Assembly: GCA_964019135.1 (NCBI GenBank)
Contig: OZ025249.1
Coordinates: forward strand, 3,410,001-3,474,000
DNA: 64,000 bases
Direction: 5' to 3'
From: Arenicola marina
Lineage: Eukaryota > Annelida > Polychaeta > Arenicolidae
The first letter of the stretch is position 1. The number at the start of each line of letters is the position of its first letter. The notes below the pieces were generated by a model that saw only the letters and a program-made list of their open reading frames with translations, did not search any database and was not told the DNA's origin. Positions 1 through 64,000 of the stretch are shown piece by piece. The position numbers and the translations under genes were made by a program.

Positions 1-2235
1 TTTAACACGCGTTCGCTATTTGGTTGCATTATGATTTCTTTTCAGCAGATTCAGGCGTCGGATCCCTTCATTTAGATTTGCAAAATCATAACACTGCTTT
101 CTCTTAAAGGTAAAGGCACCCTAGCTCTGTCACTGGGAAACCGAGGACGGCAACTCGTCCCTGTGTTCCCTCGGTGGATCAAGAGCCCGTATGCAGACCT
201 GCGTCACGTGTTCTGATGTCACGACAGTTCTCAGCACCACAATAAACGGGAGCCTGAAAGGAGTAAATGGCGACACGCGACACAAGGATATTTTAAAAAT
301 CGACATTTGCAAGTAACCCCCAAATTCCGACAAGGCGGATCTGAAAAAGCGACATCGACACAGATTTGTGAAAAGCGACACTGAACTTATCCAAAAAGCG
401 GCACGAAACGTCGTGAAACATCGACTTTCGATACTAAGAATTTTGAAAAATCGACACTGCACACTGGACCACCCCCCCTTCCACACCCCTATTAACGGAC
501 CCACAGAGAGTGTGCGTAACACGCGATGCCATTGTACATCAGTGACAAATGACATGTATAATGTGCAGAAACGATGTCTGGCTTATGCGAGAAATGTTAT
601 TGTAAGTCTCCATTAGTCTTAAAGTAATGCGAAGCCACCTTCACCGTAAGTTAACCGTTGTCGACAGACGGCGAAAGAGAGAGCCTCATTTCGGCCGCGC
701 ATTGTCCGTGAACGACAGTGCCAGAAGTGAACCAGCCCTCCTTCCCGACGTAGACCTTTAATTGAGTATGACTGTCGATTAATTTTTTTCTCCGCTGGAT
801 AGAATAAAATAAAATGCCACATGCAATGGTCTTTAAAAGGTCGCCGAGTAAACAACGTGAGTAGCGGAAGTTGTGTTTTCTGCACTTCCTTTTGTTGATT
901 CTTGAGTATAATGGAGCCGATTAGGCGGCTCTGTGGAGTAGGGGAGGACGGGACGCAACGGGGGGGGGAGGCAGAGTTGGCAGTTAAGTGATTTTTCGTC
1001 ATACACCTTGTGATTCCCATCTACCTGCCGGTATCATGGCCCATTATTTAGTTTTGAGCAGCTGAACCAGGGTTGTATTATGCAATGTGTGACGTCACTA
1101 GTAGAGGAACTGACATGTTGATGCTCAAGTTACGACTGAGGCGGGTACCACCTGGGTTGTCACATGCCCGGACACCACTCCGCCAAGCCAACATGTCAGG
1201 GGCCTGGAGACTGTGAAAGGGGGGGTGGGGTGGCTGCGGAGATGGACGTGGTTGCCATGGAGACAAATTGAGGAGGGGGCGGGGGGAGGAGCTGTCACGG
1301 GAAGTGTCGCTGTGATCTGCAGGCCTGAAGACCTAAAGACCTGCAGTATGGGCAGAATGGAAATAAATATCTCCAAACTGGGCGCCCAGTGAGATACCAG
1401 ACATATATACAGTCTGCCGATGATCAGGGGGGCCGGGTGACAGATGGATGTGACCACAGTACATGTTGTATGCTGTGGGGAAGATGTTACTCTGTGACCA
1501 CAATACATGCGGTATATGCTGGCCCTATGCTGTGAGTAGAATGTCTCCGGCACTCAAGGCTGCTTCACGCCTCCTGGGTTTTGACGTAGTCTCCTGTAAC
1601 ACACCGTGTACCAGACCTCAATGCCGGCACCGACCCAGAAACAAGTCTCATGGAAATGTCGGTCCCTGTTAAACCGGAAATGGTTTCTATAGTTGCCGAA
1701 TATGGTAACACTTTGCTGGGGACACCAGCGCGCTACTCCATTCAAAGGCCGCGGAGCGGGCGGGGTCGGGTGAGTGGGGTGGTGGAGGCGAGGGGGGGGG
1801 GGATCACCGAGGGTGGACGACCACGATGGCGACCCCTAGCGAAAGCAGTCAGCGTTTATATCGAATCAAAGGTCAATGAAAGTGTGTGACAAATTAATGC
1901 GATATGAAATATCCGTAGTACGTAGATAAACCGTAGCTTCAGTCTTCCAAAACCAAAACATAACATGATTTGTGGTTCAAGCCGCTTTCAACCGATAACC
2001 CCCACCCCCCGCGCCCACCAGCCGCCCTCTCAGGTTGCACCATTGTTTACCATGCGGTTGTGGCCACATATAGACACCTGCCAGCCAGACACATTAACAC
2101 ACGTCCATCAGGATCGAAGCTGCTCTAGGAAACAATAGGCGAAAAAACTGACAGAAACGCATCGTGAGTGCTCTCGGCGGATCGGGAGATCGACGAATTG
2201 CTTCACCCACACAATCCACGGTAGCGAGTACCATG
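1..2235. other. Unique sequence, no gene recognised
   Basis: No convincing exon, RNA gene or transposon is visible. Between about 280 and 460 a degenerate motif of the form AAAAA(T/G)CGACA recurs at irregular spacing of 20-40 bp and looks like an old, decayed tandem repeat. A perfect TGACGTCA (CRE-type palindrome) lies at 1090-1097, and several short G-runs occur near 960, 1220 and 1270-1290. The small open frames on both strands have no family resemblance and are treated as chance. Confidence 0.5.
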
Positions 2236-5200
2236 CGCGGACATACCTCCCATCGGTCAGACCTGTTACTACACGGACATACCTCCCATCGGACAGACCT
2301 GTTACTACACGGACATAGCTCCCATCGGACAGACCTGTTACTACACGGACACACCTCCCATCGGACAGACCTGTTACTACACGGACATACCTCCCATCAG
2401 ACAGACCTGTTACTACACGGACAAACCTCCCATCGGACAGACCTGTTACTACACGGACACACCTCCCATCAGACAGACCTGTTACTACATGGACACACCT
2501 CCCATCGGACAGACCTGTTACTACACGGACACACCTCCCATCGGACAGACCTGTTACTACACGGACACACCTCCCATCGGACAGACCTGTTACTACACGG
2601 ACATACCTCCCATCGGACAGACCTGTTACTACACGGACACACCTCCCATCGGACAGACCTGTTACTACACGGACATACCTCCCATCGGACAGACCTGTTA
2701 CTACACGGACACACCTCCCATCGGACAGACCTGTTACTACACGGACATACTTCCCATCGGACAGACCTGTTACTACACGGACATACCTCCCATCGGACAG
2801 ACCTGTTACTACACGGACATACCTCCCATCGGACAGACCTGTTACTACACGGACATACCTCCCATCGGACAGACCTGTTACTACACGGACATACCTCCCA
2901 TCGGACATACCTGTTACTACACGGACACACCTCCCATCGGACAGACCTGTTACTACACGGACATACCTCCCATCGGACAGACCTGTTACTACACGGACAT
3001 ACCTCCCATCGGACAGACCTGTTACTACACGGACATACCTCCCATCGGACAGACCTGTTACTACACGGACACACCTCCCATCGGACAGACCTGTTACTAC
3101 ACGGACATACCTCCCATCGGAGAGACCTGTTACTACACGGACACACCTCCCATCGGACAGACCTGTTACTTCACGGACACACCTCCCATCGGACAGACCT
3201 GTTACTACACGGACATACCTCCCATCGGACAGACCTGTTACTACACGGACACACCTCCCATCGGACAGACCTGTTACTACACGGACACACCTCCCATCGG
3301 ACAGACCTGTTATTACACGGACATACCTCCCATCGGACAGACCTGTTACTACACGGACACACCTCCCATCGGACAGACCTGTTACTACACGGACATACCT
3401 CCCATCGGACAGACCTGTTACTACACGGACATACCTCCCATCGGACAGACCTGTTACTACACGGACACACCTCCCATCGGACAGACCTGTTACTACACGG
3501 ACATACCTCCCATCGGACAGACCTGTTACTACACGGACATACCTCCCATCGGACAGACCTGTTACTACACGGACATACCTCCCATCGGACAGACCTGTTA
3601 CTACACGGACATACCTCCCATCGGACAGACCTGTTACTACACGGACATACCTCCCATCGGACAGACCTGTTACTACACGGACACACCTCCCATCGGACAG
3701 AGCTGTTACTACACGGACACACCTCCCATCGAACAGACCTGTTACTACACGGACATAACTCCCATCGGAGAGACCTGTTACTACACGGACATACCTCCCA
3801 TCGGACAGACCTATTACTACACGGACATACCTCCTATCGGACAGACCTGTTACTACACGGACATACCTCCCATCGGACAGACCTGTTACTACACGGACAT
3901 ACCTCCCATCGGACAGACCTGTTACTACACGGACACACCTGTTACTACACGGACACACCTCCCATCGGACATACCTGTTACTTCACGGACACACCTCCCA
4001 TCGGACAGACCTGTTACTACACGGACATACCTCCCATCGGACATACCTGTTACTTCACGGACACACCTCCCATCGGACAGAGCTGTTACTACGCGGACAC
4101 ACCTCCCATCGGACATACCTGTTACTTCACGGACACACCTCCCATCGGACAGAGCTGTTACTACACGGACACATCTCCCATCAGACAGACCTGTTACTAC
4201 ACGGACACACCTCCCATCAGACAGACCTGTTACTACACGGACACACCTCCCATCAGACAGACCCGTTACTACACGGACACACCTCCCATCGGACAGACCT
4301 GTTACTACACGGACACACCTCCCATCGGACAGACCTGTTACTACACGGACATACCTCCCATCGGACAGACCTGTTACTACACGGACACACCTCCCATCGG
4401 ACAGACCTGTTACTACACGGACATACCTCCCATCGGACAGACCTGTTACTACACGGACATACCTCCCATCGGACAGACCTGTTACTACACGGACACACCT
4501 CCCATCAGACAGACCTGTTACTACACGGACACACCTCCCATCAGACAGACCCGTTACTACACGGACACACCTCCCATCGGACAGACCTGTTACTACACGG
4601 ACACACCTCCCATCGGACAGACCTGTTACTACACGGACATACCTCCCATCGGACAGACCTGCTACTACACGGACACACCTCCTATCGGACAGACCTGTTA
4701 CTACACGGACATACCTCCTATCGGACAGACCTGTTACTACACGGACATACCTCCCATCGGACAGACCTGTTACTACACGGACACACCTCCCATCGGACAG
4801 ACCTGTTACTACACGGACATACCTCCTATCGGACAGACCTGTTACTACACGGACATACCTCCCATCGGACAGACCTGTTACTACACGGACACACCTCCCA
4901 TCGGACAGACCTGTTACTACACGGACACACCTCCTATCGGACAGACCTGTTACTACACGGACATACCTCCCATCGGACAGACCTGTTACTACACGGACAC
5001 ACCTCCCATCGGACAGACCTGTTACTACACGGACACACCTCCCATCGGACAGACCTGTTACTACACGGACATACCTCCCATCGGACAGACCTGTTACTAC
5101 ACGGACATACCTCCCATCGGACAGACCTGTTACTACACGGACACACCTCCCATCGGACAGACCTGTTACTACACGGACATACCTCCCATCGGACAGACCT

Positions 5201-8200
5201 GTTACTACACGGACACACCTGTTACTACACGGACACACCTCCCATCGGACAGACCTGTTACTACACGGACACACCTCCCATCGGACAGACCTGTTACTAC
5301 ACGGACATACCTCCCATCGGACAGACCTGTTACTACACGGACACACCTCCCATCGGACAGACCTGTTACTACACGGACATACCTCCCATCGGACAGACCT
5401 GTTACTACACGGACACACCTCCCATCGGACAGACCTGTTACTACACGGACATACCTCCCATCGGACATACCTGTTACTTCACGGACACACCTCCCATCGG
5501 ACAGAGCTGTTACTACACGGACATACCTCCCATCGGACAGACCTGTTACTACACGGACACACCTCCCATCGGACAGACCTGTTACTACACGGACATACCT
5601 CCCATCGGACAGACCTGTTACTACACGAACACACCTGTTACTACACGGACATACCTCCCATCTGACAGACCTGTTACTACACGGACACACCTCCCATCGG
5701 ACAGACCTGTTACTACACGGACATACCTCCCATCGGACAGACCTGTTACTGCACGGACATACCTCCCATCGGACATACCTGTTACTACACGGACACACCT
5801 CCCAGCGGACAGACCTGTTACTACACGGACATACCTCCCATCGGACAGACCTGTTACTTCACGGACATACCTCCCATCGGACAGACCTGTTACTACACGG
5901 ACACACCTCCCAGCGGACAGACCTGTTACTACACGGACACACCTCCCAGCGGACAGACCTGTTACTACACGGACACACCTCCCATCGGACAGACCTGTTA
6001 CTACACGGACACACCTCCCATCGGACAGACCTGTTACTACACGGACATACCTCCCATCGGACAGACCTGTTACTACACGGACATACCTCCCATCGGACAG
6101 ACCTGTTACTACACGGACACACCTCCCAGCGGACAGACCTGTTACTACACGGACACACCTCCCAGCGGACAGACCTGTTACTACACGGACACACCTCCCA
6201 TCGGACAGACCTGTTACTACACGGACATACCTCCCATCGGACAGACCTGTTACTACACGGACATACCTCCCATCGGACAGACCTGTTACTACACGGACAC
6301 ACCTCCCATCGGACAGACCTGTTACTACACGGACACACCTCCCATCGGACAGACCTGTTACTACACGGACATACCTCCCATCGGACAGACCTGTTACTTC
6401 ACGGACATACCTCCCATCGGACATACCTGTTACTACACGGACACACCTCCCAGCGGACAGACCTGTTACTACACGGACATACCTCCCATCGGACAGACCT
6501 GTTACTTCACGGACATACCTCCCATCGGACATACCTGTTACTACACGGACACACCTCCCAGCGGACAGACCTGTTACTACACGGACATACCTCCCATCGG
6601 ACAGACCTGTTACTACACGGAAATACCTCCCATCGGACAGACCTGTTACTACACGGACATACCACCCATCGGACAGACCTGTTATTACACGGATATACCT
6701 CCCATCGGACAGACCTGTTACTACACGGACATACCTCCCATCGGACATACCTGTTACTACATGAACATACCTCTCATTGGACAGACCTGTTACTACACGG
6801 ACATACCTCCCATCGGACAGACCTGTTACTACACGGACATACCTCCCATCGGACAGACCTGTTACTACATGGACACACCTCCCATCGGACAGACATGTTA
6901 CTACACGGACACACCTCCCATCGGACAGACCTGTTACTACACGGACACACCTCCCATCGGACAGACCTGTTACTACACGGACACACCTCCCATCGGACAG
7001 ACCTGTTACTACACGGACACACCTCCCATCGGACAGACATGTTACTACACGGACATACCTCCCATCGGACAGACCTGTTACTACACGGACATACCTCCCA
7101 TCGGACAGACCTGTTACTACATGGACACACCTCCCATCGGACAGACATGTTACTACACGGACATACCTCCCATCGGACAGACCTGTTACTACACGGACAC
7201 ACCTCCCATCGGACAGACCTGTTACTGCACGGACATACCACCCATCGGACAGACCTGTTACTACACGGACATACCTCCCATCGGACAGACCTGTTACTAC
7301 ATGGACACACCTCCCATCGGACAGACCTGTTACTACACGGACATACCTCCCATCGGACAGACCTGTTACTACACGGACATACCTCCCATCGGACAGACCT
7401 GTTACTACATGGACACACCTCCCATCGGACAGACATGTTACTACACGGACATACCTCCCATCGGACAGACCTGTTACTACACGGACACACCTCCCATCGG
7501 ACAGACCTGTTACTGCACGGACATACCACCCATCGGACAGACCTGTTACTACACGGACACACCTCACATCGGACAGACCTGTTACTACACGGACATACCT
7601 CCCATCGGACAGACCTGTTACTACACGGACACACCTCCCATCGGACAGACCTGTTACTACACGGACACACCTCCCATCGGACAGACCTGTTACTACACGG
7701 ACATACCTCCCATCGGACAGACCTGTTACTACACGGACACACCTCCCATCGGACAGACCTGTTACTACACGGACATACCTCCCATCGGACAGAACTGTTA
7801 CTACACGGATATACCTCCCATCGGACAGACCTGATACTACACGGACACACCTCCCATCGGACAGACCTGTTACTACACGGACATACCTCCCATCGGACAG
7901 ACCTGATACTACACGGACATACCTCCCATCGGACAGACCTTTTACTACACGGACACACCTCCCATCGGACAGACCTGTTACTACACGGACACACCTCCCA
8001 TCGGACAGACCTGTTACTACACGGACACACCTCCCATCGGACAGACCTGTTACTACACGGACATACCTCCCATCGGACAGACCTGTTACTACACGGACAC
8101 ACCTCCCATCGGACAGACCTGTTACTACACGGACATACCTCCCATCGGACAGACCTGTTACTACACGGACACACCTCCCATCGGACAGACCTGTTACTAC

Positions 8201-11200
8201 ACGGACACACCTCCCATCGGACAGACCTGTTACTTCACGGACATACCTCCCATCGGACAGACCTGTTACTACACGGACACACCTCCCATCGGACAGACCT
8301 GTTACTACACGGACATACCTCCCATCGGACAGACCTGTTACTACACGGACACACCTCCCATCGGACAGACCTGTTACTACACGGACACACCTCCCATCGG
8401 ACAGACCTGTTACTACACGGACATACCTCCCATCGGACAGACCTGTTACTACACGGACATACCTCCCATCGGACAGACCTGTTACTACATGGACACACCT
8501 CCCATCGGACAGACCTGTTACTACACGGACACACCTCCCATCGGACAGACCTGTTACTACACGGGCATACCTCCCATCGGACAGACCTGTTACTACACGG
8601 ACATACCTCCCATCGGACAGACCTGTTACTACACGGACACACCTCCCATCGGACAGACCTGTTACTACACGGACATACCTCCCATCGGACAGAACTGTTA
8701 CTACACGGATATACCTCCCATCGGACAGACCTGATACTACACGGACACACCTCCCATCGGACAGACCTGTTACTACACGGACATACCTCCCATCGGACAG
8801 ACCTGATACTACACGGACATACCTCCCATCGGACAGACCTTTTACTACACGGACACACCTCCCATCGGACAGACCTGTTACTACACGGACACACCTCCCA
8901 TCGGACAGACCTGTTACTACACGGACATACCTCCCATCGGACAGACCTGTTACTACACGGACATACCTCCCATCGGACAGACCTGTTACTACACGGACAT
9001 ACCTCCCATCGGACAGACCTGTTACTACACGGACATACCTCCCATCGGACAGACCTGTTACTACACGGACACACCTCCCATCGGACAGACCTGTTACTAC
9101 ACGGACATACCTCCCATCGGACAGACATGTTACTACACGGACATACCTCCCATCGGACAGACCTGCTACTACACGGACATACCTCCCATCGGACAGACCT
9201 GTTACTACACGGACATACCTCCCATCGGACAGACATGTTACTACACGGACACACCTCCCATCGGACAGACCTGTTACTACACGGACATACCTCCCATCGG
9301 ACAGACCTGTTACTACACGGACATACCTCCCATCGGACAGACCTGTTACTACACGGACACACCTCCCATCGGACAGACCTGTTACTACACGGACATACCT
9401 CCCATCGGACAGACCTGTTACTACACGGACACACCTCCCATCGGACAGACCTGTTACTACACGGACATACCTCCCATCGGACAGACCTGTTACTACACGG
9501 ACACACCTCCCATCGGACAGACCTGTTACTACACGGACATACCTCCCATCGGACAGACCTGTTACTACACGGACACACCTCCCATCAGACAGACCTGTTA
9601 CTACACGGACACACCTCCCATCGGACAGACCTGTTACTACACGGATATACCTCCCATCGGACAGACCTGTTACTACACGGACACACCTCCCATCGGACAG
9701 ACCTGTTACTACACGGACACACCTCCCATCGGACAGACCTGTTACTACACGGACACACCTCCCATCGGACAGACCTGTTACTACACGGACATACCTCCCA
9801 TCGGACAGACCTGTTACTACACGGACACACCTCCCATCAGACAGACCTGTTACTACACGGACATACCTCCCATCGGACAGACCTGTTACTACACGGACAT
9901 ACCTCCCATCGGACAGACCTGTTACTACACGGACACACCTCCCATCGGACAGACCTGTTACTACACGGACATACCTCCCATCGGACAGACATGTTACTAC
10001 ACGGACATACCTCCCATCGGACAGACCTGTTACTACACGGACACACCTCCCATCGGACAGACCTGTTACTACACGGACATACCTCCCATCGGACAGACCT
10101 GTTACTACACGGACATACCTCCCATCGGACAGACCTGTTACTACACGGACACACCTCCCATCGGACAGACCTGTTACTACACGGACATACCTCCCATCGG
10201 ACAGACCTGTTACTACACGGACACACCTCCCATCGGACAGACCTGTTACTACACGGACATACCTCCCATCGGACAGACATGTTACTACACGGACACACCT
10301 CCCATCGGACAGACCTGTTACTACACGGACATACCTCCCATCGGACAGACCTGTTACTACACGGACACACCTCCCATCGGACAGACCTGTTACTGCACGG
10401 ACACACCTCCCATCGGACAGACCTGTTACTACACGGACATACCTCCCATCGGACAGACCTGTTACTACACGGACATACCTCCCATCGGACAGACCTGTTA
10501 CTACACGGACACACCTCCCATCGGACAGACCTGTTACTACACGGACACACCTCCCATCAGACAGACCTGTTACTACACGGACACACCTCCCATCGGACAG
10601 ACCTGTTACTACACGGACATACCTCCCATCGGACAGACCTGTTACTACACGGACACACCTCCCATCGGACAGACCTGTTACTACACGGACATACCTCCCA
10701 TCGGACAGACCTGTTACTACACGGACATACCTCCCATCGGACAGACCTGTTACTACACGGACACACCTCCCATCGGACAGACCTGTTACTACACGGACAC
10801 ACCTCCCATCGGACAGACCTGTTACTACACGGACACACCTCCCATCGGACAGACCTGTTACTACACGGACATACCTCCCATCGGACAGACCTGTTACTAC
10901 ACGGACACACCTCCCATCGGACAGACCTGTTACTTCACGGACACACCTCCCATCGGACAGACCTGTTACTACACGGACATACCTCCCATCGGACAGACCT
11001 GTTACTACACGGACACACCTCCCATCGGACAGACCTGTTACTACACGGACACACCTCCCATCGGACAGACCTGTTACTACACGGACACACCTCCCATCGG
11101 ACAGACCTGTTACTACACGGACATACCTCCCATCGGACAGACCTGTTACTACACGGACACACCTCCCATCGGACAGACCTGTTACTACACGGACATACCT

Positions 11201-11719
11201 CCCATCGGACAGACCTGTTACTACACGGACATACCTCCCATCGGACAGACCTGTTACTACACGGACACACCTCCCATCGGACAGACCTGTTACTACACGG
11301 ACACACCTCCCATCGGACAGACCTGTTACTACACGGACATACCTCCCATCGGACAGACCTGTTACTTCACGGACACACCTCCCATCGGACAGACCTGTTA
11401 CTACACGGACACACCTCCCATCGGACAGACCTGTTACTACACGGACATACCTCCCATCGGACAGAGCTGTTACTACACGGACACACCTCCCATCGGACAG
11501 AGCTGTTACTACACGGACACACCTCCCAGCGGACAGACCTGTTACTACACGGACACACCTCCCATCGGACAGACCTGTTACTACACGGACACACCTCCCA
11601 TCGGACAGACCTGTTACTACACGGACACACCTCCCATCGGACAGACCTGTTACTACACGGACATACCTCCCATCGGACAGACCTGTTACTACACGGACAC
11701 ACCTCCCATCGGACAGACC
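2236..11719. repeat. Giant 36-bp minisatellite (about 264 copies)
   Basis: Head-to-tail 36-bp units, each containing ACGGACATACCTCCCATCGG followed by ACAGACCTGTTACTAC. The main sequence variant is ACAT versus ACAC after ACGG; others are CAGCGG, TTCACGG, TGCACGG and ATGGAC. Because 36 is divisible by 3 and the unit lacks stops in all three plus frames and two minus frames, open frames thousands of codons long run through it, for example plus 2164-11808 and minus 5621-11737. Three shortened 20-bp units (near 3937, 5213 and 5635) have lost 16 bp between direct ACCT repeats and rotate the plus frame through all three phases. There is no credible start context, splice site or protein family, so I call this non-coding satellite DNA. 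It has no spacers and is not a CRISPR array. Confidence 0.97.
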
Positions 11720-12221
11720 AGTTTGGTACCGACACATTTTGCTTGAATTCCCTTTCTCTAATGATCGCCTTGCGCGCTCTGGCGAAATGTGCTGGTGCGC
11801 GGTCTTAAAAGATAAGTTTGTTTATAAGCAAACTCCAGCGACAGAGAGCCAGTGTCACAGCGTTAGACTTGTAGTTCTGGCAGTCATAACTCTCATGTTG
11901 CCCTGGTTTGTTGATGAATACCTGTATTATCGGCCCACCCAGCACCCCCGCGGTAATCAGGGGGTCGCTTGGGTGTTGGCCGTGTGTGCTTAATCCCCAT
12001 AATAAATTATTTGATATGTCGGATGACTCTCGCGGTCTTTGCACTTTATGCTTCCCCCCTGACCGTAGCAGTATTTACCTTCATTGGTCGCTCAATATTT
12101 GTCCCTCATTTTCATAGATAAGGCGATCGTGCGTAGATAAAAACCAAACGTGGGCTGATCAAACATGGCTTCTAAGTCGGTCACGGTCATTAATCGCTTG
12201 AGGGTCTGGCGTGGTGTTAAC
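11720..12221. other. Unique spacer between arrays
   Basis: About 500 bp of unique sequence between the 36-bp and 28-bp arrays. Open frames here are run-ons from the array. An AATAAA lies near 12,000 on the plus strand, without a gene to assign it to. I see nothing else. Confidence 0.45.
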
Positions 12222-12626
12222 AGGGGTTGACAGACGCGGCTAGCCTGGCGCGGGTTGACAGGCGCGGGTTAACAGGCGCGGCTAGCCTGTCGCGGGTTGA
12301 CAGGCGCGGCTAGCCTTTCGCGGGTTGACAGGCGCGGCTAGGCTGTTGCGGGATGACAGGCGCGGCTAGCCTTTCGCGGGATGACAGGCGCGGCTAGCCT
12401 TTCGCGGGTTGACAGGCGCGGCTAGGGTGTCGCGGGATGACAGGCGCGGCTAGCCTTTCGCGGGTTGACAGGCGCGGCTAGGCTGTCGCGGGTTGACATG
12501 CGCGGCTAGCCTTTCGCGGGTTGACATGCGCGGCTAGCCTTTCGCGGGTTGACAGGCGCGGCTAGGCTGTCGCGGGTTGACAGGCGCGGCTAGCCTTTCG
12601 CGGGTTGACAGGAGCGGCTAGCTTGT
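12222..12626. repeat. 28-bp GC-rich minisatellite (about 14 copies)
   Basis: Units of 28 bp built on TTGACAGGCGCGGCTAGCC plus TTTCGCGGG or TGTCGCGGG. Each unit contains the 8-bp palindrome GGCTAGCC. The first units are irregular (GGGTTAACAGG variants), and the last ends near GCTTGTCGAAC. Confidence 0.95.
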
Positions 12627-13390
12627 CGAACTCAGTTCCAACGTGAGAAATCAAGGATAGAAAAAGAAAACAAGACGATAGATTACGTGTGCCTAATGAA
12701 ATCTAATGTATCCAGGAGGTAACGGCTACCCACCCCACCTACCCGCCACCCACCCCCTCCGTTGAAGCCGCAGTCGCCCCATTGGCCGCATACATGAATA
12801 CGGTAGCCCCCCCGCCGCCCCGGTCGCCCAATTGCATACGCATCTTCACCCGGCTCGTCAGGTCTATATCTTAATATCCTGTCGAAAAGGTTTTAACAGT
12901 CGACCTCGGCGCCCCTAGCGGCGTAACTCTTTAGCGATTGAAGAGGTATGGTGTCGTGTGGGTGACCAGAAAGCTCGCCGGTCCCAGTGGGGGTGGGTGG
13001 GGGTGGGAGGGGTGGAGAAGGGGGGGGTGGGTAAGAGATGTAAAGGTACTGGGTAACAGACAAGAGGATCTCCATTGAACAAATATCGATTATACGTCAT
13101 CCCGAAAGGTATGACGTAACCGCCGCTAATCATATGACTAATTTTGTAAGTGGATCCGCGGACGTGCACTGCCGAGCCCGACATGGTCCAGGGTCCCGGG
13201 CTGACTCGCCGCAAGAGGCCCGCACAGTGGCGCCCTCCGGGGGGAATTTTTGTAGCGCTTTTGATGGGCTGCTTATTGTGGAGCGGGGGGGGGAGGGGAG
13301 CGCGGGGAGGTGGGGTGGCGGGGGGGGGTGGGGAGGGGGCGCCGAGGAGGCCATGGACACACACCTGTAAATTTCCAGAATCAGTCCAGT
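12627..13390. other. Unique sequence with C- and G-rich tracts
   Basis: Holds C-rich stretches at 12,730-12,820 and G-rich stretches at 12,985-13,030 and 13,285-13,345 (many runs of five or more G, quadruplex-prone on the plus strand). No gene is supported. The proline- or glycine-rich open frames are low-complexity artefacts. Confidence 0.5.
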
Positions 13391-14520
13391 CCACAGCGCA
13401 GTCCTCACCCGAGGCCTTACCCCATTCTCAATCCCAGTCCTCACCCCAGCCCTCACCCCAGTCCTCACTCCAGTCCTCACCCCAGCCCTCACCCCAGTCC
13501 TCACTCCAGTCCTCATCCCAGTCGTCACCCCAGTCCTCACTCCAGGTCTCACCCTAGTCCTCACCCTAACGGCACCCCAGTCCTCACCCCAGTCCACACC
13601 CCAGCCCTCACCCCAGTCGTCACCCCAGTCCTCACCCTAGTCCACACCACAGTCCTCATCCCAGTCGTCACCCCAGTCGTCACCCCAGTCCTCACCCCAG
13701 TCCTCACCCCAGCCCTCACCCCAGTCCTCACTCCAGTCCTCACCCCAGCCCTCACCCCAGTCGTCACCCCAGTCCTCATCCCAGTCCACATCCCAGTCCT
13801 CATCCCAGTCCTCACCCCAGCCCTCACCCCAGTCCTCACTCCAGTCCTCACCCCAGCCCTCACCCCAGTCCTCACTCCAGTCCTCACCCCAGTCGTCACC
13901 CCAGTCCTCACTTCAGGCCTCACCCCAGTCCTCACCCCAACGGCACCCCAGTCCTCACCCCAGTCCACACCCCAGCCCTCACCCCAGTCGTCACCCCAGT
14001 CCTCACCCCAGTCCACACCCCAGTCCTCATCTCAGTCGTCACCCCAGTCGTCACCCCAGTCCTCACCCCAGTCCTCACCCCAACGGCACCCCAGTCCTCA
14101 CCCCAGTCCACACCCCAGCCCTCACCCCAGTCGTCACCCCAGTCCTCATCTCAGTCGTCACCCCAGTCGTCACCCCAGTCCTCACCCCAGTCCTCACCCC
14201 AGTCCTCACCGCAGTTCTCACCCCAGTCATCACCCCAGTCCTCACCCCAGTCCTCACCCCAGTCCTCACCGCAGTCCTCACCCCAGTCCACACCCCAGTC
14301 CTCACTCCAGTCCGCACCCCAGTCCTCACTCCAGTCCTCACCCCAGTCCTCACCCCAGTCCTCACTCCAGTCCTCACTCCAGTCCTCACCCCAGTCCTCA
14401 CTCCAGTCCTCACCCCAGTCCTCATCCCAGTCCTCACCCCAGTCCTCAGTCGTCCTCACCCCAGTCCTCACCCGAGTCCTCACCCCAGTCCTCACCCCAG
14501 TCCTCACCCCAGTCCTCACT
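13391..14520. repeat. 12-bp C-rich minisatellite (about 94 copies)
   Basis: Tandem 12-bp units of the type CCCCAGTCCTCA, with GCCCTCA, GTCGTCA, GTCCACA and TCCAGTC variants arranged in larger blocks. A block containing AACGGCACCCC recurs near 13,570, 13,930 and 14,085, a higher-order structure. All frames on one strand are open (Ser-Pro-His type), which follows from the unit and is not evidence of coding. Confidence 0.96.
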
Positions 14521-14539
14521 CCCCCCCCCCCCCCCCCCC
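14521..14539. repeat. Homopolymer C tract (19)
   Basis: Nineteen uninterrupted C at the downstream edge of the 12-bp array. Runs like this are assembly-error prone. Confidence 0.9.
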
Positions 14540-14888
14540 GCTATCGCCGGGTCATCACACCTCACACACACACATCATGTTGGTCGCTGACAGCGGTCGG
14601 CCAGTTATCACGGAAGTACTTTTTTTGACCCCTCCTCCCCCTCCCCCTCTCCCCCCCCCCTCCCCACTTCCCGAAACAAGACAACGCTCCTTACTTTACA
14701 AATCACACGCCTCACTCTGTAAATACGCCGTTTGGTTCTGGTTACCCGCCTCAACCCCCTCCCCCTTCATCCGCTCGTCCCCTGACGAAGTTTATCAGTC
14801 GGTCTGTATGTATGTCTGTCCGAAGACCACCAACAGCACACCGGGACCCCCAAATAAATTATCAAATTCATCTCCGGGACAGATGATA
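14540..14888. other. Unique spacer, pyrimidine-rich
   Basis: Contains C/T-rich tracts at 14,628-14,670 and a possible AATAAA near 14,850. No gene is seen. Confidence 0.4.
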
Positions 14889-15115
14889 AAGGCTACCCCC
14901 CACCTCTCCCACCCCTCACCCTACCCTGCCCCACCCTCCACCCCCACCCCTCTCCCTACCCTGCCCCACCCTCCACCCCCACCCCTCTCCTTACCCTGCC
15001 CCACCCTCCACCCCCACCCCTCTCCCTACCCTGCCCCACCCCCCACCCCTCACCCTACCCTGCCCCACCCCCCACCCCCGAACCACCGCTCCCCCACCGA
15101 CTCTCCCTCCACTCC
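14889..15115. repeat. 35-bp C-rich tandem repeat (about 5 copies)
   Basis: Units recur at about 35 bp, marked by CCCTACCCTGCCCCACC at roughly 14,920, 14,955, 14,990, 15,025 and 15,054. Almost no G on the plus strand. Confidence 0.85.
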
Positions 15116-15377
15116 TGTTTAAGTGCCCTCGAGATGGCGTTGCGACACGCAAGTTACGCCCAAACGAAGGGTTGGACGTCGAGACACATCTCCTGGCCCT
15201 TATCCCCTCACCCCCTCACTCCTTCCCAGGACCCCTGCCCGCCGCCTACACTCACGCGCGCGCTCTCACCCACACCCCACACGCTATATGTTCAGGGCAG
15301 TCCCTTGAAGCCCGCGTCACTTGTTGCTGGGCACCTTAGAGCGATGGGTGTCGAGACAGACAGCCCAGCGATAGACC
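15116..15377. other. Unique spacer
   Basis: About 260 bp of unique GC-rich sequence leading into the CAGACAGACCCA array. No support for a gene. Confidence 0.4.
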
Positions 15378-16822
15378 ATGGACAGACCCTCAGACAGACC
15401 CCCAGACAGACCCCCAGACAAACCCCCAGACAGACCCCCAGACAGACCCACAGACAGACCCACAGACAGACCCTCAGACAGACTCACAGACAGACCCTCA
15501 GACAGACTCACAGACAGACCCTCAGACACCCACAGACATCCACAGACAGACCCACAGACAGACCCATGGACAGACCCACAGACAGACCCACAGACAGACC
15601 CTCAGACAGACCCACAGACACCCACAGACACCCACAGACACCCACAGACAGACCCACAGACAGACCCACAGACACCCACAGACACCCACAGACACCCACA
15701 GACAGACCCACAGACAGACCCATGGACAGACCCACAGACACCCACAGACACCAATGGACGGACCCTCAAACAGACCCATGGACAGACCCTCAGACAGACC
15801 CATGGACAGACCCTCAGACACCCACAAACAGACCCATAGACAGACCCACAGACACCCACAGACAGACCCACAGACAGACCCACAGACACCCACAGACAGA
15901 CCCATGGACAGACCCACAGACACCCACAAACAGACCCATAGACAGACCCACAGGCACCCACAGACAGACCCATGGACAGACCCTTAAACAGACCGACAGA
16001 CAGACAGACCCACAGACAGACCCCCAGACAGATCCATGGACAGACCCACAGACAGACCCACAGACAGACCCATGGACAGACCCTCAGACACCCACAAACA
16101 GACCCATAGACAGACCCACAGACACCCACAAACAGACCCACAGACACCCACAAACAGACCCATAGACAGACCCACAGGCACCCACAGACAGACCCATGGA
16201 CAGACCCTCAAACAGACCGACAGACAGACCCATGGACAGACCCTCAGACACCCACAAACAGACCCACAGACAGACCCCCAGACAGATCCATGGACAGACC
16301 CACAGACAGACCCACAGACAGACCCATGGACAGACCCTCAGACACCCACAAACAGACCCACAGACACCCACAAACAGACCCATGGACAGACCCTCAGACA
16401 CCCACAAACAGACCCATGGACAGACCCTCAGACACCCACAAACAGACCCATGGACAGACCCTCAGACACCCACAAACAGACCCATGGACAGACCCACAGA
16501 CACCAACAAACAGACCCATGGACAGACCCTCAGACACCCACAAACAGACCCATGGACAGACCCTCAGACACCCACAAACAGACCCATGGACAGACCCTCA
16601 CACCCACAAACAGACCCATGGACAGACCCTCAGACACCCACAAACAGACCCATGGACAGACCCTCAGACACCCACAAACAGACCCATGGACAAACCTACA
16701 GACAGACCCACAGACAGACCCTCAGACAGACCCACAGACACCCACAGACACCCACAAACAGACCCATAGACAGACCCCCAGACACCCACAAACAGACCCA
16801 TGGACAGACCCTCAGACAGGTC
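15378..16822. repeat. CAGACAGACCCA-type minisatellite with 34-bp higher-order unit
   Basis: The first part alternates 12-bp CAGACAGACCCA and 10-bp CAGACACCCA units. From about 16,320 the array becomes regular in a 34-bp higher-order unit carrying GACCCTCAGACACCCACAAA then CAGACCCATGGACA. Mixed 10- and 12-bp units move the frame between Thr-Asp-Arg-Pro and other tetrapeptide readings on both strands; none is a believable protein. Confidence 0.95.
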
Positions 16823-16849
16823 CATACTTGGACAGAGGATAGTAGGGTC

Positions 16850-17034
16850 GGACTCTGCGACGCGGGAAGCCGTTGATGTTGGTGCGACTCTCCACGCCCC
16901 ATGGTTACCCTGGAGTAGTGCCTGTCTTGCCCACCAGGGGGCCCTGGCCTCGACCGGAGGCGGTGTCCCTGGAGAACGTCAGACGCCCATGCCGCTGTGG
17001 TACAGACACACGTGACCGTGAGAACTTAACACAG
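16850..17034 (+). other. Candidate host exon (weak)
   Basis: Just outside the preceding array is an open, GC-rich stretch ending in CAG|GTGAGT, a strong consensus splice donor at 17,034/17,035. The frame ending on that CAG (phase 0) reads through ENVRRPCRCGTDTRDRENLTQ-like sequence without a stop from about 16,853. The proposed acceptor (TAG at about 16,848) has a poor pyrimidine tract, so the left edge is uncertain and it may be a first exon or a chance donor. No protein family is recognised and no following exon is identified. Confidence 0.25.
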
Positions 17035-17624
17035 GTGAGTGGTCGAACCTGGATCCAGCGAAACACCTGTATTCTCGCTCACTGATTGAAAGCTCATGAA
17101 AGCAAAGACCAAAAATTATTTGGAATCCGTTTTGGTTTCGTATTTTAGTTGCGTTTCACTGAACATGGAATACCAGGAGTCGGCGACACATCGCCAGCTA
17201 TTTAAACCCTGTTCTAGTGTATTCTACAATATTCTATTTTATAAAGCTCCCCGGAAGTGCTGTATACAGGCAGTATCGCAGCTATGTTGGTGCGAGGAAC
17301 ACAAACACATATGATAGGTTGAAATAGGGGTTTATTCAAAACCCAGAAAAAAAGGGTATCGGGTTACATGACGGCTTGGCCTATGGGCCGACACCAGGCC
17401 TTACTAATATGGCGTTGTCTACGCCACCGTTGACAAAGGAGAGCCCGGTCACATCGAATGTACAGCATAGTATACGATATGAGATGTACAGTATAAAGCC
17501 GTATAAAACTTGATCCACGACCCCGTGTGAATCAGGCGTCAACCTCTTTAGGGGTCTTCAGGTTTCATCAGCCATAAAATACAGTTTAATGTTACGGCGA
17601 AAGCAATTAGTGTCAAAGTAACAA
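17035..17624. other. Unique sequence, no gene recognised
   Basis: If the candidate donor at 17,035 is real, this would be intron. There is a short GGCCTATGGGCC palindromic region near 17,378 and nothing else notable. Confidence 0.4.
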
Positions 17625-20600
17625 GGGTGCCCTGGCCCAGGGTTGTATCAATCTGGCTGGGGCACCCTGGCCCAGGGTTGTATCAGTCTGGCTGGGGTAC
17701 CCTGGCCCAGGGTTGTATCAGTGTAGCTGGGGTGCCCTGGCCCAGGGTTGTATCAGTGTAGCTGGGGTGCCCTGGCCTAGGGCTTGTATCAGTGTAGCTG
17801 GGGTGCCCTGGCCCAGGGTTGTATCAGTGTAGCTGGGGTGCCCTGGCCTAGGGCGTGTATCAGTGTAGCTGGGGTGTCATGGCCTAGGGCTTGTATCAGT
17901 GTAGCTGGGGTACCCTGGCCCAGGGTTGTATCAGTGTACCTGTGGTGCCCTGGCCTAGGGCTTGTCTCAGTGTAGCTGAGGTGTCATGGCCTAGGGCTTG
18001 TATCAGTGTAGCTGGGGTGCCCTGGCCCAGGGTTGTATCAGTGTAGCTGGGGTGTCCTGGCCTAGGACTTGTATCAGTGTAGCTGGGGTGCCCTGGCCTA
18101 GGGCTTGTATCAGTGTAGCTGGGGTGCCGTGGCCTATGGCTTGTATCAGTGTAGCTGGGGTGCCCTAGCTGGCCCAGGGTTGTATCAGTGTAGCTGGGGT
18201 ACCCTGGCCTATGGCTTGTATCAGTGTAGCTGGGGTGCCCTAGCTGGCCCAGGGTTGTATCAGTGTAGCTGGGGTACCCTGGCCCAGGGTTGCATCAGTG
18301 TAGCTGGGGTGCCCTGGCCCAGGGTTGTATCAGTGTAGCTGGGGTGCCCTGGCCTAGGGCTTGTATCAGTGTAGCTGGGGTGCCCTGGGCCAGGGTTGTA
18401 TCAGTGTAGCTGGGGTGTCCTGGCCCAGGGTTGTATCAGTGTAGCTGGGGTGTCCTGGCCCAGGGTTGTATCAGTGTAGCTGGGGTGCCCTGGCCCAGGG
18501 TTGTATCAGTGTAGCTGGGGTGCCCTGGCCCAGGGTTGTATCAGTGTAGCTGGGGTACCCTGGACCAGGGTTGTATCAGTGTAGCTGGGGTGCCCTGGCC
18601 CAGGGTTGTATCAGTGTAGCTGGGGTGTCCTGGCCCAGGGTTGTATCAGTGTAGCTGGGGTGTCCTGGCCCAGGGTTGTATCAGTGCAGCTGGGGTGCCC
18701 TGGCCTAGGGCTTGTATCAGTCTGGCTGGGGTACCCTGGCCCAGGGTTGTATCAGTGTAGCTGGGGTGCCCTGGCCCATGGGTTGTATCAGTGTAGCTGG
18801 GGTGCCCTGGGCCAGGGTTGTATCAGTGTAGCTGGGGTGTCCTGGCCTAGGGCTTGTATCAGTGTAGCTGGGGTGCCCTGGCCCAGGGTTGTATCAGTGT
18901 AGCTGGGGTGCCCTGGCCCAGGGTTGTATCAGTGTAGCTGGGGTGCCCTGGCCCAGGGTTGTATCAGTGTAGCTGGGGTGCCCTGGCCCAGGGTTGTATC
19001 AGTGTAGCTGGGTTGCCCTGGCCTAGGGCTTGTATCAGTGTAGCTGGGGTACTCTGGCCCAGGGTTGTATCAGTGTAGCTGGGGTGCCCTGGCCCAGGGT
19101 TGTATCAGTGTAGCTGGGGTGCCCTGGCCCAGGGTTGTATCAGTGTAGCTGGGGTGCCCTGGCCCAGGGTTGTATCAGTGTAGCTGGGGTGCCCTGGCCC
19201 AGGGTTGTATCAGTGTAGCTGGGGTGTCCTGGCCCAGGGTTGTATCAGTATAGCTGGGGTGTCCTGGCCCAGGGTTGTATCAGTGTAGCTGGGGTGCCCT
19301 GGCCCAGGGTTGTATCAGTGTAGCTGGGGTACCCTGGCCCAGGGTTGTATCAGTGTAGGTGGGGTGCCCTGGCCCAGGGTTGTGTCAGTGTAGCTGGGGT
19401 GTCCTGGCCCAGGGTTGTATCAGTGTAGCTGGGGTGTCCTGGCCCAGGGTTGTATCAGTGTAGCTGGGGTGTCCTGGCCCAGGGTTGTATCAGTGTAGCT
19501 GGGGTGCCCGGGCCCAGGGTTGTATCAGTGTAGCTGGGGTACCCTGGCCCAGGGTTGTATCAGTGTAGCTGGGGTACCCTGGCCCAGGGTTGTATCAGTG
19601 TAGCTGGGGTGCCCTGGCCTAGGGCTTGTATCAGTGTAGCTGGGGTGCCCTGGCCCAGGGTTGTATCAGTGTAGCTGGGGTGCCCTGGCCCAGGGTTGTA
19701 TCAGTGTAGCTGGGGTGCCCTGGCCTAGGGCTTGTATCAGTGTAGCTGGGGTGCCCTGGGCCAGGGTTGTATCATTGTAGCTGGGGTGCCCTGGCCCAGG
19801 GTTGTATCAGTGTAGCTGGGGTGCCCTGGCCCAGGGTTGTATCAGTGTAGCTGGGGTGCCCTGGCCTAGGGCTTGTATCAGTGTAGCTGGGGTGCCCTGG
19901 GCCAGGGTTGTATCAGTGTAGCTGGGGTGTCCTGGCCCAGGGTTGTATCAGTTTAGCTGGGGTGCCCTGGCCCAGGGCTTGTATCAGTGTAGCTGGGGTG
20001 CCCTGACCTAGGGCTTGTATCAGTGTAGCTGGGGTGCCCTGGCCCAGGGTTGTATCAGTGTAGCTGGGGTGCCTTGGCCCAGGGCGGGACGTGTATCAGT
20101 GTAGCTGGGGTGCCCTGGCCTAGGGCTTGTATCAGTGTAGCAGGGGTGCCCTGGCCCAGGGTTGTATCAGTGTAGCTGGGGTGCCCTGGCCTAGGGCTTG
20201 TATCAGTGTAGCAGGGGTGTCCTGGCCCAGGGTTGTATCAGTGTAGCTGGGGTACCCTGGCCCAGGGTTGTATCAGTGTAGCTGGGGTACCCTGGCCCAG
20301 GGTTGTATCAGTGTAGCTGGGGTACCCTGGCCCAGGGTTGTATCAGTGTAGCTGGGGTACCCTGGCCCAGGGTTGTATCAGTGTAGCTGGGGTGTCCTGG
20401 CCCAGGGTTGTATCAGTGTAGCTGGGGTGTCCTGGCCCAGGGTTGTATCAGTGTAGCTGGGGTACCCTGGCCCAGGGTTGTATCAGTGTAGCTGGGGTAC
20501 CCTGGCCCAGGGTTGTATCAGTGTAGCTGGGGTACCCTGGCCCAGGGTTGTATCAGTGTAGCTGGGGTGTCCTGGCCCAGGGTTGTATCAGTGTAGCTGG

Positions 20601-22491
20601 GGTGCCCTGGCCTAGGGCTTGTATCAGTGTAGCTGGGGTACCCTGGCCCAGGGTTGTATCAGTGTAGCTGGGATACCCTGGCCCAGGGTTGTATCAGTGT
20701 AGCTGGGGTGTCCTGGCCCAGGGTTGTATCAGTGTAGCTGGGGTGTCCTGGCCCAGGGTTGTATCAGTGTAGCTGGGGTACCCTGGCCCAGGGTTGTATC
20801 AGTGTAGCTGGGGTGCCCTGGCCCAGGGTTGTATCAGTGTAGCTGGGGTGCCCTGGCCTAGGGCTTGTATCAGTGTAGCTGGGGTGTCCTGGCCCAGGGT
20901 TGTATCAGTGTAGCTGGGGTACCCTGGCCCAGGGTTGTATCAGTGTAGCTGGGGTGTCCTGGCCCAGGGTTGTATCAGTGTAGCTGGGGTACCCTGGACC
21001 AGGGTTGTATCAGTGTAGCTGGGGTGCCCTGGCCTAGGGCTTGTATCAGTGTAGCTGGGGTGTCCTGGCCCAGGGTTGTATCAGTGTAGCTGGGGTACCC
21101 TGGACCAGGGTTGTATCAGTGTAGCTGGGGTGTCCTGGCCCAGGGTTGTATCAGTGTAGCTGGGGTACCCTGGCCCAGGGTTGTATCAGTGTAGCTGGGG
21201 TGTCCTGGCCCAGGGTTGTATCAGTGTAGCTGGGGTACCCTGGCCCAGGGTTGTATCAGTGTAGCTGGGGTACCCTAGCCCAGGGTTGTATCAGTGTAGC
21301 TGGGGTGTCCTGGCCCAGGGTTGTATCAGTGTAGCTGGGGTGTCCTGGCCCAGGGTTGTATCAGTGTAGCTGGGGTGTCCTGGCCCAGGGTTGTATCAGT
21401 GTAGCTGGGGTGTCCTGGCCCAGGGTTGTATCAGTGTAGCTGGGGTACCCTGGCCCAGGGTTGTATCAGTGTAGCTGGGGTGCCCTGGCCCAGGGTTGTA
21501 TCAGTGTAGCTGGGATACCCTGGCCCAGGGTTGTATCAGTGTAGCTGGGGTGTCCTGGCCCAGGGTTGTATCAGTGTCGCTGGGGTACCCTGGCCCAGGG
21601 TTGTATCAGTGTAGCTGGGGTACCCTGGCCCAGGGTTGTATCAGTGTAGCTGGGATACCCTGGCCCAGGGTTGTATCAGTGTAGCTGGGGTGTCCTGGCC
21701 CAGGGTTGTATCAGTGTAGCTGGGGTGCCCTGGCCCAGGGTTGTATCAGTGTAGCTGGGGTGTCCTGGCCCAGGGTTGTATCAGTGTCGCTGGGGTACCC
21801 TGGCCCAGGGTTGTATCAGTGTAGCTGGGGTACCCTGGCCCAGGGTTGTATCAGTGTAGCTGGGGTACCCTGGCCCAGGGTTGTATCAGTGTAGCTGGGG
21901 TACCCTGGCCCAGGGTTGTATCAGTGTAGCTGGGGTGTCCTGGCCCAGGGTTGTATCAGTGTAGCTGGGGTGTCCTGGCCCAGGGTTGTATCAGTGTAGC
22001 TGGGGTACCCTGGCCCAGGGTTGTATCAGTGTAGCTGGGGTGTCCTGGCCCAGGGTTGTATCAGTGTAGCTGGGGTGTCCTGGCCCAGGGTTGTATCAGT
22101 GTAGCTGGGGTACCCTGGCCCAGGGTTGTATCAGTGTAGCTGGGGTGCCCTGGCCCAGGGTTGTATCAGTGTAGCTGGGGTGCCCTGGCCTAGGGCTTGT
22201 ATCAGTGTAGCTGGGGTACCCTGGCCCAGGGTTGTATCAGTGTAGCTGGGGTGTCCTGGCCCAGGGTTGTATCAGTGTAGCTGGGGTACCCTGGCCCAGG
22301 GTTGTATCAGTGTAGCTGGGGTGTCCTGGCCCAGGGTTGTATCAGTTTAGCTGGGGTACCCTGGCCCAGGGTTGTATCAGTGTAGCTGGGGTACCCTGGC
22401 CCAGGGTTGTATCAGTGTAGCTGGGGTACCCTGGCCCAGGGTTGTATCAGTGTAGCTGGGGTACCCTGGCCTAGGGCTTGTATCAGTGTAG
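17625..22491. repeat. 35/36-bp minisatellite with CCCTGG/CCAGGG palindrome (about 139 copies)
   Basis: Units of 35 bp contain GTATCAGTGTAGCTGGGGT, then GCCC, GTCC or ACCC, then TGGCCCAGGGTT. A second unit type of 36 bp has GGCCTAGGGCTT in place of GGCCCAGGGTT. Each main unit carries CCCTGG-C-CCAGGG, a 6-bp inverted repeat with one-base spacer, so every unit can extrude a small hairpin. The 35-bp length puts successive units in different frames, and TAG in the unit interrupts translation, so no long open frame exists. Confidence 0.96.
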
Positions 22492-22737
22492 TTCTAGGGT
22501 TTATTGGGGCCACCATTTGGTTAGATCCTTGTCTCACAGCTGGATGTGTGTATGAGCCGACCACAGGTCTGGCTGTCTGAGCCCCCTCTTCCCTCTGAGG
22601 GTGGTCACGAGATAATAAGGGATCCCCAATCACCCTTGTGGCAACCCTTTGATATCTGTGCCTTGGTTTGCTTTCGTCTCACTCCCGTTGTCTACTCACG
22701 AAATTATAAGGATACTGGTATAACGCGTTTAAAGCTA
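22492..22737. other. Unique spacer between arrays
   Basis: About 245 bp of unique sequence. No gene, RNA gene or transposon end is recognisable. Confidence 0.4.
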
Positions 22738-23815
22738 TTGGTTGTGTTGAAAGCTATGGGTTCATGTGTTGAAAGCTATGGGTTCATGTGTTGAAAGCTA
22801 TGGGTTCATGTGTTGAAAGCTATGGGTTCATGTGTTGAAAGCCATGGGATGTGTTAAAAGCTATAGTATAATTATGTTGAAAGCTATGGAATGTGTTGAA
22901 AACTATGGGATGTGTTGGAAGCTATGGCATGTTGAAAGCTATAGGTTCATGTGTTGAAAGCTATGGGTTCATGTGTTGAAAGCTATGGGTTCATGTGTTG
23001 AAAACTATGGGTTCATGCGTTGAAAGCTATGGGATGTGTTAAAAGCTATAGTATATGTTGAAAGTATGAGGTGTGTTGACAGCTATGGGATGTGTTGACA
23101 GCTATGGAAAGTGTTGACAGCTATGAGATGTGTTGAAAGATAAGGGATGTGTTGAAAGCTATGGGTTCATATGTTGAAAGCTATGGGATGTGTTGAAAGC
23201 TATAGTATATGTTGAAAACTATGAAATGTGTTGAAAGACATGGGATGTGTTGACAGCTATGGGATGTGTTGACAGCTATGGGATGTGTTGAAAGCTATGG
23301 GATGTGCTGAAAGCTATGGGATGTGTTGACAGCTGTGGGATGTGTTGACAGCTATGGGATGTGTTGAAAGCTATGGGATGTCTTGAAAGCTATGGGATGT
23401 GTTGACAGCTATGGGATGTCTTGAAAGCTATGGGATGTGTTGAAAGCTATGGGATGTGTTGACAGCTATGGGATGTGTTGACAGCTATGGGATGTGTTGA
23501 CAGCTATGGGATGTGTTGAAAGCTATAGGATGTCTTGAAAGCTATGGGATGTGTTGACAGCTATGGGATGTGTTGACAGCTATGGGATGTCTTGAAAGCT
23601 ATGGGATGTGTTGACAGCTATGGGATGTGTTGACAGCTATGGGATGTCTTGACAGCTATGGGGTGTGTTGACAGCTACGGGATGTCTTGAAAGCTATGGG
23701 ATGTCTTGGCATCTATGGGATGTGTTGACAGCTATGGGATGTCTTGAAAGCTATGGGATGTGTTGACAGCTATGGGATGTCTTGAAAGCTATGGGATGTG
23801 TTGCCAGCTATATAT
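22738..23815. repeat. 19/22-bp AGCTATGGG minisatellite
   Basis: The left part uses a 22-bp unit with GTTGAAAGCTATGGGTTCAT. The main part uses a 19-bp unit with GTTGACAGCTATGGGATGT or GTTGAAAGCTATGGGATGT. Degenerate units continue on the far side of the retrotransposon fragment (24,287-24,350, AAAAGCTATGGATAC and AACAGCTATG), showing that the fragment inserted into the array. Confidence 0.93.
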
Positions 23816-23825
23816 CGTTGATAGT

Positions 23826-24286
23826 TATGGAATCCTACTGCAACTATGAAAGTATTTATAAGCCTAGCGCGGCACTCCCTAGGTATAGATGTGTTCACCA
23901 GCTTGCTATAGACACAGGTAGATATAGTGGAACAACGCTAGGTAATCGAACCTGTGTCTTCTGTAATGATAAGGGGCATGTAGTGTTAGAGGACGAAAAA
24001 CATTTTTTATTGAGATGCCCACTGTATAACGAGTTACGAAACAAGTACATGTATATGGAGGCGAAATATTTGGAGCATATACATTTTGAAACCTTTCTGG
24101 AGCTAATGCAAACCACGGTAAAACATGAACTATGAAATTTAGCCGTATATAGGGCAGAAGAGCTATATTCCTTGCACATAAGCAGCGAGGCCAGCGCTAA
24201 CTGATTGATTGTATGTATGTTTTCTTTTTGTACTTTAGGCCTGTAGGCCTAATATACAAATAAATTATTATAATCTAAAAAAAAAA
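23826..24286 (+). mobile_element. 5'-truncated non-LTR retrotransposon 3' end
   Basis: The last ~100 codons of a LINE ORF2 end at a TGA near 24,135, followed by a 3' UTR, AATAAA at 24,259-24,264 and a 10-A tail at 24,277-24,286. The peptide has the C-terminal zinc-binding pattern of many LINE reverse transcriptases: C-F-C-N ... E-D-E-K-H-F-L-L-R-C-P-L-Y, i.e. CxxC followed by HxxxxC. This resembles the tails of CR1-, L2- or RTE-like elements more than those of the two L1/Tx1-like elements further right, but the clade cannot be fixed from the tail alone. It is embedded in the 19-bp minisatellite. A clear target-site duplication could not be read because the host sequence is repetitive. Confidence 0.8.
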
Positions 24287-25127
24287 GATGCGTAAAAGCT
24301 ATGGATACATAATGTTTCAAGAAATATGGGTATACGGTGTTAACAGCTATGCTCGTGTCACCCACTAGGATTAAGACCTGTTTGAAGCTAGGAGTTCGGC
24401 GAAACCATGTTGATCAATGTTAGACTTACGAAAGACATGTTGTTGAAAAAAGGCGTCCTCGTTAAAAGAAAGAGGGGCTGTAGGTCCGGCCCCTACCCCC
24501 CCCCCCCCTCCCATGGAGTCATGGTAAAGTATATATTATGTGAACACTTTCGAATATTCTTGAGATTTCTGCTCCGGGGATTGAAGGAAAAAAAAGGCGA
24601 AAATGGGTCACGCGGGCGGCACATATGTAGGCCTATATACCTAACTATAGGTCGTGCCCCCCCCCCCCCACCACCCCCCGGGGAGTCTATGCCAGAACTA
24701 TAGTTGTATAAGGCGGCCAGGTTGTCACACTGTCCTTCTCTCCGTGTTAAGTAGCGACATAACAAAGGAAGAATTACCTGCAATTTCTATTGATTAACAA
24801 TGTACAACCTCAACCTCAATAGGGTCACAGGGTACACGTGTTGGTGTGTGGAGCGACCGCGAGGGGGCGCCTGTCTGCATGGAGACGTCTGTGCCGTCGA
24901 GTGTCTGGTCCTGGGTCTTGGCGACGACACGAGGACTCTCCAGACGGGGGAGGGGGGGGGGGGGGGTGGAGAGCGGGGTGGGGGGGTGGGGTGGGGGGGG
25001 GTGGGGGGGCTGGTATCCTCAAAGCTCAGTAATCAGTCGCACCTGCATAATAACCTCATAACAGTGAATAATTCATAAGCCACGACGGTGGGATAATAGG
25101 TACCTTCGACCGGAAGTGAGTTCGGGT

Positions 25128-25169
<42 letters not shown>

Positions 25170-26342
25170 GGGGGGCGAGATGCGAATGGCAAGTAGATAG
25201 TACAAAGAAAGCTAAAAAACTTGGCCATAAACGATCTGTTATCAGATGTTCCTTATGTAACACTATATAAAGGATAATATATACCTCACGTGTTAACTAC
25301 CATGGCGGTACCGCACGTGTCTACTTTTACCAACACCGCCAGCATCTTCACAGCATGCGTTACCATTGCCTCTTGACAAATTTTACACTTAATTTGTATG
25401 TTCCTAAGTAAATAGATTATCGACGACCTTCAAATTCCAATATGAATTAAAAATACAAGTTGTTGATAGATTGTTTCTTGTTGCCATGGTGACCTTCTGC
25501 CAGTCTGCCTCAAGTAGCTCTAGCCATGGGTAATGTCATAAAATTGATGTAACTCAGATATTACTTTCTATAAGTATATACTTTTTTCCTCAAATGATTG
25601 ACCACAAATGGACAGCTCTTAAACTGGATTAACTCGCCCAGTGACGTTTACTGTCGTACGCAATGCCCATAATGCATTGCGTATCCAGTGGCGTCATCTG
25701 GTGGAATAAGCTGAAGTACTATTTGATAGACTTTGTCTATATCAACTTCAGACTGTCCAACCCCAGTCAGGATCCACCATAGTCGCCCTGTGGTCTGTAG
25801 GGGACCTTGAGGTTAATATACCCCACCGCATTCAGCGCTTGGTGACTTAATTGGTTTAGAACAGGTGCACGCTGGGAAGGGATATAGGTACTTCCGGGTC
25901 CCACCCTTATCGTTCTCTCTCAACCACTTACACTGGTGACCACGATGGTCGGGAAGCGGGTTTAAGGGGCTGGGGGTTGTGGAGGTTGAGGATGTTCGGG
26001 GGGGGGGGGCGGTGAGGTTGAACGGTTGGGCGTTTTAGGGGATTTGAGGGCTGAGGGATTGGGGTGTGGGTTTCAGGCACGGGGGGCTTAAGGGGTGGGG
26101 TTTGGTTGGAGAGGTGGGGGGGGGGGTTGACGCGCGGGGGTGGGGGTCAAAATGTGGGGGGTTTAGGGATGAGGGTGGGGGAGCGTTTGGAGGTTTAAGG
26201 GGTGAGTGGGAGGATTGAGGGATGGGCGATGGGTCGAGAGGTGGGGTGGGCTGGAGGGGGAGGGCATTTGAGGGGTGGGGGGCTTAAAGGGTGACGAGGG
26301 AGCTCTCCGTAACAACAGACGAGAGCCAGTGTATAGACACCG
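24287..26342. other. Unique sequence with long G tracts
   Basis: After a few decayed minisatellite units the region is unique. G-rich tracts occur at 24,945-25,013 and 25,128-25,168, and a G-rich, C-poor block spans 25,980-26,290. An RFX-like palindrome GTTGCCATGGTGAC lies near 25,480. The sequence at 25,690-25,800 has two weakly complementary arms (CAGTGGCG... / ...CGCCCTG) that could be a decayed hAT-type MITE, but the flanking 8-mers do not match. No gene is supported. Confidence 0.45.
25128..25168. repeat. Homopolymer G tract (41)
   Basis: Forty-one consecutive G on the plus strand, flanked by GGGT on the left and TGGGGGG on the right. It is an extreme quadruplex-forming homopolymer, and its exact length is unreliable in most sequencing methods. 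Confidence 0.9.
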
Positions 26343-26344
26343 GG

Positions 26345-26565
26345 GATAGGGTGGTGATAGGGTGGTGATAGGGTGGTGATAGGGTGGTGATAGGGTGGTG
26401 ATAGGGTGGTGATAGGGTGGTGATAGGGTGGTGATAGGGTGGTGATAGGGTGGTGATAGGGTGGTGATAGGGTGGTGATAGGGTGGTGATAGGGTGGTGA
26501 TAGGGTGGTGATAGGGTGGTGATAGGGTGGTGATAGGGTGGTGATAGGGTGGTGATAGGGTGGTG
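26345..26565. repeat. 11-bp minisatellite GGGTGGTGATA (about 20 copies)
   Basis: Near-perfect tandem copies of GGGTGGTGATA. As 11 is not divisible by 3, the minus-strand frames read a repeating His-Pro-Ile-Thr-Thr-Leu-Ser-Pro-Pro-Tyr-His peptide. The uniform copies suggest recent expansion. Confidence 0.97.
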
Positions 26566-29171
26566 TCGTCCGACGTGTAGTCACCCATTCTATGACGACG
26601 GTTTGCCAGTTTCTCAAGGACCGGACAACAGGTACAAAGAAAAACGCTATCCAACAAACTGTCTGTCGCTATGGAAACAGGCAAAACCTACGTTGAAATG
26701 GTGCTACATAGCATGGGGTGGGGGTTGGGGTGCGGGGGTGGGGGTGTGAGAGGGGGTCTGTCCCTCTTCGGTTTTGTCTTTTCTATCGGTCTTTGGCAAC
26801 TGAAACCTCAAGGGTCGGGTTATCAATCACAAGTATAGATTGAAGTGTATATCAAACATAACATTTTTAATTAACCCTGCCCCGCCATATCTGGTTTATT
26901 TATTGGTGCTGCCCGTGTGACAATGGTTCCGGCCCTTGAATGCCACTCCATACGACGTCCACATTTTTTCTGCGTCTAGATATCTTTTTATCCGTAGAAC
27001 TCAATCACACCTCAAAAAAAAAAAAATTATTCCACCGTACGCGCTTGGGCGGTTTTTTCTTTAGTTTTAGTTTCTATAGTTTTTTTTTCAGTTTTTTTTT
27101 CTGTTTCTTTACGATGATATTTTCTTAAGCGATAACGCGCATGCGTGTTGGTACCCGGAACCTGACCTCTGTTAAACGCCACGTGCAATGATGACTGCTT
27201 GAGCTGATTGACTGAAAGGAGGACGACGATATGCACGACGGGTGGGGGGGGGGCAGCCAGTCCCCACCCCCCCCCCCCCTGTAATAGCCTGTCCCGGCCG
27301 CTATCTGTCCGTGATGAAAGGACTCTGTTCCGGCCTCAGTGGTGCACCAACACACACCTGTGGCGGGTCTGCCTGTGTGGTGCCGGGTGGGGGGAGGGGC
27401 ACGTCAGGGAGGGGAGGAAAGGAGGTGTGTGTGGGGGGGTATCGGAGTGGAGGGCAGGGCAGGGCAGGGGCGGGTAGGTTTGCCAGAGAGGAGAGGACTT
27501 GGTTGTCGTGGGTGGCATGGACACTTGGGGACTGGTAGTGTCGGGGTGGCCGGAAGGGTGGGGGTGGTGGGTGTAGCGTTGGGGGCAGTCTTCACATGGC
27601 TGTCATGCATGTAGTTGAGAGACTGCGAGGACCACGGACTTCATGGTCAACGTGCCATAAAAAGGCAATGTTGACTCAAGCCTACGCCATTCACCGCTGA
27701 TTGCGAGCGCCACTTCCAATCTCCGTCCATTCCCGCTCAGCCCCATGCAGACCAAGTCTTTACTTATGAGCAGCGCTATCAGCCGGCGGCAAATGTTTTA
27801 CGTTTTTACACCGGAGCACCCAGCATCACGTGCCCGTCCCCGGCAAGCCCTCTCCCCGCCCAGTAACAGGTGTCTCTCTCCTACCAAAGGTGTCGCTAAT
27901 TCCGCGTTCACGCCGGCTCCGGTGTATTATCCTCCAGTGTGGAGACTTCAATGACAAAATCTATGTTCATAATCGGCCGCAATACCTTTACTGCTTAGCG
28001 TGTGAGGCACCACACTGGGACTGCTTTTAGAGTTAGCAGTTTTATACTTCAACCTTAAACATAAGCAATGCATAGCGGCCCATAGCCGTGTAGCCTGACA
28101 TCCTGCGGGCGGACCCAGCTTTATGTTGTGGAGTATGTCCACTGACATCAGCTGGGCGGGGAGGTCGGTTCGGTGCGGTCGGAGCGCCTTTGTCCCCCCG
28201 GGCGACCGATTGTTGGCACACCTCGTGTGTGAAGGGAAACGACGCGCCGCGCGGTGTCGAATGCACTATATATATATATATATATATATTCTCCCAAAAG
28301 TAGTAGTGAAGAAAAGAGAGGAAAAAAAAGAGCTTGAGGCGGGCGGAAACCCCGGAAATTACACAGTCCCCAGCTCGCCACGCATGGCTTCACAACGTGC
28401 GACGATCGGCTGGCGTCTCTGGTGTCGGTCTGCACGCAAGATTGGGTCCTGGGCGCGGGGTCTCCTCGGGGTCTGGGGGTCTGGGGGTCTCGGTGTGACA
28501 GGGGGCTCCGTGCGCCAGACCGGCGCGGCGGAGGCTACAATTGACCTGTGGTGGTGGGTATTACGCACAGACCGCCGCGGATGTGACAAAGCAACGAACT
28601 GATTGTACACCAAGTGACAGTTCTACGCCGTCGGGATTCACGGTGTTTCGCCTGACGTCCCGAAGGAGCATTGTAAGTGGATAGGACTGGCTGCCCGCAC
28701 GGTGGGCTAGGTATACTCTACGTCTAGTGGCGGTCGGGGCAACGATGATTGTGTTAATATTAATGTTTAATCTCAGCCGGATTTTATTTTATTTACAGCT
28801 GACGTTTTCGTGCTAAGACTGTTTTTGTTTGCTATATTACGCCTGCCTCTAGCGTATTTACAACTTGCTTTATTTGATGCGATTACCGCGAGTGGCGTGT
28901 GCATGTCACTTTCATAGCTGTGTTAATGGCCATTTTGGGCGATGACGACGTAAAACTGTGGCGAGGGTAAGTGACGGTGCCGTCCAGCCGGTGACAGGCT
29001 GGGGCGACAGTGGGGAATCTGGCGCCAAGGTGGGGGGGGGGGGGTGGTCCCGAAGAGACCCCCATGGAGTGGAGCGAGTGGGAGAGAAGTGAGACTTTAT
29101 AAATGACGAAGTTCGGAGTCTTCAAGTTGAACATGCAAGAACATTGACATTGGTTCCATCGCTGATTGGAG
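26566..29171. other. Unique sequence, no gene recognised
   Basis: Contains a poly(A)/poly(T)-rich stretch at 27,015-27,115, a G-run/C-run inverted pair at 27,241-27,279, a G-rich block at 27,385-27,475 and a (TA)n microsatellite at 28,266-28,289. CpG-rich sequence at 27,740-27,960 and 28,080-28,620 has open frames of 60-160 codons without recognisable domains. I do not call genes here. Confidence 0.4.
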
Positions 29172-29771
29172 CTGTTCTACGACCATAAACCTTGGGGCGA
29201 TGGATGGAATTGTTCTACGGCCATAAACCTTGGGCCGATGCCATGAAGTTGTTCTACCACCAAAAGCATAGGGCCGATGCCATGGAGTTGTTCTACGACC
29301 AAAAACATAGGGCTGATGCCATGGAGGTGTTCTACGACCATAAACCTTGGGCCGATGGATGGAGTTGTTCTACGGCCATAAATCTTGGGCCGATGCCATG
29401 GAGTTGTTCTACCGCCATAAACCTTGGGCCAATGCCATGGAGTTGTTCTACGACCATAAACCTTGGGCCGATGGATGGAATTGTTCTACGGCCATAAACC
29501 TTGGGTCGATGCCATGGAGTTGTTCTACCGCCATAAACCTTGGGCCAATGCCATGGAGTTGTTCTACGACCATAAACCTTGGGCCGATGCCATGGAGTTG
29601 TTCTACCGCCATAAACCTTGGGTCGATGCCATGGAGTTGTTCTACGGTTATAAATCTTGGGCCGATGCCATGGAGTTGTTCTACGGCCATAAACTTTGGG
29701 CCGATGTCATGGAGTTGTTCTACGACCATAAACCTATGACCGATGGATGTAGTAGTTCTACGGCCATAAAC
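29172..29771. repeat. 39-bp minisatellite (about 15 copies)
   Basis: Units of 39 bp marked by GTTCTACGGCCATAAACC followed by TTGGGCCGATGCCATGGA. Shorter units (GATGGATGG instead of GATGCCATGG) change the frame, so the peptides MELFYDHKPWADA and its frame-shifted forms alternate. These are repeat artefacts. Confidence 0.95.
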
Positions 29772-29994
29772 CGTGATGCTAACACACGGGTAGAACAACG
29801 CGGTGGGGTGGGGGAGTGGGGGTTCGGGTGAAAGACTAGAAAAAAAGGTTGTCCCGAGTGACCATAGTATGGCGAATATCGAGATGGATATTTCATGTCA
29901 TTAAATCGCAAGCGGTTTAAGCTTTTAGTTGCTGTGTATACGACTAATATATCCATCTGGGACAACTTGGCGCGGTCACATGCTAATCAAAGTC

Positions 29995-30607
29995 GTGCCC
30001 ATGGCCCAGGATGGTCGTGACCATGGCCCAGAATGGTCGTGGCCATGGCCCAGGATGGTCGTGGCCATGGCCCAGGATGGTGGTGGCCATGGCCCAGGAT
30101 GGTCGTGGCCATGGCCCAGGATGGTGGTGGCCATGGCCCAGGATGGTCGTGGCCATGGCCCAGAATGGTCGTGGCCATGGCCCAGGATGGTCGTGGCCAT
30201 GGCCCAGGATGGTCGTGGCCATGGCCCAGGATGGTCGTGGCCATGGCCCAGGATGGTCGTGGCCATGGCCCAGGATGGTCGTGGCCATGGCCCAGGATGG
30301 TCGTGGCCATGGCCCAGGATGGTCGTGGCCATGGCCCAGGATGGTGGTGGCCATGGCCCAGGATGGTCGTGGCCATGGCCCAGGATGGTCGTGGCCATGG
30401 CCCAGGATGGTCGTGGCCATGGCCCAGGATGGTCGTGGCCATGGCCCAGGATGGTGGTGGCCATGGCCCAGGATGGTCGTGGCCATGGCCCAGAATGGTC
30501 GTGGCCATGGCCCAGGATGGTCGTGGCCATGGCCCAGGATGGTCGTGCCCATGGCCCAGGATGGTCGTGGCCATGGCCCAGGATGGTCCTGCCCATGGCC
30601 CAGGATG
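29995..30607. repeat. 22-bp minisatellite open in all six frames (about 27 copies)
   Basis: Tandem CATGGCCCAGGATGGTCGTG plus GC, with GGTGGT and CAGAATGG variants. The unit has no stop codon on either strand and its 22-bp length cycles each strand through three phases, so all six frames stay open for about 600 bp. No single frame is favoured and there is no family match, so it is not a gene. GGCCATGG and CCATGGCC palindromes recur every unit. Confidence 0.96.
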
Positions 30608-31300
30608 TATGGTTTGGTCCACTTCAGGTTGTGACGCCAATTTGGGATGCCGAGCCCAAAGTGGAGAGGCGGCAACATAGCTTGTCGGTGCGCTATATTT
30701 CAATATCTTCCGGCGTTGCTGCTTGCTTGATGGAGCGAATGTATTTACCTCAGCCGCTTCTCCACGTAAGGCACGCGGTGTGTCAGATGGGCGCCTAATC
30801 CGTACATATATAAGGCCCCCATCCTGACCTTAACACCCCTCTTTACCCTAACTGACCCACGTCCGAGTGATGTCCGATGCCCCCACGAATCAGCTGCTCA
30901 TTGTCGATTCTACTGGAGCGTGGCGCTCGATGTACAGCTGTGTACGGCCTCCAGGAAGAGACTAAATAGATGTTAAATACCTACAAAAGGATGTATTTCT
31001 TAATGTTTATATACTATTTATAGCGTTTACACATAGTATGTGTGACGTGGTTTTTACTAACTGAAAATGTCATAGTGACTGTATAGTTTTTGGATATACA
31101 CATGCCAAAACAGTAACAAAAGCAAAGTATGCGCCTTTGTTGTATTTATTCTGTTATGAATTTTGCTCATATTGCTTCCACTCGCCTGTATGTGTGTGGA
31201 AGCTTACACTTACGGTATATTTAACCTTTGTTTCAGGGGTTTGGCAGACTGCTGCTGCACGCCACATGTTGATCTCGCGGGGTCACGGCACTTCCGCGTG
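30608..31300. other. Unique sequence
   Basis: No gene is supported. A pyrimidine-AG acceptor-like site (TTTGTTTCAG) occurs near 31,236, but the following frames are short. Confidence 0.4.
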
Positions 31301-31304
31301 ACGT

Positions 31305-31470
31305 GCAAGGGATTAGCAACAGAGGATCGTCAACAACGGATTAATCACAGGATGAACAACCAGAGATTAACTACCAAGGATCGGCAACAAGAGTTTAACC
31401 GTAAGGGATCAACAACAAGGGATCGGAAACAAGGAATTAACAGCAAGTGTTTAATACAAAGGGATGAAGA
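31305..31470. repeat. Degenerate AACAAGGGATTAAC-type repeat
   Basis: Imperfect units of about 18-22 bp built around CAACAAGGGATYAAC and GGATCGGMAACAAGG. A related motif (AAGGGATTAACAACAAGGGG) appears in the degenerate array at 36.8-37.3 kb, suggesting common origin. Confidence 0.6.
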
Positions 31471-32413
31471 AGGAGGAATCGTGGCCTTCACGCGAGGGTT
31501 GTGACGGGTCCAGCTATAGAGTCTGTGTCGGTTATTTCCCTAACGGCAGAGGGATGAACCACCAGCCACATCCGTCCAAATACGTCGCCCCGAACACAGG
31601 CGTAAGAATACGCAGTTAATACCGACTGTAAGCTAGAGGAACCCAGCCGTGAGCCGCTGGAGGGGTCGATCACACGCTAGACGCACCAGTCTTTAAGTAG
31701 TTGTAAGTTTTTTGGTCCGTCTGGCCTGGTCGAGCGAGGATCGTGCCCAAACGAGCGAGTGGCGGGCACGCTGGTCCTTATCAGGCAGAGCTTTATTGGC
31801 TCAGATCTGGCGAGTCCACACCACAGTTATATATTGCTGGTGACCGGGACGCTTCAGCCGCTCGTAAATATATGCAAGGCAGCCTTGGTTTTTGTGGCTA
31901 CGTGGTTCTCTTAATGGATGAAACCCTGATGTTACTACCAAAGCCTCACCCCCCACATCCTAGACCCTCACCCCCTGGCCTCTATTTCGCCTCCCAGGTG
32001 GATGGTCGCTTGGAGTGAAGGGTCGGAGGTATGCACGGGGGTGGGAGGGGGGAGGGGGTGTAGGTGTGGGGACAACGATGGCAGACAGGGGAACACCGGG
32101 GGAGAGGAGCGGTCTGGGTGTGGGCGAGGTGGGGTCTGTGAGGGGAGGGGATGGGAGGGGTGACCCTACGCGTTGTCCGTCGTCCAGGTAGGAGCGGCCC
32201 ACCCTGAGTGACGCCCAGCTTGCCGGTGAGTCAGGTCGTCGCCAGATCCAATTCGGACCACGGTCTAATCGGACCACTTTGGCGAGCCCGGGGTGGGCGA
32301 GCGGGACGGGCGGGGCGGGGCACTCAGTACCGGGCACCGCGACAGCCCAGTCTAGTCAGATCGATATATACCGACGAGAGCTAAATTAACAGCCATACAG
32401 CCAATCATTTACT

Positions 32414-32734
32414 ATGTTACAGCACGCACCGACCGACGAACACAAGTGGCGGATTCCACCAGTCTTAATACTTATTGAGGATACATTGCTGGACGCTCAT
32501 ACCGTCAGAACGCTATGCCAGCGGCTTCAGGATTACACGCCAGTCAGCAGTCCTCAGTTACCCGGATGTAGGCTCGAGGCACCCGCCCCCCATCGCGTCC
32601 AGTCGATCTCGGGAATAGAGGCATTATCCTGTCTACTATCCAAGTATTATGCTGCTATTCACGAGACGAACTGGGCGCTCAGTCATCTGAAACAACGAGG
32701 CGACGCCGCGGATTGGTACGGTAATTGGCTATGA
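32414..32734 (+). CDS. Weak candidate ORF, 106 aa, unknown
   Basis: An ATG-initiated frame of 106 codons in unique sequence, ending LKQRGDAADWYGNWL. It has no recognised domain, signal peptide or membrane segment. The terminal DWYxN stretch resembles the ANDWYSNYGN stretch in the candidate gene at 38.5 kb, and both sit at similar DNA (GATTGGTACRGTAAYT). That could mean distantly related exons or coincidence. A GTAATT donor-like site follows the DWY codons, so the frame could instead be an internal exon. Not safe to treat as a real gene without transcript support. Confidence 0.2.
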   Translation: MLQHAPTDEHKWRIPPVLILIEDTLLDAHTVRTLCQRLQDYTPVSSPQLPGCRLEAPAPHRVQSISGIEALSCLLSKYYAAIHETNWALSHLKQRGDAADWYGNWL

Positions 32735-33708
32735 AACCGGAAGTCGTGACTGCGTGAATTGAAGTGGAGTTGCCATCGCCGCCGGCGGCGAGGGACACGT
32801 CTGAGAGGACCCGAGTCGTGGTCAGGGGGTAGACTCGTTGTGGTAAACCGCAGTGGGATTCACACGTGACTTGGGTCGCGGTCCGTATGCAAAATGTGGG
32901 ACGCCATTAGCCCGTGTAAGTCATGGAGGGCTTCACATTACAAGTGCTGATCCCGCCGCAGTCGTGACTCGCATAAACACTCCATGGCGGGGACCCCGGC
33001 AAGCTCACACCTGGCGGTACACCGGGCGGTACACCGGGCGGCACACCGGGCGATCACCTCCATTGGTATCCAGGTACCAACACGACGGATCCAGGGGGCG
33101 CGTTCCTTGGGGTCCGGAGCCTCCCCCCTCCCCCCCCCCCCCCCACTCTTTGTGAGCGATGCCCTTCTTCCATGCAAAATGTGCGGTATCTGACGCTTGC
33201 ACCGCACCCACCCCCCATTTTCTGTACAGGACCGCCCCTATTTCACTATTAACCCAAGGTGGACCCCCCTTTTTCTACATCCTAGATCCGTGTCGGGTTC
33301 GGTGATGTCTACATCCCTGGAACGTACCACAACTAAAATATTATTTAGACTTTTATAATTAATTATAAATTCAGACTTGAGTCATATATCACTGAGATGT
33401 ACCTGAGTGCAAACGAAGTTTCGTGTGTCGCGCTTTCCAAGCCGGTAGACATACATGTCGTGAAACATGACCGCCGTTAACAGGTACACCTTCCATCGAC
33501 AGCGTTGACATGTGAGTCACCAGAGCAAACACAAAGTGCATTCCCGGAACTATAAGAAACTTTTTTTATCCCTTGCGCGTGCGTGAGACTCACTTACCCA
33601 CCTTCGTGCTGCCGCGTGCGTCATGAGACCGGGATTATACAATGTCTGATGTATACATGTGTTACACAAGGTCCGGCTCTAAAGCTGTTTATGTCACTTT
33701 GCTTACAG

Positions 33709-33760
33709 GCCAGCGGTGAAGTGCTTTACAACGCACGGAGCATGGTGAAGCATGATCAGG
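33709..33760 (+). other. Candidate small internal exon
   Basis: A 52-bp open segment lies between a good acceptor (CACTTTGCTTACAG) and a GT donor (CAGG|GTACCC). It reads ASGEVLYNARSMVKHDQ plus one base, i.e. it ends in phase 1. The exon starting at 38,510 also needs a phase-1 donor, so splicing of the two would keep frame. No protein family is identified; this rests only on splice signals and codon continuity. Confidence 0.25.
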
Positions 33761-36608
33761 GTACCCCCCATTGATCTGGCCCAGCATGGTGGGTAGGTTT
33801 GTGGTGCGCTATGACACTGCCGTACGGTCGTTGGGCCCAATGAGGCAGGCCTTGCCACCCCGTCACGTCTCTTGGCGTTTTATCCAGTGAGACTTCCGTA
33901 TTGTACTTCCGGGGTGCCTGTTTGGACAGTCACGGACCTGTCCGGGTCATGTCTTCACTGGCTTTACGTACACTCCCTAATATCGACATATTGGCTTTGT
34001 TTTGAAAGTCATCTCTGGTATAGGATCGCCAAGCGTACATAAAGAACATAGCGCGTGTACCTCTATGGTACGATGGCAGGGCGTTGGGGCGTGGGGGGGG
34101 GGGGGGGGGGCATATCGCAGCAGGTAGCACTTTGAAACAAGGTCAGTTGGTTTAGCTTTACCGGCGTATAAATCCACATATAAGATAAACGAAGCTTTAT
34201 CGTAATTATGATCTAATATTATTATAATGATAGTAATTAATGATAGGATCTAATTAAACATGATCATATAAATTGAATTATATCGCCTGTAGCAGTCTTT
34301 TAAAACTTTGTAATGCAATACTATTATGCTTTAACTTATTATATATTTATTATATACACCGCTTGATAAATAATAATATATTATCAAGTAAACTTCATTT
34401 TAAGTATTGTAAAGCAGCTTCTCGCATGATGGGTTGACTTGTGCAGTATTTAATTCCGATAGTGGGAAGAATCCCATCAACCTGATATAACTGGGCCAAC
34501 ATTGATATGACAAAACTGTGTGGGTATAATTAATTTCCTTCAAGGCAAGGCAACCTATAGTCTCCCTGCACAGCCCGGTCGGAGCGGAGGCTGTGTCAGA
34601 GCCGATATAGGGCTGCGCAGTCACTACGGGATCTGATCGAGACCCCACGAGACTTGGATACTTATGATCCACGTCGATGCTATTTCATCAAAGGAATAAC
34701 TTAACCAAAGCACAATTCTAGAGGTAGAAGCGCGACGTCTCCATGCACGCTTGTAGATACGGTGGCTATCTCTAGTATAGTATAGCAATACAGTAATTCG
34801 TACCCGGTGGCAGACTGGATGGACATACGGCAAGGGTAACCATTTCGTGTCTGTGGAAAAGGTAAGAGTCCATGTGAGTCCATGTGTTGATGTAGATCGG
34901 TCAAATAATAAATACCATGTACATGAATTTGCCTTTGTTTTGTTCGTGCTTTCTAAATAGCCAACTCAACAGAAGGCCACACGGAATGGGTGTCACGATC
35001 TCACCGAACTCTGTACTGTGGAGGACTGCACGTTGCCCAGTGAGATAAAAACACACGAATCGTGATGCAGTGAAGGAACTATATCACATGACGTCACATA
35101 TCATGCACACATATTGCCGGGGTATATAATGATCCACGTATGGAAACAAAAACAGAGACGGCTGAGAGGGTATCGACAGTCTCGGTATTCACAGAACACC
35201 CTACCGCCCCACCCTCCCCCTCAGTCCAGGTATCCTATAGCATATGTTCGAGACTCTTATCAAGCCTACCTCCCCCGCCCCCAATCCGGTATCGAAGATA
35301 TCGACGCGATGACTCGTGCACATACTAAAGACCAAAACGGTACGGGAGTGACCAAATGGAGACCCAATGACTTGCGAGGGGAGGGAGACGATGAAGGCGA
35401 CGTGTAGGCAGGGAAGATAACAGGTCTGTCCAGAGTCAAGATACAGGAAGTACACAAGTAATTATATGACATATCAAGTGGAGCTTGAAGGGCTAAAGCG
35501 CTAAAACATTTAATAATGAGTTCAAAGTCCCAGTGCCCTTGGGGTTCAGATAAAAAGCGATAACCGGTAGAAAAGTCCCCAGAAATACACACCAAATCAT
35601 ATGAAATTATCATTTTACCCCAGTGGTTAAAAAATATTAAGGGCCCTTTAAAATGTTCATTAAGCAGATCGTATTTGTATATGTTGCAGCATATTCATAG
35701 AATTAAAGTTATTTAATATATAATGCATTTAGCGATGTTAAAAGGCTGTCAATGCCAATTCAGATGCTTCTGTTGATGGATTTTATGCGAAATTCGAAAT
35801 TGTGACTTTACTTTTTTCTTTCGGTTAAAGCTGCTCATGCAGCAATTTTTTTACTTAAATTAGGGTTTTCGAAATATTTTGGAAACACATTTAGAACACA
35901 TTGCCTGACTGTATAAATGTAACCTTCATGAGAAATAGATCTTTCATCGCATGATGAAAGGCATAAAACTGCCGCAATGTGCAGGAAGCCACACTTGTTA
36001 ACATGGGATGCATTAATTTTGCACACAAAGAGAGGCTTAACAACATATGTGGGTTTTATTTGCATACAATAGGTATACTTCTATGCTAAGAATATAATAC
36101 ATCATTTCCAATCAAAATAGTTTTTACATTTTTCAAGAAAAATATTGCTGGATGAGTAACTTTAAAATACAGCAACTAAATTTTTCACTTCTTTTCATAT
36201 CAAGTGCTGTGCACGTATGCAGCTCAGCTGACTATTCCGCATTTCTATGCGCAACGCTGGGACATAAAGTGAAGGGACTGTTTCTTAATGAGTTGAAAGG
36301 GGACGCCATGTTAGACGCGTACACACCATGCGAAGTGCGAAGTGGGACGCGCGAGGAAAGCGATCCAGGGGTCAAGTATTTATGAGCTAAGACAACATTG
36401 ATTCGGCCGCACCTAGTGACGTTCAACGACATGGCTGAAATGTACTAGTTACTGAATATGATGTATCAGTCGCCGCAGCAACGCGGTGTTTTGTTCAAAT
36501 ATCATCAACTTGAAAACATCTGACCAGTCCAGTAGCGCCCTCTACTGCACCCGATGAAAACTAAGGTGCATCATAATGTAATCGTTGTGAGGGCAAACAG
36601 GAAGCGAC

Positions 36609-36760
36609 GTAGAAAGAGGGTGGTGGTGGTGGTGGTAGGGGTGGTGAGGGTGGTGGTGGGGGGGGGGGGGTGGTGGTGAGGGTGGTGGTGGTGGGGGGGG
36701 GGTGGTAGAGGTGCTGGTGTTTGTGGTGGGGATGGTGGCGGTGGTGGTAGGGGTGTCAAC
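36609..36760. repeat. GGT/G-rich simple repeat
   Basis: Stretches of GGTGGTGGT interrupted by runs of 9-12 G. The minus strand reads His/Pro-rich low complexity. Not coding. Confidence 0.85.
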
Positions 36761-36779
36761 GAGGTGCAAACTACCACCA

Positions 36780-37295
36780 AGGGACTAAATAACACAAAAG
36801 GGTTAACTAAGACAGAGGGGCTAACTAGCGCAAAGGGATTAACAACAAGGGGCTAACAAACACCAGGATGCTAACAAACACCAGGGAGCTAACAAACATC
36901 AAGGGGCCAACAAAGGCCAAAGGGCTTAAGAAACACCAAGGGGGTAATTAACACAAAGGGGCTAAGTGATAGCAAGAGGCTAACTAGCACCAATGGGCTA
37001 ACTAACGCCAAGGGACTAACACCAAATGGCTAACTACGACCAAGGGCTAACACACAACAAAAGGCTAACGAACACCAGGGTGCTAACGAACACCAATACA
37101 GGGACTAATACTAAGGGGCTAACCAACACCAAGGAGACGATACCAAGGGCTAACACCAATGGCTAACTGACACCAAGTGGGTAACTCAAAGAGGCTACCT
37201 GACATCCACAGATCAACAAACACCAAACTAGCACCAAGGGGCTAACGGATACCATGGGGATAACAAAAAAAGCGGGTTAACTAACACCTTGCTCC
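36780..37295. repeat. Degenerate GGGCTAAC-AACACCAA tandem repeat
   Basis: About 25 imperfect units of roughly 17-22 bp containing GGGGCTAACAAACACCAA, with much length and base variation. It is an old array. The left units carry GGGATTAACAACAAGGGG, like the short repeat at 31.3-31.5 kb. Confidence 0.8.
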
Positions 37296-37466
37296 TAATA
37301 CCAATCTCCACAACCTCACGGTGTGTTGACAATATTACTTTCCGAGAAGTTTCTTTTTTGAACTACCTCACAAGAGGACCGACCCATGTTGAACTCTCAA
37401 AAGGTGTGCTTTGTAAGGAGACTCCCAAATATTGATTCTGGCGACAAGACTCCATGCTACACTTAC

Positions 37467-37599
37467 CAATGATGTTTCCCTTTCGTTCCTTTATTGCAGT
37501 TCCTACAACATCACCAAGTGTGTCAATATTTAATCGCCACCGTTCGCCGCACACAGGAACGAGGTTGTCATAAAATGACAGACCGGGGAAGGCGAAAGG
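37467..37599 (-). other. Candidate host exon on minus strand
   Basis: Reading the minus strand, an open 133-bp segment starts after a CTAG acceptor-like site and ends at ATTG|GTAAGT, a strong donor. It encodes protein-like sequence including FYDNLVPVCGERWRLN and IDTLGDVVGTAIKERKG. An in-frame stop lies at the acceptor and the sequence past the donor does not look coding, as expected for an exon. The upstream polypyrimidine tract is weak. No family is recognised. It could also be a fragment of an old transposon gene. Confidence 0.3.
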
Positions 37600-37881
37600 C
37601 TAGATGTTCATTGGATACATCCATTGAACCATCGTATAACCTTGCATTACATGTGGCAAAATTTTTTCATTTTTGGTAGCTGTTTTGTTGTATATCCTGT
37701 ATGCTGGTCGTTATCTACTTCACTATTCATGTCACTAGTGCATCGACTAACCAGCGTTGTAAAATCAGACAGCTACAATGTCCACGTGAACAGGCTGGAC
37801 GGCGGAATGCTGCCGCCCGCTGTTTCCAATGCGCCGACGCAGACGACACCCTCCGCGGTTTCCCGCCAAAAAGGGACGACG

Positions 37882-39000
37882 ATGGCGTCCTGCAGCTACT
37901 CCCCGACAGACATGGTGATCTTTACCCAGGACTACCTGCGCGGTATCACGGCTCCCAGGTCTAACACCATCGCCGTCTCGACCATACAGCTCTACGAGCA
38001 ATCTGTGAGCCCTGCCGTCACGGGGTGTTGCGGAATCAGCGCCCAGCCCAGGTCGGTCGGTAACCGTGGTGACACCCCTACAGCAGCCTCCCGTGGCTCG
38101 CTCTCACGGTCAGCATTCTTGCCAAGAGTGCAACGACTGCAGCGTAAAAACCCGGCGAAAGGCGAGAATAGCACAAACCAACACCTGAATCCAGACACGT
38201 ACCTGCTACACCCCCACGATTACAGTGAGTATCCTGCCAAAACAACACACCAGACGGTACACATGGCATCACACCAAGGCCCTCTTGCTGTCGCCTATTA
38301 CGGATCAGCCGCCTAATCTGTGGTCCTATACGCCTCATCCATGTAGCGGTTATCTATATAATCATTTCAATTCGGAGCTGTGGTCTGTGGCGTTATTCCT
38401 TATAAATACCCGTGTGTATTGTATTGTATAGTATTGTATTGCAAATAAAAATACAAACAATTGAAAATGCGACACATTTACTAAAATAAAAATCCTGTTG
38501 TTTTCATAGGGCTTGCGTTGAAGGCCGGGATGGTATCGCAGCGCTTCAAGCGGCGGGAACAGCAACAAAGCGCTAACGATTGGTACAGTAACTATGGCAA
38601 CCCAGCCGTCCAGCGTCGCCCGCCGAGTGACATAGGACTGATCGGGGCGGAAGTGCGTCGGTACCCACCCGGGGAGATACGCCATCTGCCCGACATGGCC
38701 GTTCGCTCGTGCCCCCTGCACTCCAAGCGATCGGTAGCCATAGCAACGCGACCGCCAAGAGATGTTTTTCGTTCAAGGTACGCGTATTCGTGCCGGTGGA
38801 CTTCTGACGTCACAGGTTTCCGGATCAGGGAGATCCCGCCGTGTCCCCAGCGAAGGGGGACCCCCGTGGACGATCCGGACCGACACACGTACGTCAGCGA
38901 GGTTCAGGATCAGGGGGAGAAGCCCCACTACGCCGCCGACCTCAGCGAACCAATGAGACTGCTTTACTTGCCGGATGGGTGTCACCAGCAGAGATACTGA
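37882..39000 (+). CDS. Candidate two-exon host gene, 277 aa, unknown function
   Basis: Exon 1 is 37,882-38,224 and exon 2 is 38,510-39,000. The ATG at 37,882 has A at -3 and G at +4; an in-frame ATG at 37,807 is an alternative. The 285-bp intron starts GTGAGT and ends TGTTGTTTTCATAG. Exon 1 leaves one base (phase 1) and exon 2 continues in frame through REQQQSANDWYSNYGN, RRPPSDIGLIG and RYPPGEIRHLPDM to a TGA. AATAAA follows at 39,425-39,430. The protein is basic and proline-rich, without visible signal peptide or membrane segment, and I do not recognise it. Two cautions apply. Exon 1's frame also runs unspliced to a stop at 38,316 with an AATAAA at 38,444-38,449, which would make a 144-aa single-exon gene. 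Exon 2 also contains X-box and CRE sites, so it may be a promoter. Confidence 0.35.
38588..38601 (+). promoter_or_regulatory. RFX X-box-like site (13/14)
   Basis: GTAACTATGGCAAC matches the RFX X-box consensus GTNRCCATRGYAAC at 13 of 14 positions. It lies in the candidate exon 2, so it may simply be coding sequence. Confidence 0.35.
38734..38747 (+). promoter_or_regulatory. RFX X-box-like site (14/14)
   Basis: GTAGCCATAGCAAC is a full match to GTNRCCATRGYAAC. RFX factors bind such sites in promoters of animal ciliary genes. It lies 58 bp before a perfect CRE palindrome. Confidence 0.4.
38805..38812. promoter_or_regulatory. CRE palindrome TGACGTCA
   Basis: A full CREB/ATF consensus palindrome in a CpG-rich stretch near two X-box-like sites. 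It overlaps the candidate exon 2 frame. Confidence 0.35.
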
Positions 39001-39686
39001 GTGTTGGCATGGAAACAGCAGTCATTGTAAAACACCCAACACTATATTTGGCGAACATCGCTATGTGTGGGGTAGCATTGATAGCCAGTCCCCGGTGACC
39101 AGGGGGAGTCACCTGCGACACTACATCAATACTGACATCTGGGGTCATTCTGATTAAGCGAAAGGAAGCGGTAGGGCGGGGGGGGGGGGGGTACATGCCA
39201 GTTTATCAATATTAATGATATTAATTACTTAATATAAATTTTGGTGATCAACCCACAGAAAAGAAGTAGTTGAATTTAATCTGGTGTTGATTGCGAGGAG
39301 GGTCCTTGTCTCTGGGCCTGCGGGCCATTACGGCCGGGGTGGCACCTTAATGTGTGGCCCAGCATCCAACAATCAACGCTAGGGAGACGCTATCTTTATA
39401 CATACAAACGGAAAATTATTTCTCAATAAACTGTTTTGTTCTCTATGCTATATTTGCATTGTCAGCGATACGTGAATGGATGATTAAAGTTGATAAGTAA
39501 GAGGGGGAAGACCTCACCTCACCAACTTTCTAACAATCCCCCCGCCTCCACTTTTTTTGCTAAACTTTATTTCACAAATCGTGTGTCACATTTGCAAAAT
39601 ATATTCATTTCAAAATACACAGAAATACGCTACTTAAGTGATACTTGTCAAAAGAGAAATATTATCAAATCGTCTCTAAGAAATAA
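39001..39686. other. Possible 3' UTR and intergenic sequence
   Basis: Follows the candidate gene's stop. Contains an 11-13-base G run near 39,180 and AATAAA at 39,425-39,430. No other gene is seen. Confidence 0.35.
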
Positions 39687-40046
39687 CTGACTATATACGG
39701 CGTAGTCTGTCACTAACTGACTCTATACGGCGTAGTATGTCACTAACTGACTATATACGGCGTAGTCTGTCACTAACTGACTCTATACGGCGTAGTATGT
39801 CACTAACTGACTATATACGGCGTAGTATGTCACTAACTGACTCTATACGGCGTAGTGTGTCACTAACTGACTATATACGGCGTAGTGTGTCACTAACTGA
39901 CTATATACGGCGTAGTATGTCACTAACTGACTCTATACGGCGTAGTGTGTCACTAACTGACTATATACGGCGTAGTATGTCACTAACTGACTCTATACGG
40001 CGTAGTATGTCACTAACTGACTCTATACGGCGTAGTATGTCACTAA
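39687..40046. repeat. 30-bp minisatellite (12 copies)
   Basis: Twelve near-identical 30-bp units with CTATATACGGCGTAGT and GTCACTAACTGA. CTATATACGG and CTCTATACGG versions largely alternate, giving a partial 60-bp higher-order period. The 30-bp length keeps one frame open (SLTDYIRRSM), an artefact. Confidence 0.96.
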
Positions 40047-40249
40047 TATCGTTCCACTTTAAGAAATTGTAGAGAGTGGCATTGGTTAATAGTTCGTTCC
40101 GGAAAAAAAATAAGGAATGAACTGTGACAGTTGGCACAGTCTTGGTGGGCATGCAATAACCATCTTTGCATTGGATAAATGCTGTTACGGGTATGGCTCA
40201 CAGCTGCGTTTTCAACACCAATAGTAATTTATGTCAAATCTTAATTGAT

Positions 40250-42198
40250 ATTAAGAATAATCTATATTTGTCAAATGTGTTATGTTTAGTGGCCTATCAA
40301 TTTGGCGAGGAATTTGTCAGATATATTCAAATATTATACAAAAATTCTGAAAGTTGCGTAACTAATAATGGTAGTATATCCACTTTTTTAAAACTGAGCA
40401 GAGGCTGTCGTCAAGGAGACCCAGTATCACCATATTTATTTATTTTGGCAATAGAACCATTAGCACAACTTATAAAGCAAAATAAAGATATTAAAGGCAT
40501 TACAATTGGAAATGACTACTATGTACTCGGGCAATATGCAGATGATACATTTTTACTCCTAAACGGAGAGGAGTCTTCATTAAGAGCTGCGCTAAAAGCA
40601 TTTAGACTTTTTCAATTAGTCTCAGGCTTAAAGATTAACTTGGATAAAACACATGCTGTATGGATAGGAAATAAGGCTAGGTCAGTAGAACAGCTATGTC
40701 CGGAATATCATCTACATTGGACTGATAATTTTAAGCTTCTAGGAATATATTTTAATGCAGAATTAAAGCGAATGGTCGAAATAAACCTCGAGGCAAAAGA
40801 GATAGAAATTTATCAAATATTAAGAAGGTATAAATCCAAAGCGCTATCGCTCATAGGTAAGGTCACTGTAATTAAGACTTTACTAATCCCGAAGCTTATT
40901 CATTTTCTTTCAGTGTTACCTATAACGAATAAAATTGAAGGGAAACTTCAGCGAATGATAAATGGTTTTCTATGGGATGGTAAACGGGCTAAAATATCTT
41001 CTCTTATATTAGCGCAGGAATATTCCAACGGGGGGTTAAAGTGTACCCATGTTCCTAGTTTAATTAAAGCGTTAAAAGCTGTTTGGGTAAATAGAATGCA
41101 TAATTCATGTGAAGACCCCTGCTGGTTAACACTTGCGAGATATATTTTAGTCGAAAAAAACGTGGAACTCATATGGAGACTAGACCAATTGTCATTGCAA
41201 ACCTACTTAAAAGATATTAAGAGCATCTTCTGGAAAAAGTATTGTACGTCTGGAGTATTTTTCAGAAAAAGATATATACACCAGGCAATGAATTACATTA
41301 CACCTTTTGGAATGCCTGGTACATAAAAAATCCCAATCTGCAAAAATTGAAACAGATATTGATACAAAATAAATGTGTATTGATTCAAGATCTCCTTGTA
41401 ACGAATAAATTTATTTCCTATGACAATTTTAAAGCAAAATATAATTCTACTATTAACTATTTAGACTACCTCTATCTAGTAAGAGTAGTAAAAGAACATT
41501 GGTCGCTAGAAAACATTTGTAGTAATAGCAGAGGGGTAAAAATGGATCCATTAAATGGCTTTTATATTAGCAAGAAAGCATGCAATTGTGTTTATATGAC
41601 TTTGATAGAGGATGGCTCGCTGATGAATAAGAGAAAACTGAGATGGAATAACATATTAGAAGTAGATGATTTAAATGTTAACTGGACGGAAATCTATACT
41701 AGAACATTTAAAACTACATCAGATAGGAAATACAATGCATTTCAATATAAAATTTTGCAACTAATCTTGCCCACAAATCACCAGCTCTATCAATGGGGTA
41801 TAACTGAGACGGATCTTTGCCCTCTGTGTAAAACTGACACGGAAACAATAGAACATTTATTTTGGTCATGTGGGGAAACCCGGATGCTTTGGCAGCTAGT
41901 GAAATATTGTTTATGGCCCTTTTTAGATATTACAAGCTATCTATCGATGGAAAACATTCTTTTAGGCGTGACAGATGCAAAATATCAATTGATTGATCAA
42001 ATATTCCTTACCTTTAAGAAATATATTTATAAGACACGATGTTTGGGTGATAAGTTGAATGTAAAGCAAGGGTTTCGTATGTTGAAACAGTTATACGCTG
42101 TAGAATATTATATAAGCGAAAGAACCCCTGGTGGAAAACGAAGCCAAATGTATAAGTTAAAATGGGAGGGTCTTGAAAAGTTTTTTGCCACTGTATGA
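40250..42198 (+). pseudogene. LINE ORF2 remnant (RT + C-terminal zinc region), frameshifted
   Basis: The first open segment (to 41,326) carries RT motifs in order: GCRQGDPVSPYLFILAIEPL, then GQYADDTFLLL with the catalytic YADD, then SGLKINLDKT and FKLLGIYF. The endonuclease, the RT fingers and the first catalytic Asp motif are missing through truncation. The frame shifts near 41,238, where the alignment with the second LINE (NPFWRDVFDAWRSY against SIFWKK-VLYVWSIF) moves to the frame that runs 41,242-42,198. That segment ends in the zinc-binding tail CPLCKTDTETIEHLFWSC. The product would not be active. Codon use is AT-rich compared with the surrounding DNA. Confidence 0.88.
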
Positions 42199-42373
42199 CC
42201 GGAGGTGTTGCTATTTTTTGCAGGTTGAAAAAAACAACATATCCTATAGATCTCTTTTGGGGTACTGTATAATGTTTTGGGGGTGTGCTGCTCGTTTATC
42301 GTGTACTGTATACTGTCTGTTCTGTGCCTTGATGAAATAAAGAATTATATTTTTAGAAAAAAAAAAAAAAAAA
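40250..42373 (+). mobile_element. L1/Tx1-like LINE, 5'-truncated, with poly(A) tail
   Basis: Begins inside the reverse transcriptase domain and runs to AATAAA at 42,336-42,341 and a 17-A tail at 42,357-42,373, the normal product of incomplete target-primed reverse transcription. The left edge is placed where similarity to the second LINE in the window begins, about 200 bp right of the 30-bp minisatellite. I could not find a matching target-site duplication around the tail. Confidence 0.85.
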
Positions 42374-43001
42374 TTAGTGGTGAAAACTCTCACCAGAGGG
42401 TAGCACGTGACGATCGATGGGTTGGTGCAGACTCACAATGTTCACAATACTCATTAACCGAGCCAAATTAGACGGGAATCGACACTCATCAAGTCAAATT
42501 GGCGCCTTTGTGCGTTCGTTGAGCTAGCTGTTTGCCTCAAGTCCCTGGCTAACAATACTAACAGTACTTGTCAAGCTTTTTATCTAGTCCTTCAGTCGGC
42601 CGATGACACCGCCGAGTCTCCGCCGATGGTGCTCGCTGGCCAAGAGGGGTGTCGCTGTGTCCTTGTGGCCGTAAATTAGTGTCAGACCGAGGCTTCCACG
42701 AGGAGTGAGACAGTCTGGAGAGGGGTGAGCTGACGCTAAAGTGTTCGTGCCACGCCAAAACAACTTCAGCTCAGAGCTACAATATTGTGATTGTTTCCGT
42801 ATAGACATTGTGCATATGTCAGTGTGTTTATAGACGCCCTCTCAAAGCCCCTCCTCACCTCATCAAGCATAATATTGAAATTGTTGTCACGATGATATGC
42901 TATTATTTCGTCATTAATTGTAAAATATTTTCCGTTGGTGGCAGTTTCCACGTTAGTTATCTTGAAGTTACTCCAGTGAGTGATGTAAATTGCTGTAATA
43001 T
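42374..43001. other. Spacer between two LINEs
   Basis: Begins right after the first LINE's tail with TGGTGA...TCACCA, a 6-bp inverted repeat. The part next to 43,002 may be 5' UTR of the second LINE. No ORF1 (RNA-binding protein) is recognisable. Confidence 0.4.
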
Positions 43002-46000
43002 ATGGCTAGTAGCATCCATGACTTGACTGTTTGTAGTATAAATGTTAGAGGCATAGGTTCCAGGTTAAAACGATTTGATGTATTATCATGGCTTAAGGAA
43101 AAAAAGTTTTCTATATATTGCCTGCAAGATGTTCACTTAGGGGCACAGTTGTCAGACCCTCTGCAGGACCTGTGGACATCTTCATGCGTCTTAAATTCAC
43201 CTTCATCACAATCGCGCGGTGTTATGATCTTAATGCCTAGAGATGTGGACCATATTGTGCATCAGCAACATATGGATGCAAATGGTAATTTGTTGATTTT
43301 GGATGTTACAGTTTGTGAATTTAGGCTTACGCTGGTTACTTTATATGGTCCAAATAACGACTCCCCTGACTTTTATGCTAATTTGCAGACGAAAATCGAA
43401 GAATTTGGTAATGCGAGTGTCATTATATGTGGAGACTGGAATTTGGTATTGAATTTTAAATTAGATGCTCGTGGTTATAAACGAGAGAATAACGTGAAGG
43501 CAAGGCAGAAGGTGTTGAACCTGTGTGAAAGCTTAGATCTTGTTGACTACTGGCGCATAAACCATCCACAGATGCTTCGATATACGTGGACCAATCAACA
43601 ACGTAAGACTCAGAGGGCGCGCTTAGATTTTTTCCTGATAACATCTGATTTAGTCACTCTGGCACAGGATGCCGGTATTCAGCCGGGCTACCGTACAGAC
43701 CACTCTTTAGTAACGCTTAAAATTAATTTTAAGCCAATTACAAGAGGAAAAGGATTGTGGAAGTTTAATACTTCATTGCTGCATGATCCGGTATATGTAA
43801 CTCTTGTAAAAGAATGTATTCGTGATTTAGAACTGCAATATGGTGTAAATCATAATTCGGAAAACTTAGTTGAAGATAAAATTAACGATCAACTATTTTG
43901 GGAAATGATAAAATTAAAAATAAGGGGGAAAACGATAAGCTATAGTGTGTATAAAAAGAGACAGTATCGAAAGGAGGAAGAAAAAACTGAACAACGCCTT
44001 GCGGAATTAGAACGGGACTCGGAGTACAATCCTACTATTACAGATGAAATAACAACTTTAAAGGATAAACTACAAGAACTTAGACTGCCTCAAGCACGAG
44101 GAGCTTTGTTAAGAGCAAGGGCAAAATACTATGAAGAGGGGGAGAAACCCACTCGATATTTTTGTAGCTTGGAAAAGAAAAACTATATTAGCAGACAAAT
44201 TAATAGACTTTTAGTAGACGGTAAAGAAATTGAAGAACAAGACGAAATTCTTAAGGAACAAATGAAATTTTATAAAAATCTCTATGCAGAGCAGAATAAA
44301 CACGGAGGCAACTATGAAATGTTTCTGAATCCCGGACATATAATACAATTAAATGTCCCTGAGGTTGAAGAATGTGAAGCCTCACTTAATCTTAATGAGT
44401 TGTTGCTAGTTCTCAAAAATATGAAGAATAATAAATCACCCGGAAATGACGGATTTCCTGCAGACTTCTATAAGTTTTTTTGGAAAGACCTAGGGCGTTA
44501 TCTTTTGCGTAGCCTTTTATATGCAATAAAATCTAAATCACTATCAGTTACACAAAGTCAGGGTGTATCAACCTGCATTCCGAAAGGTGATAAGAAAAGA
44601 GAAATTTTGAAGAATTGGAGACCAATAACTCTGTTAAATGCAGATTATAAACTGTTGTCAGGTGTCTTTGCAAGACGTTTAAAAGCCTCACTGTCCAGAG
44701 TAATAAGTAAAGATCAAAAAGGTTTTTTGAAGGGCCGATACATTGGAGAAAATAATCGATTGATTTATGATATCATGCACTATCTTATCCAACAAAATAA
44801 AACTGGAACATTGCTTCTTTTGGATTTCGAAAAGGCCTTTGATACTCTTAGTTGGAAATATATTACTAATGTGCTCCACAGTTATAATTTTGGTAGTCAA
44901 TTTATACAAAATGTCAATTTATTATATAAAGGAGCAAGCTCCTGTGTTATTAATAATGGACACTGCTCACAATATTTTAGTATGGGAAGAGGATGCAGAC
45001 AGGGAGACCCTCTGTCCCCTTATATGTTTATTTTAGCCATAGAACCGCTGGCAATGGCAATAAAAAGTGATCCCGACATAAAGGGCATTGTGATTGGTGG
45101 ACGGGAGTACAAAATAGGGCAATATGCCGACGATACTTTTATGTTTCTTGATGATTCGGAAGGTTTGCTCAGAAGAACATTTTATGTGTTAAGGGAGTTT
45201 GGAATTTGTTCCGGACTATGTATAAATGTTGAGAAGACAAAAGGGATCCAACTTGGCTGCAAAGTAAACAGTCCGTGTATAATATGCCCTGATATTGCGA
45301 TAACCTGGGAAGATGAATTTAAATTGCTTGGCAAATGGAACAGATCAAATCTATCAATTATGGAAAAAAACTACAAGAGGTACAGAATATATTGAATGTT
45401 TATAGAAAACGAAAGCTGTCGTTACGTGGAAAAATCACTGTTGTAAAAACTATGGCAATACCTAAGTTAATTGACATCATGTCGGTCTTACCGTCCCCGG
45501 GAAAATGTGTTATAGACAAATTAAATGGTATGATACGAGATTTTATTTGGAATTCTGGTACGGCCAAAGTGGCTTTAAATCAATTGGTTCAGTCAGAATC
45601 CGACGGTGGGCTCAACCTGACTCACATTCCGACTCTCTGCCAGTCGCTAAAGATAACCTGGATCAAGCGGCTTATAACCTCAACTGGGGCATGGCAGGAC
45701 CTTTTTGCTGGTACTATATGTAGAAATATAAAGTTATGCTGGGAACTTGACCCGTCTTCCTTGCAGTACTTGTCAAAATCTATCAGTAACCCTTTTTGGC
45801 GCGATGTATTTGACGCATGGCGGTCATATGTTATACATGCAAAAATGGAAGATGTTAGAAGTTATCCTCTGTGGAATACATATTTCTTGACTGACAAAAA
45901 TCTTTCGTCTAGAAAAAATGAATTCATATCTAAAGGTGTTGTTTATTATAATGATGTTATTGATACCAATGGGACGCCACTGGGTTGGCAAGACTTTTGT

Positions 46001-46768
46001 AATATTTATGAAATAAGTATTAACTTTCTAGACTTTTTTACTCTTATTCACTCAATTCCGAGAGCATGGAAATGTGAAAGTGAGCGACTTGGTACCAAAC
46101 TTGTAAGTGTGGTAGCACCAGGGCTATGTGTTTTGTCGAGCAATGACAACGTATGTAACGCAGTAGATAAGTTTTTAGTTAAGAAACTGCTATCATCGGG
46201 AAAGCATGAACTTAAATGGTCAGTCTCACTAAATATCAATTTCTCGGAAAACGAATGGAAACAGATTTATTTGCTTGCAAAAACGACAACAGTCGACGAA
46301 CGGTTAAGAAGTTTTCAATATAAAGTTATTTGCCAATTTATAACAACCAACGTGTTTTTAAAACGATGTAAAATAAAGAGTGAGGACACCTGTACCTTTT
46401 GTAAAGCCGCGTCTGAGTCAATCGAGCATCTGTTTTACCATTGTCCCATTGTTAGTCAATTTTGGAATTCTTTTGTTAATTGGGTCGAAGGTAACTCAAA
46501 TATAGAGATCAGCTCAAGGTTCTCACTCTCGGTTGTTTTGTTCGGCATAAAGAACTCAGAAAAAGACCGTTTATTAAACCATCTTATACTACTGGCTAAG
46601 AAATATATTTTTTCGTGCAAGTGTAGAGAGGTTTCTCCTTGTATGCGGGATATCCCAAGATTAATAAAATATTACTATCAAATCGAAAAACATATAGTAG
46701 ACCATAACGAACATTTTAGTAAAACCTTATTTGTAAACAAATGGAATTGTATAATTTCAGCTTTTTGA
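43002..46768 (+). mobile_element. L1/Tx1-like LINE, nearly complete ORF2
   Basis: Holds a complete endonuclease-reverse transcriptase-zinc region on the plus strand, in the same orientation as the LINE 628 bp upstream but of a different family (diverged RT sequence, unrelated 3' UTR). No poly(A) tail is seen after the stop at 46,768, so the 3' end is either lost or lies in the unrecognised sequence beyond. No ORF1 precedes it, so the 5' part is also incomplete or absent. Confidence 0.8.
43002..46768 (+). pseudogene. LINE ORF2: EEP endonuclease + reverse transcriptase, one frameshift
   Basis: Residues 9-240 form an EEP endonuclease: N14, LQDVH (D43 where most relatives have Glu), TLYGPNND, GDWN (D145, N147), RLDFFLI (D209) and TDH (D233, H234). 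Residues about 460-790 form the reverse transcriptase: NKSPGNDGFPADFY, IPKGDK...NWRPITLLNADYK, GFLKGRYIGEN, LLLLDFEKAFD, GCRQGDPLSPYMFILAIEPL and QYADDTFMFLDD (YADD 708-711). After FKLLG (about 45,333) a small indel breaks the frame. Coding resumes near 45,335 and runs to 46,768, ending in CTFCKAASESIEHLFYHC. The element would nick target DNA and copy its RNA there. Only this lesion prevents a ~1,250-residue product. Confidence 0.88.
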
Positions 46769-47879
46769 ACTTTCAAAACTACCAGCTCTTGCTTTTTGTA
46801 TTGTACTTTTCTAGTATTGGATCTTTTTGTAGGGTATCTTCAGCTCATCTTCAGCTCATATTAATCTTCTGTGTTTCCACGCTTATATTATCGAGCTGTA
46901 ACGCCCCAAATAGTAGAAGGGCATACTTTTTCCACTTGTTTTTCTCACCTACCGATTTAAACTTCTGCGAGCGAGGAAAGTGACGTCAAAGGGGAATACA
47001 AACGCATGTGCTTTTATATTGAGACTCAGATTCTCTCTGCTCATTGGCTTGAACTCAACACTCAACCATAAAAACTAGACCGTCAAGCACAGCTTGAGAA
47101 GGAAGACGAAAATGGCGGTTGTGGAACCATCGCGCCTCTGTACTGTGTACATACAATATCGAACGAGGCCTAGGTCTAACCATTTAAACTGTCAGTCATT
47201 TGGCGTATCGAGGTTTTATTATGTGTTTGGACATGTCCATGTTTTAAATGCAGGGAATTAATTAGCAATGGTGTGGTACAAATGGCCTTCCCGTGAGCAT
47301 ATTACGGCTTAGTCATACTGAAGGAGTTCCATCATGGCTTTCTGATATCGTGTACATGGGAGTACGATGGTGTTTTAAGTATCGGTGGGGATATGTTTCG
47401 TTGTGATGTTAGTCGGTCTCAAGATAGAGATGGGTGGATGGAGTGCTTCGGTCGAGCCTATCGCAGAAAGAGTACAGGATTTCTCGTAAAACGTTACTGA
47501 TCGCGGGCAATACTGACTTGTAGGCCGAAATGTCACGGCGACAGTTTTTTGGCCATGTTAAAGTTATGCAATTGTTTTTTTCAAACTACGGGTTCGATTG
47601 GTATTTGTGGCGTGTAATGAAAGATGGTGTGTCGATTATATGACCTGTCATAATCAGTTCGCATTGAGTATTAACACAAATGTGCGAGGTGTCTAGTTTA
47701 GACAGTTACGATTGACATGCTCATGCATTGAAGTAAAGAACAAACCCAGTTGCAGAATAATCATAGATATAATAGTCATAAGAATAATAGTGATACATAA
47801 TACATGGTACATTTCTGGAGCATGGTATACTTGACGGCCGTCATTTAATATGTGTTTTAAGTAAAGCAGGTCAATAGGT
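46769..47879. other. Unique sequence after the LINE, with a promoter-like cluster
   Basis: About 1.1 kb of unique sequence. The promoter-like elements at 46,981-47,118 are listed separately. A short frame (49 codons) starts at the ATG in the YY1-like motif but has no recognisable identity. Confidence 0.4.
46981..47118 (+). promoter_or_regulatory. Candidate RNA polymerase II promoter
   Basis: In order: TGACGTCA (CRE, 46,981-46,988), inverted CCAAT box ATTGG (47,043-47,047), TATA-like CATAAAAA (about 47,066-47,073), then AAAATGGCGGTT about 45 bp later, which matches the YY1 initiator-region motif. Spacing fits a core promoter firing to the right with a start near 47,095-47,105. No transcript is known, and the downstream sequence is mostly repeats. 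Confidence 0.3.
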
Positions 47880-48830
47880 CATGCGGGGTTTATGACCGAA
47901 TACGTCGGCAGGTCGTCTTGGCTGCTACAGCTCTTTGGATCAGGCGGGGGTTGTGACCCAATGCTTTGGTAGATGATCTTCGCCGCTGGAGTTATTTGGG
48001 GCACGCAGCCAATACAGTTCGTTGGGTGACGCACTGTTTGTTACCCAATACTTGGGTAGGTTGTCTTGGCTGCTCGAGTTTGCTAGAATCCAGGCAGTGT
48101 TTTTGACTTAACACTTGGCTAGGTTGTCGTGGCCGCTGCAGATGTTTGGATCAGGCGATGCTGGAGACCCAATACTTGGCTAGGTCGTTTTGACTCATAC
48201 AGTTCTTTGGGTCACGCAGTGTTGGTGACCCAATACTTGGCTAGGTCGTCTTGACTGGTACAGTTCTTTGGGTCATGCATTGTTTGTGACCCAATACTTG
48301 GGTAAGTCGTCTTGACTGGTACAGTTCTTGGGTCATGCATTGTTTGTGACCCAATACTTGGGTAGGTCGTCTTGACTGGTACAGTGCTTTGGGTCACGCA
48401 GTGTTTGTGACCCAGTAGTGCGGTAGGTCGTCTTGGTAGCTATAGTAGGTCGTTGTGGCCGCTGCCGATGTTTAGATCAGGCGATGCTCGTGACCCAATA
48501 CGGCGGTAGGACGTCTTGGCTCACCTAGTGTTTGTGATACTGCAGGTCTTCTTGACTGCTACAGTTCTTTGGGGCACTTCGTATTTGTGACCCCCTGCTT
48601 GGGTAGGTTGTCTTGACTATACTTCTTTGGATCACGCAATGTTGTGATCCAATACTTCAATAGGTCGTCTTGGCTGCTAGAGTTTGGTTCACGCAGTGTT
48701 CAAGACCCAACACTGCGGTAGGTGTTCTTAGCCGCTAGATTTCTGCGGATCAGGGGATGCTTGTGATGCGAAACGGCCGAAGATCGTCTCAAGTGGCAGA
48801 TAACGTTATTGGGGTCGCGTAGTTCGCGCG
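47880..48830. repeat. Degenerate ~61-bp tandem repeat with GGGTCAC/GTGACCC palindromes
   Basis: About 13-15 imperfect units. The best-preserved copies (48,185-48,420) are 60-61 bp and contain TTGTGACCCAATACTTGGGT, AGGTCGTCTTGACTGGTACA and GTTCTTTGGGTCACGCAGTG. GGGTCAC and GTGACCC face each other across about 9 bp, so each unit can form a hairpin. Outer units are strongly decayed. Confidence 0.85.
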
Positions 48831-48899
48831 ACCAAACATGGGCCTGACGTATTTATGGGCTATGGACTGCGCTATTGACTGACTGCGCCTAACTATATC

Positions 48900-49700
48900 A
48901 CGGTCGTCGATATAGTTGACTCAATCGGTGACATGCTCGTTGGGGCGGACGCTTCAAGCGATTGAAGTATTGCCCCCTTACAATTGTCATAGTGAGTATT
49001 CTCCCTCCCCAATGTCATCGTGGGCGATATAGTTGAGTCAATCAGTAGCACGCTCGCCAGGGGCGGACGCTTCTACCGACTGAACTATTGCCCCCTCCTC
49101 CCTAACTTCGTGGGCGATATAGTTGAGTCAATCAATAGCACGCTCGCCAGGGGCGGACGCTTCTACCGACTGAACTATTGCCCCCTCCTCCCTAACTTCG
49201 TGGGCGATATAGTTGAGTCAGTCGGTAGCGCGCTCGCCAGGGGCGGACGCTTCTACCAACTGAACTATTGCCCCTCCGACCTATCTTGGTGGGCGATATA
49301 GTTGAGTCAGTCGGTAGCGCGCTCGCCAGGGGCGGACGCTTCAACCGACTGAACTATTGCCCCTCCCATCTATCTTGGTGGGCGATATAGTTGAGTCAGT
49401 CGGTAGCGCGCTCGCCAAGGGCGGACGCTTCTACCAACTGAACTATTGCCCCTCCCACCTATCTTGGTGGGCGATAGAGTTGAGTCAGTCGGTAGGGCGC
49501 TCGCCAGGGGCGGACTGAAGTATTGCCCGTTCCTCCATATCTTCGTGGCGATATAATTGAGTAAATCGGTAGCACGCTGAGCAGGGGAGGACGCTTGTAC
49601 GAATTTCAGTATTGCCCTATTCCCCGATCGCCGTGGGCGATATGGTTCAGTCAATCGGTAGTACGCTCGCGGTCACTTTTACCGACTGAAGTATTACTTG
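48900..49700. repeat. ~89-bp tandem repeat with two convergent tRNA-A-box-like arms
   Basis: About nine units at 88-91 bp, starting near 48,905, 49,022, 49,112, 49,202, 49,290, 49,379 and 49,468, with decayed ends. The plus strand of each reads GGGCGATATAGTTGAGTCAG then TCGGTAGCGCGCTCGCC. The minus strand of the same unit reads GGGGCAATAGTTCAGTCGGT then AGAAGCGTCCGCCCC. Both resemble the 5' half of a tRNA gene, with an A-box-like TAGTTCAGTCGGTAG. No B box is present, so it is not a tRNA gene. The array ends about 650 bp from the 3' end of the Helentron gene. Confidence 0.85.
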
Positions 49701-50348
49701 GATATCATACTACTACTACTACAACAACTACTACAACATATCAACAGTAATTACAAATGCAATTTAATTGCGGGGTAGCACAAATGATCAGACGGTGGTG
49801 CATGTGCTGTACAATCATGGAGAGCGCAATAAAATGTCATCGGTATTAATAATAAGTTAAAAGCCGTAATCGGAAATATTTGCATTGCTCTGTATTTGGT
49901 GAGTAGTAGGACTGACTGAAGAACGAGGTGATTATTTCATCGCTTAGTAGTGAATTCGGCGTTTGTCGTCGTTAGTTATTTGTTCATGTCGTAGTGTCGA
50001 ATTATTTATTGTTATAATTTGATCTTGGCAAAGATTGATGTTGCAGTAATTATGGTTAGTTCGCACCTTCGCCTGTGGTGTTTTCTACTTGTGTAGTCGT
50101 TTATTTCACACGTGTTTCCCTTTAAATTGAGGTCATGTATAGCATATTTTTCATTTCATAGTCCGTTAGTAATCGCGTGTATTTTCTGTTGGTAGTCCGC
50201 TATGTTTCGTCATGCTGTTTGGTAGTTGCTGAAAGTATAAGACAGTTTTATTGTTGTTGTCATTGTTAGTTTTGCTGTTTTTGATAACCTTGTCGCCATT
50301 GTTCATCTGTATTTGCTTGTCGCGGCTTGCGTTCGACCTGTCAATGGC
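49701..50348. other. 3' flank of the Helentron gene
   Basis: Transcribed side beyond the minus-strand stop. Candidate minus-strand AATAAA signals are at 50,247-50,252 (about 100 bp past the stop), 50,100-50,105 and 50,005-50,010. A short CTA/CAA simple repeat sits at 49,710-49,740. The element's 3' terminus should be in or near this region, but I could not fix it. Confidence 0.4.
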
Positions 50349-53300
50349 TTATGACAAGCGTGTCGTGATATATGTTGCGTCGTGGTCTGAGAAATAAATG
50401 TCTCGAACGTCGACAGCGGTTGATACATCCTTTCTGTTGTAATATATGTGATCTATGAGTGAGCCATTCTTGGTTGTTGCTTGTGAGACGTATTGTTGCA
50501 GTCCCCAAACGTTCATCAGCGTCACAAGTGGTGAAGTCGGCTGTTGCGTAAGGTTGTCGTTAAAGTCGCCGAGGATAATGGTCGGTACATTTAGTGGTAG
50601 CAGCGTCAGCAAAGTTTCCATTGCAGGTAGGAATGTAGGTAGGTTTGAGGATGGTGGTCTGTACACGAGACATACAACTAATCTGAATGTTGGTGTTTGC
50701 AGCGCGACGACGATTGATTGCAGTCCGTCAACTTTGACTAGTTGTAGTTCCTTTGGTCTGAGAGCACTTGAAGCACATATCATCAGCCCATGTTTGCCAC
50801 CGTGATGTCGCTCACTTGGGACATTCAGTCTGAATGACACGTAGTTGTGAGTCTGTAGGAAGTTCTCAATGGTGTGGTTGTCCGTCAAGTAGGTCTCTGT
50901 GAAGCACATCACATCTGTTTTCGACAATATTTGCTTTTCTGGTTCAGTGTTTAGGTCGAGGAGTCTATCGAGGAAGTAAGGAGCATTGAGATGACCGACA
51001 GTTATTATCTCCGGCGAGTTCTGAGTCAACAGGTTTGGTGCGTCTGGCACTGGTATAGCTTTTTGCCGCATCGTGTCCATTTCATTTGTAACTGTACCGT
51101 TTGCCTTGATGCCAATGGGATCAAATGCAGTGATGTAGAGGCCACTCAACGATCTAACTCGACTGAACGCGACGTATGCCTGACCGGGACCGAACCTTCT
51201 GGCACCCTTCATGCAGACAACAACTTGTTCCAGAGTCAAACCCTGGCATTTATGGATGGTTACAGCCCATGCAAGTGTCAACGGAAACTGGTGACGCGTG
51301 ATTTGAACACCTTTCGACCCACACTTTTCGTACGGTGTGCCATGTCTCTGAACAGGAACTGCATTTGGAAAGTCTCTTTTCCATGCACTGAGCGCAATTG
51401 CCTTTCTGCCCACTTTGTCTATGTCAAATTTGACAAGTATTGTTGCCACATCGTTTTTGTCATTTCTAATGATGGCTTGCACTTGACCGATAACACCATT
51501 GACCAGTCCATCGGCAGTATCAACATTTGATGTCATCATCACTCTGCCACCAACAGCAAGTGTCAGTACTGTGTCCATTCCACCAGTCTGTGAACGTTTC
51601 AAAGGTGTCTGTAGCTTTGTCATGTCTAGTTGTCGTGTGCTGTCGGTTTTGTCATCTAGTGCAACGATTTGAACTTGCTCGTCTGGAGGTGCCAGGGTAT
51701 CAAGCTGCTTAGAATTATGTGCATCGACGTCAGCATTGCGGGCAAACAAGTGGAGAGCGTTCGTTGGGTAATCCGGGTTGGTGGTCGTGACTTCTTTGGA
51801 TCGGAGGACAGTGATGTCCTGTTTCGTATGTTTCCCTGTTCTGACTCGACACAGCAGGTCTGAGAAGGCAGCGTCATTTTGTTGTCGCATGCTTTGATCT
51901 AGTTCGTGAAAGTCGAATTGTTCGGTCCACAATCCACCGTAGTGCAATCGTGCCATTGGATCGGTGACTGGGTCGAATATGTAAGGTTGACATACCGGTG
52001 GTAGCTGATAGAGATCGCCAACAGCAAGTACTGAGACATTTCCGAACCAGACGTCGTCGCCAGAGACTCCCTTGATTTCGCACATGCGCTTGTGAATGTT
52101 GAGAAGCATATTTGAACTGACCATGGAGATCTCATCGATGATGATAAGTTGTACGGATTCTAATTTCATGCGAAGGGTGTTAAGCTTGTCGAAAGACAAA
52201 GGTTCATGTGCGGTGCCATATTTCGACACTCGAAGCAACAGGGCTGAATGTATAGTCATGCCGCCAATGTTGAAAGCCGCTACACCGGTCGGGGCCATGA
52301 GAAGAGCTGTCAGGTCAGCGGGTGCGAATTTCAGCGACAGGGATAGCAGTTTTTTTGTCTCTGACTGAATGAGTCTAATGACGTGACTTTTGCCCACACC
52401 ACCTGCACCACTTAAGAAGAGTCTGTAGGGTTTCACTGGTTTGTTCTCTTTCAGAGCAATGACGGTTTGTCTGCACCACTTTCGATGGTAGAAAACAATT
52501 TGTCTCTGTTTGGCATTGAGGTTACGCATCATCTGTCGGTACTCTGATGGTGGCAGTGTTTGCATATCTGATTGAGCTTCGTAACGTGTCACTAAGTCCG
52601 ATGTGGTGGCCGCAGTCTTCCCAGTCAACATAGCTGCATTGGCATCAAGATCTTCTTGTTCGATCACTCTCTCAACGTCCACTCCTTCGCCTGCATCTTG
52701 CAAGTTCTGGTGTTCTGCTTCTGGTGCTACATTGTCCCATGCGTGTTCTGGTGGTCCGTTCATGGCATTCTGCATCATTGCTTGATCAATAAGTTCCAGA
52801 TTTTGTGTGAAATGTGCTTCGACGGTCAGTATCTGTTCCCGGACTTGTGCATAACGGGTGGCGTAGTTATCGCAGTCGGCAATCAGGTCCGTCGTTTCGT
52901 TTCGCCAAGGAAAGAACAGCATCAACTTTGCTCTGTAGTGCTCTTCTGGATCCTTGTCATGATCGAAACGTCTAAACCGTATGACAACCTCTCGTTTGCG
53001 TTTTCTCATTTTGCCATTGCCATCTTTAAGCTGTATTACTTTGGGCATAAGATCTCGTTCATCGAGAGCGGCGTCGTCATCGCGAAGGTCATTTAGGATT
53101 TGAGGCATGACATCCTGATTGTCTTCATCACTGTACTTGACCGCGTAATTTGAGGCAAAGGTAGCCAGGCTGAGATGTTCGATGACATCGGGTCTCGCTG
53201 AATATCTGTCGATGATATTCCGTTGGAATATGTCGAGATCGTCGTCGTCTTTGTCAGCTAGTTCTTCGGTTGATTTTAGTACTGCAGCTCTTTCTGACTT

Positions 53301-56300
53301 GCGATCGGTATTGACGAAGACAACTTCTCTGCTAAATCTCTTCATGGGCATCGACAATATGCGGTAGGCGGCCTCTTGAGCGCTGACTTCACGGTGGTTT
53401 AAGAAAACCGATCCAAGCTTCCTCAGAGTCTTTCTGACATCTGCGTCTTTGCTTTCCTTTGACACATTTTTCAACAGTTCTCCCATGCTTCTCTCACTCT
53501 TTGTCATATATGCAGCGATGTACATGACGCATGCGTATGCATCCAGCACATATTGCAGGTCCATGTTTGCTTGCCATGCTCTTAAAAGAGTCTCATTGAA
53601 TTGGTTGAGGCATTGTTGAGAGGGTTGTCTTTTCAATACTATGTTGTTGCCAGTTTGAGATACAGACAAGGCTTGCGCATACTGTTCTTGGGTGATATTT
53701 GCCTTTTGCAAGACCATTTCCAGTGTGGTATTGTTGTCCGTGTCTTTGTCCTCGAGGATATTGCGAACATTGCCCAAAGTTTCAGTTGTACGTCTGAGAA
53801 GTTCGGCTTTGTCACCTTCGTTTGTTGGTTCCCTTGCGAGTATAGTGTGTGTACTGGGTGGTCGCGGATATTTGAAGCGGCATTTTTGGTTTCTGCGGCA
53901 ATACGCTGAGTGACTGTGTTTCTGTAACTTGGCTGCGTGTTCAGCGAATGATGGGTCATTTTCAGGGAGAGCACAAGTGACATGTTTGTCGACAAAGTTG
54001 CATATTTCAGCATCTGTTTGAACATTCAGTTTTGGCGCGTCCTTCACCCACAAGAGGATATGTGCATGTGGGGATCCACGAGCTTGGAATTCGATACGTA
54101 TCACGTAATCAAGGATTTCGCCAATCGGATGAGCGCTCGACTTGATGACTTCGGTGAAGAGGAGTTCCAATCGATATTCGAAATGTCGTGCCGCGGTGAC
54201 TGGATTTGTTCGTAGCCACATTTGTCTGTCTTTCCATGCCATGTTTTTAACGTCTTCGTCAGTCAAGACTGTACCATACTGCCTGGCAATCGTCTGAAGC
54301 ATGTCGGGCCACTGTACATCCGCAGCTGTGAGCGTGAGAAACCATGTTGGTACCCCAAGGTATCTGATCATTGCAAGGACATCGTAAAATACAGTTTGAA
54401 AGTACGCTGGTGATCCTCTCACTTGTTTTAACACTTTGTAAGCGTGATCAGTCTGAATCAGCTGTTTCATTCGCTCAGGATCTTTCACGAAGCTGGCATC
54501 GATTTTTCGGCCTTGGTGTTCTTTTCTTGTCATTCGGCGAAAGATGAAGTGATTAATATCACTGTGTACCTGTTTGCTTTCTACTGCGTACTGCGCGCTA
54601 AGGAGGTACTCGACAGACTTGGCGAACCTGCCATCCACATCTAAGAGTCTTTGGTTGAAGTATTTCCTGGGAGTGATTGTGCGAGTACGTGTAGTGGTTA
54701 ACGTGTGTGCAGCGTCAGGATACTTGTCAGGATTTGCTAATTCCTCAAAGTTCTGATCGCTGAGCAATGGTTGTGGTTTCTCGAATTCGGCTGGGGCTAT
54801 GCTGATCTGTTTGCCAGTGAAATCGGGGTTTTCTAGAATCAAGCTAGTTTCGTAAGGTAAACCAGTGATGTCTCGTGTGCGAGCAAATGCTGCCTCATCT
54901 TCCTTAGCGTCGTGTTCGTCTGCTTCCGTTGTACGAGGGTCATTTGTTGCAGATTGAACTGGATTTCCCAGAAGTTCACGTTCGGTACTTTTAGGCAGAA
55001 GAGCAACGTAGTGGAATTGCTGAATGAGTCCAACGTAGAAGTCACCGGTACTGTCTCCGATCATCGGTATTATTGGGTCCATGTCGAGATTGCTTGATGC
55101 AAGCACATGAATGGTTACGTGTAGCATATTAGCCAAGCCTTGGATAGCGACGTGTTCGCCCCATTGAGTGCCGAAAGCAAGGCCTTCCAAGTATTTAAGC
55201 CAGCGGATTTCTTGTCGGCTCTCGACATCGTCAATACGTGCAACGACGTAATCTTCAGCAACTGGCCGTTCTGTGTCGGCGTTCATTGGATCGTCATTTT
55301 CAGTCGGTTGAGCCATGAAATCGCGGTAGTACAGTCCGTTTGCGCATTGCGGGTTGTCCTGCATGTAGTCGGCTAATAGTCTTCTCAAGTGCTTTGGGGT
55401 CATTGTGCCAGCATCTGACTTGTTCATATGCAAGGAGATTGCCGAAAAGAGACAGTCACCATCTCTAGGTACATCGATCACGTCCAGGTCTTTGCTGTTT
55501 GCCGCCGTTGTAACAAGTTCAAACGCAGTATGGAAGTCATCGGGTTTCGGCAGCGAATCACAAGCACTTGACACATTGCTAGTTGCACTTGACACATTGC
55601 TAGTTGCACTTGACACATTGCTAGTTGCACTTGACACATTGCTAGTTGCACTTGACACATTGCTAGTTGCACTTGACACATTGCTAGTTGCGCTTGCAGA
55701 TGTGGTGGGTATTTCACCATCTCGTTTTGCGTGGCTATCATCGGTATTTGTCATTGCTTGCCACAACGTAGGATCATCTTGGTGGCACTCATCAGACCAG
55801 TTTTCGTTGATGTCGATGTTGCTATACAAATGGTTATTCTGCTTAAGCCATCTCAAGGCAGCCATCACCTTTGCCGGGCGTACGTAGTCGTACATGTAGT
55901 TGGATTTGTATGCTAATCGTCTCTTCAATTTCAAAGGCACGACCTGTGATTCGGAGGGTAGACGCGGAAACTGTTTACAAACAAAGTCTAGCTTGGATGG
56001 AACGTTTACCGCTGGACCGTGAATTGCCTGTTGTTTGCCACGAGGAAGTGCAACCATCTTCATGAACGGAATTCGCTGGGACACTAATCTTAGTTCGAGA
56101 TTGTTCAATTCTTTCAGTTCAGAGGGCTGCGGCGCTAACGTCAGTTTGTTACATTTCGCTTGCACGGGCATTTTTCCACGTTTCAAAGATAAGTGACATG
56201 TTCTGCAAATCCATTCTTTGTCATTGACCGATTTCACTCTGTGTTCCAACACGCCATTGACGAGATCGTGGGATGCGTTGGGGTAGCTAGTGTCTTTCAG

Positions 56301-57314
56301 TATTACGACTGTTCTTCGGTACATCAGTCGGTGGCACGAAGAGCAGACATAATCGGCTGCATCTCGGACTTTGCTCAAGAAGGTTGCTATGACACCATCA
56401 GCCGTTGAAATGCCAGAGCGTCGGTTGTGTCGTAATGTTGTCATTAGCCGTCGCGCTTGTGATAGTCTCGCAACAGTCTCATCAGGATTTTGTTCACTTC
56501 GTGCTCTCTTCGTTGTAGCGTTATCTGTTTTGAGTCGCGATGTTCTTTCTGCACTCGTTTCAGCGGCTCGTGCTCTCTTCGTTGTGGCTTTATTGCTATG
56601 GAGTCGAGATTCCCTTTCTGCGCTCGTTTCAGCGGCTCGTGCTCTCTTCGTTGTGGCTTTATTGCTTTTGAGTCGGGATTCCCTTTCTGCACTAGTTTCA
56701 TCGGCTCGTGTTTTCTTTGTTGCAGCGTTATCTTTATGGAGTCGAGCTTCTCTTTCTGCACTAGTTTCATCGGCTCGTGTTTTCTTTGTTGCAGCGTTAT
56801 CTTTATGGAGTCGAGCTTCTCTTTCTGCACTAGTTTCATCGGCTCGTGTTTTCTTTGTTGCAGCGTTATCTTTATGGAGTCGAGCTTCTCTTTCTGCACT
56901 AGTTTCATCGGCTCGTGTTTTCTTTGTTGCAGCGTTATCTTTATGTAGTCGAGCTTCTCTTTCTGCACTAGTTTCATCAGCTCGTGTTTTTTTTGTTGCA
57001 GTTTTATCTTTATCCAATCGAGATTGCCTTTCTGCACTCGTTTCATCGGCTCGTAAGGAGGCCTTTGCAGTTCGATCCACAGAACAGCGATTTAATGTTT
57101 CTTCATAATTTTCTCTGTCACGTCGGTTTCTGATGGCAAATTTGTCATTTTTCTGTCTTTCGACCGTTGCCTCGGCAGATTCTCTGGCACGTGCCGTACT
57201 CCGGCGCTCGCGGTCTCTTTCCCGGTATAGAGCAGTGGTCGCTTCATCTGGCGCTCTCCGACGTTTCCGATCTAGTTTCTTTTGTTGTTCACTTTTTTTT
57301 TTAAGACGTGGCAT
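50349..57314 (-). CDS. Helentron transposase: OTU - HUH Rep - PIF1 helicase - EEP endonuclease, 2321 aa
   Basis: One uninterrupted, intronless frame; ATG at 57,314, TAA at 50,349-50,351. Residues 1-87 are basic and helix-prone. Residues 88-271 hold eight 23-aa repeats of RADETSAEREARLHKDNAAT type. C324xxC327 and C370xxC373 form a zinc-binding pair, followed to about 500 by the domain that usually precedes Helitron Rep (Pfam DUF6570, from memory). Residues 542-583 are six ATSNVSS repeats. Residues 612-772 are an OTU cysteine-protease-like domain (D618-G-D-C621; H768). Rep spans about 884-1275: FLTLTAADVQWPD, PH1083AH1085 (HUH), tyrosines Y1265 and Y1269. The PIF1-like helicase spans about 1600-2065: GAGGVGKS (K1642), IIIDE (D1727), GDLYQLPPV, TIHKCQG. 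The EEP endonuclease (2104-2321) has E2140, GDFND (D2250, N2252), ID2288H and SD2310H2311. It would nick, unwind and transfer single-stranded transposon DNA. No key residue is missing, so the copy may be active. Confidence 0.95.
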   Translation of the reverse strand: MPRLKKKSEQQKKLDRKRRRAPDEATTALYRERDRERRSTARARESAEATVERQKNDKFAIRNRRDRENYEETLNRCSVDRTAKASLRADETSAERQSRLDKDKTATKKTRADETSAEREARLHKDNAATKKTRADETSAEREARLHKDNAATKKTRADETSAEREARLHKDNAATKKTRADETSAEREARLHKDNAATKKTRADETSAERESRLKSNKATTKRARAAETSAERESRLHSNKATTKRARAAETSAERTSRLKTDNATTKRARSEQNPDETVARLSQARRLMTTLRHNRRSGISTADGVIATFLSKVRDAADYVCSSCHRLMYRRTVVILKDTSYPNASHDLVNGVLEHRVKSVNDKEWICRTCHLSLKRGKMPVQAKCNKLTLAPQPSELKELNNLELRLVSQRIPFMKMVALPRGKQQAIHGPAVNVPSKLDFVCKQFPRLPSESQVVPLKLKRRLAYKSNYMYDYVRPAKVMAALRWLKQNNHLYSNIDINENWSDECHQDDPTLWQAMTNTDDSHAKRDGEIPTTSASATSNVSSATSNVSSATSNVSSATSNVSSATSNVSSATSNVSSACDSLPKPDDFHTAFELVTTAANSKDLDVIDVPRDGDCLFSAISLHMNKSDAGTMTPKHLRRLLADYMQDNPQCANGLYYRDFMAQPTENDDPMNADTERPVAEDYVVARIDDVESRQEIRWLKYLEGLAFGTQWGEHVAIQGLANMLHVTIHVLASSNLDMDPIIPMIGDSTGDFYVGLIQQFHYVALLPKSTERELLGNPVQSATNDPRTTEADEHDAKEDEAAFARTRDITGLPYETSLILENPDFTGKQISIAPAEFEKPQPLLSDQNFEELANPDKYPDAAHTLTTTRTRTITPRKYFNQRLLDVDGRFAKSVEYLLSAQYAVESKQVHSDINHFIFRRMTRKEHQGRKIDASFVKDPERMKQLIQTDHAYKVLKQVRGSPAYFQTVFYDVLAMIRYLGVPTWFLTLTAADVQWPDMLQTIARQYGTVLTDEDVKNMAWKDRQMWLRTNPVTAARHFEYRLELLFTEVIKSSAHPIGEILDYVIRIEFQARGSPHAHILLWVKDAPKLNVQTDAEICNFVDKHVTCALPENDPSFAEHAAKLQKHSHSAYCRRNQKCRFKYPRPPSTHTILAREPTNEGDKAELLRRTTETLGNVRNILEDKDTDNNTTLEMVLQKANITQEQYAQALSVSQTGNNIVLKRQPSQQCLNQFNETLLRAWQANMDLQYVLDAYACVMYIAAYMTKSERSMGELLKNVSKESKDADVRKTLRKLGSVFLNHREVSAQEAAYRILSMPMKRFSREVVFVNTDRKSERAAVLKSTEELADKDDDDLDIFQRNIIDRYSARPDVIEHLSLATFASNYAVKYSDEDNQDVMPQILNDLRDDDAALDERDLMPKVIQLKDGNGKMRKRKREVVIRFRRFDHDKDPEEHYRAKLMLFFPWRNETTDLIADCDNYATRYAQVREQILTVEAHFTQNLELIDQAMMQNAMNGPPEHAWDNVAPEAEHQNLQDAGEGVDVERVIEQEDLDANAAMLTGKTAATTSDLVTRYEAQSDMQTLPPSEYRQMMRNLNAKQRQIVFYHRKWCRQTVIALKENKPVKPYRLFLSGAGGVGKSHVIRLIQSETKKLLSLSLKFAPADLTALLMAPTGVAAFNIGGMTIHSALLLRVSKYGTAHEPLSFDKLNTLRMKLESVQLIIIDEISMVSSNMLLNIHKRMCEIKGVSGDDVWFGNVSVLAVGDLYQLPPVCQPYIFDPVTDPMARLHYGGLWTEQFDFHELDQSMRQQNDAAFSDLLCRVRTGKHTKQDITVLRSKEVTTTNPDYPTNALHLFARNADVDAHNSKQLDTLAPPDEQVQIVALDDKTDSTRQLDMTKLQTPLKRSQTGGMDTVLTLAVGGRVMMTSNVDTADGLVNGVIGQVQAIIRNDKNDVATILVKFDIDKVGRKAIALSAWKRDFPNAVPVQRHGTPYEKCGSKGVQITRHQFPLTLAWAVTIHKCQGLTLEQVVVCMKGARRFGPGQAYVAFSRVRSLSGLYITAFDPIGIKANGTVTNEMDTMRQKAIPVPDAPNLLTQNSPEIITVGHLNAPYFLDRLLDLNTEPEKQILSKTDVMCFTETYLTDNHTIENFLQTHNYVSFRLNVPSERHHGGKHGLMICASSALRPKELQLVKVDGLQSIVVALQTPTFRLVVCLVYRPPSSNLPTFLPAMETLLTLLPLNVPTIILGDFNDNLTQQPTSPLVTLMNVWGLQQYVSQATTKNGSLIDHIYYNRKDVSTAVDVRDIYFSDHDATYITTRLS
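55566..55691 (-). repeat. In-frame 21-bp coding minisatellite (6 copies)
   Basis: Six copies of a 21-bp unit encode ATSNVSS (residues 542-583) between the DUF6570-like and OTU domains. Five copies look identical at the DNA level and the end copy has one substitution, so expansion is recent. It serves as a Ser/Thr-rich linker. Confidence 0.93.
56502..57053 (-). repeat. In-frame 69-bp coding minisatellite (8 copies)
   Basis: Eight 69-bp units encode 23-aa repeats (residues 88-271) rich in Arg, Lys, Glu and Ala. Copies 2-5 are nearly identical in DNA; the outer copies are diverged. Predicted to be long charged helix. Confidence 0.94.
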
Positions 57315-58137
57315 ATTGATCAGTTATATGAACGATTCGATGCGAAGCGGAAAAATGGCGTATTTGAGAAGTGTTGTATTAAACTTTTAAGGGATATTTC
57401 AGTAGGCGTTTGCGGTGGACACGAATATGGGAAGGAGAGATTAATAATCCAAGTCTGCTCGGTAGTAGTGGTACTGGCGGGAACACAATCTTAATTGCAA
57501 AAGAACGAGGCAGTATAAGATTGCGGAGATTTATACAGGTAACCAAATGAAAAGGTTTTCTAGTAGGCAGTAAAAAGGTTAAGTCACTGGTATATTTGTC
57601 TTAGTCTCCCGGTAGACGCTTTAAGCTCTCAAGTGAAATGCCTAGTCAAAAGATCTCCTTTATCTGTACCAGTTCGAAGCGAAGTTGTCGAATACGAATC
57701 TGTATGCAATCGATATAGCACACAGGGACAAGGAGCAGCAGTTCAAAGAACAATTCTGACACGAAATGAACACAACGGAAGGCAGTTTTTATTTCCAGAC
57801 AACACAGATAGCAGTGAAACAGTACTGGTATTACACACAGGTACCGGCAAAACACGTACGAGAGGCACCAGAAATACAAATTTGATATACGAAGTCCTGT
57901 GCGGTGTGGTCTTACTGCGGCGATATTCTGTCCGATTAGACGATCTGCACATGGAGGTCTTCAGACTTGGATGAGTATCAGCAAATAATTCAGACGTTAC
58001 GAGTAATTAAGATTTCGTAGCCAATAAAGGACGATAGCTTATTCGTAAGAAACTCAGAGCCGATAGTTGGCATTCACTAAATTTAATGAGTACCAGGATA
58101 CGTAATATCAAGCGATAACGTAGTGACGACGTGAGTA
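57315..58137. other. 5' flank of the Helentron gene
   Basis: Upstream of the transposase ATG on the minus strand; presumably promoter and left terminal sequence. A 113-codon plus-strand frame (57,633-57,974) has no family resemblance and I do not call it. Confidence 0.4.
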
Positions 58138-58228
58138 TTAGTTCAATATCGTTGAGTTGCTCAGTTCAATATCATTTACTTGCTCAGTTCAATATCGTTA
58201 AGTTGCACAGTTCAATATCGTTCAGTTT
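58138..58228. repeat. ~23-bp tandem repeat GTTCAATATCGTT (4 copies)
   Basis: Four units with CAGTTCAATATCGTTNAGTT, about 23 bp apart, directly left of the 70-bp array. Confidence 0.85.
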
Positions 58229-58234
58229 GCTGCC

Positions 58235-58705
58235 CTGTACCTACTACAACCGAACGGGCAAGTCAATTCGGTTGAGGATCTGAGAATGCAGATCGAACAG
58301 TCAATCGTTCAGTATATCGTTTTTGAGATTGTATTGTTGATTGATCGAGTCTGAGACTGCAGACCACAGGTTCGCCCTTGCGCTACTATAACCGAACGGG
58401 CTGTTTATTCGGTTAAGGATCTGAGACTGCAGACCACAGGTTCGCCCTCGCTCTACTATAACCGAACGGGCTGTTTATTCGGTTAAGGATCTGAGACTGC
58501 AGACCACAGATTCGCCCGTTGCTGTACTATAACCGAACGGGCTGTTTATTCGGTTAAGGATCTGAGACTGCAGACCACAGGTTCGCCCAATGCTCTACTA
58601 TAACGGAACGGGCTGTTATTCGGTTAAGGATCTGAGACTGCAGACCACAGGTTCGCCCTTTGTCCTACAACAACCGAACGGGCTGTTAATTCGGTTGAGG
58701 TTCTG
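58235..58705. repeat. 70-bp tandem repeat with AACCGAA/TTCGGTT hairpin (5 good copies plus a decayed one)
   Basis: Units of 70 bp contain GGATCTGAGACTGCAGACCA, CAGGTTCGCCC and CTACTATAACCGAACGGGC followed by TGTTTATTCGGTTAA. AACCGAA and TTCGGTT form a perfect 7-bp stem across an 11-base loop. The first unit (58,235-58,290) is diverged. Position 5' of the Helentron gene suggests it could be subterminal repeat sequence of that element. Confidence 0.88.
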
Positions 58706-59041
58706 TCACTGCTGAACCTGCCACCCAGCAGACGACCAACAAACTGGAAGGAGAAAGGAACAAATTTTGTATAATGAATGCAAATCAAGTGCACATAGTT
58801 GTTCTAAACACTGTAATAGTCGTACCACATGTTGAATCATTATGATTACCGGTAGTCCGCGGAAAGTTAAGAAATTGTAATGGCATAAATACTGCACAGA
58901 AGTGCAGTGTCCGACCGAAGATATCAATCAGTCGAAAAAGCAGGATTGTTGCAAAGCAAATGGTGAATAATTTAGTGCATCACTAAACTACATGTTATAC
59001 CGTGGAAACAGCCATGACTTATCTATGATGCAGACTTACAG

Positions 59042-59086
59042 CAAGGAAGTAGTGTAAGCAGCGGGTACCGCTTTCCAACGGCGTCT
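59042..59086 (+). other. Candidate 45-bp exon, phase 0-0
   Basis: An open GC-richer segment between GACTTACAG and a strong donor TCT|GTAAGT encodes QGSSVSSGYRFPTAS. It is exactly 15 codons. It is consistent in phase with the candidate exon at 59,874-59,996. Evidence is splice signals and codon content only. Confidence 0.3.
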
Positions 59087-59873
59087 GTAAGTAGAGGTGC
59101 AGGTTTAATGACATTGTCATCCGGTGTAACATTGTGAGACAGAAAGTAAGTGAACACACGTAATTGACACTATATAGGAGTGACTTATTGATGGCGATAT
59201 GGATTTAACCCAGTGACAAAGCCTTAAGGTAAGTGAATGTTTGCATGAATTTTCTGAAGAATTTCAGAACAGAGAAATGCTGCAACATCCGGTAACTTTA
59301 GCCAATTGTCGATTGACTGAAGGTGAAGAGAGGGTGGGGAGGTGAAAAATATGCTTGTTTCTTTTAATAGGTATCGCGTATGGAACTATTTTGAAATGTA
59401 GTAAAGGAAAAGTAGTTGAAAGTTCTTGCATTGAACATGGCAGTCAAAGGGAAAGTCCTTTAAATGTATTTGTCTTTCAGATTTTGACGAACTGTTGAAC
59501 AGACTTACCCGAAAAACTGTCTGGGAAATATTGCAATTATATGCTTGTTAGAAATATAAGTGTACTTGAGAAAAGGCTCATAAATACCTCATTATGCTTT
59601 CTATTTATCTTGTAAATTAGTAATAGTTGTTCCAATTTTTAAGTCACTATTTTTTTAGGAATCTTTTGCTGGTAATTGACTAAAGAGGAAACAATCTAGG
59701 GAAAAATGACGAGCTTTTAACCTGTGTTGACGGTTTTAAAAAGGTTATGCGAAACTGTGTTATAATGATCTGATGCAATAACCCTGATGTTAAAATGTGA
59801 CAATGTGATTTATTTGTCCATCAATATGTATAGTATATATTTAGGAGTAATTGTTGCTGGGAGGGGCCTTTAG

Positions 59874-59996
59874 AACGTCCATATGTTCACACCGGGCAAT
59901 GCGCCGGAGACGTCATCAAATTGTGTACAGTCTGTGACACAAAATCTCAATGTACCAGACAGTTTTGAGCATTTGAACATAACGAATATACCCCAG
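59874..59996 (+). other. Candidate 123-bp exon, phase 0-0
   Basis: After GGGGCCTTTAG the plus strand is open for exactly 41 codons to CCCCAG|GTAAAT. It reads NVHMFTPGNAPETSSN through SVTQNLNVPDSFEHLN to NIPQ. It is visibly CpG- and GC-richer than the AT-rich surroundings, as expected for an exon in intron sequence. The Ser/Thr/Asn-rich peptide has no recognised domain. An in-frame ATG at 59,883 could alternatively be a translation start. Confidence 0.4.
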
Positions 59997-61302
59997 GTAA
60001 ATCTTTTAATTACACTACATTATGAAGATGCTTAAAGAATTATTAGTCAGCATGGTGATTGCGGAATGAAGAGTTTGTGACATGTGTAGTGTTGGTTACA
60101 TTCTACAACCATAGCTGTAGATCATGCTGCGGGGCGATGGAACTATTTTCTTGAATTGCATTGTCATTCTGTAATATGTTTAAAAATAGTTTACAGTGAT
60201 TTTGCATAAAGGATGACTAATAATATATTTCCATATAGATAGAGCTCGTTTCAGTTATATGAATTGAAACCATACATAATAGCAAGCGAGTTCTTAATGT
60301 AACATGCATGCGTATGTTGCAGAATCAAAGTTCATTAAAAGCATAACTTCGGACTTTCATTTCGTGTCTAATCCCCCAAGCGACATTTTCAATTTCGCAG
60401 TTAATTGTAAATAATTTATCAGTTGTAGATAAATTCATATCAGCATAGACAGATGGAAGCCTGTTATTTAATCTGATATTGTTAACATATCAAGTGTAGC
60501 ATGCCATTTTTGTTTTATTACAATGATCATGGGACGTCAATATTATGTCACTTCAATCCGTGTTGTTATCTGAATGGAACACACAGGCCTACATTTCTAT
60601 TGGCTTTGATATGCAGTTTATGTGTACCCACCTCAATTACAGAAATACACTCCCATAGTTGGCATTGCCTTTTCGAGTACCAATCTTGTGAAGTTCTGCA
60701 TTATAAATGTATATATATAATAGCGAGTAGGCACTGGTAATCTGCAGCACTGGCTATATGTTCCCTAGACTTTTTCAATCTACAAATACTTGCGCTCGCC
60801 CCTCAGGCTTTACCTATATGACATATTAATGATATATGTTAGCTCTTCCAATATGACGAGGGCATGGGTGTTGGGCATTGTGCTAATCGTGTATGAGATA
60901 TACACTGATGGTTTTGTAGCATATTAGCCATATATATCATATGTTACCTACCAGTATATGAAGGAAGGAAGTAACACATCACAGAGAGTACAGTTTTAAG
61001 ACATTATATATCTAGATATGGAGTTATAAGTTTATGGTAGCAAAGCAACTGCAAGGGTGACCAAAATACTAACTTATTGACATAAGAGGACATGCCAACC
61101 CCCAGGTCTGCAGAGTTAAATGTAAGATATTGCATATTTACAGCATTTTAAAAAGCCGAAGTGGAATAGGAAGAAGTTAAGTTCAGACATCAAAAGCCAG
61201 TCACAGGGCATTTATTTAATTAATGCAGAACTGCAGATCCTGGTCTATATATAGCAATAGTGCTTGTATTCTTCATAATGTTTGGTGATGCTTGAAATAC
61301 AT

Positions 61303-61316
61303 TGTATATATATCGA
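61303..61316. repeat. Target-site duplication of SINE, left copy
   Basis: TGTATATATATCGA, identical to 61,578-61,591. Confidence 0.88.
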
Positions 61317-61577
61317 TTTAATTTGATTTGATTGATTCAGGACGGTTTAACCACTTTTGGTCATATCGCGTCAATGGGAGAAGGAAGGGAGAGTGGAGCC
61401 ATGTCCCCAGGGTAACCCCCTACTCTTTGCGAAGAAGGACATAGGATCTTTATCCTGCGACCACACAGACATGACCACAGCAGGGCGCGAACCATCGACC
61501 CACGTGCCGTTAGGCTCTCAGGTGGCCGGAGCGCTCAATGCGAGCGCTCCTGCCCACTGAGCTGTCGGGCCGCCCCC
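61317..61577 (-). mobile_element. tRNA-derived SINE, full length
   Basis: On the minus strand the element starts GGGGGCGGCCCGACAGCTCA and carries an A box (CAGCTCAGTGGGCAGGAGC, 61,546-61,564) and a B box (GGTTCGCGCCC, 61,483-61,493), i.e. an internal RNA polymerase III promoter. A tRNA-unrelated body of about 140 bp follows, then a short tail of AATCAATCAAATCAAATT type. Perfect 14-bp direct repeats flank it. It has no coding capacity and would depend on a LINE for movement. The long open frame across it is chance. Confidence 0.9.
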
Positions 61578-61591
61578 TGTATATATATCGA
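61578..61591. repeat. Target-site duplication of SINE, right copy
   Basis: TGTATATATATCGA, identical to 61,303-61,316, which defines both ends of the insertion. Confidence 0.88.
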
Positions 61592-62808
61592 CAAGTTTGC
61601 AGAATCGTATTTGAATGGACTTAAGAGTTGGGGGTTGTGTTCATCTCCTTGGCCATATTTCGCCTACAGAGCAATTTAATAAGCAAGAGGCCTTTAAAAA
61701 GAATCATTCCATACAATAAGTTATAATGCATTTAGAATAGTGACATTTTTTTTGTTAATTACATTGTGAAATTTGTAATTATTAGCACAATGATGTGTCA
61801 AATATTGCGAAGTAGGAATTTTTTTACAGAATTTATGTGACAACTTTTAGCTAAATATCTTCACTTGTGAATGCAATTAAAGAGCTGACAGAGTGAAAGT
61901 TGTAATAAAACTTGTCTCGATGTATGGCCATGTCATGTTGTCTATGATGCATGCAAAGATGTCTTGGGTTAATTAAATGGATTATGCCATCATAACCGTT
62001 TTAAATATGATATGTTCTGCTCGAGATTACATATATTCTCTTTCTAAGACATTTTAACTGTCACGAAATAAATGATCTTACAAAAAGAGAAGGCTACGTA
62101 TATGGTATAATCCTAATTCTTGGATGTAATTTAATGAAAACACTACCAGCTGTATGCATTTTGTGACATATCTGTGAATTGAATATCAATTGCTGTACAA
62201 CAACTGTATACAGATCTATTTCCATGATGTTAAGTGGTACTCTGTAGTGTATGTGACATAAGTTATCACTATTGACATGAAATGTTGCTGCATGAATGGT
62301 AGGAAAGGTGAGAAAAAAAAATGGCAGGAAAGTGTAGAGAAGTTGACACACTTTTAGAAACTGCATTGCGATAATGCCTTTCACATATGAACTTTGGAAA
62401 CACATTTTTGTGACCCTGATGGAGAGCGATACATTTTAAGGTGAAGTATGTAAAGAGTCTATAAACTTGACTGTACCAAAATGGGGCAAAAATGCAGAAG
62501 TATAGCCTTTTCCCCTTTTAACTGAGTTTCAGAAAGAAGATGCTATATTTTGACATGCCAATCACACCTGATATCTAGCCATGTGACATAAAAATTCCCT
62601 GCACTAAATGTACCATTTTCATGTATTACAAGCAGAATAGCAAACTGTTCAGTGATTGCATATATATAGCAAATAGTTGCAAGTAGATGTGTTTTGGGGC
62701 CAATGTAGGACTTATTTTGGCTGTGTTAGAGGCAATTAGACATAAATGCCTAGAACTTTTTCCTGATCAGTGACATGTTTTTTATTATATGTACAAAGAG
62801 ATACATAT
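61592..62808. other. AT-rich unique sequence
   Basis: No gene or repeat is recognised. Confidence 0.4.
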
Positions 62809-62813
62809 ACAAT

Positions 62814-63093
62814 CTGGGCTCGCGCCAGGATATTTTTTTCATTAGCCAATTTGGCTAATTCCGTGGAAAAACATTAGCCAAAATTAGCCAAATATATTGG
62901 TTATAAATTCGTTATAAATCTCATAATTGGAGACGAATGTAGTAGATCTACCATGTAATGTGAACATGAAAAAAAATGTGTTTGTAGTTGAAATTTTATA
63001 TTCGCCATTTTGGCGACTGTCCAGGAAGTTCTTATCGCCAAATCCCGAATTTTCTCGCCAAATGGCTATTGGCGAATGCTAACGCGAGCCCAG
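62814..63093. mobile_element. 280-bp MITE with 11-bp terminal inverted repeats
   Basis: Ends in perfect inverted repeats CTGGGCTCGCG (62,814-62,824) and CGCGAGCCCAG (63,083-63,093). ACAAT directly flanks both sides (62,809-62,813 and 63,094-63,098), a candidate 5-bp target duplication. Inside, GCCAAA/TTTGGC motifs recur on both strands (for example ATTAGCCAATTTGGCTAAT), making further inverted pairs. It is non-coding. The transposase family cannot be assigned from these ends. Confidence 0.72.
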
Positions 63094-63098
63094 ACAAT

Positions 63099-64000
63099 AC
63101 TGATGGAGAGGGAAAGCAAATTTACCCACCACCTGCTGTTCACCTCTATGCAGTATTAGATAACTTTAAATTACTATTTACTATCCCATATATTGTAACT
63201 AAGAAGGTGCAGATTGAGCAATAAGAAATCTTGGAAATGGAAACTTCCAACAATGTCTATTAGTAAACTGTAGGATTATGAAATCATGTAAAAGTTTAGA
63301 TATATATAATGTCCTTTTTATTGTATAGATTTAAGCAAGCAGAAAAGATATTTTATCCGTAAGCTAAATTTTAGATATTGTGAAGTATTGCTGATATTAC
63401 CTATGCAACAGTAACTTTTTAAGTCAAAACCTTGATTCTGAATGCACTATATGGTACAAACTTGGCTAAAGTGACCCCAAGCAAGCCCACTTCTCTATAG
63501 ACACAATATGAAATTGCTTAGACATTAGGGAATTTACCGTAGCCTTTCATTTTAAGAATTTTTATAAACGACTGTAGCTGTACCAGGTATAATATGATGA
63601 GCAGGGTGACACAACCATGGCAATAGAATAGAAGTTTAACAAAATTAAGCATCACATTGAGGACCATCAATGTCTCTACATGATATACAGATGTTGCCTA
63701 TCCGCTTAGTGGGTCTACCTATCAAATTGTCATAATTTGAGGAAATACCCATGCTTCCAACACTTCTTTACAGAAAATATGGCAAAAATACCTTGGGAAT
63801 GAAGACATATTATTTGTATATAGAATATGTCAGCAATATAATTGTATGCATACAGTTGATGGTGAAAGCTGCCATTGATTCCCTACTGATATATGAGGAA
63901 TTAGACATTGACACTGTGATAATTACCCGACCAGTGATTGTACAGGTACCAATAATAATTGCGCACTCAGCGAAAGATGGTTAAAGTTACATATGGAGCT
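63099..64000. other. AT-rich, intron-like sequence
   Basis: Unique sequence. One weak exon candidate near the end is listed separately. Confidence 0.4.
63856..63945 (+). other. Weak candidate 90-bp exon, phase 0-0
   Basis: An open 30-codon segment between ATGCATACAG and GTACAG|GTACCA reads LMVKAAIDSLLIYEELDI through TVIITRPVIVQ. The acceptor's pyrimidine tract is poor and composition is AT-rich like the surroundings, so this is only a possibility. The shared phase with the two candidates at 59 kb is the main reason to list it. Confidence 0.18.

Follow-up and report, generated by a model that had tools for sequence, protein, structure and literature searches.

Helentrons in which an OTU domain accompanies Rep, helicase, and AP-type endonuclease domains are already known from the available portions of four reports (PMC4067079, PMC5148889, PMC6431247, PMC9741609). 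The first three, as far as their available text goes, describe these elements with subterminal inverted repeats, a 3′ palindrome, non-autonomous partners, and internal tandem repeats. Head-to-tail arrays are thought to come from bypass of the rolling-circle stop signal (PMC4067079, available text). The zebrafish VTD Helitrons DrT1 and DrT2 add a deubiquitinase domain to Rep-Hel-EEP, and the accessible part of that study also reports the alternation of OTU and VTD, suggests that such domains shield proteins needed for transposition from degradation, and gives VTD activity as measured and transposon OTU domains as not assayed at that date (PMC9741609). Oyster Cg_HINE, in the excerpted account, has a 5′ subterminal inverted repeat (subTIR) followed by a complementary repeat and a microsatellite, a 3′ subTIR with a palindrome, and satellite-like repeats (PMC7492417). 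The STPR DNA-binding domain of FMBP-1 (PF21107) consists of 23-aa repeats.

The window analyzed here is the whole 64,000-nucleotide stretch G000:C2:3410001-3474000, from a genome of 867 Mb in 762 contigs. It holds a further Helentron of known architecture, with the domain set, 3′ terminal structures, partners, and repeats of the published OTU Helentrons. Unlike those elements as their available text presents them, the present family has an N-terminal STPR array, a 3′ end reading CTAG, and three diverged 5′/N-terminal types on one young core. It differs from the available description of DrT1/DrT2 in having a putative OTU domain, and VTD homologs form a single clade among OTU carriers in the tree built here. 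The ends, on the 5′ side those of partner units, resemble those of Cg_HINE, but whole units lie head to tail here, and an autonomous-type partner is linked through common ends. The 23-aa repeats are shared with FMBP-1, whereas here they lie within a transposase, where they are predicted to bind DNA; a literature search found no STPR in a Helitron or Helentron in print. Taken together, the locus is probably best explained as a young autonomous-type Helentron whose OTU domain would deubiquitinate and whose core has recombined into diverged modules. Its features are as follows.

47075..64000, minus strand: part of the 21,534-bp element inside the window; the upstream junction is at window-equivalent 68608, outside the window
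47075..47096, minus strand: 3′ terminus, hairpin CAAGC-TGT-GCTTG, then ACGGTCTAG
47103..47113, minus strand: 3′ subTIR ATTTTCGTCTT, the exact reverse complement of AAGACGAAAAT at the partner-unit 5′ end
48013..48435, no strand assigned: 61/121-bp tandem repeats, 3′ non-coding part
49020..49670, no strand assigned: 89-bp and related tandem repeats, 3′ non-coding part
50349..57314, minus strand: Helentron transposase ORF, 2,321 aa, domains from Pfam
50382..50933, minus strand: EEP (AP/LINE-type) endonuclease, residues 2128-2311
51063..52433, minus strand: PIF1-type helicase, residues 1628-2084
53508..53522, minus strand: Y1265/Y1269, kept in 120/120 listed homologs
54051..54662, minus strand: Rep, Helitron_like_N 885-1088, HUH 1083-1085
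54939..55517, minus strand: OTU domain, modelled residues 600-792 (Pfam 617-741), with D618/C621/H768
55564..55696, minus strand: coding 21-bp minisatellite (7-aa linker) between N-terminal module and OTU
55740..56387, minus strand: CxxC + CxxC (C324/C327, C370/C373) and DUF6570 (379-505)
56511..57062, minus strand: STPR array of eight 23-aa units (residues 85-268); the underlying DNA is a 69-bp tandem repeat
58350..58712, no strand assigned: 70-bp tandem repeats, 5′ non-coding part upstream of the ORF

The ORF runs from ATG to stop without interruption (57314..50349), as the initial annotation had claimed while omitting that it lies on the minus strand. Pfam domains follow in the order STPRs, DUF6570, OTU, Helitron_like_N, PIF1, and Exo_endo_phos, all above cut-off (OTU 4.1e-10; Helitron_like_N 7.3e-31; PIF1 2.5e-19; Exo_endo_phos 1.5e-11), the STPR match scoring 30.2 bits against a cut-off of 27.0 and coinciding with tandem 23-aa repeats. 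The HUH motif is H1083-A-H1085, Walker A is GAGGVGKS from 1636, and Walker B is IIDEIS at 1725. Fusion of a PIF1-type helicase to a Rep that has HUH and a pair of catalytic tyrosines, an AP/EEP endonuclease C-terminal to Rep-Hel, and a 3′ subTIR with palindrome (47075-47113) are the features expected of a Helentron, which bears out the original identification; the catalytic Cys/His (Asp) are those of an OTU deubiquitinase. An OTU fold had been placed at residues 612-772, its failure to appear in structure prediction being named as grounds for rejection, and both a fold model and a profile search recover it. The profile search of PDB reached OTUD5 (7.5e-10), and a single-sequence PDB search with OTU gave no relevant match.

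The STPR repeats, DUF6570, two CxxC pairs, minisatellite, and element limits were missed by the initial annotation. The array varies from 3 to 8 units and the minisatellite from 2 to 7 across ten intact copies, and C324, C327, C370, and C373 are unchanged in 16/16 aligned sequences. For the CxxC/DUF6570 region the fold model is poor (pLDDT 64.2), with no Foldseek hit at E <= 0.001. In a single-sequence search the FMBP-1 structure 5d23 (E 0.0034) did not outscore OspA, an unrelated protein (E 0.0033). Two further candidates were rejected. The 11.3 kb before the ORF in its reading direction and the 3.3 kb after it, read stop to stop in six frames, yield pieces of at most 135 aa, judged non-coding by eye. 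Read on the reverse strand, the 89-bp repeat unit at 48942-49670 gives by eye the impression of a 5′ half-tRNA, and ARAGORN found no tRNA in the window.

Residues 290-2321 have 263 homologs at E <= 0.001, far above chance. The best 120 of these show 38-58% identity, many spanning more than 95% of the query, and all homolog counts in this paragraph refer to them. C621 is Cys in all 90 homologs aligned there, Cys and His occur together in 89/90, and the Asp-Cys-His set in 86/90. Among EEP residues, E2140 is kept in 101/101, D2250 in 98/99, N2252 in 99/99, D2310 in 94/96, and H2311 in 95/96 non-gap positions. The ten residues named at the outset (D618, C621, H768, Y1265, Y1269, E2140, D2250, N2252, D2310, and H2311) are present as stated and kept in 10/10 intact copies of the same family. 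A second Helentron family (L035, L037) has Asn at the D2310-equivalent position in ORFs that are otherwise intact. Precomputed domain annotation of the 120 listed homologs gives VTD in 8, GDSL in 6, and STPR (PF21107) in 20. The GDSL/SGNH hydrolase domain is N-terminal in OTU Helentron homologs P0007, P0010, P0013, P0014, P0017, and P0018; the four that were rescanned (P0007, P0010, P0013, P0018) score above cut-off and also have STPR and OTU. In a phage collection, the 20 records listed of 431 matching align to the helicase only (query 1582-2132).

The element runs from 47075 to about 4.6 kb past the window end. A genome-wide search for its last 22 bases gave 342 places at <=1 mismatch, compared with 0 for the reversed control. 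The 3′ ends at window-equivalent 47075, 68609, 71816, 73222, 77475, and 82912 all share one orientation, so the window element is a unit of 21,534 bp that closes a head-to-tail series on the 3′ side. The upstream junction of this unit reads CTAG then TCTGTG, and the 5′ subTIR and 5′ hairpin seen in partner units (downstream of copy c3 and at locus L041) are absent there. The suggestion that this copy is possibly active holds for the protein and is qualified by a junction lacking the 5′ hairpin of complete partner units. Units of 1,446 and 1,967 bp at L041 start TTAAGACGAAAATTTT(C/A)AATTTTCGTCTTATG, followed by a GTCT microsatellite; this start, like that downstream of c3, includes a palindrome in which the 3′ subTIR recurs as its exact reverse complement. 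Two parts of the window element recur in short partner units, its 5′ ~1.2 kb and its last 55-77 bp. Compared with the window element, the 1,967-bp unit is 93% identical to the 5′ 1.2 kb and 91% to the last 55 bp; it also matches 312 bp upstream of copy c2a at 100%, and because of these matches is best read as a non-autonomous partner with a putative internal deletion. Two fetched 1,967-bp units are identical. Helentrons are expected to insert between Ts and to duplicate no target bases; here, the bases after CTAG in six copies with type I ends are TTTTTATGG, GTTTTTCTG, GTTCTTTG, and GTTATATC, and two copies run into partner units.

Among the 100 of 342 3′-end places listed, 76 fall in one cluster on contig C2, all oriented the same way. 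This cluster spans at least 215 kb (14.787-15.002 Mb; G000:C2:14787265-15002466), with gaps up to 23.7 kb. Its spacings recur exactly among those 100 places (1967 ten times, 1917 seven times, and 1371, 1446, and 1541 six times each), and it is a transposon-derived satellite with a higher-order pattern. L041 (G000:C2:14913780-14919300) lies inside it and consists of perfect head-to-tail non-autonomous units.

The genome contains 53 Rep matches, from which ten copies were fetched first and five later; L001-L008 came with the Rep search. The first ten were picked by Rep score, nine at 115.2 (equal to the window copy) and c2a at 115.5. Nine of these ten further copies have intact ORFs of 2,181-2,300 aa, and the window copy makes ten. 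The exception, c12b (C12:20237084), has one stop in its Rep match and no long Helentron frame, has 643 bp in common with the window element at 75%, and was excluded from ORF comparisons. L034 is a near copy (98.6%) whose start is cut off in the fetched stretch, with an alignment gap at K1642, and L038 is broken. Core (605-2321) dS over 45 pairs is 0.0009-0.0175 (median 0.0114), with dN/dS 0.275. The search for near-identical copies and boundaries and the synonymous/non-synonymous comparison, both proposed earlier, thus support a young family with several intact copies, and the counter-case of copies that are all ancient and degraded was not observed.

Singleton changes in the core (N=37, S=41; expected N fraction 0.74) depart from neutrality (p=6.6e-7), and still do so when residues 885-1088, the region used to pick copies, are omitted (N=36, S=31, p=2.8e-4). 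Taken one domain at a time, Rep and helicase carry a strong signal, and OTU (p 0.18), 1301-1600 (p 0.54), and EEP (p 0.28) show no significant departure from neutral. Comparison with the older subfamily L036 (91% nucleotide identity) shows purifying selection in every catalytic domain, OTU among them (dN/dS for OTU 0.207, Rep 0.124, helicase 0.107, EEP 0.225). Two values from few changes lean against constraint: EEP dN/dS is 0.653 among young copies, and OTU dN/dS is 1.676 for the window copy vs L034. The second family (59-60% aa identity) has intact ORFs and a core dS of 0.031.

The least expected result is a near-identical enzymatic core joined to different front ends. Any two of the ten copies agree at 99.3-99.98% over the core (about 5 kb). 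In the 2 kb preceding the ORF, however, they divide into type A (window copy, c5, c19a, c2a, c2b), type B (c12a, c19b, c8), and type C (c3, c7), with A-B about 88% and A-C and B-C 74-75% identical (11-26% apart). The 3′ ends are of type I (window copy, c5, c19b, c2b, c3, c7) or type II (c2a, c8, c12a), about 94% alike; c19a matches part of the 3′ end only and was omitted. All four A/B x I/II combinations occur. Copies c19b and c8 are 100% identical in the 5′ part and 99.98% in the core, but their 3′ ends are 93.9% identical. Scored on fixed trees, the 5′ data favor their own tree over the core tree by 955 and over the 3′ tree by 1008 log-likelihood units, and the 3′ data prefer theirs by 626 over the 5′ tree and 614 over the core tree. 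The core data, whose signal is weak, lose just 4 units when placed on the 5′ tree and 71 when placed on the 3′ tree. Change-over to the common core occurs between the STPR array and the OTU domain. Recombination would have carried the catalytic core into elements whose 5′/N-terminal and 3′ modules are older and diverged. A search by listings found no paper on a core/edge mosaic of this kind, a weak negative.

As an explanation of the mosaic, neutral gene conversion, most efficient between similar copies, would homogenize cores and leave diverged edges alone, and its chances against adaptive core exchange are rated about even. The different change-over points in c3 and c7, and a type B change that is graded rather than sharp, are consistent with it; the positions of the change-overs (the STPR-OTU interval and past the ORF end) argue the other way by keeping the enzymatic part one block, which may be chance with ten copies. 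A more tentative reading, possible but held with low confidence, is that a fixed OTU-Rep-helicase-nuclease engine is repeatedly recombined with swappable STPR-array heads and matching 5′ control DNA. The changing head/DNA pair would then perhaps escape host silencing or competing non-autonomous copies, while recombination would keep the engine current. An assembler that switched copies within the near-identical core is improbable as the source of the mosaic. In an assembly, a 5-kb core of such identity is the place where mis-joins are expected, but some real core exchange or conversion is required because mis-joins could shuffle flanks without making cores 99.5% identical beside 5′ regions 11-26% different. 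Copies c3 and c7, of one 5′ type, also speak against an artefact by joining the common core at different points.

The putative OTU domain most likely deubiquitinates transposase or host proteins at the transposition site, a role suggested by its fold, residues, selection, and homolog tree. Eight homologs carry VTD, a herpes-tegument-type deubiquitinase (P0088-P0091, P0094, P0097, P0104, P0107). On rescanning with PF04843, all eight match at E <= 0.0018, four above cut-off (P0088, P0089, P0094, P0107) and four below (P0090, P0091, P0097, P0104), and none has OTU at E <= 0.01. VTD sits N-terminally in 8/8, not in the place of OTU. In a FastTree phylogeny (residues 791-2075, 121 sequences, midpoint root) they form one clade (0.999) among OTU carriers, adjoining P0083 (OTU, 40 bits), and as close relatives count as one replacement event. 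The upstream DUF6570 region aligns in 94 homologs, 82 with OTU, eight with VTD, and four with neither. For 18 of the 22 homologs without OTU or VTD, the absence of OTU is uninformative because they are N-terminally short (<140 residues before the core). This alternation, seen in sequence comparison, favors deubiquitination over self-processing as the probable role. OTU would thus spare transposase or transposition-site host proteins from degradation instead of cutting the protein into pieces. By analogy with their families, Rep would nick and join element ends, PIF1 would unwind DNA, and EEP would help target cutting; the STPR/CxxC modules may bind element DNA.

The initial annotation called the product a polyprotein, which implies cleavage, a process of which the sequence gave no sign, and left processing and deubiquitination side by side; of these, deubiquitination is favored by the VTD clade. 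That OTU acts like the protease of a viral polyprotein, splitting the giant protein into separate Rep, helicase, and nuclease parts, is unlikely, although several enzymes share a single 2,321-aa frame and self-processing is proposed as one possibility in the available text of PMC4067079. Gly-Gly does occur in linkers of many homologs (57/94 in 792-884; 32/94 in 1280-1600). The window protein, however, has none in its inter-domain linkers or anywhere outside helicase and endonuclease; of its six, those widely conserved are Walker A (120/120) and 1911 (99/112), both in the helicase, and one homolog clade has VTD in the stead of OTU. Still less probable is an OTU passenger or relic without enzyme function. 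The four homologs lacking both domains and the OTU singletons (N=3, S=3; too few for a test) would fit it, but C621 is invariant, and OTU dN/dS is low against L036 and is 0.157, at little divergence, in the second family. That the element is a canonical Helitron (Helitron1) or a LINE is scarcely credible. Its 3′ CTAG is compatible with the CTRR of canonical Helitrons (available text of PMC5148889) and its EEP is of LINE type, but the EEP is joined to Rep-Hel, a subterminal inverted repeat is present, partner units start TTAAGACG rather than TC, and the ORF has no reverse transcriptase (RVT) match in Pfam at E <= 1.

Other features of the window were recorded. Two LINE-type sequences lie on the plus strand beside the Helentron 3′ end (40166-42198 and 43002-46768), both with RVT_1 and zf-RVT and the second with EEP. 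The sole Rfam match in the window, snoMe28S-Am2589 (40222-40328, plus strand, 38.5 bits, gathering 37), lies within a LINE RT frame and is possibly due to chance. At 2238-11723, 9.5 kb of 36-bp tandem repeats allow long frames on either strand (3,214 and 2,038 aa), which are no evidence of a gene.

The STPR module and the core/edge mosaic were the features not found in print. A young, multi-copy, intact OTU Helentron family offers a system for assaying the role of transposon OTU domains, and the apparent swap of deubiquitinase class on the tree points to deubiquitination itself as what the element needs. With its mosaic and its STPR module, the family also allows a test of whether DNA-recognition modules are exchanged among rolling-circle transposons.
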